From Armatimonadota bacterium (lineage in GTDB: Bacteria; Sysuimicrobiota; Sysuimicrobiia; Sysuimicrobiales; Sysuimicrobiaceae), in NCBI GenBank assembly GCA_031460175.1, contig JAVKGW010000002.1, positions 248,001 through 312,000 on the forward strand: DNA of 64,000 bases, given 5' to 3'. The notes beneath the pieces are model-generated. The model searched no databases. It was not told the DNA's origin and saw nothing but the letters and a program-made list of their open reading frames with translations. This document shows, in pieces, positions 1 to 64,000 of the stretch (its first letter is position 1; every line of letters starts with the position of its first letter). The translations under genes were made by a program, and so were the position numbers.

Positions 1-2195
1 CCAGGGCCGCCCACGAGGGCTCCCTTGCCCTGCCGCGTCGCGTCCAGCCATCTCCGGGCCCGGTCCACAAGCCTCTCCCCCTGGAGGAGTCGGCTCTCCA
101 GCGCATTCTCCCCTTCCGACCCGCTCTCCCCCACCTCCCGCTCCACCCGGATCCGCACGCGGTCCGATCCCGCCTCCACCACCACGGCCCGATAGGACCC
201 GCCCCGATCGAGGTCCGGGGCGATCTGGCCTGCCACCTCCGGGGGAAGGAAACCGAGGGAACGTCCGTCTTCCAGGTTCAGCCGGACCGCGTACGGGTCC
301 AGGGGATGGTCCGGCTCCCGGTGGAACCGGAGGACCCGTCCGTCCGCCAGGTCGGGGGTCCCCACCGCGCAGGGGATCTCCAACTCGAACGAGCGGGACC
401 GCACCCACCCCCATCGATCCGGTTCCCAGTACTCGCTCGCCCGTCCGAACAGGCGCTCCAGAACCCGCTCCGTCTCCGGGCAGGTCCTGGCGAGCCGGAG
501 GTCCTGGATCAGGAGCCGAACCCCACCCCGATCGGGCCAGGGGGTCGGTTCCACGGAGGCCGCCACGTCCACCCGCGGGGCAGAAAGGGCGAGGGGCTCC
601 GCCCGCTCCCCTAACCCGAACGCGATGGCTTCCACCCGGCGGGTGCCCTGAAGAAGCCAGAGCTGGAGGTGGGCGGCGTCGTTGCCCACCAGACGGCTGT
701 CCACCACCTGGAGGCCGCGCAGGGAAAACAGGGGACGGGGATTTCCCACTCCGTGCGGTTCCAGGCTTAGCAGCGCCTGGACGAGCCGGTCATCGAGTTC
801 CGCGAGCGAGAGCTCCGCGTCCAGGTCCAGGGTGGGGACGAGGTCCTCGGGGCGGATCCGGGACCGTACCGCCTCCTCGAACCGCTCCCGGAAAGCCTCC
901 AGGTGCTCGACCGGAAGACTCAGGCCCGCGGCCTGGGCATGGCCTCCGAAGGCCTCCAGCAGCGGGGCGCACGCCCTCAGGGCCTCCACCAGGTTCACCT
1001 CCGGGACGCTGCGGCCGCTCCCCCGGGCTCTCCCTCCCTCCACGCTCAGCAGGACGGTAGGCCGGTAGAAGGCTTCCCGGACCTTGCCCGCGGCGATCCC
1101 CAATACCCCCGGGTGCCACTCCCCCCAGAGGACCAGGGTGGCGCGGCTCCCGGGATCCAGGCTCCGCGCGGCCCGCACGGCGGCCTCCACCACCTCCTCC
1201 TGCAAGCGCTGGCGCCTCTGGTTGAGGGCCTCCAATTCCGCGCTCAGCCGTCCCGCCTCCTCCGGATCCTCCGTGAGGAGCAACTCCAAAGAGAGCCGGG
1301 CGGACTGGAGCCGGCCACTCGCGTTCAGGCGGGGAGCCAGGCGCCACACCACATCGTCCGCGGTCACGCGGTCGGACAAGCCCGCGACCCGCAGGAGGGC
1401 CTGCAGCCCCGGCAGGGGGCTCGTGGGCATCCGGGCGAGGCCGACCTTGGCGAGGATCCGGTTGGGGCCCACGAGCGGCACCACGTCCGCCAGGGTTCCG
1501 ATGGCCGCCAGCTCCAGGAGCTCTCCGGTTCGTCCCATCCCTCGTCGGGACCACAGGAGTCGCATCAGCATCCACGCAAGCCCGGCGGCGCAGTACTCCC
1601 GAAACCCCGTCCCGACCAGCTTCGGGTCCACCAGGGCGTCCGCATCGGGCAGGAGCGGGGGAGGCTCGTGGTGGTCCACCACCACCACCCCCATTCCCAG
1701 GCGGCGGGCGAGGGCGACCTCCTCCACCGCGGCGATCCCGCAATCCACGGCCACGAGCAGGCGGGCACCGCCCGCGGCGATGCGCTCCACGGCCTGGGCG
1801 GAGAGCCCGTATCCCTCCTGGAGCCGGTGGGGGATGTACGGGATCACCGAGGCGCCCAGCCCTCTAAGCCCACGGACGAGGATGGCGCAGGCGCAAACCC
1901 CGTCCGCGTCGTAGTCCCCGTACACCACGATCGGGTCCCCGCGGGCCACCGCCTCCTCCACCCGGGAGGCCGCCTGCGCCATCCCCGGGATCTGTTCGGG
2001 ATCCGGGAGGTCCTCCAGATCCGCCCGCAGGAAGGCCCGGATCGCCTCCTCCGTGCGGCAGCCGCGCCGCAGGAGGACCTGTACGAGGACGGAAGGGAGC
2101 TCTAACCGGCGGGCGAGGACTTCACAGAGGGGATCCGGGTCCGCGATCCGCCACCGGAGGGCGGAGCCCTCAGAGCCTGCGCGTGGGCTCCGCAT
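1..2195 (-). CDS. recJ: single-stranded-DNA-specific exonuclease RecJ (3' end beyond window)
   Basis: 5'-to-3' single-strand DNA exonuclease used in recombination and mismatch repair. The frame is open from an ATG at 2195 to the window edge, giving 731 visible residues. It shows the DHH-family signatures: DYDADG near residue 95, VVVDHHE near 171, and the DHHA1 motif GGHAQAAG near 417. The C-terminal part still runs at the edge, so this is the long (about 750-850 residue) RecJ type of Gram-positive relatives rather than the ~570-residue proteobacterial form. The chosen ATG lies 26 bp inside the LapA-like gene and has GGGAGG just upstream; no other in-frame start sits before the conserved WRIADPDPL segment. 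It is the last visible gene of the valS-secDF operon; a secD-secF-recJ order is common in Gram-positive lineages. Confidence 0.95.
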   Translation of the reverse strand, partial: MRSPRAGSEGSALRWRIADPDPLCEVLARRLELPSVLVQVLLRRGCRTEEAIRAFLRADLEDLPDPEQIPGMAQAASRVEEAVARGDPIVVYGDYDADGVCACAILVRGLRGLGASVIPYIPHRLQEGYGLSAQAVERIAAGGARLLVAVDCGIAAVEEVALARRLGMGVVVVDHHEPPPLLPDADALVDPKLVGTGFREYCAAGLAWMLMRLLWSRRGMGRTGELLELAAIGTLADVVPLVGPNRILAKVGLARMPTSPLPGLQALLRVAGLSDRVTADDVVWRLAPRLNASGRLQSARLSLELLLTEDPEEAGRLSAELEALNQRRQRLQEEVVEAAVRAARSLDPGSRATLVLWGEWHPGVLGIAAGKVREAFYRPTVLLSVEGGRARGSGRSVPEVNLVEALRACAPLLEAFGGHAQAAGLSLPVEHLEAFRERFEEAVRSRIRPEDLVPTLDLDAELSLAELDDRLVQALLSLEPHGVGNPRPLFSLRGLQVVDSRLVGNDAAHLQLWLLQGTRRVEAIAFGLGERAEPLALSAPRVDVAASVEPTPWPDRGGVRLLIQDLRLARTCPETERVLERLFGRASEYWEPDRWGWVRSRSFELEIPCAVGTPDLADGRVLRFHREPDHPLDPYAVRLNLEDGRSLGFLPPEVAGQIAPDLDRGGSYRAVVVEAGSDRVRIRVEREVGESGSEGENALESRLLQGERLVDRARRWLDATRQGKGALVGGP

Positions 2196-2478
2196 CGCCT
2201 CCCGTCAGGGGGTCGGCCGTAGGGGCGGCGGGCGTCCGGACCACCCGCTCTAGTCGCCGAAGCCTGGTGCGGAGCAGGAGATTGCTCACGAGGAGCGGAA
2301 GGCCGAGAAGCCCCGCGCCCACGAACAGGGCCGCCACGATGGCACTGGGGAGGGGACCCTCGAAGGCCACCCACGGCCCCCACCGCAGGGACACCGTCTC
2401 CGGGGTCTCGAGGTTGCTCAGGACCACGCCTACCGCGAGGAGGGCCAGGAGAAAGGTGGCGACCAGGAACACGCGCAT
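2170..2478 (-). CDS. LapA-domain small membrane protein
   Basis: 102-residue inner-membrane protein with two hydrophobic segments (about residues 3-21 and 43-64), an intervening loop containing SLRWGPW, and a basic cytoplasmic stretch TRLRRLERVVR. This is the layout of the LapA (lipopolysaccharide assembly protein A-like, DUF1049) domain. LapA-type proteins are often encoded in housekeeping operons; in Gram-positive-like lineages the exact role is unknown. ATG start with AAGGGAG upstream; 25 bp after secF and overlapping recJ. Family assignment rests on topology and the NLETPETVSLRWG-like segment, so it is good but not certain. Confidence 0.75.
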   Translation of the reverse strand: MRVFLVATFLLALLAVGVVLSNLETPETVSLRWGPWVAFEGPLPSAIVAALFVGAGLLGLPLLVSNLLLRTRLRRLERVVRTPAAPTADPLTGGDAEPTRRL

Positions 2479-2503
2479 GGGAACTCCCTTAGCATCCAGC
2501 GCG

Positions 2504-3478
2504 TCAAAACCGTGAAGGGCGCCGGCCCCGGCGCGTTCCCGCCGCCACCGCCTCCCCCCGGGAGGCGGGCGGGGAGGTGGAGGCGAGGAGGGCTCTGCGC
2601 TCCGCCCGGGCCACGAGGTCCACGAGGAGGGGGCTTGCGACCCCGATGGAGGAGTAGGCCCCCGTGAGGACCGCCACGCACAGGCCGAAGGCGAAGTCCC
2701 GAATCGTGGGGCCGCCGAACACGTAGACGGCCCCGATGGCGAGCAGGGTGGTGGCGCTCGTTCCCAGGGAGCGTACCAGGGACTCCAGGATGCTGCGGTT
2801 CACGAGCTCCGGAAACGGCTCCCGGGTGCGCAGGTTCAGGTTTTCCCGGATGCGGTCGAAGACCACGATGGTGTCGTTGATGCTGTATCCCACCACCGTG
2901 AGGAGGACCGCCACGAAGGCGCTATCGACCACGGCCCGGGTCAGGGCGAAGGCCCCCAGGACCACCAGCACATCGTGCACCAGGGCCACGTCCGCGGCGA
3001 GGGCGTAGTGCCAGGAGCGGAAGCGGACGGTCACGTAGACCACCTGGAGGGCGAGCCCGATCACCACGCCCAGGATGGCGATGTTGCGCAGTTCCCGACC
3101 GATCTTGGGCCCCACGTCGTCCACGCTGAGCACCGTGAACGGACCCACCGCCCTGCGCAGGGTCTCGAGAACCCGGTTGCGCTCCGCGACGCTGAGGTGC
3201 CGGGTCCGGATGGAGACGTCCGCGGTCCCCGGGGTCTGCTGGATCACCGATTCCCCGAGCCGGAGTGGGGTCAGGGCGGCCCGCACCTGGCCCGTGGTGA
3301 CCGCCCGGTTCTCGAACCGGAGGAGGAGCAGGGTTCCCCCCGTGAAGTCCACGCCCCAGTTGAGGGGAGGGCGTCCCGCGGCCAGGTTGCCCCCAAGCGC
3401 TGCCCCCGCGATGAGGACGATGAGGAGCGAGGCCAGGTACAGGTAGCGGCGGTGTCCGATCAGATCCCAGCGTCTCAT
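2504..3478 (-). CDS. secF: protein translocase subunit SecF
   Basis: Inner-membrane subunit of the SecDF accessory complex, which uses the proton gradient to pull preproteins out of the SecYEG channel. The 324-residue product begins [12 protein letters not shown], has a first membrane helix at about 10-29, the periplasmic DFTGGTLLLL motif near 45, and a C-terminal block of five helices with the family motif GYSINDTIVVFDRIREN. The start is fixed by the overlap ATGA with the secD stop codon (3475-3478), implying translational coupling. A longer in-frame extension upstream lies inside secD and lacks any SecF similarity. Confidence 0.96.
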   Translation of the reverse strand: MRRWDLIGHRRYLYLASLLIVLIAGAALGGNLAAGRPPLNWGVDFTGGTLLLLRFENRAVTTGQVRAALTPLRLGESVIQQTPGTADVSIRTRHLSVAERNRVLETLRRAVGPFTVLSVDDVGPKIGRELRNIAILGVVIGLALQVVYVTVRFRSWHYALAADVALVHDVLVVLGAFALTRAVVDSAFVAVLLTVVGYSINDTIVVFDRIRENLNLRTREPFPELVNRSILESLVRSLGTSATTLLAIGAVYVFGGPTIRDFAFGLCVAVLTGAYSSIGVASPLLVDLVARAERRALLASTSPPASRGEAVAAGTRRGRRPSRF

Positions 3479-4824
3479 GCCGCCGCCTCCGTGGGACGCG
3501 GCAACCGGGCCATGCGCACGAACCAGCCCGCAAGCCCCCCGTCCACGCACAGCTCCACCAGCCACCGGGTGACGAAGACGGCGGTGAACACGCTCACCAG
3601 CACGCCGATCACGAGGGTGACCGCGAATCCCCGGATGGGGCCGCTCCCCAGCCACAGGAGGACCGCGGCGCCGATCAGGGTGGTGGCGTTGCTGTCGATG
3701 ATGGTCGCGATCGCCCGCCGCCAGCCCGTGGCGATGGCCGTCCGCAACGGCTTTCCGGTACGGAGCTCCTCTTTAACCTTCTCGAAGATGATCACGTTGC
3801 CGTCCACCGCCATCCCCAGGCTCAGGATGAACCCCGCGATTCCGGGAAGCGTGAGGGTGGCGCCGAGGGCGGTGAACGCCCCGAGCACGGTGATCCCGTA
3901 GATCCCCAAGGCCACGGAGGCCAACAGCCCTCCGAGGCCATAGTAGGAGGTCATCAAGGCCACCACCATGGCCGCGGCGACCCAGCCCGCCCGCAGGCTG
4001 CGGTCGATGGAATCCCGCCCCAGGGTGGGCCCTACCGTGCGCTCCTCGACGGGCTGGACCGGTACGGGAAGCGCCCCACCCCGCAGCAGGATGGCGAGGT
4101 CCCGGGCCTGGTCCGGGGTGAAGTTCCCCTCGATCACCCCTTCTCCGGGGATCCGGGCCCGGATGACGGGCGAGCTGATCACCCGGTTATCGAGGACGAT
4201 GGTGAGGTACTCCCCGATGCTGCGGCCCGTGTGCTCCTCGAACTTCCTGGCTCCCTCTCCCCCAAACCGGAACCGCACCACCCAGTTCAACCCTTGCGGA
4301 TCCAGCTCCGCCCGCGCGTCCCGCAAATCCGCCCCCGTCACCACCACCTTTTTGGGAAGCGTGAGGACGCGGCCGTCGGGGAGCCGCACCCGTCGGTTGT
4401 CCGGGAGCCACTCCGCGCCCTCCGGGAGACTCTGGTGGTCTGTGTCCACGAACTCCAGCAGGGCCGTGCGGCCGATGAGCTCCTTCGCCCGCTGCGGATC
4501 CTGCAGGCCCGGGAATTCCACGATGATCCGGTCCGTGCCCTGGCGCTGCAGGAGCGGCTCCGCGATCCCCAGGGCGTCGATGCGGCGCTCGATGACCCGC
4601 ATGGCGGCATCCACCTTATCCGGGGTGACCTGGACCCCGGGACGAGGCTGGGCCTCCAGCACGATGCGGGTCCCGCCCTGGAGGTCTAGCCCCAGCCGGA
4701 TGTGAGGCCGGAGGGGCTGCAGCACGGGCCGGAGGCCGTCAAACCCCAGGGGCTGAAAGGTCAACTGGAAGGCCCCGAGGACGATCGCCAGGAGGATCAG
4801 AATGCGCAGGGGATGTCCTCGCAA
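3475..4824 (-). CDS. secD: protein translocase subunit SecD
   Basis: 449-residue partner of SecF. It has an N-terminal membrane helix (about 7-24), the diagnostic [15 protein letters not shown] near 44-58, the P1 head region with RGGALPVPV, and a C-terminal six-helix RND-type domain containing [18 protein letters not shown]. The conserved Asp in that motif belongs to the proton pathway known for SecD. The apparent start is TTG at 4824, preceded by GAGGAG; no ATG or GTG is available before the first helix. It lies 3 bp after the thiolase stop and overlaps secF by 4 bp, so expression is tied to an operon that also carries valS and two acyl-CoA enzymes. Confidence 0.96.
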
Positions 4825-4827
4825 CCG

Positions 4828-6060
4828 TCACGCTCCTCGTTCGGCATCGCGCCCATTATATCCCATCCGCTCCACGACCACCGCGATCCCCTGCCCCACC
4901 CCGATGCACATGGTGGCAAGCCCGTACCGAGCCTGGCGACGATGCAGCTCCCACACCAGGGTGGTGAGGATGCGGGCGCCGCTGGCGCCGAGAGGGTGGC
5001 CCAAGGCGATGGCCCCGCCGTTGGGGTTCACCCGCTCCGGAGGAAGTCCCAGCTCCCGCACGCACGCCAGCACCTGGGCCGCAAAGGCCTCGTTGAGCTC
5101 GATGAGGTCGAGGTCCTCCACCCGCAACCCAGCTCGGGCCAGGGCCTTCCGGGTGGCGGGAACAGGCCCCAGGCCCATAACCGCGGGATCCACCCCTGCC
5201 ACCGCGCTGGCCACGATGCGGGCCAGGGGCCGGAGGCGGAGGTCCGAACAGGTCTGGGCATCCACAAGCAGCAATGCCGCGGCCCCGTCGTTGAGTCCGG
5301 AGCTGTTGCCCGCGGTCACGGTCCCCTCCCTGCGGAAGGCGGGACGGAGGGCGGCGAGCCTGTCCAAGGTGACGTCCGGGCGGGGGTGCTCGTCCGCCTC
5401 CACCACCACGGGTTCCCCCTTCCCCGGGACGACCACGGGAACAAGCTCCTCCCGGAACCGTCCCTCCGCGATGGCGCGGGCCGCCCGCCGCTGGCTCTCG
5501 AGGGCGTAGCGGTCCTGCTCCTCCCGGGTGATCCCGTACCGCTCCGCCACGATCTCCGCGGTCTCGCCCAGGGCCATGGCCACGCCGGGCCACTTCTCCA
5601 CGAGGCGCGGGTTCGTGAAGCGCGGGCCCAGGGTGGTGTCGTAGACCTCCAGCCTGCGGCTCCACGCCTCCGGAGATTTCGCCACCACGAAGGGCGCCCG
5701 GGTCATGCTCTCCACCCCGCCCGCGATGACCACGTCTGCCTCCCCGCACCGGATGGCGTGATAGGCGGTCACCACGGCCTGCAGCCCGCTCCCGCACAGC
5801 CGGTTTACCGTCTGGCCCGGGACCTCCGCGGGAAGCCCTGCCTGCAGCAGGGCCATCCGGGCCACGTTCCGGCCGTCCTCGCCCGCCTGGTTGGCACATC
5901 CCAGGATCACGTCGTCAACCCGGCCCGGATCCAGTCCCGCCCGCCGGATGAGGGCGGAGATCACCACCGCGGCGAGATCATCCGGGCGCACATCCCGCAA
6001 GGCCCCCCCGTACCGGCCGATGGGGGTGCGCACCGCGTCCACGATCACCACGTCCCGCAT
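4828..6060 (-). CDS. acetyl-CoA C-acyltransferase (thiolase)
   Basis: Type II thiolase that cleaves or condenses acyl-CoAs. The 410-residue length is normal. The nucleophile Cys89 sits in NRLCGSG, His355 in [12 protein letters not shown] and the second active-site Cys385 in CIGVGQG, so the enzyme should be active. The opening [19 protein letters not shown] and an [10 protein letters not shown] segment resemble the 3-oxoadipyl-CoA/acetyl-CoA thiolase branch (PcaF/PaaJ/AtoB); substrate chain length cannot be read from sequence. It follows the enoyl-CoA hydratase gene by 12 bp, and the pair suggests fatty-acid or aromatic (phenylacetate-type) CoA degradation. Neither an acyl-CoA dehydrogenase nor a ring epoxidase is present in the window. 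Confidence 0.93.
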
Positions 6061-6072
6061 TCCCTGCTCCCG

Positions 6073-6852
6073 CTATCGGCCCGTGAAGTGCGGCGGACGC
6101 CTCTCCCGAAACGCCCTCCAGCCCTCCCGATGGTCCTCCGTGCGGCTCGCCACCTTCTGGAGCATGGCCTCGTAGTCCAGGGCAGAGGCGAGGTCCCCGT
6201 CCAGGGAGCGCAGGAACGCCCGCTTCATTAGACCATAGGCCCGGGTGGGGCCTTGGGCGAGCCGGCTTGCCACCTCCCCTGCCCGGTCCCGCAGCTCGCC
6301 TGGGGGGACCACCCAGTTCACCAGCCCCCATCGCAGGGCCTCCTCCGCACTGAGGGCGTCGGAGAGGGCACACAGCTCGAATGCCCTCCCCAGGCCCACG
6401 AGACGGGGGAGGAAGTAGGTGCTTCCCGCGTCCGGAACCAGGCCCACCTGGGCGAAGGCGGTGAGGAACCGGGCGTCCGCGGAGGCCATCCGGAGGTCAC
6501 ACGCCAGAGCCAAGCTCCACCCCGCTCCCGCCGCCACCCCGTTCACGGCCGCCAGCACCGGCTTCTCCATCCGGCGCAGGTGGAGGATGAGGGGGTTGAC
6601 GTGCTCCCGGAGGTGCTCGAGGATGTCTTGTCCCTCCGGTTCCAGTTCCTCAAGGTCTTGCCCCGCGCAGAAGGCCTTCCCGGCCCCCGTCAGCACCACG
6701 CACCGGACCCGCGGATCCCGCTCCGTCTCCCGGAGGACCGCCCGGAGCTCGGCGAGCATCTGCCGGTTGAGGGCGTTGAGGACCTCGGGTCGGTTCAGGG
6801 TGAGGGTGGCCACCCCGTCCCGAAGCTCGTACTGGACGGTCTGCCCGGACAT
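6073..6852 (-). CDS. enoyl-CoA hydratase/isomerase family protein (PaaG-like)
   Basis: 259-residue crotonase-fold enzyme. It shows the oxyanion-hole segments AFCAGQDL and NGVAAGAGWSLALACDLR and the stretch FLTAFAQVGLVPDAGSTYFL. Asp in place of the usual catalytic Glu of hydratases (VPDAGSTY) together with AGQDL is typical of PaaG-type 1,2-epoxyphenylacetyl-CoA isomerases and related acyl-CoA isomerases. A PaaG-like isomerase role is therefore more likely than a plain hydratase, though this is inference. The start MSGQTVQYEL is at 6852, 10 bp after the valS stop. Together with the downstream thiolase it forms a two-gene acyl-CoA module inside a translation/secretion operon. Confidence 0.9.
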   Translation of the reverse strand: MSGQTVQYELRDGVATLTLNRPEVLNALNRQMLAELRAVLRETERDPRVRCVVLTGAGKAFCAGQDLEELEPEGQDILEHLREHVNPLILHLRRMEKPVLAAVNGVAAGAGWSLALACDLRMASADARFLTAFAQVGLVPDAGSTYFLPRLVGLGRAFELCALSDALSAEEALRWGLVNWVVPPGELRDRAGEVASRLAQGPTRAYGLMKRAFLRSLDGDLASALDYEAMLQKVASRTEDHREGWRAFRERRPPHFTGR

Positions 6853-6862
6853 ATCCGCCTCC

Positions 6863-9511
6863 TCAAACCCTCTGCAGGGCATCCAGGTACCGGCGCAGCT
6901 TCTGCTCCCTCGTCCGGGCCTCCCACAACCTCTCCTCCTCCGCCCGCACCACCTCCGCGGGGGCCTTCTGCTGGAACTCGGGGTTCTGGAGCTTGCGCGC
7001 CAGCCGTTCCTGCTCCCGGGCGAGGGCCTCCAGCTCGCGCCGCACCCGATCCACCAGGGCCCGGCTCTGCGTGGCCTCCAGGGGGATATACAGCTCCACG
7101 GCCCCCGCAAGGCCCAGGGCGGCAGGGGACGGCCGGGGCACATCGAGGGGCAGCAGCTCCAGACGCTCCACCCGGGCCAGGGACCGGAGGTAGGGCTGGA
7201 GCTGCGCGAGGAGCTCCCGCTCCGCCTGAGGGGCGAACACCTGCACATCCACCCCCTGGTGGGGCCCCAGGCCCAGGTCCGCCCGCAGGCTCCGGATCTC
7301 CCGCACCGCCTCCTGAAAGAGCCCCATGCTCCGCTCCACCTCCTCGTGCACCCGACGCGGGTCGCTGCGGGGCCAGGGACCCAGCATCAGCGTCTCGCCC
7401 TGATGCGGCAGGCTCCGGAACACCTCCTCCGTGAGGAAGGGCATGATGGGGTGCAACAGGCGCATGGTCTCCAGGAGGACATGCCACAGGACGTAGCGGG
7501 CGGTGCGGGCCGTGTCTTCCCCCGCCGCGAGATCCACCTTGCTCATCTCCACGTACCAGTCGCAGTACTCGTCCCACAGGAACCGGTAGAGGGTCCGGGC
7601 GGCCTCGTCGAACTCGTAGGCCTCGTAGGCCCGGGTCACGGCCTGGACCGTGCGCTCCAGGCGGCTGAGGATCCACACCTCCGGCATCCCGTACCGCAGG
7701 GCGCTGGGGTCCACCCGCGTGGGATCCTCGGAGGCAAGGTTTCTGTGCACGAACCGGGCCGCGTTCCAGATCTTGTTCGCGAAGGTGCGCACGTCCGCGA
7801 TCATCTTCTCGTCAAACCGCATGTCCTGCTGGGCCGCGGAGCACCGGGCGGTGAGGGCAAACCGGAGGGCATCGGCCCCGTACTTCTCGATCACCACCAT
7901 GGGATCGATGCCCGTGCCCAGGGACTTGCTCATCCGGCGGCCATGGATGTCGTGCACCGTGGGGTGGATGTACACGTCCCGGAAGGGCACTTCGTCCAGG
8001 AACTCCAGCCCGAACATGATCATGCGGCACACCCACAGGAAGATGATCCCCCGGTCCGTGACGAGCACGCTGGTGGGGTAGAAGTAGCGGAGATCCTCCG
8101 TCTGCTGCGGCCAGCCCAGGGTCGCAAGCGGCCAGAGGGCGGAGCTGAACCAGGTGTCCAGCACGTCCGGGTCCTGCCGCCAGGCCTTCCCGCCGCACCG
8201 CTCGCACGCGAAGGGCTCCACCTTGGAGGCCACCTGAGCCCCGCAGCCCGTGCAGTTCCACACGGGGATCCGATGCCCCCACCACAGCTGCCGGCTGATG
8301 ACCCACGGGCGGATCCCCTCGAGCCAGTCCAGGGCCACCCGGGTCCACCGCTCCGGGTGGAACCGTACCCGTTCCGTGCGGATGGCTTCCGCGGTGCGCT
8401 GGGCCATGTCCCGGACGTCCAGGAACCACTGATCCGTGATGTAGGGCTCGATCACCGTGTGGCACCGGTCGCACTTCCCCACCCGGGTCCGGTACGGCTC
8501 TGTCCGCACCAGGAATCCCTGCATCTCCAGGGCTCGGGCCACCCGTCCGCGGGCCTCGAACCGGTCCAGCCCGAAGAACTTGGGGGCCAGTTCGTTCATG
8601 CGGCCGTCCTCGGTCAGGGTCACGAGGATCGGGAGCCCGTGGTCCCGACCGACCTCGTAGTCCAGGGGATCGTGGCCCGGGGTGATCTTTACCGCGCCCG
8701 TACCGAGGGCAGGATCCACCCGGCGATCCGCGATCACGGGCACCCGGCGGTTGGCGAGCGGCACCACCACCTCTCTTCCCACCAGCTCCCGGTACCGCTC
8801 GTCGTCCGGATGGACCGCCACGGCCACGTCCGCGAAGATGGTCTCCGGCCGCTGCGTGGCCACCACCACGTCCGGGCCGTCGTCCGCGGCCCGATACCGC
8901 ACGTACCAGAGATGACTGTCCACCTCCTCGTACTCCACCTCCAGGTCGGAGATGGCGGTGCGGCAACGGGGGCACCAGTTCACCATGTGCTTGCCCCGGT
9001 AGATGAGGCCCTTGCGGTACAGGCGCACGAAGGCCTCCAGCACCGCGTCGTAGTAGGGGGGATCCAAGGTGAAGACCTTCCGGTCCCAGTCGCAGGAAAC
9101 CCCCAGGCGTTCTAGCTGGGCGTAGATGATGCTCCCGTACTTCCGCACCCAGGCCCACACCCGCTCCTCGAAGGCTTCCCGACCCAGCTCCTCCCGCCGC
9201 AGACCCTCCTTCGCCAACTCCCGCTCCACCACGTTCTGGGTGGCGATCCCCGCATGGTCCGTGCCGGGCTGATAAAGGGCACACTTCCCCTGCATGCGGT
9301 GAAAGCGCGTGAGGATGTCCTGCAGGGTGTTGTTGAGGGCGTGCCCGATGTGCAGCTCCCCCGTCACGTTCGGAAGCGGCATCATGACCGCCCAGGGCGC
9401 TCGGGCGGGGTCAGGCCTTGCCCGGAAGTAGCCCGCGGCCTTCCAGGCTGTGTACAGGCGCATCTCCACGGGCCCGGGTTCGTAGACCTTGGGGAGCTCC
9501 CGGATGGCCAT
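6863..9511 (-). CDS. valS: valine--tRNA ligase
   Basis: Class Ia aminoacyl-tRNA synthetase charging tRNA-Val, 882 residues. The ATP-binding HIGH motif is at about 54-57 (GELHIGHALN) and the KMSKS equivalent RRMSKSLGTG is near 526. The CP1 editing domain lies between them with a four-cysteine zinc site (CTGCG...CERCG), and the anticodon-binding and C-terminal coiled-coil domains are complete (ending RYLDALQRV). ATG at 9511 follows GGAGGGTAGG. A longer reading from 9550 overlaps the leader and is rejected. It is the first gene of the operon reaching recJ, with a promoter at 9577-9606. Confidence 0.97.
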   Translation of the reverse strand: MAIRELPKVYEPGPVEMRLYTAWKAAGYFRARPDPARAPWAVMMPLPNVTGELHIGHALNNTLQDILTRFHRMQGKCALYQPGTDHAGIATQNVVERELAKEGLRREELGREAFEERVWAWVRKYGSIIYAQLERLGVSCDWDRKVFTLDPPYYDAVLEAFVRLYRKGLIYRGKHMVNWCPRCRTAISDLEVEYEEVDSHLWYVRYRAADDGPDVVVATQRPETIFADVAVAVHPDDERYRELVGREVVVPLANRRVPVIADRRVDPALGTGAVKITPGHDPLDYEVGRDHGLPILVTLTEDGRMNELAPKFFGLDRFEARGRVARALEMQGFLVRTEPYRTRVGKCDRCHTVIEPYITDQWFLDVRDMAQRTAEAIRTERVRFHPERWTRVALDWLEGIRPWVISRQLWWGHRIPVWNCTGCGAQVASKVEPFACERCGGKAWRQDPDVLDTWFSSALWPLATLGWPQQTEDLRYFYPTSVLVTDRGIIFLWVCRMIMFGLEFLDEVPFRDVYIHPTVHDIHGRRMSKSLGTGIDPMVVIEKYGADALRFALTARCSAAQQDMRFDEKMIADVRTFANKIWNAARFVHRNLASEDPTRVDPSALRYGMPEVWILSRLERTVQAVTRAYEAYEFDEAARTLYRFLWDEYCDWYVEMSKVDLAAGEDTARTARYVLWHVLLETMRLLHPIMPFLTEEVFRSLPHQGETLMLGPWPRSDPRRVHEEVERSMGLFQEAVREIRSLRADLGLGPHQGVDVQVFAPQAERELLAQLQPYLRSLARVERLELLPLDVPRPSPAALGLAGAVELYIPLEATQSRALVDRVRRELEALAREQERLARKLQNPEFQQKAPAEVVRAEEERLWEARTREQKLRRYLDALQRV

Positions 9512-9576
9512 CCTACCCTCCTCAGCGCAAAGCGCCGCCCCGCCCGCCACGGGTGGAGCGGCGTCCGCTGGCTTCG

Positions 9577-9606
9577 ATTATGCGGTAGCCCCCCGTCCGC
9601 CTGCAA
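9577..9606 (-). promoter_or_regulatory. sigma-70-type promoter for the valS operon
   Basis: On the minus strand TTGCAG (9606-9601) and CATAAT (9582-9577) are separated by 18 bp, each one or two bases from consensus. The predicted start site leaves a leader of about 60 nt before the valS ATG. That leader contains a GC-rich stretch able to fold. It overlaps the end of the ornithine cyclodeaminase-family gene by none or a few bases, so the operons are separately promoted. Confidence 0.6.
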
Positions 9607-9607
9607 C

Positions 9608-10585
9608 TCACCACGGGAGGAGCGTGCCCACTCCCCGCTCCTCCGCCCGCCGGAGGACCAGCATCCCCACCGCGAGGTCCTGGACCGCGTGGCCCACGGA
9701 CTTGAAGAGGGTGATCTCGTCCGGGGCCGTGCGGCCGGGCCGGGCTCCCGCGACCACCGCCCCCAGTTCCGTCACGGCACCCCAATCCAGCCGGCCCTCC
9801 GCCGCGGCGAGGATCAGGTCTCCCGCCTCGGCCCGGGCAGTTTCCAGGCTCTCCACGAACACCCGGCTGCGGGCCACGAGGTCCGCGGGGATCTCCCGGG
9901 CGGTCGGGGTAAACGCACCGATGGCATTGAGGTGCGTGCCGGGCGATACGTCCTCTGCCCGGAGCACGGGGACGGGGCTCGTGGTGGCGGTGATCACGAT
10001 GTCCGCGCCCCGCACCGCGGTTTCCGCGCTCGGCGCCGGGTACACGGAGGCCCCCCGGATCCAGGGCTGGCCCCGGGCCCAGGTCGCAAAGGCCTCCCGG
10101 TGCTCCGGGGTGCGGGCGTATACCCGGACCTGGGTCACCTCCCGAACCGCGCACACCGCCTCCAGCTGCGTCCGGGCCTGCACCCCGGCTCCGATCAGCC
10201 CTACGATCGCCGGCTCCCCGCGGGCCAACAGATCCGTGGCGAGTCCGCTGACCGCTCCCGTGCGGAGGGCGGTGAGGCTAGCGCCTTCCAGGAGCCCCAG
10301 CGGTCGGCCGGTGGAGAGGTCCTGGAGCAGGACGGCCGCGTGAAGGGTGGGAAGCCCCATCCCGGGGTTCTGCGGGTAGACGGCGACCGCCTTCACCCCC
10401 AGTCCGATCCCTTCCGCGAACCCGGGCATGTAGAGGGCACTCCCGGAGGGGGTGGGCAGGTGGATGCGTGGGGGGACGTGGACCCGGCCTTCCCACAAGG
10501 CCACGAAGGCCGCCCGGACCGCGGCGATGGCCTCCGCCATGGAGACGGTCCGGGCGACCTCTTCCGCGGAGAGGACCCGCAGCAC
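9608..10585 (-). CDS. ornithine cyclodeaminase/mu-crystallin family dehydrogenase
   Basis: 325-residue NAD(P)-dependent enzyme of the family that includes ornithine cyclodeaminase, archaeal alanine dehydrogenase and ketimine reductase. Visible features are the N-terminal substrate segment with PPRIHLP and LGVKAVAVYPQNP, the Rossmann motif IGAGVQARTQLEAV, ATTSPVPVL and the late FKSVGHAVQDLAVG. The family is functionally mixed, so the substrate cannot be decided; L-alanine, ornithine or a cyclic imine are all possible. GTG start at 10585 with GGGAGGCGG upstream, 15 bp after lon, so it is probably the last gene of the tig-clpP-clpX-lon operon. There is no argininosuccinate or arginine pathway gene nearby. 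Confidence 0.88.
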   Translation of the reverse strand: MLRVLSAEEVARTVSMAEAIAAVRAAFVALWEGRVHVPPRIHLPTPSGSALYMPGFAEGIGLGVKAVAVYPQNPGMGLPTLHAAVLLQDLSTGRPLGLLEGASLTALRTGAVSGLATDLLARGEPAIVGLIGAGVQARTQLEAVCAVREVTQVRVYARTPEHREAFATWARGQPWIRGASVYPAPSAETAVRGADIVITATTSPVPVLRAEDVSPGTHLNAIGAFTPTAREIPADLVARSRVFVESLETARAEAGDLILAAAEGRLDWGAVTELGAVVAGARPGRTAPDEITLFKSVGHAVQDLAVGMLVLRRAEERGVGTLLPW

Positions 10586-10600
10586 GAACCGCCTCCCAGG

Positions 10601-13036
10601 TTATGCCTGGGGCGGAGACGGGGGGACCTGAGCAGGTGTCTCCACCGGGATCCGGGGGACCTCCAGCAGCGGCTGCGGGGGAGCGGCTTCGGGTACCGCC
10701 GCGCGCTCCTTGGCGGGCAGCAACGCGGTCTCGAGGACTTCATCCATGTGCTCCACGAGCTTGAAGCGCAGCCGGCGCCGCACGTTCTCCGGGATCTCCA
10801 CGAGGTCCCGCTCGTTCTCCTTGGGCAGGATCACGGTCTCGATCCCCGCCCGGTGGGCGGCGATCACCTTCTCCTTCACCCCGCCGATGGGCAGAACCTT
10901 GCCCCGGAGGGTGATCTCGCCCGTCATGGCCACATCCTTGCGCACAGGCCGGCCCGTGAGGGCGCTGGCGAGGGCCGTGGCCATGGTGATGCCCGCGGAC
11001 GGGCCGTCCTTGGGCTGGGCCCCCGCGGGGACGTGGATGTGCACGTCGTACTTGCTGTACCAGTCCTCGTCCGCCCCGAGCCACCGGGTCCTCGACCGCA
11101 CGTAGCTCACCGCGGCCTGGGCGGATTCCTTCATCACGTCTCCCAGCTGACCGGTGAGCACGAGCTTGCCGCTCCCCTTGACCAGGGCCACCTCCACGGT
11201 CACGATGTCGCCGCCCACCTCCGTCCACACGAGGCCCGTGGCGGCGCCCACCTCGTCCTGCTTTTCCGCCACGCCATAGCGGAACCGGGGCGGCCCCAGG
11301 TAGCGGTGCAGCACCTTGTGCGTGATCCTTCGCGGTGCCCTTGGGTCTCCGCTCGCCACCCGGGTAGCCACCTTCCGGCAGATGGTGCCGATCTCCCGCT
11401 CCAGGTTCCGCACCCCCGCCTCCCGGGTGTACTCCCGGATGATCCGAAGGATCGCCTCATCGCTGAAGTGCAGACCCCGGTCCGCGAGGCCGTTTTCCCG
11501 CAGCTGCTTGGGCACCAGGAAGTGCTTGGCGATGGCCAGCTTCTCCTCCTCGATGTAGCCGGGAAAGCGGATCACCTCCATCCGGTCCCGGAGGGCGGGC
11601 GGGATGGTGTCCAGGATGTTGGCGGTGCAGATGAACATCACCTCGCTCAGGTCAAACGGAAGCTCCAGGTAGTGGTCGCTGAAGGCGTGGTTCTGCTCCG
11701 GGTCCAGGGCCTCCAGCAACGCCGCGGAGGGGTCTCCCCGGAAGTCCAGGCCCAGCTTGTCAATTTCGTCCAGCATGAATACGGGATTCTTGCTCCCCGC
11801 CATCTTCATGCCCTGGATGATCCGGCCCGGGAGCGCCCCCACGTAGGTGCGCCGGTGGCCCCGGATCTCCGCCTCGTCCCGCACTCCGCCCAGCGACACC
11901 CGCACGAACTTCCGACCGAGGGCCCGGGCGATGGACTTGCCGAGGGAGGTCTTGCCCACCCCTGGCGGTCCCACGAAGCAGAGGATGGGGCCCCGGGTCC
12001 CGGGACTCAGCTTGCGCACCGCCAGGTACTCGATGATCCGGTCCTTCGCCTTCCGCAACCCGTAGTGATCCTCGTCCAGGATCCGCCGGGCCTCCTGGAT
12101 GTCCAGGCGGTCCTCCGTGCGCACGCTCCAGGGAAGGGCCAGGATCCAGTCCAGGTAGGTGCGCACCACCACCGCCTCCGCCACCATGGGCGGCATCTTC
12201 TCCAGGCGGCTCAGCTCCTCCAGGGCCTTCTCCCGGACATAATCCGGGAGATTCGCGGCCTCGATCTTCTTCCGGTACTCCTCCACCTCCGCCTGCCGCT
12301 CGTCCCGCTCTCCCAGCTCCTGCTGAATGGCCTTCAGCTGCTCCTTGAGGTAGTACTCCCGCTGGGAGCGCTCCATGGACTTGCGGACCCGGTTCTGGAT
12401 CTTCCGCTCCAGCTCCAGGATCTCGAGCTCCCGGTGAAGGATCTGGGCCAGGAGCTCCAGCCGGCCCGCGGGGTCCAATTCCAACAGCTGCTGGCGCTCC
12501 TCCACCTTGAGGGGGAGGTGCTGGGCCACGAGGTCCGCGAGCTTGCCGGGCTCCTCCGTCCCCATGATGGCCATGAAGGCCTCCGGAGGCACGGACCGGC
12601 TCAACCGCGCGTACCGCTCGAACTGCGCCGACACGCCCCGCATGAGGGCCTCGATCTCCACGGTGCGCTCCGCGGTGTCCTCCACCGCCTCCGCCCGCAC
12701 CGCGAAGTAGGGATCCGTGCGGACGAACTCCAGGATCCTCGCCCGCACCAGCCCCTCCACCATCACCTGGAGGACCCCGTCGGGCTGGCGGCCCACGTTG
12801 ATGATCCGGGCGATGGTCCCCCACCCGAAGAGGTCCTCAGGCTTGGGATCCTCGATGTTCTCGTCCCGCTGGGCCACCAGCAGCAGCAGCCGTTCGCCCT
12901 CCATGGCCTGCTCCAGGGCCCGGATGGACTTGGGTCGTCCCACGCCCAGGGCCAGGGAGGCGTGCGGGAGGACCACCACCCCCTTCAGGGCAAGCAGGGG
13001 AAGGACTGCCGGATATCCCGTCCGTGTCTCGCTCAT
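10601..13036 (-). CDS. lon: ATP-dependent protease La (Lon)
   Basis: 811-residue AAA+ protease degrading misfolded and regulatory proteins in the cytoplasm. In order: the LAN substrate-binding domain (starts [17 protein letters not shown]), a long coiled coil with the [18 protein letters not shown] signature, Walker A GPPGVGKT at about 356-363, Walker [11 protein letters not shown], and the Ser-Lys protease domain. Catalytic Ser is in [11 protein letters not shown] near 679 and Lys in [13 protein letters not shown] near 721. The ATG at 13036 has GGAGGGATC upstream. The tail is Pro/Ala-rich and not conserved. It follows clpX by 73 bp, grouping ClpXP and Lon proteolysis with trigger factor. Confidence 0.97.
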
Positions 13037-13109
13037 GATCCCTCCACCGGTTCGCGCCTTCACCCCTGTATACGCAAGGGAGGGCGGGAAGATTCCACCG
13101 CGCGGCGAA

Positions 13110-14402
13110 CTAGCTGGCCGGCCGTTCCTTCGGCAACCGCTTGGCCTCCGCCGCGGTGATCAGGATGGGGGGGACCCGACGCTCCACCGCCTCCAGGGTC
13201 ACCAGACACCGCTTCACGTCCGGGCGGGAGGGGATCTCGTACATCACATCCAGCATGATGTCCTCGATGATGGTCCTGAGCCCTCGGGCGCCCGTGTTGC
13301 GGGCCATGGCCTCCCGGGCGATGGCCCGCAAGGCCTCTTCCGTGAACACCAGATCCACCCCGTCCATCTCCAGGATCCGCTGGTACTGACGCACCAGGGC
13401 GTTTTTGGGTTCCACCAGGATGCGCACCAACTGTTCCTCCGTAAGGGGGTCCAGGGTGACCACGATGGGGAGCCGGCCGATGAATTCCGGGATGAGGCCG
13501 TAACGCAGGAGGTCCTGGGGCATCACCTGACGCAATAGCTCGCCCGTGTCCCGGGCCCGGGCCTCGCTCTGGGCTCCGAACCCGATGCTGGCCCGCCGCA
13601 CCCGGCTCTCCACGATCTTGTCCAACCCCTCGAAGGCTCCCCCACAGATGAAGAGGATGTTGGTGGTGTCGATCTGGATGAACTCCTGGTGGGGGTGCTT
13701 CCGGCCCCCTTGCGGGGGGACGTTGGCCACCGTCCCCTCCAGGATCTTCAGCAGGGCCTGCTGAACCCCCTCCCCGCTCACGTCCCGGGTGATGGAGGGG
13801 TTCTCGGACTTGCGGGCGATCTTGTCCACCTCGTCGATGTAGACGATTCCGCGCTCCGCGCGCTTCACGTCGTAGTCCGCGGCCTGGATGAGGCGGAGGA
13901 GGATGTTCTCCACGTCCTCGCCCACGTATCCCGCCTCCGTGAGGCTCGTGGCATCCGCGATGGCGAAGGGAACGTCCAGGATCTTCGCCAGGGTCTGGGC
14001 CAGGTACGTCTTGCCGCAGCCCGTGGGCCCGATGAGGAGGATGTTGCTCTTCTGGAGCTCCACGTCGTTGGGGCGGCGCTGGCCGATGCGCTTGTAGTGG
14101 TTGTACACGGCCACGGCCAGGACCTTCTTCGCCCGCTCCTGCCCCACCACGTACTGGCACAGAGCCTCGTAGATTTCCTGGGGCTTGGGAAGGCTGCGGG
14201 GGGTTACCTCATCCGGCTCCCCGTAGAGCTCCTCCTCCAGGATCTCGTTGCACAGCTCGATGCACTCGTCGCAGATGTATACCCCTGGCCCGGCCACCAG
14301 CTTGCGCACCTGCTCCTGGGGCTTCCCACAGAAGGAGCACTTGAGCCGGTCGTGCTCGTCCCCGAACCGGAACATGCGTCCGCCCCCGAAGCCCTTCGCC
14401 AT
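13110..14402 (-). CDS. clpX: ATP-dependent Clp protease ATP-binding subunit ClpX
   Basis: 430-residue AAA+ unfoldase that recognises substrates and feeds them to ClpP. The N-terminal zinc-binding domain has Cys22, Cys25, Cys44 and Cys47 ([19 protein letters not shown]). Walker A is GPTGCGKT at 125-132, Walker [10 protein letters not shown] follows, and the sensor regions and ClpP-contact IGF loop (SIGFGAQSE) are present. ATG at 14402 with GGAGGGGACG upstream, 14 bp after clpP. The intact IGF loop indicates the unfoldase can still dock on ClpP although that ClpP has an altered catalytic residue. Confidence 0.97.
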
Positions 14403-14416
14403 CGTCCCCTCCGGTC

Positions 14417-15040
14417 CTAGCCGGTTTGGTTTGCCTTCGCGTACGCGGCCACCTTCTCCGGCCGCGGTTCGATGACTTGATCGATGAGCCCGTACTCCTT
14501 CGCCTTCTGAGCACTCATCCAGAAGTTCCGGTCCGTGTCCCGCTCGATGCGCTCGAGGGGCTGGCCCGTATGCCGACTCAGGATCTCGTTCACGATCCGA
14601 CGCATCTCCAGGAACTCCCGGGCCTGGATCTCGATGTCCGTGACCTGCCCCTGCGCGCCGCCCCACGGCTGGTGGATCATGATGCGGGAGTACGGCAGGG
14701 CTCCCCGCTTCCCCTTCGTGCCGCCCGCCAGCAGCAGGGCCGCGGCAGAGGCCGCAAGCCCCACGCAGATGGTGGCCACGTCTGGCTGGATGTGCTGCAT
14801 GGTGTCGTAGATGGCGAGCCCCGCGGTGATGGATCCGCCGGGACTGTTGATGTAGAGCTGGATGTCCTTTTGAGGATCCTCGTAGGCCAGGAACAACAGC
14901 TGCGCGATCACCAGATTCGCGGTCTCGTCGTCGATGGGACCGCCCAGGAAGACGATGCGATCCTTCAGCAGACGCGAGTAGATGTCGTAGGCGCGCTCTC
15001 CCCGCGCGCTCTGCTCGACCACGATGGGTACCAGGGTCAT
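14417..15040 (-). CDS. clpP: Clp protease proteolytic subunit ClpP with Asn in place of catalytic Asp
   Basis: 207-residue serine peptidase that forms the ClpXP barrel. Ser98 ([10 protein letters not shown]) and His123 ([11 protein letters not shown]) of the triad are in place. The third residue, Asp in the usual DTxRD segment, is read here as Asn172 ([10 protein letters not shown]). The spacing from HTGQ matches E. coli ClpP exactly, so this is a substitution and not an alignment slip. Listeria ClpP1 is a known example with Asn at this position and lowered or partner-dependent activity. No second clpP is in the window. The start ATG at 15040 overlaps the tig stop (ATGA). Confidence 0.95.
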
Positions 15041-16320
15041 ACGGACTCCTCCCCCGACGAACTCTGAATCTCCGCTCCGCTCGCCACCGCCACCAGGAAG
15101 GCCAGGGTCTTGCGCCGGCGCAGCTGGGACCGCAGGGAAGATTCCCGTCCTTCCTCCTGCAGCCACCGCCGCACCTCCGCCGCCTCCCGACCCAGCTCCT
15201 GCGCTAGGTTCTCGACCTCCCGCCGAAGCTCCTCCTCCGTGGGCTCCAGGCGTTCGAGCTCCCCGATCCGGTCCAGGACGAGCCGGGCCCGCACCCGGCG
15301 CTCCGCCGCGGGCCGGTACTCCTCGTGCAGCTGCTCCAGGGTCTTCCCGGACAGGGCCAGGTACCGCTCCAGGGTCAGGCCCCTCCCCCGGAGCCGGTCC
15401 ACCAGGTCCTCCAGGAGCGCGTGGATCTCCGCGTGCACGAGGCTCTCGGGCAGGTCCACCTCGCTTCCCTCCACCACCCTCCGCAGAACCTCCGTTTCGT
15501 ACTCCTCCGCGGCGCGCCGGGCCGCCTCCTCCCCGAGCTTCTGGCGCACCTCCTCCCGGAGGGCCTCCAGGGTCTGGTGATCGCTCACCTGACGTGCGAA
15601 GGCATCGTCCAGGGGCGGGAGGTCCCGGCGGCGCACGCCAACCACTACAACCTTCAGGAGGTGCCCCTCATTCCAGGGAACCTCCACGGTCTGGCCTTCC
15701 CGGGCTCCCTGAAGGGCCTCCGCCAGGGCTTTCGGGGTCTCCTGGCCTCCCAGTTCCAGGAGCAGCTCCCTGCCCGGTCCGAACCGGGACTCCCCCTCCG
15801 GTGCCTCCTCCACCCGGATCAGGACGAAGTCACCCGGTTCCGCGGATCCCTCCTTCGCCACGAGTTGTGCGAACTGGGCCCGCATGGCCTCCAGGGTCCG
15901 GTCCACCTCTTCCTCCGTTACTTCCGGCTCCGGCCGGGGAATCCGGAGGGAGCGGTAGTCCATGGGCCGAACCTCGGGAACCACCTCCACCGTGGCCCGC
16001 AGCCGGAGCGGCTGGCCTTCCACCAGCCCCTCCACGTCCACCTGAGGGCGGGTGAGGGGTCGGATTCCCGTCTGGGTCACCGCCTCCTGGAGGACCTCCG
16101 GCACCAGCTCCTCGAGGGCCGTCTCCTGCACCACCTGCTTACCAAGGTACCGCTCCAGGAGAAACCGGGGAGCCCTGCCCCGCCGGAAGCCCGGCACGGT
16201 GGTGGAGCGTCCCAGACGGGCAAACGCACGCTCGAGGGCTCGATCCACCCGCTCCGGGGGAACCTCCACCTCCAGGATCGCCCGGCTTCCCGGTTCGCGA
16301 TGCACCTCCACCTTCAGCAT
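15037..16320 (-). CDS. tig: trigger factor
   Basis: Ribosome-bound chaperone and peptidyl-prolyl isomerase, 427 residues. The N-terminal ribosome-docking domain contains the signature-like [19 protein letters not shown] (residues about 43-61). A central FKBP-type domain ([14 protein letters not shown] to [12 protein letters not shown]) and the long helical C-terminal arms follow. ATG at 16320 with GGGAGGAG upstream. Its stop overlaps the clpP start. Transcription could begin at the tRNA-Leu/tRNA-Lys region immediately upstream, since only 15 bp separate tRNA-Leu from the tig start codon. Confidence 0.96.
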
Positions 16321-16335
16321 CGGCTCCTCCCTGGG

Positions 16336-16420
16336 TGGTGCGGGCGGAGGGACTCGAACCCCCACGGGCAACCCCACCGGATCCTAAGTCCGGCGCGTCT
16401 GCCGGTTCCGCCACGCCCGC
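16336..16420 (-). tRNA. tRNA-Leu (UAG)
   Basis: 85-nt class II tRNA with encoded CCA. The acceptor GCGGGCG pairs with CGCCCGC. The anticodon loop CTTAGGA gives UAG, reading CUA and related CUN codons. A long variable arm and the T loop GTTCGAGTC are present. It ends 15 bp before the tig start, so tig may be co-transcribed and released by tRNA processing. Confidence 0.95.
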
Positions 16421-16440
16421 GACTCATCGAACTCCTTCCC

Positions 16441-16480
16441 GAAACCAAAGCCCCGCAGGCCACCTCACCCCTGCGGGGCC
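16441..16480 (-). terminator. hairpin between tRNA-Lys and tRNA-Leu, likely Rho-independent terminator
   Basis: A perfect 10-bp inverted repeat (GCCCCGCAGG at 16450-16459 and its complement at 16470-16479, 10-nt loop) lies 14 nt after tRNA-Lys on the minus strand. It is followed by TTTGGTTT. It probably ends or attenuates transcription arriving from the DUF881 gene and tRNA-Lys before tRNA-Leu and tig. The T-run is imperfect, so partial read-through is possible. Confidence 0.6.
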
Positions 16481-16493
16481 AAAGTCCACATCC

Positions 16494-16569
16494 TGGTGGG
16501 CCGTGCAGGACTCGAACCTGCAACCTTGGGATTAAGAGTCCCCTGCTCTACCAGTTGAGCTAACGGCCC
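16494..16569 (-). tRNA. tRNA-Lys (CUU)
   Basis: 76-nt tRNA with encoded CCA. The acceptor GGGCCGT pairs with ACGGCCC. The anticodon loop CTCTTAA gives CUU, reading AAG, the favoured Lys codon at this base composition. The D arm (GCTCAACTGGTAGAGC) and T arm (GCAGGTTCGAGTCCTGC) are complete. Confidence 0.96.
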
Positions 16570-16606
16570 ATCCACATGGTAGCAACGGACCTCTGTCCTG
16601 TCCAGG

Positions 16607-17350
16607 TTACGGGACGGGCCTCGCCCACCGCGCTCCCAGGGGCCCCGCGTAGGCCGGAAGGCGCAGGGAGGGGACCCGGCGGATCCGGATCGAGACCCCC
16701 ATGGACCGCAGACCCTCCACGTATCCTCCGGGGATCCGGAGGGCCGCCTCCATGAGATCCGCGTCTCCGATCGCCCGGATCACGTAGGGAGGGGAGATGG
16801 GGACCCCGTCTACCAGGATCCTCGGGCCGGACTGCTGGAACCCCGACCGCGCCAACACCCGCTGGCCGCTCACCGCAACAGCTTCTGCCCCGGAGGCCCA
16901 CAGCTCGTTCACGAGCCCCGCCAACTCCGTGGCCTGCACCCGCCCTCCCGAGGGGCCTACGAGCGAGTTCACCCCCCCCTCCACCCGCACCTCGACTCCA
17001 GGTCCCCGCACGGGCACGAGTCCGAGGGCCATCCGCTGCTCTTCCAGCTCCTGAGCCAGGACGGCGCCCAGGGCCTTCCCCTCCGCGACCAGGGTCTCGT
17101 ACTCCTGTAGCCGCCTCCGGAGGTCGGTCACCTCTGCTTCGAGGGCCTTCCGGGCGGTCTCCGCCTGGGCCACCAGCGCCGCCAGCTCCTCCACCCGGCG
17201 GGAGGGGAGCTCCGTCCGCTGCCGGAGCTCCCGGGCGCTGCGGACCTGGACCACCACCAGGAACCCCAGGAGGAGGCCAACCCCTCCCAGGGCAGCCCAC
17301 GCTTCCCAGAACCGGTGCCGCCCCTCCACAGGCTCATCTACCCGGGCCAT
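16607..17350 (-). CDS. DUF881 family membrane-anchored protein
   Basis: 247-residue protein with one N-terminal membrane helix (about 15-37), then a coiled coil (LAALVAQAETARKALEAEV onward) and a C-terminal DUF881 domain with RGPGVEVRV, ELAGLVNELWASGAEAVAVSGQR and PPYVIRAIGD. DUF881 proteins (YlxW/YlxX type) are encoded near division or cell-wall genes in Gram-positive bacteria, and their function is not settled. Start MARVDEPVEG at 17350; an upstream in-frame ATG would run into the groL promoter. It is alone here, upstream of tRNA-Lys on the same strand and divergent from groL. Confidence 0.85.
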   Translation of the reverse strand: MARVDEPVEGRHRFWEAWAALGGVGLLLGFLVVVQVRSARELRQRTELPSRRVEELAALVAQAETARKALEAEVTDLRRRLQEYETLVAEGKALGAVLAQELEEQRMALGLVPVRGPGVEVRVEGGVNSLVGPSGGRVQATELAGLVNELWASGAEAVAVSGQRVLARSGFQQSGPRILVDGVPISPPYVIRAIGDADLMEAALRIPGGYVEGLRSMGVSIRIRRVPSLRLPAYAGPLGARWARPVP

Positions 17351-17364
17351 TTTACCAGAACGAC

Positions 17365-17393
17365 TTGCAACTCCCGTCAGACCGCCCAAAAAT
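17365..17393 (+). promoter_or_regulatory. probable groL promoter
   Basis: TTGCAA (17365-17370), a 17-bp spacer and AAAAAT (17388-17393) match a housekeeping sigma-70 promoter moderately (-10 four of six). The start site would fall at about 17400, just before the CIRCE repeat, which is the usual arrangement for HrcA repression. The -10 is weak, so this is a candidate. Confidence 0.45.
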
Positions 17394-17405
17394 GGAAAAC
17401 CGGGG

Positions 17406-19101
<1,696 letters not shown>

Positions 19102-19117
19102 ACCGGGAAGGAAGGCC

Positions 19118-19154
19118 GGGCCGGGGACCTGTCGGTCCCCGGCCCGTTCTGTTT
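19118..19154 (+). terminator. Rho-independent terminator after groL
   Basis: A 12-bp perfect GC-rich stem (19118-19129 with 19134-19145) closes a TGTC loop and is followed by GTTCTGTTT. It begins 16 bp after the groL stop. It faces the convergent isocitrate lyase gene, whose stop lies 11 bp further on, and may serve groL only because the T tract is on the plus strand. Confidence 0.8.
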
Positions 19155-19165
19155 ATCGGGGACGG

Positions 19166-20475
<1,310 letters not shown>

Positions 20476-20479
<4 letters not shown>

Positions 20480-20697
20480 CGAACTCCCTCCATCTGCATC
20501 TTCCATCCGTAGACGTCAAGGCCCGCGATCCCCGCGAGCGCGGGTTCCGCCCACGAAGACCGGTCCGCACAGTCCTGGCAGTAGATGGTGGCCTCGGGGC
20601 GGTACGCGCACTCCGGGCAACACGGCGCACCGCAGGCCTGGCAGGTCCAGGCGTCCATCCACCGTACCACACGGCCGCACGGGCACTTCCGCATCAT
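20476..20697 (-). CDS. small eight-cysteine zinc-binding protein coupled to aceA
   Basis: 73-residue protein with cysteines at 5, 7, 19, 22, 27, 30, 40 and 43, paired CxC, CxxC, CxxC and CxxC (plus Cys26). This spacing suggests two zinc ions in a RING/B-box-like or double zinc-ribbon fold. The last 25 residues are not Cys-rich. It has a good ribosome site (GGGAGGGG) before ATG ATG, and its stop overlaps the aceA start. I do not recognise a named family. A structural or regulatory link to isocitrate lyase is suggested only by the coupling; a generic zinc-ribbon protein is the alternative. Confidence 0.7.
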
Positions 20698-20812
20698 GGC
20701 GCACCCCTCCCTTTTCAGTGTGGCCGTGGATCCGGGCGGGTTCCACTTCCGGGCGACGAACGGTCGGATTTTCCGGTTCAGCGGTGGGTTTTGTGAGACG
20801 TTTCCCCGCGCC

Positions 20813-21913
20813 TCAGGTGGTGGCCGCCTCCTCGTCCTCGAAGAGGTTTCCCTCCAGGGGCAGGTTCTCCACCGAGGGCGTTCGGAGGAGCTCGATCCGG
20901 AAGAGGGCGGAGAAGTACCAGAGGTGCCCCGGCCGGGTGCGCACGGGAAGCCACTGCCAGGCCCGCATGGTCTCCACGTAGTCCCAGTTGGCGTAGGCGT
21001 TGAACGCGTCCCGGATGTCTGTAATCACCGCGCCCAGATCCAGAAGGATCCGCTGGATGCGGGCCCACTTCTCGAGGCTGGACTCCCCGTGGGTGAGGCC
21101 GAAGTACCCCGCGGCTCCCGCCCCGTGGAGGGCCGCCACTCCCCGCTCCAGGAAAGCCCGGAATCCCCGCAGGCTTTCCGTGGGATCCGTGAAGAAGGTG
21201 TCGAAGCGCGCCCGCCACACCTCCGGAAGGGGAGAGCGCACGTCGTAGACGTGGGCCTCCACCCGGTCCAGGCCCTCCCGGTCCGCCACCTCCCGGATGA
21301 ATCCCACGATCCGTTCGTCCACGTCCACCACCACCACCCGCCGGGGTTGGCGGGTGAGGGCGAGGGCGATGCTCACCAGGTCGTCGTCCCCGAGAACGAA
21401 GACCTCCTTGTCCTGTACGTCCCCCCGCTCCAGGGCAAAGGCCACCCGGGCCAGGGTGGTCTCCTCCGTGACGTAGCCCTGGTCGAAGGCCTGGAGGGCG
21501 GGTGGGCGGTCATGGGCGATGGCGCGGAAGCGCCTCGTGACCTCCTCCCCCAGGACCCCGGGATCTACCCCCCGCCCCCCGCAGCGGGAGCAGGCGGCTT
21601 CCCGGGTCGGGGGGATCCCGAGGGTTCCGACCCACCTCGACCCCTCCGGGCTGAGGCGCAGGTGGGCCCCCTCCGGCAGCACCAGCCCCTGGAGGATCAG
21701 CTCCTGCAGGAAGGCGCAGAGGAAACGGATGGGGGCCCGGCTCAGCCGGAAGACCTCCCAGAGGTCGGCCGTGACCTGAAGGGCTCCCAGGGCCCGCTCC
21801 GCATCGCGCCGGCTCACCACCACCGGCACCCGCTCGCGCACCCGTTCGAGAACCGCGTGCAGGCGTTCCTGGGCTTGCCGGCGATCCGCCACGCGGGGTA
21901 CGTTCCGTCCCAT
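20813..21913 (-). CDS. bpsA: N4-bis(aminopropyl)spermidine synthase (branched-chain polyamine synthase)
   Basis: 366-residue aminopropyltransferase adding two aminopropyl groups from decarboxylated S-adenosylmethionine to the same nitrogen of spermidine. The Rossmann core carries GDDDLVSIAL, the DD-acidic motif that marks BpsA, then VVVVDVDERIVGFI and FDTFFTDPTESLRG. An N-terminal winged-helix region and a Cys pair (CSRCGGRG) are present. Branched polyamines stabilise nucleic acids in thermophiles such as Thermus and Thermococcus, so the gene hints at growth at high temperature. ATG at 21913 with GGAGGTGA upstream. No speE or speD is nearby, so the substrate supply must be encoded elsewhere. 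Confidence 0.92.
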   Translation of the reverse strand: MGRNVPRVADRRQAQERLHAVLERVRERVPVVVSRRDAERALGALQVTADLWEVFRLSRAPIRFLCAFLQELILQGLVLPEGAHLRLSPEGSRWVGTLGIPPTREAACSRCGGRGVDPGVLGEEVTRRFRAIAHDRPPALQAFDQGYVTEETTLARVAFALERGDVQDKEVFVLGDDDLVSIALALTRQPRRVVVVDVDERIVGFIREVADREGLDRVEAHVYDVRSPLPEVWRARFDTFFTDPTESLRGFRAFLERGVAALHGAGAAGYFGLTHGESSLEKWARIQRILLDLGAVITDIRDAFNAYANWDYVETMRAWQWLPVRTRPGHLWYFSALFRIELLRTPSVENLPLEGNLFEDEEAATT

Positions 21914-21991
21914 GCGCTCACCTCCTCCGCCCAAGGGCTGCATCCTAAAGGGTACGGTCAGGACGGAAATGAGGAAAGGCGAGGGAAACGG

Positions 21992-22699
21992 CTATAGCTG
22001 GAGGAGGGCTTTCAGGAAGCGGGCCGCGGAGCGGCTCACCGGGATCTCCGTGCGATGGGGGTCGTCCAGACGGAGGAGCATGGTCCCGGAGAAAAAGGGG
22101 TGCAGCTCCACCACGTGGTCGAGGTTCACGAGGTAGCTGCGGTGGACCCGGAGGAAACGGGTGGGGGGGAGACGCCGGGCCACCTCCCGGAGGGTTGTGC
22201 GGGCCTCGTAGGTGCCCTCCCGGGTCACCACCCGGATCAGGTCGCCCTGGGCCTGCACGTAGAGGATCTGATCGGGATCCAGCAGCACCACCCGGTCCGC
22301 GGTGGGAAGGGCCAGGCGCGAGGGAGGCCCCGGAAGGGGTTCTGCCGCCAGTCGTTCCAGGGTCTTCCGGAGGCGGTCCGGATCCACGGGCTTGAGGAGG
22401 TAATCGAAGGCCGCGGCCTCGAAGGCCTCCAGGGCGTGCTCGTCGAAGGCGGAGACCAGCACCACCCGGGGGCGCTGCGGGAGGGCGTTGAGGGCGCGGA
22501 GGGCATCAAGCCCGCTCAGGCCAGGCATCCGGATGTCCAGGAACACCACCTCCGGCGGGGCGTCCCGGATCCGGTCCAGGAGGGCATAGGCGTTCTCCGC
22601 GGTTTCCACCTGGTCCTGGCCCAGCTCTCGGAGCAGCCGTTCCAGGTGTGCCCGGGCCGTGGGGTCGTCGTCCACGATCAGAATCCGGAACGGCCTCAT
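21992..22699 (-). CDS. LytTR family two-component response regulator
   Basis: 235-residue regulator. The receiver domain (1-120) has DDD near the N-terminus, phospho-acceptor Asp in VVFLDIRMPG, and the Lys of YLLKPVD. A LytTR DNA-binding domain follows (RLALPTADRVVLLDPDQILYVQ to the FLRVHRSYLVNLDHV signature). LytTR proteins bind direct repeats and often control envelope, competence or metabolite-uptake genes. Its ATG overlaps the stop of the histidine kinase gene, so they form one unit. The targets are unknown; the divergent sigma-factor promoter region at 23872-24016 is one candidate. Confidence 0.95.
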   Translation of the reverse strand: MRPFRILIVDDDPTARAHLERLLRELGQDQVETAENAYALLDRIRDAPPEVVFLDIRMPGLSGLDALRALNALPQRPRVVLVSAFDEHALEAFEAAAFDYLLKPVDPDRLRKTLERLAAEPLPGPPSRLALPTADRVVLLDPDQILYVQAQGDLIRVVTREGTYEARTTLREVARRLPPTRFLRVHRSYLVNLDHVVELHPFFSGTMLLRLDDPHRTEIPVSRSAARFLKALLQL

Positions 22700-23871
22700 G
22701 GACGGCGACCGGGGAACCCTCGGGGGATGCGGACCACCACGCGGGTTCCTTTGCCCTCCTGGCTCTCCACGCGGAGCCCGAACCCGGGCCCGTAGATGGT
22801 CTCCAGGCGGCGGTGCACGTTAAAGAGGCCCACTCCCAGCCCGGACCCGACTCCCCGCTGGGTGACGTGCTCCGCCAACCCCTCCGGAATCCCCACCCCG
22901 TCGTCCTCCACGGTGAAGACCGCGACTCCGTCCTCCTCCCACCCTCGCACCCGGACCGTGCCGGGTCCTGGCTTAGGCTCCACCCCGTGCACCACCGCGT
23001 TCTCCACCAGAGGCTGAAGGGTCAGCACGGGGACCAGGAGGTTCCACAGGGAACGGGGGATCTCCACCTCCACCCGCAGCCGTTCCCCCAGCCGCATCCG
23101 CTCGAAATTCAGGTAGTGCTCCACGTACCAGAGCTCCTCCTCCACGGTGCAGAACTCCCCGTGCGCCCGGAGGGCGTGCCGCAGGAACTCCGCGAAGTCC
23201 AGCACGAGCCGCCTCGCCCGCTCGGGATCGTGTCCGCAGGTGGCGGCCACCGCATGCAGGGTGTTGAAGATGAAGTGGGGGGAGATCTCCATCCGCAGCG
23301 CCCGCAGCTCCTCCCGTTCCAGCCGCCGGACCTCCGCTTCCAGAAGGCTCAGCTCCAGCTGGGCACCCAACAGCTCCCCCAACAGGACCGCACCCTCCAC
23401 CGCCTCTGGCCGGAAGGGCCGGCCGTCGGTCCGGTACAACTTGAGGGCCGCGGGCACCATCCCCTTCACCCGCATGGGGACCACGATGGCCGCGGTCAGG
23501 GGGCAGGTGGGATCCGGGCAACCGATGGCGATCCGCTCCCGGGCGACCGCGGGCTGTCCCGTGGACAGCACGCGCTTGGTGAACTCCGTGGTCACGGGCT
23601 CTCCCGGCCGGTGGTGGTCGCTCCCCGCACCCACGAAGGCCAGGACCTTCGCGCGGCCCACCAGGGAAACCGCGTCCACCTCGAAAGCTTCCCGGACCAG
23701 GGTAGCGACCCGGTGGGCCGCCACCTGCGTGAGGCCCGAGTGGAACTCCTCCCGGGACGCCCGGGCGACGGACCGGAGGCGGCGGATCATCACCCGCAGC
23801 CACACCCGGCTGCTGAGGGCGTCAAGGTTCCTGTGAATGCGCGCGGTGGAAGGCATCTTCACCATCAGCAT
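22696..23871 (-). CDS. LytS-type sensor histidine kinase with GAF domain, soluble
   Basis: About 391 residues. A GAF-like sensor region (about 40-155) containing CPDPTCPLTAAIVVPM is followed by a short coiled coil and the LytS-type phospho-acceptor segment EISPHFIFNTLHAVAA (His near 196). The HATPase domain has QPLVENAVVHG, DDGVGIPEG and GVGLFNVHRRLE. There is no membrane helix, unlike classical LytS, so the input is probably cytoplasmic; the Cys pair in the GAF region could bind a metal or sense redox. The start is uncertain: ATG codons at 23871, 23865 and 23856 all lack a strong ribosome site. Confidence 0.88.
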   Translation of the reverse strand: MLMVKMPSTARIHRNLDALSSRVWLRVMIRRLRSVARASREEFHSGLTQVAAHRVATLVREAFEVDAVSLVGRAKVLAFVGAGSDHHRPGEPVTTEFTKRVLSTGQPAVARERIAIGCPDPTCPLTAAIVVPMRVKGMVPAALKLYRTDGRPFRPEAVEGAVLLGELLGAQLELSLLEAEVRRLEREELRALRMEISPHFIFNTLHAVAATCGHDPERARRLVLDFAEFLRHALRAHGEFCTVEEELWYVEHYLNFERMRLGERLRVEVEIPRSLWNLLVPVLTLQPLVENAVVHGVEPKPGPGTVRVRGWEEDGVAVFTVEDDGVGIPEGLAEHVTQRGVGSGLGVGLFNVHRRLETIYGPGFGLRVESQEGKGTRVVVRIPRGFPGRRP

Positions 23872-23906
23872 ACCGCGGGGGGAAGGCGGACCGGAACGCC
23901 CCGCCG

Positions 23907-23975
23907 ATTCATGGGAATTCATAAACGGCGGAGAAGGGGGAAGGAGGGAAGGGATCGAATCTTTTCCCCGGGGAA
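23907..23975. promoter_or_regulatory. candidate operator region between kinase and sigma-factor genes
   Basis: The 145-bp divergent gap holds two ATTCAT copies exactly 10 bp apart (23907-23912 and 23917-23922) and a perfect 12-bp palindrome TTCCCCGGGGAA (23964-23975). One-turn direct repeats are the style recognised by LytTR regulators, but the bases do not match a published LytTR consensus closely. No clear -35/-10 pair is visible. Function is a guess from position. Confidence 0.3.
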
Positions 23976-24016
23976 GGGGATCGAGCCCCGCGGAAAAATC
24001 GGCTTCGGAAAACGGG

Positions 24017-24853
24017 ATGCGCTCGGGAACGCAGCGCCCGGATCCGTGGATCCGAGTGTACCTAAACCGGGTTTCGCGGAGCCCGCGCCTGACGCGGGAA
24101 GAGGAGGAGCGCCTCGGCCAGCGGATCCAAAGCGGGGACAAGGATGCCCTGCGGGTCCTCGTGGAAGCGCATCTCTACCTCGTGGTCTGCCTGGCCCGAC
24201 GGTTCGCCCGCCTCGGGGGATCCCTGCCGGACCTGATTCAGGAGGGCAACTTGGCCTTGGTAGAGGCCGCGGCCCGGTTCGACGGGCGGAGGGGTCAACG
24301 CTTCAGCACCTACGCCTCGTGGTGGGTCCGCCACGCCCTCCAGCGAGCCCTGGCGGAGCAGAACCGGGTCCTCCACCTCCCCACCTACCGCCGGCGGGAG
24401 CTGGCCAGCCTCCGGAAGGAGCAGCGGTCTCTGGCACAGCGCCTGGGGCGGGAGCCCACACCCCAGGAGATCGCCCGCGACCTGGGATGGCCCTTGGACC
24501 GGGTCCTTCAGGACCTGTCCCTCCTGGAGGCCCCCGTGTCCCTGGAGGCCCTGGTCCCCGACGACGACTTTGAGAAGCTCGTCCCGGCCCTGGAAGTCCC
24601 CGACCCGGACGAGGCACTGGCCCCCCGCCTGCGGCGGGAGGTCCTCCAGCGGCTGCTGGAGCGACTCCCCGAGCGCGAGCGCGCGGTCCTTCGGCTGCGC
24701 TACGGGCTCGACGGCGAACCCCCCCGGACCATGCGGGAGGTGGCCCGGAGGCTCGGGCTCACCGCGGAAGGGGTCCGGCAGGTGGAGCTGAGAGCCCTGG
24801 CCAAACTGCGCCGACCCGCCTGGCTGGCGCGCCTGCGGGATCTCGCCGGCTAA
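24017..24853 (+). CDS. RNA polymerase sigma factor, SigA/RpoD-like group 2
   Basis: 278 residues from the ATG at 24017. It contains region 1.2 ([18 protein letters not shown]), region 2 with [20 protein letters not shown] and the -10-reading [19 protein letters not shown], region 3, and region 4 with the helix-turn-helix ending [15 protein letters not shown]. The long N-terminal region of a primary sigma factor is absent, so this is a non-essential group 2 factor. The open frame extends upstream to 23837, but that part is low-complexity and overlaps the divergent kinase gene; the start is therefore not certain. The helices match RpoD closely, so promoters similar to housekeeping ones are expected. 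Confidence 0.9.
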
Positions 24854-24885
24854 TTGCTCCCAAGGAGACCTGGACCGGGAAAGGG

Positions 24886-24891
24886 TATACT
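24886..24891 (+). promoter_or_regulatory. candidate -10 element before pckG
   Basis: TATACT lies 19 bp before the pckG start and matches the -10 consensus at five of six bases. No convincing -35 lies 16-18 bp upstream, so an activator or an alternative sigma factor may be needed, or pckG may be co-transcribed with the sigma-factor gene 56 bp upstream. Confidence 0.35.
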
Positions 24892-24909
24892 CCCGGAGAG
24901 GAGCGACCC

Positions 24910-26745
24910 ATGGTGCATGAGTTCACCCGGAATCGGGCTCTCGTGCGGTGGGTGGAGGAGGTGGCGGAGCTCACCCGGCCGGACCGCATCCACTGGTGCG
25001 ACGGGTCCCGGCAGGAGTACGAGCGGCTGTGTCAGGTGCTGGTCCGAAAGGGAACATTCGTCCCCCTAAACCCGAAGAAGCGGCCCGGATGCTACGCGGC
25101 ATTCTCCGACCCCTCGGACACTGCCCGGGTGGAGGAGCGCACCTTCGTGTGCACCCGGCGCCGGGAGGACGCGGGCCCCACCAATCCTTGGGTGGATCCC
25201 CAGGAGATGAAACGAACCCTGGAGCAACTCCTGCGGGGATGCATGCGGGGCCGTACCCTCTACGTGATCCCCTTCAGCATGGGGCCCCTGGGCTCGCCCT
25301 ATGCCCGGTTCGGGGTGCAGATCACGGACTCCGAGTATGTGGTGGTGAACATGCGCATCATGACCCGCATGGGACGCCACGCGCTGGAGGCCCTGGGAAC
25401 GGGGGAGTTCGTCCGGTGTCTGCACTCCGTGGGCTTCCCCCTCCGCCCCGGGGAGCAGGACGTCCCCTGGCCCTGCAACACCACCAAGTACATCGTGCAC
25501 TTCCCGGAGGAACGCCTCATCGTCTCCTTCGGCAGCGGCTACGGCGGGAACGCGCTTCTGGGCAAGAAGTCCTTCGCCCTCCGCCTCGCCAGCTGGATCG
25601 CCCGGGAGGAAGGGTGGCTGGCGGAGCACATGCTGATCCTGGGGGTTCGCTCCCCGGACGGGGAGAAGACGTACCTGGGAGCCGCGTTCCCCAGCGCCAG
25701 CGGCAAAACGAACTTCGCCATGCTGGTGCCGCCCGAGAGCTTCCGCCGCCGGGGCTGGACGGTGACCACCGTGGGGGACGACATCGCCTGGATCTTCCCC
25801 GCGGGCGACGGAGACCTCCGCGCCATCAATCCGGAGGCCGGGTTCTTCGGGGTTGCGCCCGGGACCAATTGGGAGACCAACCCCAACGCCATGGCCACCG
25901 TGGAGCGCGACACCATCTTCACCAACGTGGCCCTCACCCCGGACGGGGACGTATGGTGGGAGGGACTCACGGAGGTCCCGCCTCCGGGGCTGGTGGACTG
26001 GCGGCGGCAGCCGTACGATCCGGAGCGCGGACAACCCGCGGCCCACCCCAACGCCCGGTTCACCGCCCCCGCCCACCAGTGCCCCTCCATGGACCCCGCG
26101 TGGGAGGATCCTCGGGGGGTACCGGTGAGCGGGTTCATCTTCGGCGCCCGGCGTGGCGATACGGTCCCGCTCGTGTATCAGGCGGTGAACTGGTACTTCG
26201 GCGTGTACCTGGCAGCGACCATGGGCGCGGAGACCACCGCGGCGGCCGCGGGGGAGGTGGGACGGGTGCGTCGGGATCCTTTTGCCATGCTTCCCTTCTG
26301 CGGCTACCATATGGGGGATTACTTCCAGCACTGGCTCCAGTTCGGCCGGGAGCTCCCGAACCCGCCCCGCATCTTCTTCGTGAACTGGTTCCGGAAAGGT
26401 CCCGACGGAACGTACCTCTGGCCGGGCTACGGGGAGAACATGCGGGTCCTGCGGTGGATCGTGGAACGGGTACGGGGCCGCGCATACGCGGTGGAGAGCC
26501 CCATCGGCTGGATGCCCCGCTACGAGGATCTGGACTGGGAAGGGCTGGAGTTCAGCCGGGAGCGGTTCGGGCAGGTCATGCGGGTGGATCGAGCCGAGTG
26601 GATGCAGGAGATCCAGGCGCACGAGGAGCTCTTCACCCTCCTCTACGACCGTCTCCCCAAGGAGTTCCTTTTCCTGCGGGAGCTTCTGCGCAGCAGCCTG
26701 TGGCGTTCCCCGGAACGGTGGAGCTCCGTGGCGGAGCCGGAGTAA
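24910..26745 (+). CDS. pckG: phosphoenolpyruvate carboxykinase (GTP)
   Basis: Converts oxaloacetate plus GTP to PEP and CO2, the entry to gluconeogenesis. The 611-residue length is typical of the GTP class. Visible are [32 protein letters not shown], the P-loop [12 protein letters not shown] (262-271 region), and [18 protein letters not shown]. The P-loop normally carries a reactive Cys (SACGKTN); here it is Ser264. Metal-binding Lys and His positions appear intact. The gene precedes a ZIP transporter, which could supply the Mn2+ the enzyme uses, though this is inference. Confidence 0.96.
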
Positions 26746-26849
26746 CCCTTGGCCCGCCGAACGCGGGTCGGACGGGTCCCCTTACCGCCTTTACTCAGAA
26801 TCGACGAATCCGCCCCCGGGCACCTATCCTGGTGCGGGAGCGCAGGAGC

Positions 26850-27593
26850 ATGTTCCACGGCGGCCTGGAATCCGTCTTCCTGTATGCCCTGGGGACCGCG
26901 GCGTGCACGGGGCTTGGGGCCTTCCCCTTCCTGTTCTACCGGAACGCCACGCGCATCTGGCTGGGGGCCAGCAACGCGGCGGCCGCGGGACTCATGCTGG
27001 CCGCCAGCTTCGGGCTCCTGCAGGAGGGGCTGCGTTTCCATCCGGGACGCGTGCTGCTGGGAGCGGTGACGGGCATCGGCTTCATCGCCTGGACCTCGAA
27101 CCTCCTGCGGGGGCAAGAGGACCTGCGCCTGGGGAAGCTGTCCGGGATGGATGCCCGCAAGGCGCTCCTCGTGGTGGGGGTGATGACCCTGCACTCCTTC
27201 ACGGAAGGCATCGGGATCGGCGTCTCCTTCAGCGGAGGGAGGGAACTCGGTCTGTTCATCGCCCTCGCCATCGCCGTGCACAACATCCCTGAAGGCCTTG
27301 CCATCAGCCTGGTGCTGGTGCCCCGGGGGATCCCCGTCTGGCAGGCCGTGTGGTGGAGCATCTTCAGCAGCCTGCCCCAGCCCCTCCTGGCCCCTCCTGC
27401 CTACCTCTTCGTGGAGGCCTTCCGGGCACACCTGCCCACGGGGCTCGGGTTTGCCGCCGGGGCCATGATCTGGATGGTGTTCTCCGAGATCCTGCCGGAT
27501 GCCCTCCTGGATGCCCCGCAGGGGCTCGTGGCCACCACCGTGACCCTCGCTTCCCTGGCCATGGTGGCCTTCCAGGCCCTCCTGAGGGCCTGA
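26850..27593 (+). CDS. ZIP family metal transporter
   Basis: 247-residue membrane protein with about eight helices. The two metal-binding helices are recognisable: HSFTEGIGIGVSFS and HNIPEGLAISLVL, the H(N/S)xxEG motifs of ZIP helices IV and V that carry zinc, manganese or iron inward. A late helix has GAMIWMVFSEILPDAL. ATG at 26850 with AGGAGC upstream, 104 bp after pckG. The His-rich loop of many ZIPs is absent. Substrate cannot be decided. Confidence 0.9.
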   Translation: MFHGGLESVFLYALGTAACTGLGAFPFLFYRNATRIWLGASNAAAAGLMLAASFGLLQEGLRFHPGRVLLGAVTGIGFIAWTSNLLRGQEDLRLGKLSGMDARKALLVVGVMTLHSFTEGIGIGVSFSGGRELGLFIALAIAVHNIPEGLAISLVLVPRGIPVWQAVWWSIFSSLPQPLLAPPAYLFVEAFRAHLPTGLGFAAGAMIWMVFSEILPDALLDAPQGLVATTVTLASLAMVAFQALLRA

Positions 27594-27602
27594 GGATCCA
27601 CC

Positions 27603-30251
27603 CTACACGTCCCGGACCCGGTCTCCCAGGGCCGCCTGGGCGGCGGCGAGCCGGGCCACGGGCACCCGGTAGGGGGAGCAGGAGACGTAGTCCAGCCCCA
27701 CCGCAAAGCAGAACTTCACGCTGCTGGGTTCTCCGCCGTGCTCCCCGCAGATCCCCACCACGAGGTCCGGCCGGGTCAGGCGGCCCCGTTCGGTCCCCAT
27801 CCGCAGCAGCTGTCCCACCCCCTCCCGGTCCAGGACCTGGAAGGGGTCTTCGGAGAGGATCTTCTGGTCGAGATAGCGGGGCAAAAACCGGCCCGCATCG
27901 TCCCGGCTCATGCCGAAGGTGAACTGGGTGAGATCGTTCGTCCCGAAGCTGAAGAACTGCGCCACCTCCGCGATCCGATCCGCGATCAGGGCCGCCCGGG
28001 GGACCTCAATCATGGTCCCCACCCGGTAGGGGATCCGCTGACCCGTACGGGCCATCACCTCCTGGGCAACCCGGTGGACGACGTCTGCCTGGGCACGCAG
28101 CTCGTTGAGATCCGAGACGAGAGGGATCATCACCTCCGGCTCCACGTGCACCCCCTCCGCTTGGCAGGCGGCCGCGGCCTCGAAGATGGCCCGGGCCTGC
28201 ATCTCCGTGATCTCCGGATAGAGGATCCCCAGCCGGCACCCCCGCAGGCCCATCATGGGGTTGAACTCCCGTAGCGCCGCGACCTTCTGCCGGATCGCCT
28301 CCACGGATACCCCGATGCGCTCCGCGGTCTCCCGGATGGCCTCCTCCTCCTGGGGCAGGAACTCGTGGAGGGGCGGGTCCAGGGTGCGGATCACCACCGG
28401 GTATCCGTCCATGGCCCGGAAGATCTCCACGAAGTCCTGTCGCTGGAGGGGCTCGATCTTCGCCAGGGCCGCCGCGCGCTCCTCCGGGGTGGTCGCCATG
28501 ATCATCTCCCGCATGGCGTAGATGCGGTCTCCGGTGAAGAACATGTGCTCCGTACGGCACAGCCCGATCCCCTCCGCCCCGAACTGCCGGGCCCGGCGGG
28601 CGTCCTCGGGGGTGTCCGCATTGGCCCGGACCCTCATGGTCCGGAACTCGTCCACCCACTGCATGAAGGTGAGGAACTCCTCCGTGGGGGTCGGCTCCCG
28701 GGTGGGGAGCTCCCCCAGGAACACCTCGCCCGTCCCTCCGTCCACGGTGATCCACTCCCCGGCCCGGACCACCCTCCCGTTGACTCGCATCTCACGGGCT
28801 TCCGGATCGATCACCAGGGCTTCCGCGCCCACCACGCAGGGTTTCCCCATGCCCCGGGCCACCACCGCCGCGTGGGAGGTCATCCCCCCCCGGGCGGTGA
28901 GCACAGCGCGCGCTGCCACCATGCCGTGGAAGTCCTCCGGGGAGGTCTCCGTGCGTACCAGGATCACCCGCTCTCCCCGGGCGGCCCGCTGCTCCGCCTC
29001 ATCCGGATGGAAGACCACCTGGCCGCTCGCGGCGCCCGGGGAGGCGGGAAGCCCCCGGGCGAGGAAGCGGCCGTCCCGGTGGGCCCCTTGACGGGCGGCC
29101 TCGTCCACGGTAGGGTGCAGGAGCTGCGCGAGCTGCTCCGGATCCACCCGCAGGATCGCGGTGCGCCGATCAATGAGCCCTTCCCGGACCATGTCCACCG
29201 CGATGCGCACCGCGGCCGTCCCCGTGCGCTTGCCAGAGCGGGTCTGCAGCATCCACAGCTGCCCGTTCTCGATGGTGAACTCCACGTCCTGCATGTCCTT
29301 GTAGTGCCGCTCCAGGAGTTCCGCCACCCGCACGAACTCCCGGTACACCTCCGGCATCTCCTCCGCCAGCTGGGCGATGGGTTTCGGGGTACGGATGCCC
29401 GCCACCACGTCCTCCCCCTGGGCCTGGGGAAGGTACTCCCCGTAAAGCTGCCGCTCTCCCGTCACGGGGTTGCGGGTGAAGGCCACTCCCGTGGCGGATC
29501 GCGGGCCCAGGTTGCCGAACACCATGGTCTGGACGTTCACCGCGGTGCCCAGGGTGTCCGGGATTCGGTGCACCCGTCGGTAATCCACGGCGCGCTTGCC
29601 CATCCAGGAGTCGAACACCGCGGCGATGGCGAGCCGCAGCTGCTCGTAGGGATCCTGGGGAACCTCCCTGCCCGTGTGCTTCCGGATAATGTCCTTGAAC
29701 CGTTCGCAGATCTCCTGCAGCTCCTCCGCGGTGAGGTCCGTGTCCGAACGCGGCTCGGTCCCCCGGTGCTTGTACTCCTCCAGCACCTGCTCGAAGAGCT
29801 CGCCGGGGACGTCCAGGACGATGCGGCCGAACATCTGCAGGAAGCGCCGGTACGCGTCGTAGGCGAAGCGGGGATCCCCGGAGATCCGGCCAAGACCCTC
29901 CGCCACCCGGTCGTTCATGCCGAGGTTCAGGACCGTATCCATCATGCCGGGCATGCTGAACTTTGCGCCGGAGCGCACGGAGACCAGAAGCGGCCGGCCG
30001 GGGTCCCCGAAGCGTTTGCCCGTGCGGGTCTCCACCTCCCGCAGGGCCTCCAGCACCTGTTCCCACAGCCCTTCCGGCAATCGACGGCCCGCCTCGTAGT
30101 ACGCGTTGCAGGCCTCGGTGGTGATCACGAACCCCGGGGGAACCGGAATTCCTGCCCGGGTCATCTCCGCGAGTCCTGCACCCTTTCCGCCCAGCAGATC
30201 CCGGAGGGCCTCACCGCCTTCCTCGAACCGGTAAACCCACTTCCTGTCCAT
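27603..30251 (-). CDS. ppdK: pyruvate, phosphate dikinase
   Basis: Interconverts pyruvate, ATP and phosphate with PEP, AMP and pyrophosphate. The 882-residue protein has an N-terminal ATP-grasp domain (GGKGAGLAEMTRAGIPVPPGF begins it), the phosphohistidine domain GGMTSHAAVVARGMGKPCVVG with catalytic His, and a C-terminal TIM barrel with GLCRTEHMFF and GTNDLTQ. The start MDRKWVYRF at 30251 is the only one consistent with the family; upstream in-frame sequence is unrelated. The gene is convergent with the ZIP gene (9 bp apart). With pckG and aceA it gives a route from pyruvate or C2 units to PEP, and it can also run glycolytically with PPi. Confidence 0.97.
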   Translation of the reverse strand: MDRKWVYRFEEGGEALRDLLGGKGAGLAEMTRAGIPVPPGFVITTEACNAYYEAGRRLPEGLWEQVLEALREVETRTGKRFGDPGRPLLVSVRSGAKFSMPGMMDTVLNLGMNDRVAEGLGRISGDPRFAYDAYRRFLQMFGRIVLDVPGELFEQVLEEYKHRGTEPRSDTDLTAEELQEICERFKDIIRKHTGREVPQDPYEQLRLAIAAVFDSWMGKRAVDYRRVHRIPDTLGTAVNVQTMVFGNLGPRSATGVAFTRNPVTGERQLYGEYLPQAQGEDVVAGIRTPKPIAQLAEEMPEVYREFVRVAELLERHYKDMQDVEFTIENGQLWMLQTRSGKRTGTAAVRIAVDMVREGLIDRRTAILRVDPEQLAQLLHPTVDEAARQGAHRDGRFLARGLPASPGAASGQVVFHPDEAEQRAARGERVILVRTETSPEDFHGMVAARAVLTARGGMTSHAAVVARGMGKPCVVGAEALVIDPEAREMRVNGRVVRAGEWITVDGGTGEVFLGELPTREPTPTEEFLTFMQWVDEFRTMRVRANADTPEDARRARQFGAEGIGLCRTEHMFFTGDRIYAMREMIMATTPEERAAALAKIEPLQRQDFVEIFRAMDGYPVVIRTLDPPLHEFLPQEEEAIRETAERIGVSVEAIRQKVAALREFNPMMGLRGCRLGILYPEITEMQARAIFEAAAACQAEGVHVEPEVMIPLVSDLNELRAQADVVHRVAQEVMARTGQRIPYRVGTMIEVPRAALIADRIAEVAQFFSFGTNDLTQFTFGMSRDDAGRFLPRYLDQKILSEDPFQVLDREGVGQLLRMGTERGRLTRPDLVVGICGEHGGEPSSVKFCFAVGLDYVSCSPYRVPVARLAAAQAALGDRVRDV

Positions 30252-30339
30252 TCCGCACCCCCACGCATTCGTTCCCTGCCTAAAGCCTACACAGCTCCCA
30301 GGGAGTTGCGCATCCCGCGGCGAATGAAAATCTGAGGCC

Positions 30340-31341
30340 ATGCCCACCCTGGCCCTCGTGGGAGACGTGATGCTGGGCCGCGGCGTCAACGCGGTCATCC
30401 CGCGACGTCCCCCCGAGTGGTTCTGGGGGGATGTGCTGCCCGTGCTGCGGGCCGCGGACGCGGTGTTCGCCAACCTGGAGTGCGCCATCACCACGCACCG
30501 TCGCCCGTGGGGGAAGACCCCCAAGGTCTTCTACTTCCGGGCGGACCCTGCGGCGGTGGAGGTCCTCCGGGCCGGGAACATCCGGTACGTGAGCCTTGCG
30601 AACAACCACGTGCTGGACTACGACATCCCGGGGTTGCTGGATACCCTCCGGTACCTGGACGAGGCCGGCATCGCGCACGCGGGCGCGGGTCGCAACCGGG
30701 AGGAGGCGGAGGCTCCCGCCCTAGTGGAGGTCGGCGGGATCCGGGTGGGGGTTGTCTCCGCCACGGACAACGAGCCGCCCTTTGCCGCGGGGCCGGAGCA
30801 GCCGGGCACCAACTACCTGGAGATCCGGGCGGACCCGGAGACCCTGGGTCGGGTGGAGGGATGGGTGGCCCGGGCCCGGAGGGAAGGGGCGCAGCTCGTG
30901 GTGCTCTCCCTGCACTGGGGGCCCAACATGGTCCTCGCGCCCCCTGCCCCCTTCCGGGCCTTCGCCCGGGCGGTGACCAGCCGGGGCGTGGACCTCCTGC
31001 ACGGGCACTCCGCCCACCTCTTTCAGGGGGTGGAACGGATCGGGGAACGCCTCGTGCTCTACGACACGGGGGACTTCCTGGACGACTACGCGGTGGACCC
31101 GGACCTGCGCAACGACTGGTCCTTCGTGTTCCTCGTGGACCTCGATCCGCATGCCCTCCCGCGCCGCCTGCGCCTGATCCCCGTCCGGCTGCGCTACGCC
31201 CGGGTACAGCTCGCCCGCGGGGAGGAGTTCGAGGCCATCTGTGAACGCATGCGGGCGCTGAGCGCGGCCTTCGGCACCCACCTCCGGCAGACCCCGGAGG
31301 GCCTGGAGCTCCGGCTGGAATCGGCAGGTCAGGTGGGGTAG
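30340..31341 (+). CDS. CapA family metallophosphatase-like protein
   Basis: 333-residue protein of the CapA/PgsA poly-gamma-glutamate synthesis family, a calcineurin-like phosphoesterase fold. Motifs in order: LVGDVMLGRGV at the N-terminus, VFANLECAIT, SLANNHVLDY, VVLSLHWG and HGHSAHLFQG, which hold the putative metal ligands. There is no signal peptide or membrane helix, unlike CapA proteins linked to capsule. No capB or capC is nearby, so capsule synthesis is not supported; such stand-alone copies are common and their substrates are unknown. It is divergent from ppdK (88 bp) and its 3' end overlaps the next convergent gene by 13 bp. Confidence 0.88.
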   Translation: MPTLALVGDVMLGRGVNAVIPRRPPEWFWGDVLPVLRAADAVFANLECAITTHRRPWGKTPKVFYFRADPAAVEVLRAGNIRYVSLANNHVLDYDIPGLLDTLRYLDEAGIAHAGAGRNREEAEAPALVEVGGIRVGVVSATDNEPPFAAGPEQPGTNYLEIRADPETLGRVEGWVARARREGAQLVVLSLHWGPNMVLAPPAPFRAFARAVTSRGVDLLHGHSAHLFQGVERIGERLVLYDTGDFLDDYAVDPDLRNDWSFVFLVDLDPHALPRRLRLIPVRLRYARVQLARGEEFEAICERMRALSAAFGTHLRQTPEGLELRLESAGQVG

Positions 31342-32489
31342 CGGAGCAGGGCGCCGATGCCGCCGTGCGACCGCAGGATGGGCTGCGGGTTAACGAGCTC
31401 CATCCCCGCGTGGTTCCGGTGCGCGAGGAGGGGCAGGACCTGGGTGAGCCAGGTGTGCACCACCGTCGCCCCGCACACGGGACAGGCCTGCGCGGGCCGG
31501 ACGCCCACGTATCCGCAGCTGGGGCACTCCACCACTTCCGTCTCCAGCTCCCGATCCACCACCACGAGCCGCACCTGCCGCCGCACGAGGGCCTCCAGGG
31601 TGGGCTCCAGTCCCAGAACCCCTTCCCCTTGTCCGCTCCGGTCCACCAGTTCCTGAATCCGCTCCGCCTCGCGTTGGCGCTCCGCCTGCCGTGCCACCGC
31701 CAGGATCCGGTCCCGGATCTGTGGCCATTCCTCCAGCGGTGAGGGAAGCGGGACCACCGCCACCACCTTCCGGGCCACGGATTCCGGGAGATGCTCCCGC
31801 ACGCCGAAGGCGGCTTCCTCCGGACCACCGAGGAGAAGCCGCTCCACGCGGCGTTCCTCCACGAACCGCGCGGCCGCCTCCGCCACCCCCGCCCAGAACC
31901 GGCGCAGGTGGTCATCCACCCGGGCATCGAAGGTATCCCGCTGCGCGCCCCGGGTGGCGCCGGTGCCCAGGCGCCCGGTGAAGGTTGGGGGGCGCCCCGC
32001 GGTGAACCGCCAGCTGGCGGTATCGAGTTCCAGGGTTTCCTCCTCGATCAGGCTCGCGGATCCCAGATAGGCCACCAGCAGCCGCGCGTGATCCCGGTGC
32101 ACGATGAGGATGGCGTGCGGCTGGTACTCGTCGGAGGCCCACAGCAAGGGCCACACGTCCGGCCGGCCGTACCGGACCCGGTTGGGGAGCGGCACGGGCA
32201 GCGGATACTCCTTCCACAGGTCCGTGGCCGCGAAGAGCGCAAGGCCCCGACCTTGGGGCCGGCTGTCCCGGAGGTGCTGGACGATGCGATCCGCGACCTC
32301 CCGGGCTGGGCGCCGCTCCTCCTTCGGGAGCCTCTCCACCACCTCGTGCAGGGCGTGCCGGGCCCAGATGCGCCAAGCAGGTTCAGGCCGTTGGTTCTCG
32401 GGCTTGGTGGGGTCCACGTCCAGGCAGACGGAGAACACGTCCCGCCGGGACAGGCTCATGAGGGCTTCCAGATCCTCCACTTCGAACAT
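31329..32489 (-). CDS. VLRF1/eRF1-like release-factor family protein (baeRF type)
   Basis: 386-residue protein related to the archaeal/eukaryotic release factor 1 fold found in bacteria (VLRF1 or baeRF families), proposed to act in ribosome rescue. The N-terminal half holds SLSRRDVFSVCLDVDPTKPE, the middle has HRDHARLLVAYLGSASL and RRFWAGVAEAAARFVEERR (the eRF1 domain-2 like part), and a C-terminal zinc ribbon has Cys322, 325, 336 and 339. It ends with the family-type GGIGALLRYPT. A catalytic GGQ loop is not obvious to me. ATG with GGAGGTGAGGG upstream. It stands alone here between capA and an alcohol dehydrogenase. Confidence 0.75.
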   Translation of the reverse strand: MFEVEDLEALMSLSRRDVFSVCLDVDPTKPENQRPEPAWRIWARHALHEVVERLPKEERRPAREVADRIVQHLRDSRPQGRGLALFAATDLWKEYPLPVPLPNRVRYGRPDVWPLLWASDEYQPHAILIVHRDHARLLVAYLGSASLIEEETLELDTASWRFTAGRPPTFTGRLGTGATRGAQRDTFDARVDDHLRRFWAGVAEAAARFVEERRVERLLLGGPEEAAFGVREHLPESVARKVVAVVPLPSPLEEWPQIRDRILAVARQAERQREAERIQELVDRSGQGEGVLGLEPTLEALVRRQVRLVVVDRELETEVVECPSCGYVGVRPAQACPVCGATVVHTWLTQVLPLLAHRNHAGMELVNPQPILRSHGGIGALLRYPT

Positions 32490-32553
32490 CCCTCACCTCC
32501 GATGCCGTGCTTCGGAACAGTATCCTCCCTGCTCCCTCGGCACGCAAGGACGT

Positions 32554-33546
32554 TCAGGATCGGACCACCAGGACCGCGGCCCCGCGGCGGATGCGGCCTG
32601 TCCGGAGATCCTCAAGGGCCCGGTTGGCCTCCTCCAGGGGATAGGGCTGTACCTCCGTGCGCACGGGTACCCGAGGCGCCAAGTCCAGGAACTCCTCCCC
32701 GTCCTGCCGGGTGAGGTTCGCCACGCTCCGCAGCACCCGCTCGCGCCACAGGAGCTCGTACGGAAACGAGGGGATGTCCGTCATGTGGATCCCGCCACAC
32801 ACCACCACTCCACCCGGAGCAACCGCGCGCAGGGCCACGGGGACGAGTTCCCCCGCGGGGGCAAACAGGATGGCGGCATCCAGCTCTTCGGGAGGGGGCT
32901 GGCTCGCCTCCCCAGCCCACGCCGCGCCCAGCTCCTGTGCGAACCGCTGGGCATCCAGATCTCCCGGGCGGGTGAAGGCGAACACCCGGCGTCCCTGGAA
33001 CCGGGCGACCTGGGTAACGATGTGGGCCGCGGCTCCGAACCCGTAAATCCCCAACCGCTCCGCGTCCCCCGTCATCCGCAGGCAGCGGTAGCCGATGAGC
33101 CCCGCGCACAGCAACGGTGCGGCCTCTAGATCCGGGTATCCCTCGGGGATCCGGAAGCAGTAGCGAACATCCGCCACCGCGTACTCCGCGTATCCCCCAT
33201 CCAGGTGGTAGCCGGTGAACCGGGCCTGCGGGCACAGGTTCTCCTGTCCCCGCCGGCAGTACCGGCATTCCCCGCAGGTCCAGCCCAGCCAGGGAACCCC
33301 CACCCGATCGCCCTCCTGAACCCCCTCCACCCCTTCCCCCGGCTCCACCACCACCCCCACGATCTGGTGCCCGAGGATGAGGGGAAGTTTGGGTGCCGGA
33401 AGCTCCCCGTCCAGGATGTGGAGGTCCGTGCGGCAGACCCCACACGCGTGCACCCGGAGGAGGACCTGGCCCGCTCGCGGGGCGGGGACCTCCCGCTCCG
33501 CCAGCTGGAGGGGAGAGCGGGGGCTCACAAGGACCATGGCCCGCAT
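32554..33546 (-). CDS. zinc-dependent alcohol dehydrogenase family protein
   Basis: 330-residue medium-chain dehydrogenase/reductase. The catalytic zinc site begins with Cys38 (CGVCRTDLH) and His60 (LILGHQIVG); the structural zinc site is CGECRYCRRGQENLC, with four cysteines. The Rossmann motif is the somewhat unusual GIYGFGAAAH. GHQ replaces the common GHE after the zinc His, as in a subset of AdhA-type bacterial enzymes. NAD(P) and alcohol specificity cannot be assigned. The chosen ATG (33546) follows tRNA-Pro; a longer open frame would run into the tRNA gene and is wrong. The gene is probably transcribed with the tRNA upstream. Confidence 0.9.
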   Translation of the reverse strand: MRAMVLVSPRSPLQLAEREVPAPRAGQVLLRVHACGVCRTDLHILDGELPAPKLPLILGHQIVGVVVEPGEGVEGVQEGDRVGVPWLGWTCGECRYCRRGQENLCPQARFTGYHLDGGYAEYAVADVRYCFRIPEGYPDLEAAPLLCAGLIGYRCLRMTGDAERLGIYGFGAAAHIVTQVARFQGRRVFAFTRPGDLDAQRFAQELGAAWAGEASQPPPEELDAAILFAPAGELVPVALRAVAPGGVVVCGGIHMTDIPSFPYELLWRERVLRSVANLTRQDGEEFLDLAPRVPVRTEVQPYPLEEANRALEDLRTGRIRRGAAVLVVRS

Positions 33547-33598
33547 GGTTCCCCGAGAACCCGCGGGCGAATGGCTGGATGAGGGACACAGCCTTTCC

Positions 33599-33675
33599 TG
33601 GTCGGGCCGGCCGGATTTGAACCGGCGACCTCCTGAACCCCATTCAGGTGCGCTCCCAGGCTGCGCCACGGCCCG
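33599..33675 (-). tRNA. tRNA-Pro (GGG)
   Basis: 77-nt tRNA with encoded CCA. The acceptor CGGGCCG pairs with CGGCCCG. The anticodon stem CCTGA/TCAGG encloses loop ATGGGGT, giving GGG (reads CCC, frequent here). The T arm GCCGGTTCAAATCCGGC is perfect. It lies 52 bp before the alcohol dehydrogenase start on the same strand. Confidence 0.96.
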
Positions 33676-33711
33676 ACGCGGCTAGGAGGATTATATCATG
33701 GAGGAGGTCGC

Positions 33712-34293
33712 ATGGGTGGGATCCGCGCGGTCGTCCTGGCCTTGCTCGTCCTTCTGCTCTTCGTGGGCGTGGGCTACTTCTACAACAGCCCCTACGACGA
33801 CGTGATCGGCCTCGCGCACGCCCTGCGCTCCGGAGATCCCGAGGCGGCGCTCCGGTGGATCCACGTCCCCTCCCTCGCCGCGTCCGTGGTGGATGCCCTC
33901 GAGGAGATCTGGATCGCCCAACGGACGGGTGATCCAGATCGCTTTCCCCTCTCTCCCTGGCTGCGCCCATTCTTCCGGGCCGCCTTCGGCCTTGCCCGCC
34001 CCCTCGCCCAGCGACGGGTGGAGGCGGAGATCCGGGAGATGGTGCGCCGGATCGCCCTCGGCACCCCGGATGCGCCGGTCCATCTTCCCCGGTGGGGTGG
34101 GCTTCCCCTGACGGTCGCCGCGGTCCTCGCCCTCGTGCGATTCGAGGCGCTTCCCGAAGGCAAGATCCGCTTGTCCGTGTTGGGCCCATCCCCTCCCATG
34201 CAGCTGGTGCTGGCCCGCGCCGACGGCCGGTGGGTCATTGTGGCCGTGGACCACGCCTGGCTCCGGGGCCTCCTCGCCCCCCGGACCCGCTAG
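33712..34293 (+). CDS. DUF2939-like membrane-anchored protein
   Basis: 193-residue protein with a single N-terminal membrane helix (about 4-22) followed directly by GYFYNSPYDDVIGLAHALRS. The helix-SPY-repeated-helix pattern and later ESL-like repeats resemble DUF2939 proteins, which have no known function. The rest would be outside the cytoplasm. ATG with GGAGGAGGTC upstream. Its 3' end overlaps pilC by 4 bp, convergently. An alternative ATG at 33698 is in another frame and gives no useful product. Confidence 0.65.
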   Translation: MGGIRAVVLALLVLLLFVGVGYFYNSPYDDVIGLAHALRSGDPEAALRWIHVPSLAASVVDALEEIWIAQRTGDPDRFPLSPWLRPFFRAAFGLARPLAQRRVEAEIREMVRRIALGTPDAPVHLPRWGGLPLTVAAVLALVRFEALPEGKIRLSVLGPSPPMQLVLARADGRWVIVAVDHAWLRGLLAPRTR

Positions 34294-35507
34294 CCCGCCT
34301 GGGCCACCAGCTTGAAGATGGGCAGGTACAGGGAGATCACCATGGCCCCCACCACGGCCGCCATGAACACGATCATGGTGGGCTCCAGGGTGCTGGCCAG
34401 GGCCCCCACCGTGGCCTCCACCTCCGTGTCGTAGAAGTCCGCCACCTTCACCAGCATCTCGTCCAGGTTCCCCGCCTCCTCCCCGACCCGCACCATCTGC
34501 ACCACCATGGGAGGGAACAGTTGGATGGAGGAGAGGGGAACCGCGATGCTCTCCCCTTCCCGGATGCTGCTCCGCACCTTCTGAATGCCTTCCTCCACCA
34601 CCACGTTGTCCACCGCCTTCCCCGTCACCTCGAAGGCCTGCAGCAGGGGCACTCCGGCACCCAGGAGGGTCCCCAGGGTCCGGGCGAACCGGGCCAGGAT
34701 GGCCTTCTGCACGAGGGGCCCGAACAGGGGTAGGTGCAGTTTTGCCCGATCCCACCACGCCTTCCCGGCCGGCGTCCGGATCCACCGCCTGAGCCCGTAG
34801 GCACCCAGGGCCAGGGCGGGGACCCAGAGGTACCAGAAGGAGCGGATCATGAGGCTCACCCACATGAGGATCTGGGTGGGCACGGGGAGATCGCCGACAT
34901 TCAGCTCCCGATAGAACACCACGAACTGAGGGATGATGAACACCGTCATGAAGAGGAGCGCCAGGGTAGCCACCACGGCCAGGATCACGGGGTACACCAT
35001 GGCGGACCTGATCTTCTGGCGCAGCGCGTACTCCTTCTCCAGGAAGGTGGAGAGGCGCTGCAGCACGTCGTCCAGCACCCCGCCCGCCTCCCCGGCCCGC
35101 ACCATGTTCACGTACAGGGAGCTGAAGGCCTGCGGGTGCTTCGCCATGGCGTCCGCCAGGGCTCGCCCTTGCTCCACGTCCGCCCGCACCTGCGCCAGGA
35201 TCCGCCGTAGCTTCGGGTTGGTGGCCTGCTGCTCCAGGATGCTCAGAGCCCGCACCAGGGAGAGCCCGGAGTTCACCATGGTGGCGAACTGCCGGCTCAT
35301 GAGGGCGAGCTCCCGCAGGCTGATCCCTCGCAGGAGGTCCAACAGGCCGCGGGCCTCCCCCGGACCCGTCCGCAGGGGCTCGATGGCCGTGATGAAAAGC
35401 CCCATCTCCCGCAGCCGGCTCGCCACCTGGGCTCCGTTCTCCGCCTCCAGGACTCCCGTGATCACCCGGCCCATCTGATCCCGCGCCGTGTACTGAAAGA
35501 CGGCCAC
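34290..35507 (-). CDS. pilC: type IV pilus inner-membrane platform protein PilC
   Basis: 405-residue GspF-family protein anchoring the assembly and retraction ATPases to the inner membrane. It has two GspF repeats (first around LMSRQFATMVNSGLSLVRAL, second around ARTLGTLLGAGVPLLQAFE), each followed by membrane helices, and the usual VRVGEEAGNLDEMLVKVADFYD. It begins MAVFQYTARDQMGRVITGVLE, typical of PilC. GTG start with AGGAGGTGAG upstream, 15 bp after pilT. It may serve pilus biogenesis or a type II secretion/competence system; no pilin or secretin is in the window to decide. Confidence 0.95.
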   Translation of the reverse strand: MAVFQYTARDQMGRVITGVLEAENGAQVASRLREMGLFITAIEPLRTGPGEARGLLDLLRGISLRELALMSRQFATMVNSGLSLVRALSILEQQATNPKLRRILAQVRADVEQGRALADAMAKHPQAFSSLYVNMVRAGEAGGVLDDVLQRLSTFLEKEYALRQKIRSAMVYPVILAVVATLALLFMTVFIIPQFVVFYRELNVGDLPVPTQILMWVSLMIRSFWYLWVPALALGAYGLRRWIRTPAGKAWWDRAKLHLPLFGPLVQKAILARFARTLGTLLGAGVPLLQAFEVTGKAVDNVVVEEGIQKVRSSIREGESIAVPLSSIQLFPPMVVQMVRVGEEAGNLDEMLVKVADFYDTEVEATVGALASTLEPTMIVFMAAVVGAMVISLYLPIFKLVAQAG

Positions 35508-35522
35508 AGCCTCACCTCCTCC

Positions 35523-36680
35523 CTACCGGTGCCCCGCGATCATCTTCCGAAGTTCGTCGGGCCGGATGGCCCGGCTGATGGCGTCCTCGAAGGAGATGAG
35601 CCCCCGCTCGTAGAGGTCCCGCAGGGACTGGTCCATGGTCTGCATCCCGTGCTGGTGTCCCGTCTGGACCGCGGCGTCGATCTGATGGGTCTTCCCCTCC
35701 CGGATGAGGTTGCGGATGGCGGGTGTGGCGATCATCACCTCCACCGCGGGTACCCGTCCCACCTCCTCCAGGGTGGGCCATGTCCGGGGAACCGTGCTCA
35801 CCCCCCGCTCCCGCCGGGCCACCGGGAGCTGCTCCGGGCTCCCGTACCGGCGCAGGAACAGCTGGTTGGGCAGAAGCTGCTGGCTGATCACCGCCTCCAG
35901 GACGTTCGCCAGCTGCACCCGGATCTGTTGTTGCTGGTGGGGCGGGAAGACATCAATGATCCGGTCAATGGATTGCGCCGCGGTTCCCGTGTGCAGGGTG
36001 GCGAGCACCAGATGCCCGGTCTCCGCGGCGGTGAGGGCCAGGGCGATGGTCTCCAGATCCCGCATCTCTCCCACCATGATCACGTTGGGATCCTCCCGGA
36101 GGACCGCCCGCAGGGCATTCGGGAAGGATTGGGTGTCGAACCCCAGCTCCCGCTGGTTTACGATGCTCCGCTTGTGCTCGTGCAGGTACTCGATGGGATC
36201 CTCGATGGTGACGATGTGGCAGCTGCGCTCCTCGTTGATCCGGTCGATCATGGCCGCCAGGGTGGTGGACTTCCCCTGACCCGTGGGACCCGTGACCAGG
36301 ATGAGCCCCCGGGGCCGCCGGGTGAGCTCCACGAGGATCGGGGGGAGGTTGAGATCCTCGATCCTGGGGATCCGGTGAGGGATCACCCGGATGGCTATCC
36401 CCACCGCTCCTCGCTGCCGGTAGACGTTGACCCGGAACCGCCCCAACCCGCTCACCCCGTACGAGAGGTCCAGTTCCCAGGTCCGCTCGAACTTCTGCTT
36501 CTGGAACGCGTTCATCATGCTGTAGGCCAGCTGGTACGTGTCCTCGGGGGTGAGCACGGGGTAGTGGGCCATGGGCACCAGTCGCCCCCAGATGCGCAGG
36601 GTGGGCTGGATCCCCGCGGTGAGGTGGAGATCCGAGGCCTGATGGTCCACCGCGTACTGCAGCAGCTCGTGGATCTCCAT
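35523..36680 (-). CDS. pilT: type IV pilus retraction ATPase PilT
   Basis: 385-residue secretion ATPase that disassembles the pilus. It has the PAS-like N-terminal domain (LLQYAVDHQASDLHLTAG), Walker A GPTGQGKSTT at 131-140 (Gln where most have Ser), the Asp box and Walker B VIMVGEMRDLET, and the His box GHLVLATLHTGTAAQSIDRI. The characteristic AIRNLIREGKTHQI near the C-terminus separates PilT from PilB. ATG with GGAGGAAGG upstream. It follows the DnaB-like gene by 16 bp and leads into pilC, giving a three-gene unit. Confidence 0.95.
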   Translation of the reverse strand: MEIHELLQYAVDHQASDLHLTAGIQPTLRIWGRLVPMAHYPVLTPEDTYQLAYSMMNAFQKQKFERTWELDLSYGVSGLGRFRVNVYRQRGAVGIAIRVIPHRIPRIEDLNLPPILVELTRRPRGLILVTGPTGQGKSTTLAAMIDRINEERSCHIVTIEDPIEYLHEHKRSIVNQRELGFDTQSFPNALRAVLREDPNVIMVGEMRDLETIALALTAAETGHLVLATLHTGTAAQSIDRIIDVFPPHQQQQIRVQLANVLEAVISQQLLPNQLFLRRYGSPEQLPVARRERGVSTVPRTWPTLEEVGRVPAVEVMIATPAIRNLIREGKTHQIDAAVQTGHQHGMQTMDQSLRDLYERGLISFEDAISRAIRPDELRKMIAGHR

Positions 36681-36696
36681 GTCCTTCCTCCAGATG

Positions 36697-38235
36697 CTAG
36701 AAGGCGGCAGGCTGGGGCCTCAGGAGCCCCGACTCCCGCAGCACGTTGTACATTTCCACGATCTTGGCGAAGGCCCGGTAGTCGCCCCGGTATTCCTTCT
36801 CCAGCTTGAAGCCGATCTCCACGAACCGGTTCAGGGTGACGAAGAAGGCGAACTGCACGATGTTCGCTTCCGCCTCCGGCGCATCCCGGTTCTTGTCGAT
36901 GAAGAGGTTAAGGATATCGATCTTCGGGAGTGTATCCGGATCGATCCCCTCCTGTCGCGCCTTGGATTCCAGGTACTCCCGCAGATCCTGGGTGGCCTTC
37001 CAGTCCTTCACCAGCACCATGGCCACGTCCAGGTCGTACTCCAGGTCCCCGGAGCCCACGCTGTGGTGCATGGTGGGCCGCGCGTAGGGGCTTCCGAGCT
37101 CCTCCTCCGCGGGCTTCTCATCCAGCCGACACCCCTCCTTGTCGAGGGGGGAGATGGCCACGACGGGCGCCCGCAGCTCCAGGCTGAGCTCCGCCAGTTG
37201 GCTGCTGATGAGGTCCGTACGGGCCTTGTCGTCTTCGATGGGCTGCGGGAGGGGGATCTTCTGGAGGTAATCGAGACAGATGAGGATCTGGTCAGTGCCG
37301 TGCTCCTGCATCACGTTGTAGGCGTGGACCTTGATCCGGTCCAGGGTATCCTTCCGGCCTGCCTCGATGAGGTAGAAGTACGGGGCGTACTGGAAGACAT
37401 TCTCCTCCGCCCGCCGCAGGGAAGCCAGGAGTGCGGGCGTACGGTCCAGGTTGCCGCTGAGAAGGTCCGCGGGATTCACGAGGAGCTCCTTCGCCAGCAG
37501 GCGGGCGGCCAGCACCTGGGCCGTCTGCTCCCAGCTGTAGTAGAGGACGGGAATCCGGTGGTTCCGGGCCACGTAGCTGGCCATCTGGAGCACCAGGTTC
37601 GTCTTGCCCCGCCGGGGTGCTCCTGCCAGCCCGTAGTAGAATCCCGGACGCAAGCCGGACAGCACCTGGTTAAGCCGATCGAAGGGGGAGATGGAGTATC
37701 CCAGGATCCCTGCCCGCTGGGGATCCCGCACGTGCTCCACGAGGTCCTGCAGGAGCTCGCTCACGGGCACCAGACGCTTTCGCAGCCTCCGCTTCTGGAG
37801 CTCGAAGAGCTCCGTGATCACCTCCCCCGTGAACTGCAGGATCTCGTGGGTTCCCGCTCCGGGACTGCGCTGGAGGAACTCCTGGATGCGCTGCTCCACC
37901 GCCTCCAACCGCCTCCGGCTCTCCCGGCCCTTCAGCAGTTCCAGATAGGCCACCAGCTGGGCCGCGGTGGGAGGACGGGTCACGGAGAGGGCCGCCACCG
38001 CCTTCTCCATCTCCGGGGTCAGGAGTCCCCGCTCCTGCAGGTGCGCGGTCAGGGTCACCGCATCCAACGCCATCCCCCGGGTCAGGCAGGCCTCCAGGAG
38101 GACCCGTCCCAACCGCTGCATGACGGGGTGGCTCAGCAGCTCCGGACTGAATCCCTCGTCCAGGGCCAGGGTCAGGAGGTGGCGGTCCGCCACCATCCCG
38201 CTCAGAACCATCAGCTCCGCCGCTTCGAAGTCCAT
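36697..38235 (-). CDS. DnaB-family RecA-fold ATPase encoded in the type IV pilus cluster
   Basis: 512-residue protein with the two-domain layout of replicative helicase DnaB. The N-terminal helical domain (about 5-120) resembles the DnaB N domain, and a RecA-like ATPase domain follows. Walker A is GAPRRGKT at 205-212 and Walker B LICLDYLQKI has Asp322. Lys and Thr of the P-loop are kept, but the segment differs from the DnaB consensus (ARPSMGKTA). The C-terminal third has no helicase signature I recognise. It sits upstream of pilT and pilC and divergent from pilB, not near replication genes. It could be a moonlighting or specialised ATPase, a second DnaB, or a KaiC-related protein. Start at the ATG at 38235; a longer frame runs into the divergent promoter region. 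Confidence 0.75.
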   Translation of the reverse strand: MDFEAAELMVLSGMVADRHLLTLALDEGFSPELLSHPVMQRLGRVLLEACLTRGMALDAVTLTAHLQERGLLTPEMEKAVAALSVTRPPTAAQLVAYLELLKGRESRRRLEAVEQRIQEFLQRSPGAGTHEILQFTGEVITELFELQKRRLRKRLVPVSELLQDLVEHVRDPQRAGILGYSISPFDRLNQVLSGLRPGFYYGLAGAPRRGKTNLVLQMASYVARNHRIPVLYYSWEQTAQVLAARLLAKELLVNPADLLSGNLDRTPALLASLRRAEENVFQYAPYFYLIEAGRKDTLDRIKVHAYNVMQEHGTDQILICLDYLQKIPLPQPIEDDKARTDLISSQLAELSLELRAPVVAISPLDKEGCRLDEKPAEEELGSPYARPTMHHSVGSGDLEYDLDVAMVLVKDWKATQDLREYLESKARQEGIDPDTLPKIDILNLFIDKNRDAPEAEANIVQFAFFVTLNRFVEIGFKLEKEYRGDYRAFAKIVEMYNVLRESGLLRPQPAAF

Positions 38236-38245
38236 TCTCCCCCCT

Positions 38246-38266
38246 CCCTCCGGGGCCACCGGAGGG
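38246..38266 (-). promoter_or_regulatory. inverted repeat next to the ribosome site of the DnaB-like gene
   Basis: An 8-bp perfect inverted repeat (CCCTCCGG and CCGGAGGG, 5-base loop) lies 10 bp before the start codon of the DnaB-like gene. Its 3' arm abuts the purine-rich ribosome site (AGGGGGGAGA). In mRNA it could mask initiation. It may also simply reflect GC-rich sequence. Confidence 0.35.
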
Positions 38267-38403
38267 TAATGCAAGTTCCGTTCCACTCTCACCGCCAGAG
38301 GGTTCTGCGTCCCCCTACCGGACCCCTCCTCGACTCCGCGGAGAGACCATCGGGGGCACGTCCCGGGAAGGCCGCGACCCTGGGATCCTGGCATGGATCT
38401 TGC

Positions 38404-38409
38404 TATAGT
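38404..38409 (+). promoter_or_regulatory. candidate -10 element before pilB
   Basis: TATAGT, five of six bases of the -10 consensus, lies 19 bp before the preferred pilB start. There is no good -35 at 16-18 bp. Its position argues for the downstream ATG at 38429, because the ATG at 38393 would lie upstream of the transcription start. Confidence 0.35.
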
Positions 38410-38428
38410 AGACAGCAAGGTAGCGGAC

Positions 38429-40732
38429 ATGGCCAAAGTGGAGGACGCGCTCACCCGAAGGGACGGATCGGACCCTCAAGGGAGCACCCTCATCCAGATG
38501 TACAAGAACCTCCTCAGGCTCCCACCGGGGAACCGGACGCTGGAGTGCGCCTTCCGGTACCACCAAGCCACGCGGCATCTCCGGAACGGCCGTCTTCTGG
38601 ACGCCATCCGGGACTACAAGCACCTCCTGGAACTGGATCCCGAGGACCCCTCCGTCTACCTGGACCTCGCGGAGCTGTACCTGAAGAGCGGAACCGCGAA
38701 GGAGGCCGCGGGGGTTCTCCGGGCCCTGGGGGCGTTGTACCGGAGGGAGGGGATGGAACAGGCCGCCCAGGAGGTGGAGACCCGCGCCCGGGCCCTGGAG
38801 GGGAACGAAAATGGCGCAGCACCTCCCGCGAGCCCTAAGGCCCCGGCCGCGGAGGCAGAAGAGGGATCCGCCTCCGTCTCCACGGTGGAGGTCCGGGCGG
38901 AGGCGAGGATGGAGGACACCGCCCCGGACGCGGTGGACGAGGGGGGAGCGGGCTTGCCGGCGCGGGTATCCCAGACTCCTCCCCGGCCCACGCGCCCCAC
39001 GGACCGCCCGCCCACGCGTCCTGGGGGACCCGCGCTGGGGAAGCGGGAACCCCTGGGGCGCATCCTCCTCCGCATGGGCCTCGTGACGGAGGAACAGCTG
39101 GAGCAGGCCCTCGCGATCCACGAGCGCACCCGGGAGAAGCTGGGGCGCATCCTGGTCTCCATGGGGGTCATCACCGAGCAGGACCTGGCAAAGGCCATCG
39201 GGATCCAGTGGAATTACCCCTATGTCGCTCTCTCCTCCGCGGGAGTCGATCCGGAGGTGGTGCGGATGGTACCGCACCACCTGTGCATCCGGCACAAGGT
39301 GCTGCCCTATGCCCGGAACGGCGATAAGCTGTTGGTGGCCCTGGTCGACCCCCTGAACCTCCTCGCCCTGGACGACGTGCGGCTCATCACCGGTCTCGAC
39401 GTGGAGCCCCGGGTCACCACGGAGGAGGAGCTCCTCCAGGCCATCCACAAGCACCACCAATTGGGCTCCCTCCTGGAGCAGACCGCGCACGTGGAAGTGG
39501 GCCCCGAAGCCCCCGTCGAGGAGGAGATCAGCCTGGACCGGCTCCGCCAGATGGTGGACGAGGCGCCGGTGGTCAAGCTTGTGAACCTCATCCTCGACCA
39601 AGCCATCCGGGAGGGGGCTTCGGACATCCACATCGAGCCCTACCGGCACGGGATCCACGTGCGCTACCGGATCGACGGGGTCCTCCACGACGTCCTGAGC
39701 CCTCCCAAGAACCTCAAAGCCGCCCTGGTGTCCCGGATCAAGATCATGGCAAACCTGGACATCGCGGAACGACGCCGACCGCAGGACGGCCGCATCCACC
39801 TGCGGGTGGACGGTCGGGAGATCGACCTGCGGGTCTCCACCCTCCCCACCATGTTCGGGGAGAAGGTGGTGATGCGGATCCTGGACCAGTCCGGCGCGCT
39901 CATCCAGCTGGGGCAGCTGGGCATGGCCAGCGATGTCCAGGAGACCTGGGAGCGCTTGGCCACCAAGCCGTACGGCATGCTCCTCATCACGGGCCCCACG
40001 GGGAGCGGAAAGACCACCACCTTGTACGCCACCCTCACGAAGATCAACACCCTGGAGAAGAACATCATCACCATCGAGGATCCGGTGGAGTACCAGCTCC
40101 CTCGAATCAACCAGGTGCAGGTGAACCCGAAGGCGGGGCTTACCTTCGCCACCGCCCTCCGCTCCATCCTCCGTCAGGACCCAGACATCATCATGGTGGG
40201 GGAGATCCGGGACCGGGAGACCGCGGAGCTGGCGGTACAGGCGGCCCTCACGGGCCACCTGGTGTTCAGCACCCTCCACACCAACGACGCGGCAAGTGCC
40301 TTCACGCGCCTGCTGGACATGGGCATCGAGCCGTATCTCGTGGCCAGCTCCGTCATCGGGGTGATGGCGCAGCGGCTGGCCCGGAAGGTCTGCCCCCGGT
40401 GCAAGGAGCCCTATCGGGCTCCGGGAGAGGCCGTCCGCCGGCTGAGCGAGGACCTGGCGGAGGTGGAGGAAGAAGTGGTCCTGTACCGGGGAGCGGGCTG
40501 CGAGGCGTGTCGTCACACGGGGTACAAGGGGCGGGTGGGGGTGTTCGAACTCCTGGTGGTGAGCGACCGGATCCGATCCCTGGTCCTCGCCCGCGCCCCC
40601 TCCACGGAGATCCGGGGGGCGGCCCGCTCCGAAGGGATGCGCACCATGCGGGAGGACGGTCTCCAGAAGGTGCTGGAGGGGCTCAGCACCGTGGAGGAGG
40701 TCCTCCGGGTGGTGTACAGCACGGAGGCGTAG
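38429..40732 (+). CDS. pilB: type IV pilus extension ATPase PilB with N-terminal TPR domain
   Basis: 767-residue GspE/PilB ATPase that drives pilus assembly. The N-terminus (about 33-120) has TPR-like helices (LRNGRLLDAIRDYKHLLEL, DPSVYLDLAELYLKSG), which PilB normally lacks. A Pro/Ala-rich linker leads to an MshEN c-di-GMP-binding type region (LGRILLRMGLVTEEQLEQAL and LGRILVSMGVITEQDLAKAI). The motor has Walker A GPTGSGKT at 522-529, Walker B IIMVGEIRDRET and the four-Cys zinc site CPRCK...CEACRHTGYKG. Start ATG at 38429 has AAGGTAG upstream; 38393 is an in-frame alternative. It is divergent from the dnaB-like-pilT-pilC unit. Confidence 0.94.
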   Translation: MAKVEDALTRRDGSDPQGSTLIQMYKNLLRLPPGNRTLECAFRYHQATRHLRNGRLLDAIRDYKHLLELDPEDPSVYLDLAELYLKSGTAKEAAGVLRALGALYRREGMEQAAQEVETRARALEGNENGAAPPASPKAPAAEAEEGSASVSTVEVRAEARMEDTAPDAVDEGGAGLPARVSQTPPRPTRPTDRPPTRPGGPALGKREPLGRILLRMGLVTEEQLEQALAIHERTREKLGRILVSMGVITEQDLAKAIGIQWNYPYVALSSAGVDPEVVRMVPHHLCIRHKVLPYARNGDKLLVALVDPLNLLALDDVRLITGLDVEPRVTTEEELLQAIHKHHQLGSLLEQTAHVEVGPEAPVEEEISLDRLRQMVDEAPVVKLVNLILDQAIREGASDIHIEPYRHGIHVRYRIDGVLHDVLSPPKNLKAALVSRIKIMANLDIAERRRPQDGRIHLRVDGREIDLRVSTLPTMFGEKVVMRILDQSGALIQLGQLGMASDVQETWERLATKPYGMLLITGPTGSGKTTTLYATLTKINTLEKNIITIEDPVEYQLPRINQVQVNPKAGLTFATALRSILRQDPDIIMVGEIRDRETAELAVQAALTGHLVFSTLHTNDAASAFTRLLDMGIEPYLVASSVIGVMAQRLARKVCPRCKEPYRAPGEAVRRLSEDLAEVEEEVVLYRGAGCEACRHTGYKGRVGVFELLVVSDRIRSLVLARAPSTEIRGAARSEGMRTMREDGLQKVLEGLSTVEEVLRVVYSTEA

Positions 40733-40736
40733 GGGG

Positions 40737-41093
40737 CTAAAGCGCCTCCACCACGGCCGCTCGGCGCTTCCGGAGCTCCAGTCGCACCCGCCCCAGGGTG
40801 GCCGAGCCGGTGGTGACGACCACCAGCATGGCCTCCTGCCCCGCGGGTGCCACCACCACCACCCCGTCCTCGTACTCCAGCATCACGCTCACCAGCTGCC
40901 CCCGCCGGAGGTCCGCGGACAGGATCTCCGAGGCCCCGAGCGCACTCGCGGTCACGGCGCCCACCGCCTCCAGATCCAGGTCTTCCTCCGCGCTCACCCC
41001 CCCGATCAGAAACCCATCCCTTCCCACCACCAGGGCGGCGGCCACTCCATCCACCCGGGCGAGCTCTGCCAGGATCGTACGCAGATCCGTCAT
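40737..41093 (-). CDS. roadblock/LC7 domain protein (MglB-like)
   Basis: 118-residue single-domain roadblock protein. It has the typical VDGVAAALVVGRDGFLIGG start, LDLEAVGAVTASALGASE helix and the VVVVAPAGQEAMLVVVT strand pair. Bacterial roadblock proteins such as MglB dimerise and control small Ras-like GTPases (MglA) in polarity and pilus placement; no MglA is in the window. ATG at 41093 after GGGGGAAG. It is the last gene of the minus-strand cluster starting with yqeG or roadblock 2, convergent to pilB with 4 bp between. Confidence 0.85.
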   Translation of the reverse strand: MTDLRTILAELARVDGVAAALVVGRDGFLIGGVSAEEDLDLEAVGAVTASALGASEILSADLRRGQLVSVMLEYEDGVVVVAPAGQEAMLVVVTTGSATLGRVRLELRKRRAAVVEAL

Positions 41094-41103
41094 CTTCCCC
41101 CTC

Positions 41104-41892
41104 CTAGGATTTGTCCTCGCGGGGCATCGCCGCTCGCACAAGCACGCTCAGACGGTCCAGGGCCCGGTGCAGGACCCGGGAGATCTGTCGCTGGGACATC
41201 CGGAGCCATCGGGCAGCTTCCGTCTCCGTCAGGTCCAGGTAAAACAGGGCGTAGATCACCTTCCGTTCCACCTCCCGCAGCCGCTCCAGGGCCGCCAGAA
41301 CCGTGATGCGGTCCTCGATGGGAAGTTGAAAGCTCTCGTATCGCTGATGTCGCAGGGAAGCCCGCAACCGCCGGACCTCCTCCGGCTCCAGGACCAGGGG
41401 GGTTCGCATGGCCCGCAGCCGCAGGATCCGTTCCACACCCTCCGGCGCCACGTTCATGGCCCGCGCCAGCTCCTCCACGGTGGGGGGCCGGCCCCGGGTG
41501 GTCCAGAAGGCCTCCACGGCCCGGTCCATCTCCCTCAGCACCTTCCCCAGCCACCGGGGAAGCCGGATGAGGCGACCGTGGTCCCGCAGATGGTGTCGGA
41601 TCTCCCCAGCCACCAGGGCCGCCGCGTAGCTCCGGAAAGGGACCCCTTTCCCCGGGTCATACCGGTTCAGGGCCTGCAGCAGCCCCACGTGCCCCACCTG
41701 AACCAGGTCCTCCAGGGGTTCCCCCCACCCGCGGAACTGGGACGCGATACGGCGCACCATCGGCTCGAACCAGGCACTCAACCGGGCCTGGACCATGGGA
41801 TCCCGGGAACGGAGGTACTCCCGGAGCAGTGCCTCGACCTCCTCCTCCGTCACGCTCTCGTCCTCTGCCGCCGGATAAACCGGTAGATCCAT
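41104..41892 (-). CDS. alternative sigma-70 factor (SigB/SigF/FliA-like group 3)
   Basis: 262 residues. Region 2 contains PLEDLVQVGHVGLLQALNRYDPGKGVPFRSYAAALVAGEIRHHLRD, split here by design: the core is DLVQVGHVGLLQALNRYD. Region 3 has GRPPTVEELARAMNV and region 4 ends with the helix-turn-helix LTETEAARWLRMSQRQISRVL. These match group 3 sigma factors (sporulation, stress, flagella). A matching anti-sigma or anti-anti-sigma gene is absent, but roadblock and unknown proteins flank it. The start may be ATG at 41892 (43-bp overlap with the upstream gene) or GTG at 41853, whose GTGA overlaps that gene's stop; the latter would trim 13 residues. Confidence 0.88.
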   Translation of the reverse strand: MDLPVYPAAEDESVTEEEVEALLREYLRSRDPMVQARLSAWFEPMVRRIASQFRGWGEPLEDLVQVGHVGLLQALNRYDPGKGVPFRSYAAALVAGEIRHHLRDHGRLIRLPRWLGKVLREMDRAVEAFWTTRGRPPTVEELARAMNVAPEGVERILRLRAMRTPLVLEPEEVRRLRASLRHQRYESFQLPIEDRITVLAALERLREVERKVIYALFYLDLTETEAARWLRMSQRQISRVLHRALDRLSVLVRAAMPREDKS

Positions 41893-42674
41893 TTCCGCCG
41901 CTGGAGTTGGAGCAAGATCCGTTCCAGTTCGTCCGGGGGATGGGCCAACTCCTGCCGCAATCGGTGGAGGTCCCGGGTCCCGTCCAGGAGCTCCAGGATC
42001 CGTCCGGCGAGCGGACCCAGGGCCTCCACGACCTCCTGGAGATGGAGGCCAGGAGCCGGGATAAACACCTCATCTCCCCGGAAGGAGGTCCAGGGCGCCT
42101 CCGGCTCCTCGGAGGCCCTCCAAATGTCTATCTCCGCGGGCAGAAGGGCGAGCTCGGAGACGAGCCCGGCCGGGTCCCGCTCGCTCGCCGCCTCCCGGTC
42201 GTAGTACAGGGCCTGGGAGGCGGGAAGGGACAAGAACGCCCACCATCCGGTCCCCCGGACCACCATCACCCCCTGGAATCCCTCCTGCAGGAGGCGATGG
42301 TGGAGAGAGGCCAGCCGGATGAACTCCGTGGAGAGATCCCGGTGCAGGAGTTGACCTCTCGTCATCCGCCGGAGGATGGAGACTACCGGCGGAGGAAGGG
42401 CCATCACCTCCGCCTCCGCGTTCCCCTCCTCAAGGAGCCGGAGGATCTGCCGGGTCGCCTCCGGGTCCTGGACCAGTATCCTGCCGGCTTCGAACAGGGC
42501 AGAGGGAGTCTCCTGTGCTTGCACCACGAGGGCTGCTTCCCAATCCGGTCCCCGGAGGCGCACCACTCCGTGGAAGGTCTGCCCGTGCAGGGCTGCGAGC
42601 AGCTCCTGCATCTCCGAGGCCGAGGGAAGGAGCCGCCGTTCCACCGTCCGGCCTACCGGGAGCCGCTCCAACAT
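41850..42674 (-). CDS. protein of unknown function with two DUF4388/PATAN-like modules
   Basis: 274 residues, no signal peptide or membrane segment. Two internal modules of about 85 residues can be seen: one around LLAALHGQTFHGVVRLRGPDW (residues 25-45) and one around LLQEGFQGVMVVRGTGWW (about 127-144). Each has a helix, then F-x-Gly-Val-Val, then strands. A C-terminal stretch (ILELLDGTRDLHRLRQEL, then LLQLQRRKWIYRF) looks like a winged helix. The F-G-V-V module recurs once in the gene at 43465-44208. The pattern recalls DUF4388/PATAN domains found with roadblock and pilus proteins, but I cannot confirm the family. It overlaps the sigma-factor gene, suggesting joint control. Confidence 0.7.
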   Translation of the reverse strand: MLERLPVGRTVERRLLPSASEMQELLAALHGQTFHGVVRLRGPDWEAALVVQAQETPSALFEAGRILVQDPEATRQILRLLEEGNAEAEVMALPPPVVSILRRMTRGQLLHRDLSTEFIRLASLHHRLLQEGFQGVMVVRGTGWWAFLSLPASQALYYDREAASERDPAGLVSELALLPAEIDIWRASEEPEAPWTSFRGDEVFIPAPGLHLQEVVEALGPLAGRILELLDGTRDLHRLRQELAHPPDELERILLQLQRRKWIYRFIRRQRTRA

Positions 42675-42677
42675 GGG

Positions 42678-43457
42678 TCAACCTTCCGTCCGCAAGATGG
42701 CCTCGTGCCACATGCCCCCGGCGGCCAGGAGGGCGAACCCCGCCATCTCCAGGATGTTGCCGGGATGCCCTTCGAACCAGGTTCCGTAGAACACCGCATT
42801 TACCAGCCACATGATGCCCACCGCGAGGCACAGCATCCCTGCCGAGAAGAGGGCCCAGGCGTAGCTCCACAGTCCCCCCAGGAAGGCGACCGCGGGCGCA
42901 AGGCCGAGGGGCACCAGGAGGACGGCGAGGAAGGCGAACAGGAGACCCACAAGATCCCGCGTCGTCAGCGGGCTTTGGCCCAGCACGGGCCGCAGGAAGA
43001 GGGCAGCTCCCAGGGCGAGCACCGCGAATCCCACCACGGCCAGAAAGGCGAGCTGAGGTCTCGTGAGCAGGCCCAGTCCCCGGATCCGTCTCACCTCTCC
43101 CCCCACCGCAGCCAGGACGACCAGGAAAAACGCCGCGGTGAACACATCGCCCTCGGGCGAGCGCCCTCCCATTCCCCTGTAGTGGTGGAGGGCGAAGGCC
43201 ACGCGTCCCAGGGCCCAGAGAAGGAAGGCCACGGAGAGCCCCAACCATACCCGCCGCTCCCGGTCTTCGGGCCGGTAGGCCCGGGCGGTCCCGAAGGTCG
43301 AGAGGGCTGCGAGGAAGGGGAACAGCACGAGGGCCCCATGGACCCGGAGCGCCTGCCACTCTCTGGCCGCGATTCCCAGAGGACGTTCCAGCACCGCCCA
43401 CGTGGCCAGCAGGAACAGGACCGCGATGACTCCCCCGAAGAAGTAGAACCGGCGCAT
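42678..43457 (-). CDS. polytopic membrane protein, unknown function
   Basis: 259 residues with seven or eight predicted membrane helices (about 5-24, 38-58, 70-88, 102-118, 130-151, 166-183, 188-215, 238-250). No family motif is recognised. A conserved-looking His pair (ALHHY) follows helix 3 and the C-terminus has GGMWHEAILR. Seven-helix sensor domains coupled to kinases have a similar size, so it may be a sensor, but it could equally be an exporter. It begins 7 bp after the upstream DUF4388-like gene and ends 3 bp before the next one; all three are probably co-expressed. Confidence 0.7.
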   Translation of the reverse strand: MRRFYFFGGVIAVLFLLATWAVLERPLGIAAREWQALRVHGALVLFPFLAALSTFGTARAYRPEDRERRVWLGLSVAFLLWALGRVAFALHHYRGMGGRSPEGDVFTAAFFLVVLAAVGGEVRRIRGLGLLTRPQLAFLAVVGFAVLALGAALFLRPVLGQSPLTTRDLVGLLFAFLAVLLVPLGLAPAVAFLGGLWSYAWALFSAGMLCLAVGIMWLVNAVFYGTWFEGHPGNILEMAGFALLAAGGMWHEAILRTEG

Positions 43458-43464
43458 CTCGTCC

Positions 43465-44208
43465 TCAGGATCCCGTGATCCGCCTAGACAGATCCGGGTC
43501 GGTCACTCCCATCTCCCGGAGCAGGCCCTGCACCGCGCGCGCCAGGAACGCCCGGCCGGCCACCTCCCGGATGACCTCCGCGCAGCGCGCGACCGCGGCC
43601 CTCAGGAAGGGGATCTCCACGGAACCCTGGAGCCGTCCTCCCACAAAGGACCCTCCGGTCCCGGAGAGGACCGCCTGGATCTCCGCCTCCAGCTGGCGGG
43701 CTGGCCCCGGGCCCGCGAGCTTCCGATACCGCTGAAACAGGCCTTCTAGCACCCCCACCCAGACCTCCACACCTTCTGTGCCCGGCGCTTCCCGTCCGCC
43801 TCCTGGGAGGACCTCCGATGCAGGTTCCGAGGGCACGGGCTGGGGCTCCGGGGGTTCGATCCATGCCTCGGGAAAGAGCTCTTCCGGCAGGGGATGGACG
43901 GAGACGACGCCCTCCGGCTGCTCGCCCTCCCGGACCAGGAGGGCCACGGCCGTCTCCGGTTCCGCCAGGGCTCCGGAGGGCGTCCGAGCATAGCGGACCC
44001 TGCCCCGGAACAAGAGGAGGTGATAGGCCCGCTGCGGCCACCGGACGGCGATCACCCCGCTGAAGGACCGGCGTCGCAGGAACGCCATCAGGCCCTCCAG
44101 GTCCGTGTAGGCGGTGGCGAGATCCTGGTAGAGGGGCGGAGCCTCAAGCCCCTCGTTCAGAAGATCCACCAGCCGCCCTCCCTCCTGCCCTACAGGATCG
44201 GAGATCAT
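43465..44208 (-). CDS. protein of unknown function with one DUF4388/PATAN-like module
   Basis: 247 residues, soluble. The N-terminal module LMAFLRRRSFSGVIAVRWPQ (about 40-59), followed by YHLLLFRGRVRYARTPSG, is closely similar to the two modules of the gene at 41850-42674 and has the strongest DUF4388/PATAN look (F-G-V, then a G-x-V-x-YA strand). A Pro/Glu-rich linker leads to a mainly helical C-terminus (LEGLFQRYRKLAGPG onward) without known relatives. Start ATG at 44208 with GGGAGAGGG upstream. Function unknown; its neighbours suggest a regulatory complex with roadblock proteins. Confidence 0.7.
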   Translation of the reverse strand: MISDPVGQEGGRLVDLLNEGLEAPPLYQDLATAYTDLEGLMAFLRRRSFSGVIAVRWPQRAYHLLLFRGRVRYARTPSGALAEPETAVALLVREGEQPEGVVSVHPLPEELFPEAWIEPPEPQPVPSEPASEVLPGGGREAPGTEGVEVWVGVLEGLFQRYRKLAGPGPARQLEAEIQAVLSGTGGSFVGGRLQGSVEIPFLRAAVARCAEVIREVAGRAFLARAVQGLLREMGVTDPDLSRRITGS

Positions 44209-44225
44209 CGCCCTCTCCCAAGGGT

Positions 44226-45209
44226 CTACCGGATTCCCCGTTCCCGGTAGTACCGTAGGGCCCCCGCATGCATCGGGATGGGCATCCCCTGGCGGGCGGT
44301 CTCCGGCCGGATGTCCCGCCCCCGTGCGTGCGCCTGATGGAGGACCGCGACGTTCTCCCACAGGGCCTTGGTGAGCTCGTAGAGGAGAGCGTCGGGCAAG
44401 TCCGCCCGGGTGATGAGCATGGCCATCACCGCCGCGGTGGGGACCGCTTCCGGCTGTCCCCGATACGTGTTGGGCGGGATCGTCTGCGGCGTGTAGTACG
44501 GGTAGCGCTCCCGGAGGCGGGCCAGGACCCCGGCGGGAATGGGGAGGATCCGGATGTCGCGGACCGCGGCGATGTCCTGGATGGCCGCGGTGGGGATTCC
44601 CGCGGTGAGGAAGGCGGCGTCGATCACCCCGTCCTTCAGCTGATCCGCGGCCTCCGCGAAGCTGAGGAACTCCGCGATCACGGTTTTCGCGAGTCCGTGG
44701 ATGTGCCGGGTCTGGGCGTACCCGATGTCGTAGGCCCGCAGGATCTGGCGGGCGTTCACCTCCGTCCCGCTCCCCGGAGCCCCCACGGCCACCCGCTTTC
44801 CCACCAGGTCCTCGATGGAGCGGATCCCCTTGCCCTGCAGGGTGACCACCTGGACGGTCTCGGGGTACAGCATGGCCATGCCCCGCAGACGCGTTTGGGG
44901 GTCCCGGCTGAACATCTCGACGCCATGGTAGGCGTAGTACACGATGTCGTTCTGGGCGAAGGCCACCTCCACGTCTCCCCGGCTGATGAGCCGGATGTTG
45001 GCGACGGAGGCGCCCGTCGCCTGCGCCGTGGCCTGGACGCCTGGAACCCGCTCCGTCCACATCCGGGCCAGGGCGGAGCCGAGGGGAAAGTACACCCCCG
45101 CGGTCCCGCCCGTGGCGATGTTGATGAAGCGGCGGGGCTGCGCCCCTGCTCCTCCGATGCCGATGGCCGTGCCCAAAGCCAGCACGATGAGGAACCGGAC
45201 CCCACGCAA
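44226..45209 (-). CDS. TAXI family TRAP-type substrate-binding protein, orphan
   Basis: 327-residue exported binding protein. The signal peptide (residues 1-23, cleavage after AGA) is followed by the TAXI signature FINIATGGTAGVYFPLGSAL, GASVANIRLISRGDVEVAFAQND, and GKRVAVGAPGSGTEVNARQIL. TAXI proteins feed TRAP transporters with dicarboxylates or glutamate-like ligands, but no DctQ/DctM permease gene is here. It may serve a distant permease or a signalling role. TTG start at 45209 after GAGGGGGG. It lies 70 bp downstream of a second binding protein. Confidence 0.92.
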   Translation of the reverse strand: MRGVRFLIVLALGTAIGIGGAGAQPRRFINIATGGTAGVYFPLGSALARMWTERVPGVQATAQATGASVANIRLISRGDVEVAFAQNDIVYYAYHGVEMFSRDPQTRLRGMAMLYPETVQVVTLQGKGIRSIEDLVGKRVAVGAPGSGTEVNARQILRAYDIGYAQTRHIHGLAKTVIAEFLSFAEAADQLKDGVIDAAFLTAGIPTAAIQDIAAVRDIRILPIPAGVLARLRERYPYYTPQTIPPNTYRGQPEAVPTAAVMAMLITRADLPDALLYELTKALWENVAVLHQAHARGRDIRPETARQGMPIPMHAGALRYYRERGIR

Positions 45210-45279
45210 GCGTATCCCCCCTCAGGCCTATGGATTTTCCATCCCCCGCTCCCGAATCCCCTCCGGCCTTCCACGGGCC

Positions 45280-46410
45280 TCACGGCACCACCACGAACCG
45301 GGAACCCTGCACCCGGAGGACCATGGCCTCCCGGGCCGCGTTCCCCGATGGGTCGAAGCGGAGCGTTCCCGTGACTCCCGGATAGTCCTGTAGGCCAGCC
45401 AGGGCGTTGCGGACCCGGGTCCGATCTAGAGGACCCGTAGGCGGAATCCGGATCTGTTTTAAGGCGAAGGCGAGCACCTTGACCGCGTCGTATGCCTGCG
45501 CGGCGAAGGCGTCGGGAGTTATGCCGTACTTCCCCCGGTAGGCCCGGACGAAACCCCGGACCGCCGGGACGGTGCTCTCCGGGAAGAAGGTGGAGACGAC
45601 CACAAGACCCTCCGCGGCTCCGCCCAGGGCCGTCACCACCTCGGGGTTCGCGAAGGCGTCCGGAGCGAGCACCGGGAGTTTCAGACCCGCCTCCACCGCC
45701 TGGGCGAGGAAGACCCGCCCCTCGTCCGGGTAGCCCGCGAAGAGCACCGCCTGCGCGTTCTCGGAACGGATGGCCTGGAGGAAGGGACGGAAATCCCGGG
45801 TACCGTCCTGGAACCTCCGCTGTCCCGTCACCGATCCCCCTCCCGGCCCCAGGAAGGCCCCCACGAAGGAATTGGCCACGGAGGCCCCGTACTCGGTGGT
45901 GTCGTGCAGCACGGCCACCCGTCGGAGGCCGGACCGCCGGGCGAAGGCGGCCAGGGCCTGTCCTTGGAGGCTCGCGGGGAGGGCGGTGCGGAAGAAGAAG
46001 TTCCCCGCAAAGGGGATCTCGCCCGTGGCCCCGGGACTGATCAGGGGGACCTGAGCGCGGAAGGCGGCGGGGGAGAGGGCGATGGCCACGGTGTCCGTGA
46101 ACCCACCGATCACCGCGGCGACCCGGGGCGATGCCACAGCTTCCGCGAAGAGAGCCCCCGCCCGCTCGAGGGAGCCGCGATCGTCCGAGATGCGGAGGTC
46201 CATCCGGATCCGGCCCTCCGCGTTCACCTCTTCCACGGCCAGCTGAACTCCGCGCTGGGCGCTCAGGGCCGCCTCCGCCACTCCACTGGTGAGGGGAAGG
46301 AGGCAAGCGACCCCCACCTCCGCGGGACCCCGGGTGCCTTGACATCCGATCAGAAGTCCCAGAATGGGGACCCAGAGCAGGCGGAGGTTCCTCCGTCGGA
46401 TGGCCATCAA
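45280..46410 (-). CDS. LivJ-type ABC transporter substrate-binding lipoprotein, orphan
   Basis: 376-residue lipoprotein of the branched-chain amino-acid/amide binding family. The lipobox LLIGC places Cys near residue 23, after which the mature protein has ACLLPLTSGVAEAALSAQRG, VNAEGRIRMDLRISDDRG and AVIGGFTDTVAIALSP. The fold also works as a ligand sensor (AmiC-like). No livHMGF permease or ATPase genes lie nearby. Two start codons overlap the lytic transglycosylase stop (ATGATG); either gives the same protein with or without one Met. It is translationally coupled to the transglycosylase, unusual for a transporter subunit. Confidence 0.92.
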   Translation of the reverse strand: MMAIRRRNLRLLWVPILGLLIGCQGTRGPAEVGVACLLPLTSGVAEAALSAQRGVQLAVEEVNAEGRIRMDLRISDDRGSLERAGALFAEAVASPRVAAVIGGFTDTVAIALSPAAFRAQVPLISPGATGEIPFAGNFFFRTALPASLQGQALAAFARRSGLRRVAVLHDTTEYGASVANSFVGAFLGPGGGSVTGQRRFQDGTRDFRPFLQAIRSENAQAVLFAGYPDEGRVFLAQAVEAGLKLPVLAPDAFANPEVVTALGGAAEGLVVVSTFFPESTVPAVRGFVRAYRGKYGITPDAFAAQAYDAVKVLAFALKQIRIPPTGPLDRTRVRNALAGLQDYPGVTGTLRFDPSGNAAREAMVLRVQGSRFVVVP

Positions 46411-47297
46411 GATCCTCCATCCAGCATGCGCCGGTACAGGGAGAGGACGTTATAGACGTACCACCGGGTCTCGCTGTAGGGGGGAATCCCCCGGTGGGCG
46501 GCCACCGCGCTCCGCCCCGCGTTGTAAGCGGCCAGAGCGAGCGGCAGGTTGTGGTACCCGTAGTGCTCCAGGTGGCCCCGCAGAACCCGCACCGTTCCGT
46601 ACACGTTCTCCACCAGGTCGAACGGTCGCAAGACTCCCGCCGCCCGGGCGGTCCCCGGCATCAGCTGACCCAACCCCATGGCCCCGGCCCGGGAGACGGC
46701 CATCGGGTTGAAGCCCGACTCCACCGCGATCACCGCGGCCACCAGCCGGGGATCTACGTTGAAGCCGCGCGCGTATCCCACGATGGCCGTTCCGATGCGG
46801 AGGGCCTCCTCGGGCGTAAGGCGGGGATTGTAGCTCCGGGCCATCCAGGCGTACGTGCGGGGGTCTACCGCGGCCATCCGGGACGGGATCCGTGCCCAGG
46901 TCGCCCGTATCCCCCAGAGGGCGTACCGGGCGGCCTCGCTCTCCGGTGCCATGCGGATCACCTGGCGGAACAGCTCCTGAGCCCCTCGGCGGTCTCTGAG
47001 GGCCGCCCGGGCATAGCCGAGCCAGAGGAGAGCCCCGGGGTCCCAGGGCCGCAGTTGAACCGCCCGCTCCAGGGCCCATCGAGCCAGCCGTCTCCGCCCC
47101 GCCTGGTAGGCACTCGCCCCGAGCCACGTCCAGACGAGCCCGTCTCCGGGGTGCCGCCGGACCATCCCGAAGAAGACATCCGCCGCCTCCCCGTAGCGGC
47201 CCGCCCGATACAACGCAACTCCCTGGGCCCATCCGGGACTTGCGGCTTGCACGTGTGTTGCCATGGCACCCACCAGGAGGAGGGCTGCGCCCCTCAT
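46407..47297 (-). CDS. lytic transglycosylase with TPR-like region
   Basis: 296-residue exported protein. A signal peptide (about 1-18) is followed by TPR repeats (ALYRAGRYGEAADVFFGMV, ALLWLGYARAALRD). A C-terminal SLT domain follows with catalytic Glu in AVESGFNPMAVSRAGAMG, then GLGQLMPGTA and ALAAYNAGRSAV. It cleaves peptidoglycan glycan strands, often to open the wall for pili or secretion machines. It overlaps the second roadblock gene at its start (ATGA) and the LivJ-like gene at its stop. Position between a roadblock protein and binding proteins suggests a job in assembly of an envelope complex. Confidence 0.9.
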   Translation of the reverse strand: MRGAALLLVGAMATHVQAASPGWAQGVALYRAGRYGEAADVFFGMVRRHPGDGLVWTWLGASAYQAGRRRLARWALERAVQLRPWDPGALLWLGYARAALRDRRGAQELFRQVIRMAPESEAARYALWGIRATWARIPSRMAAVDPRTYAWMARSYNPRLTPEEALRIGTAIVGYARGFNVDPRLVAAVIAVESGFNPMAVSRAGAMGLGQLMPGTARAAGVLRPFDLVENVYGTVRVLRGHLEHYGYHNLPLALAAYNAGRSAVAAHRGIPPYSETRWYVYNVLSLYRRMLDGGS

Positions 47298-47665
47298 GGA
47301 ACGCTGGAACGGAGGTGGGAAGCCACCCGGTCCAGGGACTTCTTCATCAGGAGGCGGGCCTTGCCGAGGTTCCCACCCTGCCGGAGGACGATCACGAGGG
47401 CGTAATCGATCTCCACCGCGCTGACCACCAGCACCGCCTTCTCCCCGGAAATCACACAGTACTCCAGGGGGCCTCCGTTCACCTTCCGCACCAGGTAGGC
47501 GCTCAGCTTGGTCAGCACGCCGAGATCCGGACCCGCCCGGCCCACCGACAGGGCTCCGTCCACGGAGTGGATGTCCACCACCTCCCCGTCCAGGCGGATG
47601 ACCGCTGCGCAGGCCGCGCCCTCCACGTTGGCCACCATCTCCCGGAGGATCTCTCTCAGCGCCAT
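47294..47665 (-). CDS. roadblock/LC7 domain protein, second copy
   Basis: 123-residue roadblock domain: ANVEGAACAAVIRLDGEVVD, the helix LTKLSAYLVRKVN, and the strand pair EKAVLVVSAVEIDYALVIVL. It is distantly similar to the copy at 40737-41093, so the two could form a heterodimer or work at different points. Start MALREILREM at 47665. It overlaps yqeG at its start by 10 bp and the transglycosylase at its stop by 4 bp, placing it inside one transcript with both. No Ras-like GTPase is nearby. Confidence 0.8.
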   Translation of the reverse strand: MALREILREMVANVEGAACAAVIRLDGEVVDIHSVDGALSVGRAGPDLGVLTKLSAYLVRKVNGGPLEYCVISGEKAVLVVSAVEIDYALVIVLRQGGNLGKARLLMKKSLDRVASHLRSSVP

Positions 47666-48219
47666 GGTTTCCCCGAGAGGGTTTCTTTCCTTGTTCGTCC
47701 TCCGCGGAAGGATTCCTGCCCTCCCCGGGAGGCGAACCGGCCCCGTCCCGCCGCCCGCTCCAACCAGCGGAGTAGGCGGGTGGTGAGGAACTCCCGGGGG
47801 TGAAGGGGGTCCACGAGGATGGTGTAAAGGCCCAACAGGTTTGCGGGGAGGACATCCGTGAACAGCTGGTCCCCGATGGCCGCGGTCTCCGGAGGGGTCG
47901 TTCCCAGGACCCTCATGGCCCTCCACAGGCGGATCGGATTCGGCTTGGGGAACCCACCCACCGCGGAGCAACCGAGCTGTCCACAGACCCGTCGGATCCG
48001 GGAGGGAAGAGCGTTGGAAACCAGCACCGTTCGAAGCCCCACCCGGCGGAGGTCCTCTAGCCACGCCACCACCTCCGCAGGGGGTTCCTCCTCGGAGGGA
48101 GCAAGGAGCGTGTTGTCCAGGTCGAGGATGAGGCCCCGGATCCCCAGGGCGATCAGTTCGGACGGCGCGACCTCCGTGATCTGGTGGACCACCCGCCGCG
48201 GCACGATCCATCGGATCAC
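47656..48219 (-). CDS. YqeG family HAD phosphatase (HAD-IIIA)
   Basis: 187-residue haloacid dehalogenase-type phosphatase. Motif I is GLILDLDNTLLAP (Asp nucleophile), motif II TVLVSNALPS, motif III Lys in GGFPKPNP and motif IV AIGDQLFTDVLPAN. YqeG sits with yqeH and aroE in Firmicutes and is linked to ribosome or phosphatidylglycerophosphate work, unproven. GTG start at 48219 overlaps the mltG stop (GTGA). The tail after residue 160 is basic and low-complexity. Confidence 0.92.
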   Translation of the reverse strand: MIRWIVPRRVVHQITEVAPSELIALGIRGLILDLDNTLLAPSEEEPPAEVVAWLEDLRRVGLRTVLVSNALPSRIRRVCGQLGCSAVGGFPKPNPIRLWRAMRVLGTTPPETAAIGDQLFTDVLPANLLGLYTILVDPLHPREFLTTRLLRWLERAAGRGRFASRGGQESFRGGRTRKETLSGKPWR

Positions 48220-49208
48220 CGCCCGTTCCTCGCGCGCCGGATGGCCTTAAGGTGCTCTTCGAAGGTCCGGCTGAAGAGGTGCGTCCCATCCCCCTGGGCC
48301 ACGTAGTAATAGTACCCGTGCCGCTCCGGCTCCACCGCGGCCCGTAGGGCCGCCAAGCCCGGGTTCCCGATGGGACCTGGGGGCAGCCCCTTCGTCCGAT
48401 ACGTGTTGTAAGGGGAATCCAACCGGAGATCCTGGGCCCGGACCACGGGCCGGTGGACGCCCAGGGCATACAGCACGGAGGCGTCGATCTGCAGAGGCAT
48501 CCCCGCCCGAAGCCGGTTGTAGATCACGCCCGCGATCCGCGCGCGTTCCCGGGGAACCCTGGCCTCGCGCTCCACCAGGGAGGCCACGGTGACCACCTCG
48601 TGGGGGGAGAGCCCGAGGGGGAGAGGACGGGAAAGGAGCGTCCGGGTGGCTTCCCCGAACCGCGCCACGAGGATCCGCACGAGCTCTTCCTCCGGAAGCC
48701 CGCGGGGAAGCAGGTAGGTATCCGGGAACAGATAGCCCTCCAGGGAACCCGCCCGATTCCCCTGCATCTGAGGGATCCAGAACCGCGCGGGCTGGCGGAC
48801 GAGGGCCAGGAACCGGTCCGCCCGGCCCAGGCCGGCCTGTTCGATCCGGTCGGCCACTTCCCGGGCGGTGATCCCCTCCGGGAGGACGAGGCGGTGCCGC
48901 ACGACATCCCCCATCCGGAGTCGCCGGAGGATCCGTTCCGTTCCCTCCTCGGGGGAGATGTCGTATTCACCCGCCTGTAGCCGGCCGTGGAACCCCAACA
49001 CCCAACTGTAGAGGGAAAACACCACCGCGCTCCGGATCAGACCCCGCCGCTCGAGGATCCGGGCAATCTCCCCAGAGCTCGTTCCCGCGGGAATCTGTAC
49101 CCGCTGCACGGGTCCCCTGCCCACCGGGCGGCCGCCCCACCACGCGGCCCAGCCCCCACCCGCCACCACCGCGGCGAGGAGCAGCGCGATGGCGCCCGCT
49201 CGGATCAC
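48216..49208 (-). CDS. mltG: endolytic peptidoglycan transglycosylase MltG
   Basis: 330-residue inner-membrane enzyme that cuts nascent glycan strands and sets their length. One N-terminal helix (4-22), a LysM-like region (VQIPAGTSSGEIARIL), and the YceG domain with catalytic Glu in VASLVEREARVPRERARIAG and the late DSPYNTYRTKGLPPGPIGNPG. GTG start overlaps the DUF1292 stop. Its place after ruvX and DUF1292 is the conserved Gram-positive order alaS-ruvX-DUF1292-mltG. Confidence 0.96.
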   Translation of the reverse strand: MIRAGAIALLLAAVVAGGGWAAWWGGRPVGRGPVQRVQIPAGTSSGEIARILERRGLIRSAVVFSLYSWVLGFHGRLQAGEYDISPEEGTERILRRLRMGDVVRHRLVLPEGITAREVADRIEQAGLGRADRFLALVRQPARFWIPQMQGNRAGSLEGYLFPDTYLLPRGLPEEELVRILVARFGEATRTLLSRPLPLGLSPHEVVTVASLVEREARVPRERARIAGVIYNRLRAGMPLQIDASVLYALGVHRPVVRAQDLRLDSPYNTYRTKGLPPGPIGNPGLAALRAAVEPERHGYYYYVAQGDGTHLFSRTFEEHLKAIRRARNGR

Positions 49209-49564
49209 TCCTCGTCCTCGTCCTCCTCCTCGAAGTCGAACGCCTCTTCCTCCTCTTCCTCCTCGTCGATGGGGAACTCCTCTTCCTCCTCCGACTCCTC
49301 CTCGTAATCCTCGAACTCGATCTCCATGTCTTCCTCGAGGTGCTCCACCACCCGGTTGAACTCGTCCTCGTCCTCCACGGGGACGAGGGTTTCGTCGTCC
49401 TCCACGCGGAGGATGCGGGCAGGGCTATGGTCCTCTTCCCCCGTGGGGGCCACCACCACGTACTCCTGCCCGTCCACCTCCACGTACTCCAGCACCGTGT
49501 ACTCCTGCTCGTTCCCTTCCTCATCCGTGAGGGTGATGACCTCGTACTCCTCCCGCTTCGGCAC
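49205..49564 (-). CDS. DUF1292 family protein with long acidic tail
   Basis: 119 residues. The N-terminal DUF1292 part (EYEVITLTDEEGNEQEYTVL and YVVVAPTGEED) resembles YrzB of Firmicutes, which has no known function. From about residue 80 it is almost only Glu and Asp with few Phe, unlike the short family members. GTG start at 49564 after GGAGGGG; earlier in-frame starts give a non-conserved extension. The acidic run is coded by repeated GAG/GAA codons and stays in frame. It overlaps mltG (GTGA) and follows ruvX by 13 bp. Confidence 0.88.
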   Translation of the reverse strand: MPKREEYEVITLTDEEGNEQEYTVLEYVEVDGQEYVVVAPTGEEDHSPARILRVEDDETLVPVEDEDEFNRVVEHLEEDMEIEFEDYEEESEEEEEFPIDEEEEEEEAFDFEEEDEDEE

Positions 49565-49577
49565 GGAGATCCCCTCC

Positions 49578-50006
49578 TTACTTAGGTTGCAGTGCTTGGC
49601 TCGGACGACGGAGATAACCTTCCAGGATGAGGGCGGCAGCCACCCCGTCCCGCAGCGCCCGGCGGCGGGCGGGCGGACGATCACGGAGCACGTGCTCCGC
49701 GGCCCGGGTGGTAAGCCGCTCGTCCCAGAACTCCACCGGAACCCGGGTCCGATGGGCCAGGCTTGCCCCAAACCGGCGGGCGACCCGGGCCATCCTTCCC
49801 TCCGTCCCGTCCAGATTCCGGGGCAGTCCCACCACGATCCGGGAAACCCCTAGGCGCACCACCACGTCCGCGATGGCGTCCAGGACCTCCCGGGTGCTCC
49901 GACGCGGGAGGGTCTGGAAGGGCTGCGCGATGGTCCCCGTGGGGTCGCTCACCGCCAGCCCGACCCTCCGGGCACCCAGGTCCACGGCGAGCACCCGCCC
50001 GCTCAC
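49578..50006 (-). CDS. ruvX: Holliday junction resolvase-like protein RuvX/YqgF
   Basis: 142-residue RNase H-fold nuclease that in E. coli acts in 16S rRNA 5' processing. The signature VLAVDLGARRVGLAVSDPTG starts it, then IVVGLPRNLDG and the catalytic late motif WDERLTT. GTG start overlaps the alaS stop (GTGA), the usual alaS-ruvX coupling. Whether the resolvase or the rRNA role matters here cannot be told. Confidence 0.95.
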   Translation of the reverse strand: MSGRVLAVDLGARRVGLAVSDPTGTIAQPFQTLPRRSTREVLDAIADVVVRLGVSRIVVGLPRNLDGTEGRMARVARRFGASLAHRTRVPVEFWDERLTTRAAEHVLRDRPPARRRALRDGVAAALILEGYLRRPSQALQPK

Positions 50007-52699
50007 GGATCCCCCACATGCGCGGCCTCCCGAAGGAGGCCGCGGATGATCTCGGGCACGAGCCCGAGCGCCTCATCCAGCCGCGAGGGATCCCGACCCC
50101 CGGCCTGAGCGAGTTCCGGCCGGCCCCCCCCGGAACCGCCCACCCGCTCCGCCACGGGTCGGATCACCTCCGGAGCCTGCACCCGGTGCGTCAGGTCCTC
50201 GGTCACCATGGCCACCAGGACCACCCGATCCGCTTCTACCCCTCCGAGGACGATCACCCCGCTTTGGAGCCGTTCCCGCAGCCGGTCTCCCACCGCCCGC
50301 AGGGCCTCGTGCGGGACGCCGTCCAGGCGGGCCACGGCCACCCGAACCCCTTCCACCTCCTGGGCGGACTCCACGATTCGGTCCAGGTCCTCGGCGATCC
50401 GCCGCCGCTGCCACGCTTCCAGGGCCCGCTCCAGCTCCCGGACCCGCGCCTGCAGGCGTCCGAGCCGGGCAGGCAACTCTTCCGGGGAAGCGCGCAGCTG
50501 AACGGCCAGCTCTTCCAGGAGCTCCGCCCTACGCCGCTGCCAGGCGATGGCCGCGCGACCGCACACCGCCTCGATGCGCCGCACTCCTGCGGCCACCCCC
50601 ACCTCCTGCGTGATCCAGAAGGATCCGATCTCCCCCGTGTTCCGCACGTGGGTTCCGCCGCACAGCTCCCGGCTGTAGTCCCCGATGGAGACCACGCGCA
50701 CCACGTCCCCGTACTTCTCCCCGAAGAGCGCCACGGCCCCCCGACGGATCGCCTCCTCATACGGGAGGAAACGGGCACGGACGGGGATCGCCTTCAAGAT
50801 GTGCTCGTTCACCCGGTCCTCCACGGCCCGCAACTGCTCCCGGCTAAGGGGCTGGAGGTGGAGGAAGTCGAACCGGAGGCGGTCCGGAGCCACCAGCGAG
50901 CCCGCCTGCCGGGCGTGCTCGCCCAGGATCTCCCGCAGCGCCTTGTGGAGGAGGTGCGTGGCGGTGTGGTGGCGCATGGTGTCCCTGCGTCGCCCCTCGT
51001 CCACCGCGGCCTCCACCCGCTGGCCCACCCGGAGCGTCCCCCGCACCACCACGCCTCGGTGTGCGATGATGCCCTCCGCGGGCCGCTGGGTGTCCCGGAC
51101 CTCAAAGGATCCATCTCGCCAGCGCAGCTGCCCCGTATCCCCCACCTGACCTCCCGCCTCCGCGTAGAAGGGAGTCCGGTCGAGGACCACCTCCGCTTCC
51201 TCGCCCTCCCGCACCTCCCCCACGGGCTTCCCCTCCCGCACGAGGGCCACCACCCGGCCCCGGGCCCGCATCCGGCGGTAGCCCACAAACTCCGTGCGCA
51301 CCCCGCTCCGGGAGAGTTCCGCAACCGGATGCTCCGCAACCCGGAAGGGGGCCTGGGCCCGGGCGCGCTCCCGCTGCTCCGCCATGGCCGCCTCGAAGCC
51401 CGCCCAATCGATCTCGAGTCCGTGCTCCCGTGCGATGTCCTGGGTCATCTCCCGGGGGAAGCCGTAGGTATCGTAGAGGCGGAAGACCTCCTGCCCCGAG
51501 AGAACCCGCCGGCCCTCGGCCTTGGCCCGGGCGAGGACCTCCTCCAGCCGGGCCATTCCCACGCCCAGGGTCTGGACGAATCGCTCTTCCTCGCGGGTGA
51601 TCACCTCCCGGATGAACCTCCGGTGCGTCCGCAGCTCCGGGTACACGTCCCCCATCTCCCGCACCACCACTCCCGCCACCTCCGCCAGGAAGGGGCGGTC
51701 TAGGCCCAGGGTGCGGCCGAAGCGTGCCGCCCGCCGGAGGATCATCCGCAGCACGTAGTTGCGGCCCTCGTTGCCGGGGACCACGCCGTCCGCGATGAGA
51801 AAGGCCGCGGCGCGGGCATGGTCCGCGATGACCCGGTAGGCCACCAAGTGGGCCTCCCGCTCCGCGTCCGAATGCCCGGTGAGTTCCTGGGTCCTCCGGA
51901 TGAGAGGGAGGAAGAGATCCGTGTCGTAGTTGTCCCGTCCCCCCTGCAGGACGCTCACGATGCGCTCCAGGCCCATGCCCGTATCCACGTGCTTGGAGGG
52001 CAAGGGCTCCAGGGTGGTGGGGCCCGTCCGGTTGTACTGGATGAACACCAGGTTCCACAGCTCCAGAAACCGCTCGCAGTCCCCGTTCACCCGGCAGATG
52101 TGGCCCGGCACGTCTCGCTTGTTGCAGAACGCAGGTCCTCGATCGATGTGGATCTCGCTGTCGGGGCCGCAGGGCCCCACCTCCGCCATCTCCCAGAAGT
52201 TCTCCTTCCGACCGAAGAAGAGGAGGTGGCTGGGATCGAAACCGGGCTGGCGCAGCCAGATCTCCGCGGCCTCATCGTCCCGGGGAATCTCCCCGAGCTC
52301 GTCCTCGAAGCAGGTGGCCCACAGCCGCTCCCGGGGGATCCCCCACACCTCCGTGAGCAGCTCCCAAGCCCATGCGATGGCCTCCGCCTTGTAGTAGTCC
52401 CCGAAGGACCAGTTTCCCAGCATTTCGAAGAAGGTGTGGTGGTACCCGTCGCGGCCCACGTCCTCCAGGTCGTTGTGCTTGCCGCTCACCCGCATGCACT
52501 TCTGTACGTCCACCGCCCTCCGGTAGGGGCGCGTGCCCGTGCCCAGGAACACGTCCTTGAACTGCACCATGCCCGAGTTCGTAAACAGCAGGGTGGGATC
52601 ATCGGGGACCAGGGACATGCTGGGCACCCGCACGTGTCCCCGCTCCTCGAAAAACCGGAGGAAAGTCTCCCGGATCTCCTTCGCCGTCCAACGCACCAC
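50003..52699 (-). CDS. alaS: alanine--tRNA ligase
   Basis: 898-residue class II synthetase. The N-terminus shows WTAKEIRETFLRFFEERGH and the class II motif 1 region. The editing domain has HHTATHLLHKAL and SRELCGGTHVRNTGEIG with zinc-binding His/Cys. The C-terminal C-Ala region ([33 protein letters not shown]) is complete. Two GTG codons (52699 and 52696) follow GAGAGGTGA; the first is chosen. A longer frame to 53179 overlaps the RNase gene. It lies 22 bp after rng. Confidence 0.97.
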   Translation of the reverse strand: MVRWTAKEIRETFLRFFEERGHVRVPSMSLVPDDPTLLFTNSGMVQFKDVFLGTGTRPYRRAVDVQKCMRVSGKHNDLEDVGRDGYHHTFFEMLGNWSFGDYYKAEAIAWAWELLTEVWGIPRERLWATCFEDELGEIPRDDEAAEIWLRQPGFDPSHLLFFGRKENFWEMAEVGPCGPDSEIHIDRGPAFCNKRDVPGHICRVNGDCERFLELWNLVFIQYNRTGPTTLEPLPSKHVDTGMGLERIVSVLQGGRDNYDTDLFLPLIRRTQELTGHSDAEREAHLVAYRVIADHARAAAFLIADGVVPGNEGRNYVLRMILRRAARFGRTLGLDRPFLAEVAGVVVREMGDVYPELRTHRRFIREVITREEERFVQTLGVGMARLEEVLARAKAEGRRVLSGQEVFRLYDTYGFPREMTQDIAREHGLEIDWAGFEAAMAEQRERARAQAPFRVAEHPVAELSRSGVRTEFVGYRRMRARGRVVALVREGKPVGEVREGEEAEVVLDRTPFYAEAGGQVGDTGQLRWRDGSFEVRDTQRPAEGIIAHRGVVVRGTLRVGQRVEAAVDEGRRRDTMRHHTATHLLHKALREILGEHARQAGSLVAPDRLRFDFLHLQPLSREQLRAVEDRVNEHILKAIPVRARFLPYEEAIRRGAVALFGEKYGDVVRVVSIGDYSRELCGGTHVRNTGEIGSFWITQEVGVAAGVRRIEAVCGRAAIAWQRRRAELLEELAVQLRASPEELPARLGRLQARVRELERALEAWQRRRIAEDLDRIVESAQEVEGVRVAVARLDGVPHEALRAVGDRLRERLQSGVIVLGGVEADRVVLVAMVTEDLTHRVQAPEVIRPVAERVGGSGGGRPELAQAGGRDPSRLDEALGLVPEIIRGLLREAAHVGDP

Positions 52700-52721
52700 G
52701 CGCTCACCTCTCCCCCATATA

Positions 52722-54392
52722 CTAGCGCTCCCCGCGGGTCGTGGATGGGGCCCTTCTCTGGGAGAGGAGTCTCTCCAGGTGGGTCCGCAGGCGGGCCCAC
52801 CACCCGTTCCGGGCAGACGCCAAGGCCAAAGCCCGCTCCTGCTCTTCATCCCGCTCGTCCGCCACGTCCAGGACGGGCTCCTTCGCCTCCAGCCACCGCA
52901 CCTCCCCCGGCCCCCCCACGGTCCCCTCGGCCTGGGCGGGAAGGACCTCCATCGCCTCCAGGTGGAGCCCCTCCCGGGCCAGGCAGCGCACCCGCCGGCC
53001 CGTGGCCTCTTCCAGGGCCACGAGCCACGCGTCCCCTTCCCGGAAGAGCTCCGCGTGGACGAGGGGGTGCACGTGGACCGCCACCACGGGAGCCTGGACG
53101 GTCCGGACCGTCCGGGAAAGCTCCCGGCGAATCTGGTTCGCCACCGTGCGGGGAGAGAGCACCCGACCCCGGCCCTCACAGTACGGACAGGGGACGCGGA
53201 GGACGTGCTCCAGATCCTGATACACCCGCTTGCGGGTGAGCTCCACGAGTCCCAGCTGCGTGAGGTCGATGAGGTGGGTCCGGGCCCGATCCGACCGGAT
53301 GGCTTCCTCCAGGGTCCGGAGAACCTGCCGGCGGTGCTGCTCGTTCTCCATGTCGATGAAGTCCACGAGGATGATGCCCCCGATGTCCCGGAGCCGGATC
53401 TGGCGGACCACCTCCCGGGCCGCCTCCAGGTTCGTGTGGAGGATGGTGGTCTCCAGATCCGTCTTCCCCACGTACTTCCCCGTGTTCACGTCAACCACGG
53501 TGAAGGCCTCCGTCCGATCGATCACCAGATACCCCCCGGAGGGAAGCCACACCTTCCGCCGCAGGGCATTCTGGATCTCCCGCTCGATTCCGAAGTGCTC
53601 GAAGACGGGCTCCTCCCCCCGGTACAGCTCCAGCCGGGAGCGCAAGTGCGGTGCGTAGGACTTCACCAGATCCGCGATCTGCTCGTACTCCCGGGGGGAA
53701 TCCACCACGAACCGGCTCACCTCCTCGGTGAACAGGTCCCGCACCACGCGCCGGATGAGGCGGAGGTCCTGGTACAGGAGGGCGGGCGCCCGGTTCTGCC
53801 GGGCCCGTTCCAGGACCCGGTTCCAGACGCTTAGGAGGTAACGGAGGTCGTTCTGCAAGTCCCGCTCCGATGCCCCCTGCGCCGCCGTCCGGACGATGAG
53901 GCCCATCTTCGCCGGTCGGATGCGTTCCGCGATCTCCCGCAACCGCTTGCGCTCCGCCTCGCTCTCGATCTTGCGGGACACCCCCACGTAGCTCACCGTG
54001 GGCATGAGGACCAGGTAGTACGCGGGCAGGGCCACGTATGTCGTTACCCGGGCGCCCTTGGTGCCCGTGGGTTCCTTGGTGACCTGCACGATGATCTCCT
54101 GTCCGGGCCGCAGCCGCTGCTGGATGGCGCCTCGGCCGATGGCGTCTTCCAGCTCCTCCCCCCCGATGCGATGTGCCCGCACATCGCTCACGTGCAGGAA
54201 GGCGTTGCGTGCGAGCCCGATGTCCACGAAAGCCGCATCCATCCCCCGCAGGACGTTGGCCACCCGGCCCTTGTAGATGTTGCCCACCACCGGCTCGTCC
54301 CGCTCGATGAAGAGGTTCACGAGCTCCCCGTCCTCCCGGACGGCCACCCGAACCTCGAACGGTTCCACGTTTGCGAAGATCTCCCGCTTCAT
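52722..54392 (-). CDS. rng: ribonuclease E/G family endoribonuclease
   Basis: 556-residue single-strand RNA endonuclease for rRNA and mRNA processing. The S1 domain (about 30-115, DEPVVGNIYKGRVANVLRGM), RNase H-like part, catalytic Asp in FTVVDVNTGKYVG and ILVDFIDMENEQHR, and the zinc-link PCPYCEGRGR are visible. Length fits RNase G plus a moderate C-terminal extension, without the long RNase E scaffold. The start ATG overlaps the rodA stop. Association with rodA and mreBCD is common (cafA). Confidence 0.95.
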   Translation of the reverse strand: MKREIFANVEPFEVRVAVREDGELVNLFIERDEPVVGNIYKGRVANVLRGMDAAFVDIGLARNAFLHVSDVRAHRIGGEELEDAIGRGAIQQRLRPGQEIIVQVTKEPTGTKGARVTTYVALPAYYLVLMPTVSYVGVSRKIESEAERKRLREIAERIRPAKMGLIVRTAAQGASERDLQNDLRYLLSVWNRVLERARQNRAPALLYQDLRLIRRVVRDLFTEEVSRFVVDSPREYEQIADLVKSYAPHLRSRLELYRGEEPVFEHFGIEREIQNALRRKVWLPSGGYLVIDRTEAFTVVDVNTGKYVGKTDLETTILHTNLEAAREVVRQIRLRDIGGIILVDFIDMENEQHRRQVLRTLEEAIRSDRARTHLIDLTQLGLVELTRKRVYQDLEHVLRVPCPYCEGRGRVLSPRTVANQIRRELSRTVRTVQAPVVAVHVHPLVHAELFREGDAWLVALEEATGRRVRCLAREGLHLEAMEVLPAQAEGTVGGPGEVRWLEAKEPVLDVADERDEEQERALALASARNGWWARLRTHLERLLSQRRAPSTTRGER

Positions 54393-55558
54393 GGTCCACT
54401 CCAGCTCCGACGTCTCCCCAGGTGGAGGAGGATCCCGGTGGCGGCCAGGTTCACCAGCAGCGCGCTTCCCCCATGGGAGAGGAAGGGCAGCGGGATCCCG
54501 GTCACCGGCATCACCCCCACCGTCATCCCCACGTTTACCAGGACGTGAAACCCGACCGTGGAAACGATCCCCACGCCCACCAGCCTTCCGAAGGCATCGG
54601 GGGCCCGCTGCGCGGCCTGCAACCCCCGGATCAGGTACACCCAGAAGAGCCCAAGGACCCCCAGGGTGCCCACAAACCCCAGCTCCTCCCCGATCACCGC
54701 GAAAACGAAGTCCGTGTGCTGCATGGGCAAAAACTGCAGGGCATTTTGGGTTCCCTGGAAGAGGCCCTTGCCCCACAGCTGCCCGCTTCCGATGGCGATC
54801 TTGGACTGGATGAGGTGGTAGCCCGCTCCCAGCGGATCCAGGCTGGGATCCAGGAACACCAGCAGGCGCTTCTGCTGGTACGGCTTCAACCACCGCCACA
54901 CCATGGGCGCGGCCGCTAGACCGATCCCCGCGAGTCCTGCCAGGGTCCGGAGGGGGGTGCCTGCCGCGAACAGCATTCCCAGGACGACGGCGAGGAACAC
55001 GAGGGTGGTGCCGAAGTCCGGCTGCAGGAACACCAGCACCAGGGCCGGAAGCACCCAGAGTCCACAGCCCGCCACTTCCCAGAGATTCCGGGGAGGGGTG
55101 GGCCGGCGAGCCAGCACGTCCGCCAGGAGGAGGATGACGCTGAGCTTTGCGAGCTCCGAGGGCTGAAAGCTCAAGGGGCCCAACTGCAGCCACCGCTGGG
55201 CACCGAGCCGCTCGTAGCCCGCCAGGTCCACGGCCAACAGGAGCGCCAGACTCACCCCGTACAGACCTCTCGCGGCCCGCCGGAAGGCCTGGAGGGGCAA
55301 GGCGGCGCACCCCCCGAGCAGCACGCTTCCCATCGCCAGGTGCGCGAGCCGAACGGACAGCAGCCCCCAGGGGGATTCTGGAGAACGCGTGGCGCTGAGG
55401 ATGGCCAGCGTCCCGAGGGTGCACAGCCCGAGGACGCTGCTCAGGAGCAGCAGGTCCGTCTCCGCCACCCACCGACGGAAGGCCGGCAGGCGCCTCCCGC
55501 GCCTGCGTCCTAGGGACGGCCAGCCGCTGCTTCCGTTGGTGCGTACAGATGCTTCCAC
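54389..55558 (-). CDS. rodA: rod-shape peptidoglycan glycosyltransferase RodA
   Basis: SEDS-family glycan polymerase, about 389 residues and ten helices. Typical motifs are SFQPSELAKLSVILLLADVLA, LVFLQPDFGTTLVFL, and the late FVFAVIGEELGFVGTLG and PVTGIPLPFLSHGGSAL. It acts with PBP2 (mrdA) in the elongasome. GTG at 55558 has AGGTGAT six bases upstream and overlaps mrdA by 49 bp; GTG at 55468 is the shorter alternative and begins right before helix 1. The stop overlaps rng by 4 bp. Confidence 0.94.
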   Translation of the reverse strand: MEASVRTNGSSGWPSLGRRRGRRLPAFRRWVAETDLLLLSSVLGLCTLGTLAILSATRSPESPWGLLSVRLAHLAMGSVLLGGCAALPLQAFRRAARGLYGVSLALLLAVDLAGYERLGAQRWLQLGPLSFQPSELAKLSVILLLADVLARRPTPPRNLWEVAGCGLWVLPALVLVFLQPDFGTTLVFLAVVLGMLFAAGTPLRTLAGLAGIGLAAAPMVWRWLKPYQQKRLLVFLDPSLDPLGAGYHLIQSKIAIGSGQLWGKGLFQGTQNALQFLPMQHTDFVFAVIGEELGFVGTLGVLGLFWVYLIRGLQAAQRAPDAFGRLVGVGIVSTVGFHVLVNVGMTVGVMPVTGIPLPFLSHGGSALLVNLAATGILLHLGRRRSWSGP

Positions 55559-57282
55559 GCCTGGATCACCTGACGTGCGATGGGCGCAGCGGCGATCCCG
55601 CCTCGAGCCCCGTGCTCCACCAACACCACCACCACGAGGCGGGGATCTTCCGCGGGGGCATACCCCGCGAACCACGCGTGCGGCCTGCCGCGGGAGGTTT
55701 CCGCGCTCCCCGTTTTTCCGGCCACCCGAATCCCTTCCACCGCCGCGGCCCGTCCGGTCCCCTCCTCCACCACGGCCGCCAGACCCTCCCGGATGGCCGT
55801 CCAGACCTCGGGGGGGAGGGAGAGGCGACGGAGCACCACGGGCTTGGAGGTATACAGGACCCTGCCCTCCGGGGAGAGGACGGACCGGAGGAGGCGGGGC
55901 TGCAGCACCTCCCCGCCGTTGGCCACCGCGGCCATCATCCGGGCCACCTGGAGGGGCGTGACGAGGGTAAATCCCTGCCCGATGGCCATGTTCAGGGTGT
56001 CCCCGGGATACCACGGCTCCCCGAACACCTGCCGCTTGTACTCCGGGGTTGGCACGATCCCCTCCACCTCCCCGGGCAGGTCCACTCCCGTCCGTTCCCC
56101 GAATCCCAGGGATCGGGCCATCCGGGCGAGCTGGATGGGCCCTACCCGGAGACCCAGCTGCCAGAACATCACGTTACAGGACTGGGCGACCCCGGAGCGG
56201 AAGGTCACCCTTCCGTGGGCCCGCAGGTCTCGGAAAACGCGCCCTCCCAGGGTCAGGCTTCCGGGGCAGAGAAAGGTACTGCCCGCATCCGCGGCCCGGG
56301 TGCGCAGCGCAGCGAGTCCGGTAACCACCTTGAACACGGAGCCTGGCTCGTACGCGGTGGCGAGCGCGCGGTTCAGAAGGGGAGTCCTCCGGTCGCCCGC
56401 GATCCGCCGCCACGTCTCGGGAGGGATCCCCACCGCGAAGAGGTTGGGATCGTAGGAGGGCCAGCTGGCCATGGCCAGGATCTCGCCGGTCCGAGGATCC
56501 ATGGCCACCACGGCCCCCGGACGCGCGCCCAGGGCCCGCTCCGCCGCCTCCTGCAGGCGGAGATCGAGGGTCAGCACCACGGTGTTCCCGGGCCTTCCCT
56601 CCTGCTGGCGGAGCACCCGCAGGGGACGTCCCGCGGCGTCTACCTCCACCACCTGCTCCCCGTCCTCGCCCCGCAGCAGCCGGTCGTATTGCCGCTCCAC
56701 TCCCGCCTTCCCGATGAGGTCCCCCATCTCGTATCCCCACGGCCGGAGACGCTCCAGCTCCGGTCCGCTGATCTCGCCCAGGTAGCCGAGGACATGGGCC
56801 GCCAGGGTGCCGTGGGGATAGGATCGAAGGGGATCCGCGATCACCGCCACCCCCCGGAGATCCGTGCGCCACTCCTCCAGGGTGGTGAGGACGCGGATCC
56901 CCACGTCCCGCTGGATCCGCACGAGGGCAAAGGGAGGGGCTCCACGCAGCTTCTGCAGGATCTCCACCTCAGGCACTCCCAGGAGCCGACTCAGGGCTTC
57001 CAGCACCCGTCTTCGATCCCCGAGCGCCATGGGGAGGACGGCCACGGAGAAGGAGGGGCGATTGGTCACCAGCGGGATTCCCCGACGGTCCAGGATCAGC
57101 CCCCGGGGAGCTGGCAGGCGGTTGATCCGGAGCCGGTTTCCTTGGGCCAGCTGGTCGTAGTATGCGCCCTGGAGGACCTGCAACTGCCAGAGCCGCAGCC
57201 CCAGCAGCCCCAGGGCTCCCGTGAGCACCGCCGCGAGGACGGCGATGCGGCGGGCCGGCCGTTCCTCAACGGGAAGCCGCAC
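55510..57282 (-). CDS. mrdA: penicillin-binding protein 2 (transpeptidase)
   Basis: 590-residue class B PBP making cross-links during elongation. An N-terminal helix (12-31), the dimerisation domain (QGNRLRINRLPAPRGLILDR), and the transpeptidase domain follow. Active-site Ser lies in YEPGSVFKVV (SxxK), with SCN and KTGSAE as the other motifs. GTG start with GGGAGGGTCGG upstream; 17-bp overlap with mreD. Sequence is complete, so it should be beta-lactam sensitive as usual. Confidence 0.96.
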   Translation of the reverse strand: MRLPVEERPARRIAVLAAVLTGALGLLGLRLWQLQVLQGAYYDQLAQGNRLRINRLPAPRGLILDRRGIPLVTNRPSFSVAVLPMALGDRRRVLEALSRLLGVPEVEILQKLRGAPPFALVRIQRDVGIRVLTTLEEWRTDLRGVAVIADPLRSYPHGTLAAHVLGYLGEISGPELERLRPWGYEMGDLIGKAGVERQYDRLLRGEDGEQVVEVDAAGRPLRVLRQQEGRPGNTVVLTLDLRLQEAAERALGARPGAVVAMDPRTGEILAMASWPSYDPNLFAVGIPPETWRRIAGDRRTPLLNRALATAYEPGSVFKVVTGLAALRTRAADAGSTFLCPGSLTLGGRVFRDLRAHGRVTFRSGVAQSCNVMFWQLGLRVGPIQLARMARSLGFGERTGVDLPGEVEGIVPTPEYKRQVFGEPWYPGDTLNMAIGQGFTLVTPLQVARMMAAVANGGEVLQPRLLRSVLSPEGRVLYTSKPVVLRRLSLPPEVWTAIREGLAAVVEEGTGRAAAVEGIRVAGKTGSAETSRGRPHAWFAGYAPAEDPRLVVVVLVEHGARGGIAAAPIARQVIQAWKHLYAPTEAAAGRP

Positions 57283-57769
57283 GGCCGACCCTCCCGACGC
57301 CCGGCCCTCTCCGAACTGCCCAGTAGACGAGGGGCGCCATCGCCGCGTGGGAGCAAGCGAGGAGCAAGATCTCCCCGGGTCTTACCCATCCCACCGGCCA
57401 CCCCACGAGGGCGCGCACTCCCCACGATGCGAGGATGTCTACCAGGAAGGCTCCCAGGGCCGCCAGGGCCGGGATCCCTGCGCCCCCAGGTTGAACCACG
57501 TCCCTCCACATACCGCAGAGGAACCCCACGAGGATCTTCGGACCCGCGAGTAGGCCGAGGGCGTGGCCGCTCAGAAGATCCTGGAGCAGCCCGCCCGCCA
57601 AGCCCACTCCCGCGCCCGCCTCCGGTCCGCGGAGAAGAGCCCACGTCACCACCACCAGGAGGACGAGATCCATCCGACCGGAGGGGAGCCGGCGGACCAG
57701 GACCGGTTCGATCACCGCGGCCCCGATCAACCAGATCCCGACCCAACCTGCCTGCCGCAGCTGGCCCAT
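57266..57769 (-). CDS. mreD: rod shape-determining protein MreD
   Basis: 167-residue inner-membrane protein with about five helices. The family is weakly conserved, but AGVGLAGGLLQDLLSGHALG (about 53-72) is the typical MreD segment, and the mreC-mreD-mrdA order supports it. It belongs to the MreBCD-RodA-PBP2 elongation complex. ATG at 57769 lies 1 bp after the mreC stop. Confidence 0.88.
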   Translation of the reverse strand: MGQLRQAGWVGIWLIGAAVIEPVLVRRLPSGRMDLVLLVVVTWALLRGPEAGAGVGLAGGLLQDLLSGHALGLLAGPKILVGFLCGMWRDVVQPGGAGIPALAALGAFLVDILASWGVRALVGWPVGWVRPGEILLLACSHAAMAPLVYWAVRRGPGVGRVGRAASR

Positions 57770-57770
57770 C

Positions 57771-58595
57771 TCAGGGCTCCTGCCCGGAACCCACCAGGAG
57801 CAGGACCTCCTCGATACGGCCCAGGTCCGCGGTGGGAACCACCTCCGCCTCCAGGAAGAGGCCACCCTTGAATACGGAACGGATGGTCCCCACCCGCAAC
57901 CCCCGGGGAAAGACCCCGCCGAGCCCTGAGGTGACCAGCACGTCTCCCGGACGGGCCGCGGCATCCCGGGGAAGATAGCGCAGCCGCAGGGAAGGCCCTG
58001 CCTGGCCCTCCACGATGGCCGCATCCCGGGTCCTCTGCACGAGGACCCCCACCGCGCTTCGGGGGTCGGTTATGAGGAGGACCCGGGAGGCGGTGGGGTA
58101 GACCTCCAACACCCGTCCAACCAGCCCATCCGCGGTCACCACCACGTCGTGGCGCCGGACACCGTCCCGCCCCCCGCGGTTGATGAGCACGGTGGCAAAC
58201 CACGTATCCGGGTCTCGGGCCACCACCCGGGCCGCGAGGGTAGCGGTGGGGAATTCCGCCCGAAGGGCCAGCAGCCGGCGCAACCGGGCCACCTCCGCGC
58301 GCGCCTCTTCGAGGTCCGCTAACCTGCGGCGCAGCTGCTCCACCTCCGCCCGCAGCCGTGCGTTCTCCGCCCGCAATTCCCGGATCTCCGCGAGGGCCCG
58401 CCACCATCGCTCCCCGGTCTCCGCGGCTTCGTCTAGAGCCACCTGCATGGGTGTAAGCACGGCCAGGACCGCATGGCCCAGCCGGCCCACCGCCCGGCGG
58501 TCCGGAGCCCGGAGCTGCCCGGTGAGGAGCACGAGGACGCCCACGAGCAGGAGGGCCAAAAGGCCCGTGCGGCGCCGGGGGGTGACCCAGATCAT
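57771..58595 (-). CDS. mreC: rod shape-determining protein MreC
   Basis: 274-residue bitopic protein linking cytoplasmic MreB with periplasmic PBP2. Helix at about 11-27, a coiled coil (ELRAENARLRAEVEQLRRRL), and the beta-barrel domain with TWFATVLINRGGRDGVRRHD, VTADGLVGRV and GDVLVTSGLGGVFPRGL. Start ATG at 58595 with GGAGCG upstream, 40 bp after mreB. Complete; length near the family norm. Confidence 0.95.
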   Translation of the reverse strand: MIWVTPRRRTGLLALLLVGVLVLLTGQLRAPDRRAVGRLGHAVLAVLTPMQVALDEAAETGERWWRALAEIRELRAENARLRAEVEQLRRRLADLEEARAEVARLRRLLALRAEFPTATLAARVVARDPDTWFATVLINRGGRDGVRRHDVVVTADGLVGRVLEVYPTASRVLLITDPRSAVGVLVQRTRDAAIVEGQAGPSLRLRYLPRDAAARPGDVLVTSGLGGVFPRGLRVGTIRSVFKGGLFLEAEVVPTADLGRIEEVLLLVGSGQEP

Positions 58596-58635
58596 GCAGG
58601 CGCTCCGCGAAGCGGGGGGAAGGCTCGGGAACCCC

Positions 58636-59676
58636 TCATAGCCTCTTCGTGGTGATGAGCACCTTCTTCAGGTGGTCGATCTCCTCCAGGGCCCGGCCGG
58701 TGCCCAGGGCCACCGCGGACAGGGGATCGTCCGTGAGGGTCACGGGCATCCCTGTTTCCTGGGCCAGCAACCGATCCAGCCCCCGCAGCAGAGCCCCCCC
58801 TCCCACCAGGACGATGCCCCGTTCCACGATGTCCGCGGCCAGCTCGGGGGGAGTCCTCTCCAGGGTCTGCCGCACCGCCTCCACGATGGCGGTCACAGGC
58901 TCGTTCAGGGCCTCCCGGATCTCCGCGCTGGTCATGCGCACGGTGCGCGGAAGCCCCGTGAGCAGATCCCTGCCCCGGACGTCCACCGCCTGCTCTTCCC
59001 GCAGGGGGTATGCGCTTCCCACAGCGATCTTGATCTCCTCCGCGGTGCGCTCCCCGATGAGGAGGTTGTAGGCCTTGCGGGCGTACTGGATGATGGCCTC
59101 ATCCATCTCGTCCCCGCCGATGCGGATGGACTTGCTCGTGACGATGCCGCCCAGGGCGATCACCGCCACCTCCGTGGTCCCGCCCCCCACATCCACGATC
59201 ATGCTGCCCACGGGCTCGCTCACGGGCAGCCCAGCCCCGATGGCCGCGGCCATGGGCTCCTCGATGAGGTACGCCTCCCGGGCCCCCGCCTGCAGGGTGG
59301 CGTCGATCACCGCCCTCTTCTCCACCTCCGTCACCCCAGAGGGGATCCCCACGATCACCCGCGGCTTGAGGAAGGACCGTCCCCGAAGCCCCCGACGGAT
59401 GAAGTACGCCAGCATGGCCGCGGTGGTGTCGAAGTCCGCGATCACGCCATCCCGGAGCGGCCGCACCGCCTGCACGTCCGCGGGAGTGCGGCCGATCATG
59501 CGCTTCGCCTCCTCCCCCACCGCGAGGACCTGGCCATCGTCCACCCGGCGGGCGATCACGGAGGGCTCCCGGACCACGATCCCCTCTCCCCGCACGTACA
59601 CGAGGGTGTTCGCGGTCCCCAGGTCGATTCCCATGTCCCGGGAGAAGTACCGGGTGAAGAATCCGTCCCACCACAT
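58636..59676 (-). CDS. mreB: rod shape-determining protein MreB
   Basis: 346-residue bacterial actin directing elongation-mode wall synthesis. Phosphate-1 loop [18 protein letters not shown], phosphate-2 [18 protein letters not shown], and the adenosine motif [15 protein letters not shown] are clear. The N-terminus [14 protein letters not shown] could be the membrane-binding amphipathic end. ATG at 59676 follows GGAGGTCG. The 88-bp upstream gap has TACACT at 59744-59739 that could be a -10, without an obvious -35. First gene of the mre operon. Confidence 0.97.
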
Positions 59677-59764
59677 GCGCGACCTCCTGGGCCGTGCCGA
59701 AGCTCGGCGCGCGGGCCTGCCTGGGAGTCTCTCTCCTGAGTGTACGCGGTTTGAAGGAGGCGGA

Positions 59765-60445
59765 CTAGAACCCCAGGCCCCGTTCCCGCAGGCTCGTAAA
59801 CCGGCCGTCGCCGAGCACCAGGTGGTCGAGGACGGCGATGCCCAACAGGGCCCCCGCCTCCCGAAGACGCTCCGTGAGTCGGACATCTTCGGGGCTCGGC
59901 TCGGGGTTCCCGGAAGGATGGTTGTGGGCGAGGATCACCGCGTGGGCTCCCCGACGCACCGCCTCCCGGAACACCTCCCGCGCGCAGACGGACGCCGCGT
60001 TGAGTCCTCCCCGGGCGGCCTCCACCACTCCCACCACCTCATGTCTGGTGTTCAGGAGGAGCACGCAGAAGTGCTCCTGCTCCCGGCCCTCCAGCTTCGT
60101 GCGCACCACCCGGGCCGCGTCCTGGGCGCAACGGATCACGGGGCGCTCCGAAGGATCGACCAACCGAGCCCGCCGGCCCAGCTCCAGGGCCGCGACCAGT
60201 ACCGCGGCCTTCGCGATCCCCATCCCCTCCACCGCCGTCAACTCCTCCACCCGGGCCTGTCCGAGCTCCCGAAGCCCCCCAAACCGCGCGAGGAGCCGAT
60301 CCGCGAGCTGGAGTGCGGAGACCCCCCGGGTACCCGTGCGCAGCACCAGGGCGAGGAGCTCCCGCACGCTGATCCCCTCCGGCCCCTCGCTCTGAAGCCG
60401 CTCCCGGGGACGGGCCTCAGGGGGGAGAGCGCGCAATCCTGCCAT
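59765..60445 (-). CDS. radC: RadC family JAB/MPN-domain protein
   Basis: 226-residue protein with N-terminal helix-hairpin-helix ([21 protein letters not shown]) and an MPN+ metal domain with [14 protein letters not shown], the JAMM motif. The family was once thought to repair DNA; its role is not established, and JAMM suggests peptidase or related hydrolysis. ATG at 60445 with GGAGGGTC upstream. The usual radC-mreB neighbourhood is kept. A start at 60505 adds 20 non-conserved residues. Confidence 0.94.
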
Positions 60446-60489
60446 GACCCTCCGTCCCAGTGAACGCCCTACCGGCCGGGATTCGCGGG

Positions 60490-60750
60490 CTAAACCAGGC
60501 GCCAAACCCAGAGGGCCAGGACCACCCCGATGAGGATGGCGAGGTTCAGCCGGAGGACCGTTCCGAAGGTCAGGGAGAGAAGGGAGAGGTCCAGACGGAG
60601 GGGAGGTTCAATCCCGACTTCCACGGTGCGGGCGAGGAAGGAAAGGCCCGGGAGGTTGCGCACCGACTCCGCCAGCACATGCCCCACGACCCCCCCCAGG
60701 AGGACCACCAGGAGCAGCGCCCCCCACGCACGCCGGCCCCGCCGTGCCAT
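60490..60750 (-). CDS. DUF4321 family small membrane protein
   Basis: 86 residues with two membrane helices (about 9-24 and 66-84). Between them VEVGIEPPLRLDLSLLSLTFG is the conserved DUF4321 stretch of Gram-positive and related bacteria. Function unknown. It follows tatA by 9 bp and precedes radC, so it probably belongs to that small operon. Confidence 0.8.
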   Translation of the reverse strand: MARRGRRAWGALLLVVLLGGVVGHVLAESVRNLPGLSFLARTVEVGIEPPLRLDLSLLSLTFGTVLRLNLAILIGVVLALWVWRLV

Positions 60751-60759
60751 GGCGCGGCA

Positions 60760-60927
60760 CTAGGCCTTGCCCTGGTCCCCCTCGTCGTCCTCCCGCATGG
60801 TCCGCCGGAAGTCCCGGATCGCCCGGCCCAGGGAGCTGCCGATCCCGGCCAGCCGCGAGGGTCCGAAGATCAACAGGGCGATGAGCAGGATGACGACGAG
60901 CTCCGTGGTCCCGATCCCGAAGGGCAT
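60760..60927 (-). CDS. tatA: twin-arginine translocase subunit TatA/TatE
   Basis: 55-residue single-helix protein: helix TELVVILLIALLIFGPSRLA, then the FGPxxL hinge and the amphipathic helix GIGSSLGRAIRDFRRTM with an acidic tail. This is the TatA layout that forms the pore for folded proteins. ATG at 60927 with GGAGGTGAGGG upstream. tatC is not in the window. Short for TatA, so it might be TatE-like. Confidence 0.92.
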   Translation of the reverse strand: MPFGIGTTELVVILLIALLIFGPSRLAGIGSSLGRAIRDFRRTMREDDEGDQGKA

Positions 60928-60976
60928 CCCTCACCTCCGGGCCCATTATAACAGGGTACGGGGGAGGGAGGCGGGC

Positions 60977-61123
60977 TCAGCGGCCACGACCCCTCAGACG
61001 CCAGAGGACGACCCCGAGGAGGAGTCCCCCGAGCACATAGGGCCCCCTTCCCAGGAGGAGGGAGCGGAGGGACCTTCCCGTAACCGCCACGGCGTCTATG
61101 ACCTCCCGGATCTCCCGCCGCAT
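60977..61123 (-). CDS. small membrane protein, unknown
   Basis: 48 residues from ATG 61123: basic helix MRREIREVIDAVAVTG then GRGPYVLGGLLLGVVLWRLRGRG with one membrane helix (about 28-42). The frame continues upstream, and a longer version with an extra basic helix (ILQRLDRMRREIREV) is possible, but no better start codon is seen. The ribosome site is weak. It lies 20 bp after the DUF1469-like gene, which has a similar helix-membrane plan. Confidence 0.45.
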   Translation of the reverse strand: MRREIREVIDAVAVTGRSLRSLLLGRGPYVLGGLLLGVVLWRLRGRGR

Positions 61124-61143
61124 CCTGTCGAGCCGCTGGAGGA

Positions 61144-61545
61144 TTACGGCTCGGAGGGCCCGGATTCTCTGGACGAGCGCAGCAGGTCCCGGATCCACTG
61201 GAGATCCTCCCGGAGCACGGAGCGGAGCTCCACGAACTTCGCCGCGCGGAGTCGGCGGATGCCTCCCCACGCCGCGCCCACCACCCCCAGCAGGGACAGA
61301 AGGAAGATCAAGAGGGCTGCAGCCCAGAGGGGAATCCACAGGGAGAGGACCAGGGTCACCACCACGGGGGCGAAGAGGAGCACGCCGGCCAACAGACCTC
61401 CGGCCACCACGAGGAGCGCAATCCCGCGCACCACCTGCCCCAGGGCGAGCCGCAACTCCGCGCGGGCCAAGGCCAAGTGCTCGTTCCCCAGCCGCGCGAG
61501 ATCCCGCAACAGGGCCCGGACTTCCTCGTGGAAGCGGTACGTCAC
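61144..61545 (-). CDS. phage holin family/DUF1469-like membrane protein
   Basis: 133 residues. A basic N-terminal helix (LLRDLARLGNEHLALARAEL) is followed by two membrane helices (about 40-62 and 69-90) and a charged tail. This is the DUF1469/Phage_holin_3_6 pattern found with unknown roles in Actinobacteria and relatives; it does not indicate a prophage. GTG start one base after the ANTAR regulator stop. Confidence 0.7.
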   Translation of the reverse strand: MTYRFHEEVRALLRDLARLGNEHLALARAELRLALGQVVRGIALLVVAGGLLAGVLLFAPVVVTLVLSLWIPLWAAALLIFLLSLLGVVGAAWGGIRRLRAAKFVELRSVLREDLQWIRDLLRSSRESGPSEP

Positions 61546-61546
61546 C

Positions 61547-62128
61547 TCACATCACCCCGTGCGCGGTGATGATGGCGCGGGCGATCTCCACCAGCTTCCG
61601 GTTCTCCTTCTGGCTTTGCACCTGCATCCGGCGGAAGGCCTCCTGCTCGCTGATGCCCAGCCGTTTCATGAGGATCCCCTTGGCCCGCTCGATGAGCTTC
61701 CGGGCCTCCAAGGCCTCCCGGAGATCCTGCACCTCCCCCTGCAGCACCCGGAATTCCTCGAACCGCTTGCGGGCCAGGAGGATGGCGGGCAGGAGGTCCT
61801 CCTCCGTCACCGGCTTCACCAGGTACGCGAAGACCCCCGCTTCCAGGGCCCGCTCCACCAGCTCCACCTCGCTGTAGGCGGTGAGGAGGATGATGGGGAT
61901 GGGCCGGTGTTGGAGGATCCGTTGGGCTGCGGAGATGCCGTCCAGGCCTGGCATCTTGATGTCCAGGATGGCGACGTCCGGCTCCCGCTCCTGGGCCAGC
62001 CGCACCGCCTCCTCCCCGTCCGTGGCTTCCCCCACCACCTCGAACCCCAAGGACCGCAGCTGCGTTCGCAGGGTCATGAGGCGGATGGCCTCGTCGTCCG
62101 CGATGAGGATCCGCAACCGCTCGCTCAT
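61547..62128 (-). CDS. response regulator with ANTAR RNA-binding output domain
   Basis: 193 residues. The receiver domain (1-120) has DD near 11-12, phospho-acceptor Asp in VAILDIKMPG and Lys in YLVKPVTE. The ANTAR domain (about 130-190) has ALEARKLIERAKGILMKRLG and ENRKLVEIARAIITA. ANTAR proteins such as EutV bind paired hairpins in leader RNA to prevent termination. ATG overlaps the stop of the kinase gene (ATGA), so they are a coupled pair. Target RNAs are unknown. Confidence 0.95.
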   Translation of the reverse strand: MSERLRILIADDEAIRLMTLRTQLRSLGFEVVGEATDGEEAVRLAQEREPDVAILDIKMPGLDGISAAQRILQHRPIPIILLTAYSEVELVERALEAGVFAYLVKPVTEEDLLPAILLARKRFEEFRVLQGEVQDLREALEARKLIERAKGILMKRLGISEQEAFRRMQVQSQKENRKLVEIARAIITAHGVM

Positions 62129-63282
62129 CGCCAAAACCGCACCTCCACCCTCGTCCCCTTTTGGCTCTCCATCCGAAACGTCCCCCGCAGGTCCCGGTGG
62201 ACCAGGTCCCGGACGATCTGCAGTCCCAGGTGGGCGTCCCGGTCCGGGTCGAATCCCGGGGGGAGCCCCCGGCCGTCGTCCTCCACGGAGACCACCACCT
62301 CCGCGCCCCGCGTGTGCAGGGTGATGCACACGTGCCCTCCCTGGCCGTTGAAGGCGTGCTGCACCGCGTTGGTCACGAGCTCGCTCAGAACCAGGGCCAA
62401 GCTGGTGGCCTGCTTGCTGGGCAGGAGCAGGTGTTCCCCTCTCACCTCGACGGACACCCGACTTCCAGGGCCGGAGAGATCCTGCACGATGGTCTCCCCG
62501 ATGCGCTCCGCGAGATGGTAGAGGTCCACTTCCTCGATGTGTTCCACGCTCAGCATCTGGTGGACGGCCGCGATGCTCTTCACCCGCCCCATGCTGTGGC
62601 GAAGGCTCCGGCGGGCCTCCTCGGGCGCGGAGAGGGCCTCCAGGTACAGGAGGTCTGCCAGGGTCTGCAGGTTGTTCTTGATGCGGTGGTGCATCTCTTG
62701 CAACAGGGTCCTCAGCTGCCGGTTGGTCTGCTCCAGCTCCTGCTCCCGTTGCCGGATGACCCGATCCCGGGCCTCCAGGTACGCCTGCCCCACGGCCAGC
62801 ATCTGCACGTCCACGGCCCGGTGGATGCGCTCCATGGCGAAGAGCACATCCGGAGGGAACGCCACCCACAGCCGTTGGCTCAGCATGGCCTGCACCTGAG
62901 CGTCCACGCTGCCGCGCAGCAGGCTCATGGCCTGGAGGATTTCCTCCAGACTGAAACTGGACTGGAGTTGCTGGGCCGCCACCCGATGGGCGTGCTCGTG
63001 GACCTCCTCCCGGAGGACCCGCTTCTCCTCCTCTCCCTCCGCCCGCAGGACCCGGATCAGGAGCTGCAGGGTCTGGCCCCCCCACTCGTCCACGAGGGCG
63101 GGAACGCCCGCGTACCGGGGGACCCGGCGGTGGAGCTCCTGGGTCCACCGGCGCAGGATGTCGGGAACGGCCCCCTCCAGGTGGGCCGCGGTGGTGCGGA
63201 CCGCAAACCGCACCATGGCCTCCCGCAGGCGTTGGAAGGGCTCGGCCACGTAACGAAGAACCCGGGCGAAGGACCGCACCAT
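62125..63282 (-). CDS. HisKA_2-type sensor histidine kinase with RsbRD-like N-terminal domain
   Basis: 385 residues, soluble. Residues about 25-130 resemble RsbRD/RsbR N-terminal sensor domains (ILRRWTQELHRRVP, SLEEILQAMSLLRGSVDAQ). The kinase core has the HisKA_2 signature MHHRIKNNLQTLADLLYLEA (His near 207) and HATPase motifs LVLSELVTNAVQHAF, DDGRGLP and GLQIVRDLV. The usual PAS domain of such kinases is missing. It should phosphorylate the ANTAR regulator. ATG at 63282; the ribosome site is weak. Confidence 0.93.
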   Translation of the reverse strand: MVRSFARVLRYVAEPFQRLREAMVRFAVRTTAAHLEGAVPDILRRWTQELHRRVPRYAGVPALVDEWGGQTLQLLIRVLRAEGEEEKRVLREEVHEHAHRVAAQQLQSSFSLEEILQAMSLLRGSVDAQVQAMLSQRLWVAFPPDVLFAMERIHRAVDVQMLAVGQAYLEARDRVIRQREQELEQTNRQLRTLLQEMHHRIKNNLQTLADLLYLEALSAPEEARRSLRHSMGRVKSIAAVHQMLSVEHIEEVDLYHLAERIGETIVQDLSGPGSRVSVEVRGEHLLLPSKQATSLALVLSELVTNAVQHAFNGQGGHVCITLHTRGAEVVVSVEDDGRGLPPGFDPDRDAHLGLQIVRDLVHRDLRGTFRMESQKGTRVEVRFWR

Positions 63283-63320
63283 CCCCACGGATAGTGTACC
63301 AGCCGAGGGGCCGCCTCCCC

Positions 63321-64000
63321 TCAGCGGTCCCGGATCAGGACGAACTCCGTGAGGCCGATGAGGCTGTCGCGGGCAGGGGCCGCGGGGAGGGTCCGGAGCG
63401 CTTCCAGGGCCCACTCCGCGTGCCGACGGGCGGCTTCCCGGGCATAGGCGAAGGAGCCGTACCGCAGGAGCTCCTGGCGCAGGCCCTCCACGTCCCCCTC
63501 CTGGATGAGGCGCACCAGACGCGCGCGGTCTCCATCCCGGGCATGCCGGAGGGCGTGGATGAGGGGGAGGGTCATCTTCCCCGACCGGATGTCGCTGCCG
63601 ATGGGTTTCCCGAGGGTCTCCGGATCACTCAGCAGATCCAGGGCGTCGTCCGTGATCTGGAAGGCGATCCCCCAGTGGAGCCCGAACCGGTCCAGGCGCT
63701 CCGCCACCGCCTCCTCCGCCCCCGCCAGGAGGGCTCCACAGGCGCACGCGGAGGCGATGAGCCGGGCGGTCTTCCCCTCCACGATGCGGAAGTAGATGCC
63801 CTCCTCCGTGTGCGGGGTGTTCCCGTACCGGATCTGCAGGATCTCCGCCTGGCTCATGGAGACCGTGGCGAGGGACATGCGGCTCGCCACGGTCTCCCGG
63901 CCGATGCGGGAGAGCAGGTGGAAAGACTTGGCGAACAGGTAATCCCCCAGCAGGACCGCCACCTGGTTTCCCCACCGGGCGTTCGCGGTGGGCTCGCCCC
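63321..64000 (-). CDS. polyprenyl diphosphate synthase (5' end beyond window)
   Basis: Partial trans-prenyltransferase, 226 residues visible, reading from the window edge to the TGA at 63321. It includes QVAVLLGDYLFAKSFHLL, IVEGKTARLIASACACGALL and the second aspartate-rich motif GIAFQITDDALDLLSD. The first DDxxD motif lies off the edge. It makes long-chain isoprenoid diphosphates for menaquinone or wall lipid carrier; HepT/IspB-like, which one cannot be told. A GTG at 63962 is internal, not a start. Confidence 0.94.
   Translation of the reverse strand, partial: GEPTANARWGNQVAVLLGDYLFAKSFHLLSRIGRETVASRMSLATVSMSQAEILQIRYGNTPHTEEGIYFRIVEGKTARLIASACACGALLAGAEEAVAERLDRFGLHWGIAFQITDDALDLLSDPETLGKPIGSDIRSGKMTLPLIHALRHARDGDRARLVRLIQEGDVEGLRQELLRYGSFAYAREAARRHAEWALEALRTLPAAPARDSLIGLTEFVLIRDR

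Follow-up and report, generated by a model that had tools for sequence, protein, structure and literature searches.

A nine-gene block beside pilB as the probable regulatory part of a type IV pilus locus in the CSP1-3/Sysuimicrobiota phylum

The window, a 64,000-nucleotide stretch of a genome from the phylum CSP1-3/Sysuimicrobiota, carries nine minus-strand genes next to pilB, pilT and pilC. On the sequence evidence, we consider it probable (roughly 0.78) that this block makes up the regulatory part of a type IV pilus locus that works with c-di-GMP and a SigF-like sigma factor. The first-pass annotation had read the block as an envelope ligand sensor that controls a sigma factor and perhaps pilus activity. 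The link to pili is supported, but the best-supported input of the locus is c-di-GMP, given the riboswitches described below and the MshEN domain of PilB, rather than an envelope ligand. Such a locus would offer testable wiring for the surface behavior of an uncultured phylum, joining a second messenger, an RNA switch, a sigma factor and a pilus.

All nine genes are present in the window (Table 1). The gaps between them are small, with one sizeable gap of 70 bp (45210-45279), and a codon-usage gene caller recovered every gene, giving LivJ and SLT shorter starts. Gene order is identical among orthologues in the same genus and, since the arrangement recurs across the phylum, it is not due to chance. 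Adjoining the block are pilB on the plus strand and the dnaB-like gene, pilT and pilC on the minus strand; by their domain matches, pilB, pilT and pilC (T2SSE, T2SSF and MshEN) together mark a type IV pilus locus. Prepilin genes are represented in the genome by ten N_methyl matches, six of them above cut-off. Three families of the phylum retain the dnaB-like gene at the pil locus: f1, to which the window belongs, f2 and f5. The lytic transglycosylase assigned to the block is borne out by its SLT domain and TPR matches; its translation begins with a signal-peptide-like N terminus, and the gene is a kept neighbor in f1, f2 and a further family, f4.

Table 1. Genes of the block, adjoining pilus genes and sigma54-type sites, in window coordinates
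Feature	Position	Strand	Evidence or sequence
pilC, platform protein	34290..35507	minus	T2SSF 6e-66
pilT, retraction ATPase	35523..36680	minus	T2SSE 6e-49
DnaB-like RecA-fold ATPase, first gene of pilT/pilC operon	36697..38235	minus	DnaB_C 7e-26
Sigma54-type site before dnaB-like/pilT/pilC	38270..38285	minus	TGGAACGGAACTTGCA, 1 mismatch
Sigma54-type -24/-12 site before pilB	38389..38404	plus	TGGCATGGATCTTGCT
pilB, extension ATPase, TPR and MshEN (c-di-GMP-binding type)	38429..40732	plus	T2SSE 2e-147, MshEN 2e-20
RB1 (roadblock-1), MglB-like roadblock protein	40737..41093	minus	Robl_LC7 2e-16
SIG, SigB/SigF/SigG-like group 3 sigma factor	41104..41892	minus	TIGR02980 and SigF models
D43b, two DUF4388-like domains and C-terminal winged-helix-like part	41850..42674	minus	AlphaFold2, profile comparison
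Possible sigma54-type site before sigma gene	41911..41926	minus	TGGAACGGATCTTGCT, 1 mismatch
MEM, eight-helix membrane protein, candidate receptor	42678..43457	minus	AlphaFold2 model
D43a, DUF4388-like domain and helical C-terminal part	43465..44208	minus	Pfam sub-threshold, hhalign
TAXI-family solute-binding protein, no adjacent permease	44226..45209	minus	TIGR02122 1.8e-102
LivJ-type binding protein, no adjacent permease	45280..46410	minus	Peripla_BP_6 8e-54
SLT, exported TPR and lytic transglycosylase protein	46407..47297	minus	SLT 1e-21, TPR matches
RB2 (roadblock-2), MglC-like roadblock protein	47294..47665	minus	family profile to MglC 8.6e-15

Neighborhoods compared in 28 genomes of the phylum show a conserved locus with a shared gene set tied to type IV pili, so the scatter of homologues without shared neighbors that the first-pass annotation had named as evidence against itself is not seen. 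Among 43 genomes of the phylum, 40 contain relatives of the sigma factor and 35 contain relatives of RB2; the RB1 gene is conserved phylum-wide as a neighbor of either the sigma gene or pilB. The idea of one coherent set holds in that a conserved, pilus-tied group of genes includes the sigma factor, but its core in the 28 loci consists of the sigma factor, a MerR protein (in some loci), two roadblock proteins and pilB/pilT/pilC. The binding proteins, DUF4388-like proteins and MEM form an added sub-operon seen in only two families. In f4 and f5, the sigma factor, MerR, roadblocks and riboswitch are present without LivJ, TAXI, MEM or the D43 proteins, and LivJ and TAXI are also absent from some f2 loci; both binding proteins are therefore dispensable for the core.

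Outside f1, 22 loci contain 34 c-di-GMP-I-type riboswitches, all on the coding strand and 2-340 nt upstream of a cluster gene. One leads into the sigma operon in every genome examined outside f1 (22/22 with a class I aptamer above the Rfam gathering score), while others stand upstream of the sub-operon or pilB, and terminator-like hairpins lie downstream of many. The aptamers, which include the c-di-GMP-I-GGC variant, have a predicted ligand of the c-di-GMP type. These matches and their positions suggest that most members of the phylum transcribe the sigma operon by way of a riboswitch of the c-di-GMP type. For the window and its f1 relatives, no class I riboswitch was found at the locus at the Rfam gathering score, and permissive Rfam scans revealed no degenerate one. 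In this family, a class II c-di-GMP riboswitch lies upstream of a minor-pilin operon and, together with the MshEN domain of PilB, may maintain the c-di-GMP input.

Riboswitch control of this kind has a parallel in Clostridioides difficile, in which the flagellar flgB operon, under another c-di-GMP riboswitch, includes sigD, so that a sigma factor is among the targets. In the same organism, c-di-GMP riboswitches control pilA1 and type IV pilus genes (PMC6366702). In both cases riboswitches lead into type IV pilus genes; the two differ in that here the riboswitch directly precedes a SigB/SigF-like sigma gene within the pilus locus, and the predicted regulon is the pilus itself.

What might the added sub-operon contribute? 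As proposed, D43a and D43b are related (96-97% for D43b against the D43a domain in profile comparison). Pfam DUF4388 (PF14332) matches D43a with an E-value of 0.02, below cut-off, and no genome of the phylum passes that cut-off. Alignment of D43a with real DUF4388 domains gives 74% in hhalign, against less than 1% for a reversed control, and D43b gives 28% and 7% in profile comparison with DUF4388; because the match is under threshold, "-like" is the right label. An AlphaFold2 model of D43b has a pLDDT of 88.6, and its only fold matches, multi-domain ones to sliding clamps with TM below 0.2, were discarded as not meaningful. MEM, annotated as having seven or eight helices, is modeled with eight (pLDDT 88.6, pTM 0.88) and has no Pfam or NCBIfam match; a fold search gave no significant match, its GPCR-like entries having E above 0.09. 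A literature search on DUF4388 with roadblock proteins, or on their combination with sigma factors, returned nothing relevant.

The observation that LivJ and TAXI stand without transporters was confirmed, since neither the window's locus nor its conserved relatives include a permease gene. The TAXI domain is recognized at 2e-89 to 2e-102 (TAXI/NMT1_3), and its nearest solved structures are 1us4/1us5. LivJ is a predicted lipoprotein (LLIGC motif) whose distant PDB matches include AmiC, the amidase operon regulator. We speculate that the two proteins bind ligands outside the membrane and that MEM relays their state to D43a and D43b; envelope ligand sensing by LivJ, TAXI and MEM is plausible but unproven. 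A tentative extension is a phylum-wide relay from c-di-GMP to the sigma factor that serves type IV pili. In it, a SigF-like factor gated by a riboswitch and in part activating itself would switch on the pilus along with an MglB/MglC-like pair that lacks MglA and a ligand branch, in which LivJ, TAXI, the eight-helix receptor and the PATAN-like proteins pass an extracellular signal to the motor.

It is doubtful that LivJ and TAXI are ordinary transport subunits that serve permeases elsewhere and are merely co-regulated with the locus. Although the genome offers potential partners (44 LivH/LivM-family and 7 DctM-family matches), the permease-linked relatives recovered around permease loci of the same genome share just 25-35% identity with them (LivJ at most 30%, TAXI at most 35%), versus 41-86% and 57-92%, respectively, for in-cluster orthologues from other genera. 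The position of both proteins is also unchanged in f1 and in some of f2. LivJ and TAXI thus appear to be dedicated to the cluster.

Their dedication, lack of adjacent permeases and stronger conservation than D43a/b would also fit a spelled-out form of the original proposal: ligand binding by LivJ and TAXI, transduction of the signal by MEM, anti-sigma-like gating of the sigma factor by D43a/b and the roadblocks, and pilus control as a secondary effect. Moreover, LivJ and TAXI share a promoter and riboswitch with D43a-MEM-D43b in f2, and LivJ-fold proteins such as AmiC can be regulators. However, we regard this arrangement as unlikely, as the core and its riboswitch exist without any of these sensor candidates in f4 and f5, and some f2 loci lack both binding proteins.

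The sigma factor assigned to group 3 has Sigma70 regions 2, 3 and 4, and both best-matching family models are hit below their curated cut-offs: TIGR02980 at 1.4e-44 and 152 bits (cut-off 234 bits), followed by the cyanobacterial SigF model at 6.7e-43. Reading of the loci revealed a motif, GNCTA-N15-GGGYATA, with 17 strict matches in 917 kb versus 0.3 expected, a count to be read knowing that the motif came from these same loci and that some of the sites later found had served to train the PWM. Support independent of training comes from the single fixed spacing, the intergenic position (17/17 strict and 28/28 relaxed matches, in sequence that is 88% coding) and the majority of the aptamer-linked sites, which lay outside the training set. 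The motif precedes the pil operon (dnaB-like/pilT/pilC) in 8/8 f2 genomes and pilin genes in ten genomes, including pilin genes distant from the locus; further sites lie before LivJ/D43a operons and RB2, and two lie before the sigma gene. Its GNNT-type -35 and GGGYAT-type -10 boxes, at fixed spacing before these targets, have the two-box form of SigB-type promoters (PMC8346170). Fixed SigF-, SigA- and FliA-type patterns upstream of pil genes yielded nothing useful.

Based on its class and its co-occurrence with the motif, we infer that the cluster sigma factor is the reader of GNCTA-N15-GGGYATA, and it very probably controls the pilus genes. The SigB/SigF-like factor would act on promoters of pilins and of dnaB-like/pilT/pilC and, in f2, also on the LivJ-TAXI-D43a-MEM-D43b operon and roadblock-2, with positive feedback through its own promoter in some genomes. 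From the positions of motif and riboswitches, it should be possible to predict the regulon in further members of the phylum. MerR operators are palindromes, and autoregulated sigma factors often have their own promoter motif before their own gene. It is therefore quite unlikely that another sigma factor or MerR binds the motif while the cluster sigma factor has different targets: the motif is non-palindromic, has the SigB-type form and, in two genomes (G001 and G002), precedes the riboswitch-sigma gene. Other candidates do exist, as f5 genomes have several related sigma factors, and the genome of the window encodes three more: a FliA-like factor next to che genes, a primary factor and one other.

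In Synechocystis, SigF acts on pilA1 and the PATAN regulators PixE, PixG and LsiR act on PilB1 (PMC7690835). The CSP1-3 locus resembles this system in pairing a SigF-like group 3 factor, which would drive pilin genes, with DUF4388/PATAN-like proteins that may be tied to PilB. It differs in that a single locus unites the sigma, DUF4388-like and pil genes with roadblocks and riboswitches, no receiver domain is present in the DUF4388-like proteins, and the SigF and PATAN memberships are below cut-off.

In the window's genus, the strict motif is absent inside the cluster and present only at the pilin locus. The window instead has three sigma54-type sites, all within the pilus control locus. The pilB-upstream type occurs once in 64 kb (0.02 expected) and is kept in a related genome, G036, and, as TGGCACGGGAGTTGCT, in another, G035; the site before the dnaB-like gene is kept in both. 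The site before the sigma gene is also found in G036, but its conservation is ambiguous because it overlaps the D43b coding sequence. Over 224 kb of the genome, there are 13 such sites versus 2.2 expected, most of which precede pilins, pil operons and GGDEF and HD_5 genes, with perfect sites at pilin loci; signature motifs revealed no RpoN or enhancer-binding protein in the same 224 kb. In f1, putative sigma54-type sites may have taken over the role of the GNCTA promoter. They stand in front of pilB, pilin genes and dnaB-like/pilT/pilC, as well as a diguanylate cyclase gene and one of HD-GYP type; the sigma gene may have such a site too.

That sigma, roadblock and pil genes stay together by descent alone, with no functional meaning, is very improbable: although the alaS-ruvX-mltG-...-pilB-pilT-pilC order also occurs in Actinomycetota, the common motif and riboswitches mark one regulon even where gene order is altered, and far-off pilin genes carry the same motif.

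A roadblock protein does lie at each end of the block. The RB1 family profile, besides the Robl_LC7 match, finds bacterial roadblock proteins and MglB structures (4e-14 to 4e-9). RB2 has no Pfam match, and its family profile leads to MglC (~9e-15), with residues D26, G27 and the K-x-R pair of MglC aligned; the two roadblock profiles align at 98.8%. Hemagglutinin matches of the RB2 profile (E above 0.06) were set aside as noise. From their families, the MglB-/MglC-like roadblocks and DUF4388 (PATAN)-like proteins may affect the pilus motor or its placement post-translationally, as MglB and MglC do in Myxococcus and PATAN regulators do with PilB1 in Synechocystis. The locus shares with the Myxococcus MglA/MglB/MglC module an MglB-like and MglC-like pair and the MglC residues (PMC10329633, PMC7949163), whereas here a sigma factor gene accompanies the pair, and an Arf-family search of the genome for an MglA-type GTPase returned only frames read as IF-2 and Obg. 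The roadblocks therefore cannot act exactly as in Myxococcus.

Roadblock genes beside pilus or secretion ATPases also occur in Actinomycetota and Methanomicrobiales. The Actinomycetota pil locus (Solincola and relatives), ordered roadblock-DUF4388-GTPase-pilB-pilT-pilC, resembles the CSP1-3 locus in having roadblocks and a DUF4388 protein at the pilus motor. The Actinomycetota locus differs by its Ras-like GTPase and the large size of its DUF4388 protein, and neither a sigma factor nor an Rfam riboswitch was found there. Since MglB/MglC-like roadblocks are placed at a pilus motor without a detected MglA and similar linkages exist in these other groups, roadblock control of secretion ATPases may be older and broader than the Myxococcus case suggests. 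The alaS-ruvX-mltG part of the neighborhood, common to CSP1-3 and Actinomycetota, is old synteny.

The locus is best read as a sigma-factor regulon for type IV pili that c-di-GMP would govern, every regulatory claim made here being based on sequence. The genome (2.49 Mb) belongs to CSP1-3, a phylum named Sysuimicrobiota in a study that describes flagellar motility and whose main text, when searched for pili, sigma factors, riboswitches and c-di-GMP, yielded nothing (PMC11604079). Among 43 genomes of the phylum, from seven families of one order, a close relative of the group 3 sigma factor is present in 40 and a relative of the roadblock protein RB2 in 35. When gene calls were made on 28 loci, where start sites in the relatives are approximate, the gene set proved conserved, with none of the scatter of homologues that would speak against a module. 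The window's own family (f1) and f2 have the order RB2-SLT-LivJ-TAXI-D43a-MEM-D43b-sigma-RB1, beside or near pilB, dnaB-like, pilT and pilC; the order is SLT-sigma-MerR-RB2-RB1-pilB-pilB2-pilT-pilC in f4 and sigma-MerR-RB2-RB1-pilB-dnaB-like-pilB2-pilT-pilC in f5. The MerR-type regulator, a small gene adjoining the sigma gene, has another position in f1 and f2, and no copy of it was detected in the cluster in the window's genus; some f2 loci lack LivJ and TAXI. From these gene orders and absences, the core is the sigma factor, MerR, the two roadblock proteins and the pilus motor. In one genome (G017) prepilin-like genes separate yqeG from SLT, and in another (G003) pilin-like genes follow RB1. 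Two f5 genomes carry two sigma gene copies in the locus.

The nine minus-strand genes lie as the first-pass annotation described, with overlaps or short gaps and, between LivJ and TAXI, one gap of 70 bp. Domain searches confirmed one roadblock protein, the sigma-70-type factor, the TAXI and LivJ-type binding proteins and the TPR plus lytic transglycosylase (SLT) protein. The second roadblock protein, RB2, had no match in the Pfam search and was recovered by its profile, which matches Myxococcus MglC (8.6e-15) and aligns with that of RB1 at 98.8% probability. The DUF4388-like label given to D43a and D43b fared less evenly: both fall under the Pfam cut-off, and when profiles were compared with those of genuine DUF4388 domains taken from other phyla, D43a scored 74%, against 28% and 7% for the pair of domains in D43b and <1% for reversed controls. 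The two proteins have a common domain (96–97% in profile comparison). Predicted structures suggest that D43b consists of two alpha/beta domains with a winged-helix-like part at the C terminus, and that the membrane protein MEM has eight helices. PilB contains an MshEN domain.

Rfam scans identified 34 c-di-GMP-I-type aptamers (RF03167 or RF01051) in 22 loci outside f1, all on the coding strand and 2–340 nt upstream of a cluster gene. The downstream gene is sigma itself for 20, LivJ for four, D43a for four, pilB for three and a pilT copy for three, two of which head a pilT-sigma arrangement. An aptamer leads into the sigma operon in 22 of 22 non-f1 genomes, and many aptamers are followed by a terminator-like hairpin. 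For the GGC-variant class, c-di-GMP is a putative ligand. The same scans detected no aptamer at this locus in the window or its f1 relatives, the family in which sigma54-type control may take the place of the riboswitch used by other families. The window contains only three matches to TGGCACRNNNNTTGCW with at most one mismatch (0.43 expected), located before pilB, before dnaB-like/pilT/pilC and before the sigma gene, the last overlapping the D43b coding sequence. Across 224 kb of this genome there are 13 sigma54-type sites against 2.2 expected, most preceding pilins, a GGDEF gene, an HD_5 gene and pil operons. A sigma54-type site also lies upstream of the riboswitch and sigma gene in f4. Elsewhere in the window's genome, such a site precedes a c-di-GMP-II aptamer, a terminator-like hairpin and minor-pilin genes.

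The motif GNCTA-N15-GGGYATA has 17 strict matches in 917 kb (0.3 expected), all intergenic and of one spacing. It precedes the dnaB-like/pilT/pilC operon in all eight f2 genomes in which this region is present, and RB2 in two genomes. Pilin genes are preceded by it in ten genomes, which belong to f1, f2 and f4 and include the window's own. It also lies upstream of the aptamer before the LivJ or D43a operon in f2 and before the sigma gene in two genomes. The form of the motif matches that of SigB-type promoters (GTTTAA-N12-14-GGGWAW; PMC8346170), in keeping with the class to which the cluster's sigma factor belongs. Two proteins encoded beside the sigma gene, neither with a Pfam match, each have a strong site.

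Coordinates of features in the window, elsewhere in its genome and in related loci
Feature	Location	Strand	Remark
Nine-gene block	window 40737-47665	-	
DnaB-helicase-like RecA ATPase	window 36697-38235	-	conserved pilus-locus member in f1, f2, f5; heads pilT/pilC operon
Further sigma factor, 265 aa	window 24056-24853	+	adjoins GAF-like and response-regulator genes; no relation to pilus locus seen
tRNA gene	window 16339-16420	-	
tRNA gene	window 16497-16569	-	
tRNA gene	window 33602-33675	-	
c-di-GMP-II aptamer region	L111:1587-1737		window's genome, contig C1 near 466 kb
HD_5 (HD-GYP-type) gene, GGDEF gene, pilin operon	L250:7513-10265 (C3:15000-34999)		window's genome; clustered, each with own sigma54-type site
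411-aa protein	L102:5917-7152		beside sigma gene
500-aa protein	L103:7273-8775		beside sigma gene
Two sigma gene copies	L099:8154-10128		f5
Two sigma gene copies	L100:9459-11424		f5

How might the other proteins contribute? On the analogy of Myxococcus MglB/MglC (PMC7949163, PMC10329633) and of cyanobacterial PATAN-PilB1 and SigF-pilA1 (PMC7690835), the roadblock proteins and the DUF4388-like proteins probably act on the pilus motor or on where it is placed. Since a search of the window's genome detected no MglA-type GTPase, the Myxococcus mechanism is not directly transferable. As LivJ and TAXI are dedicated orthologues, a sensing role for them is plausible; alternatively, they might serve permeases encoded elsewhere, of which this genome has many. 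Clostridioides difficile has pilA1 under a class II c-di-GMP riboswitch and its flagellar operon under one of class I (PMC6366702); in the loci outside f1 described here, the riboswitch precedes a sigma gene within the pilus locus. All the elements have precedents, and their combination and phylum-wide presence appear new in the literature searched.

Outside the phylum, Actinomycetota relatives of RB1 (L158, L165, L179, L180) occur in the order alaS-ruvX-mltG-...-three roadblocks-DUF4388 protein (1173 aa)-Ras-like GTPase-aroE-pilB-pilT-pilC; as a caution, the synteny of the broader alaS-ruvX-mltG neighbourhood is old. In many methanogens of the Methanomicrobiales (L132-L198), RB1-like roadblock pairs lie directly before a PilB-like secretion ATPase. 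The Actinomycetota and Methanomicrobiales loci independently connect roadblocks and DUF4388 with pilus or secretion ATPases.
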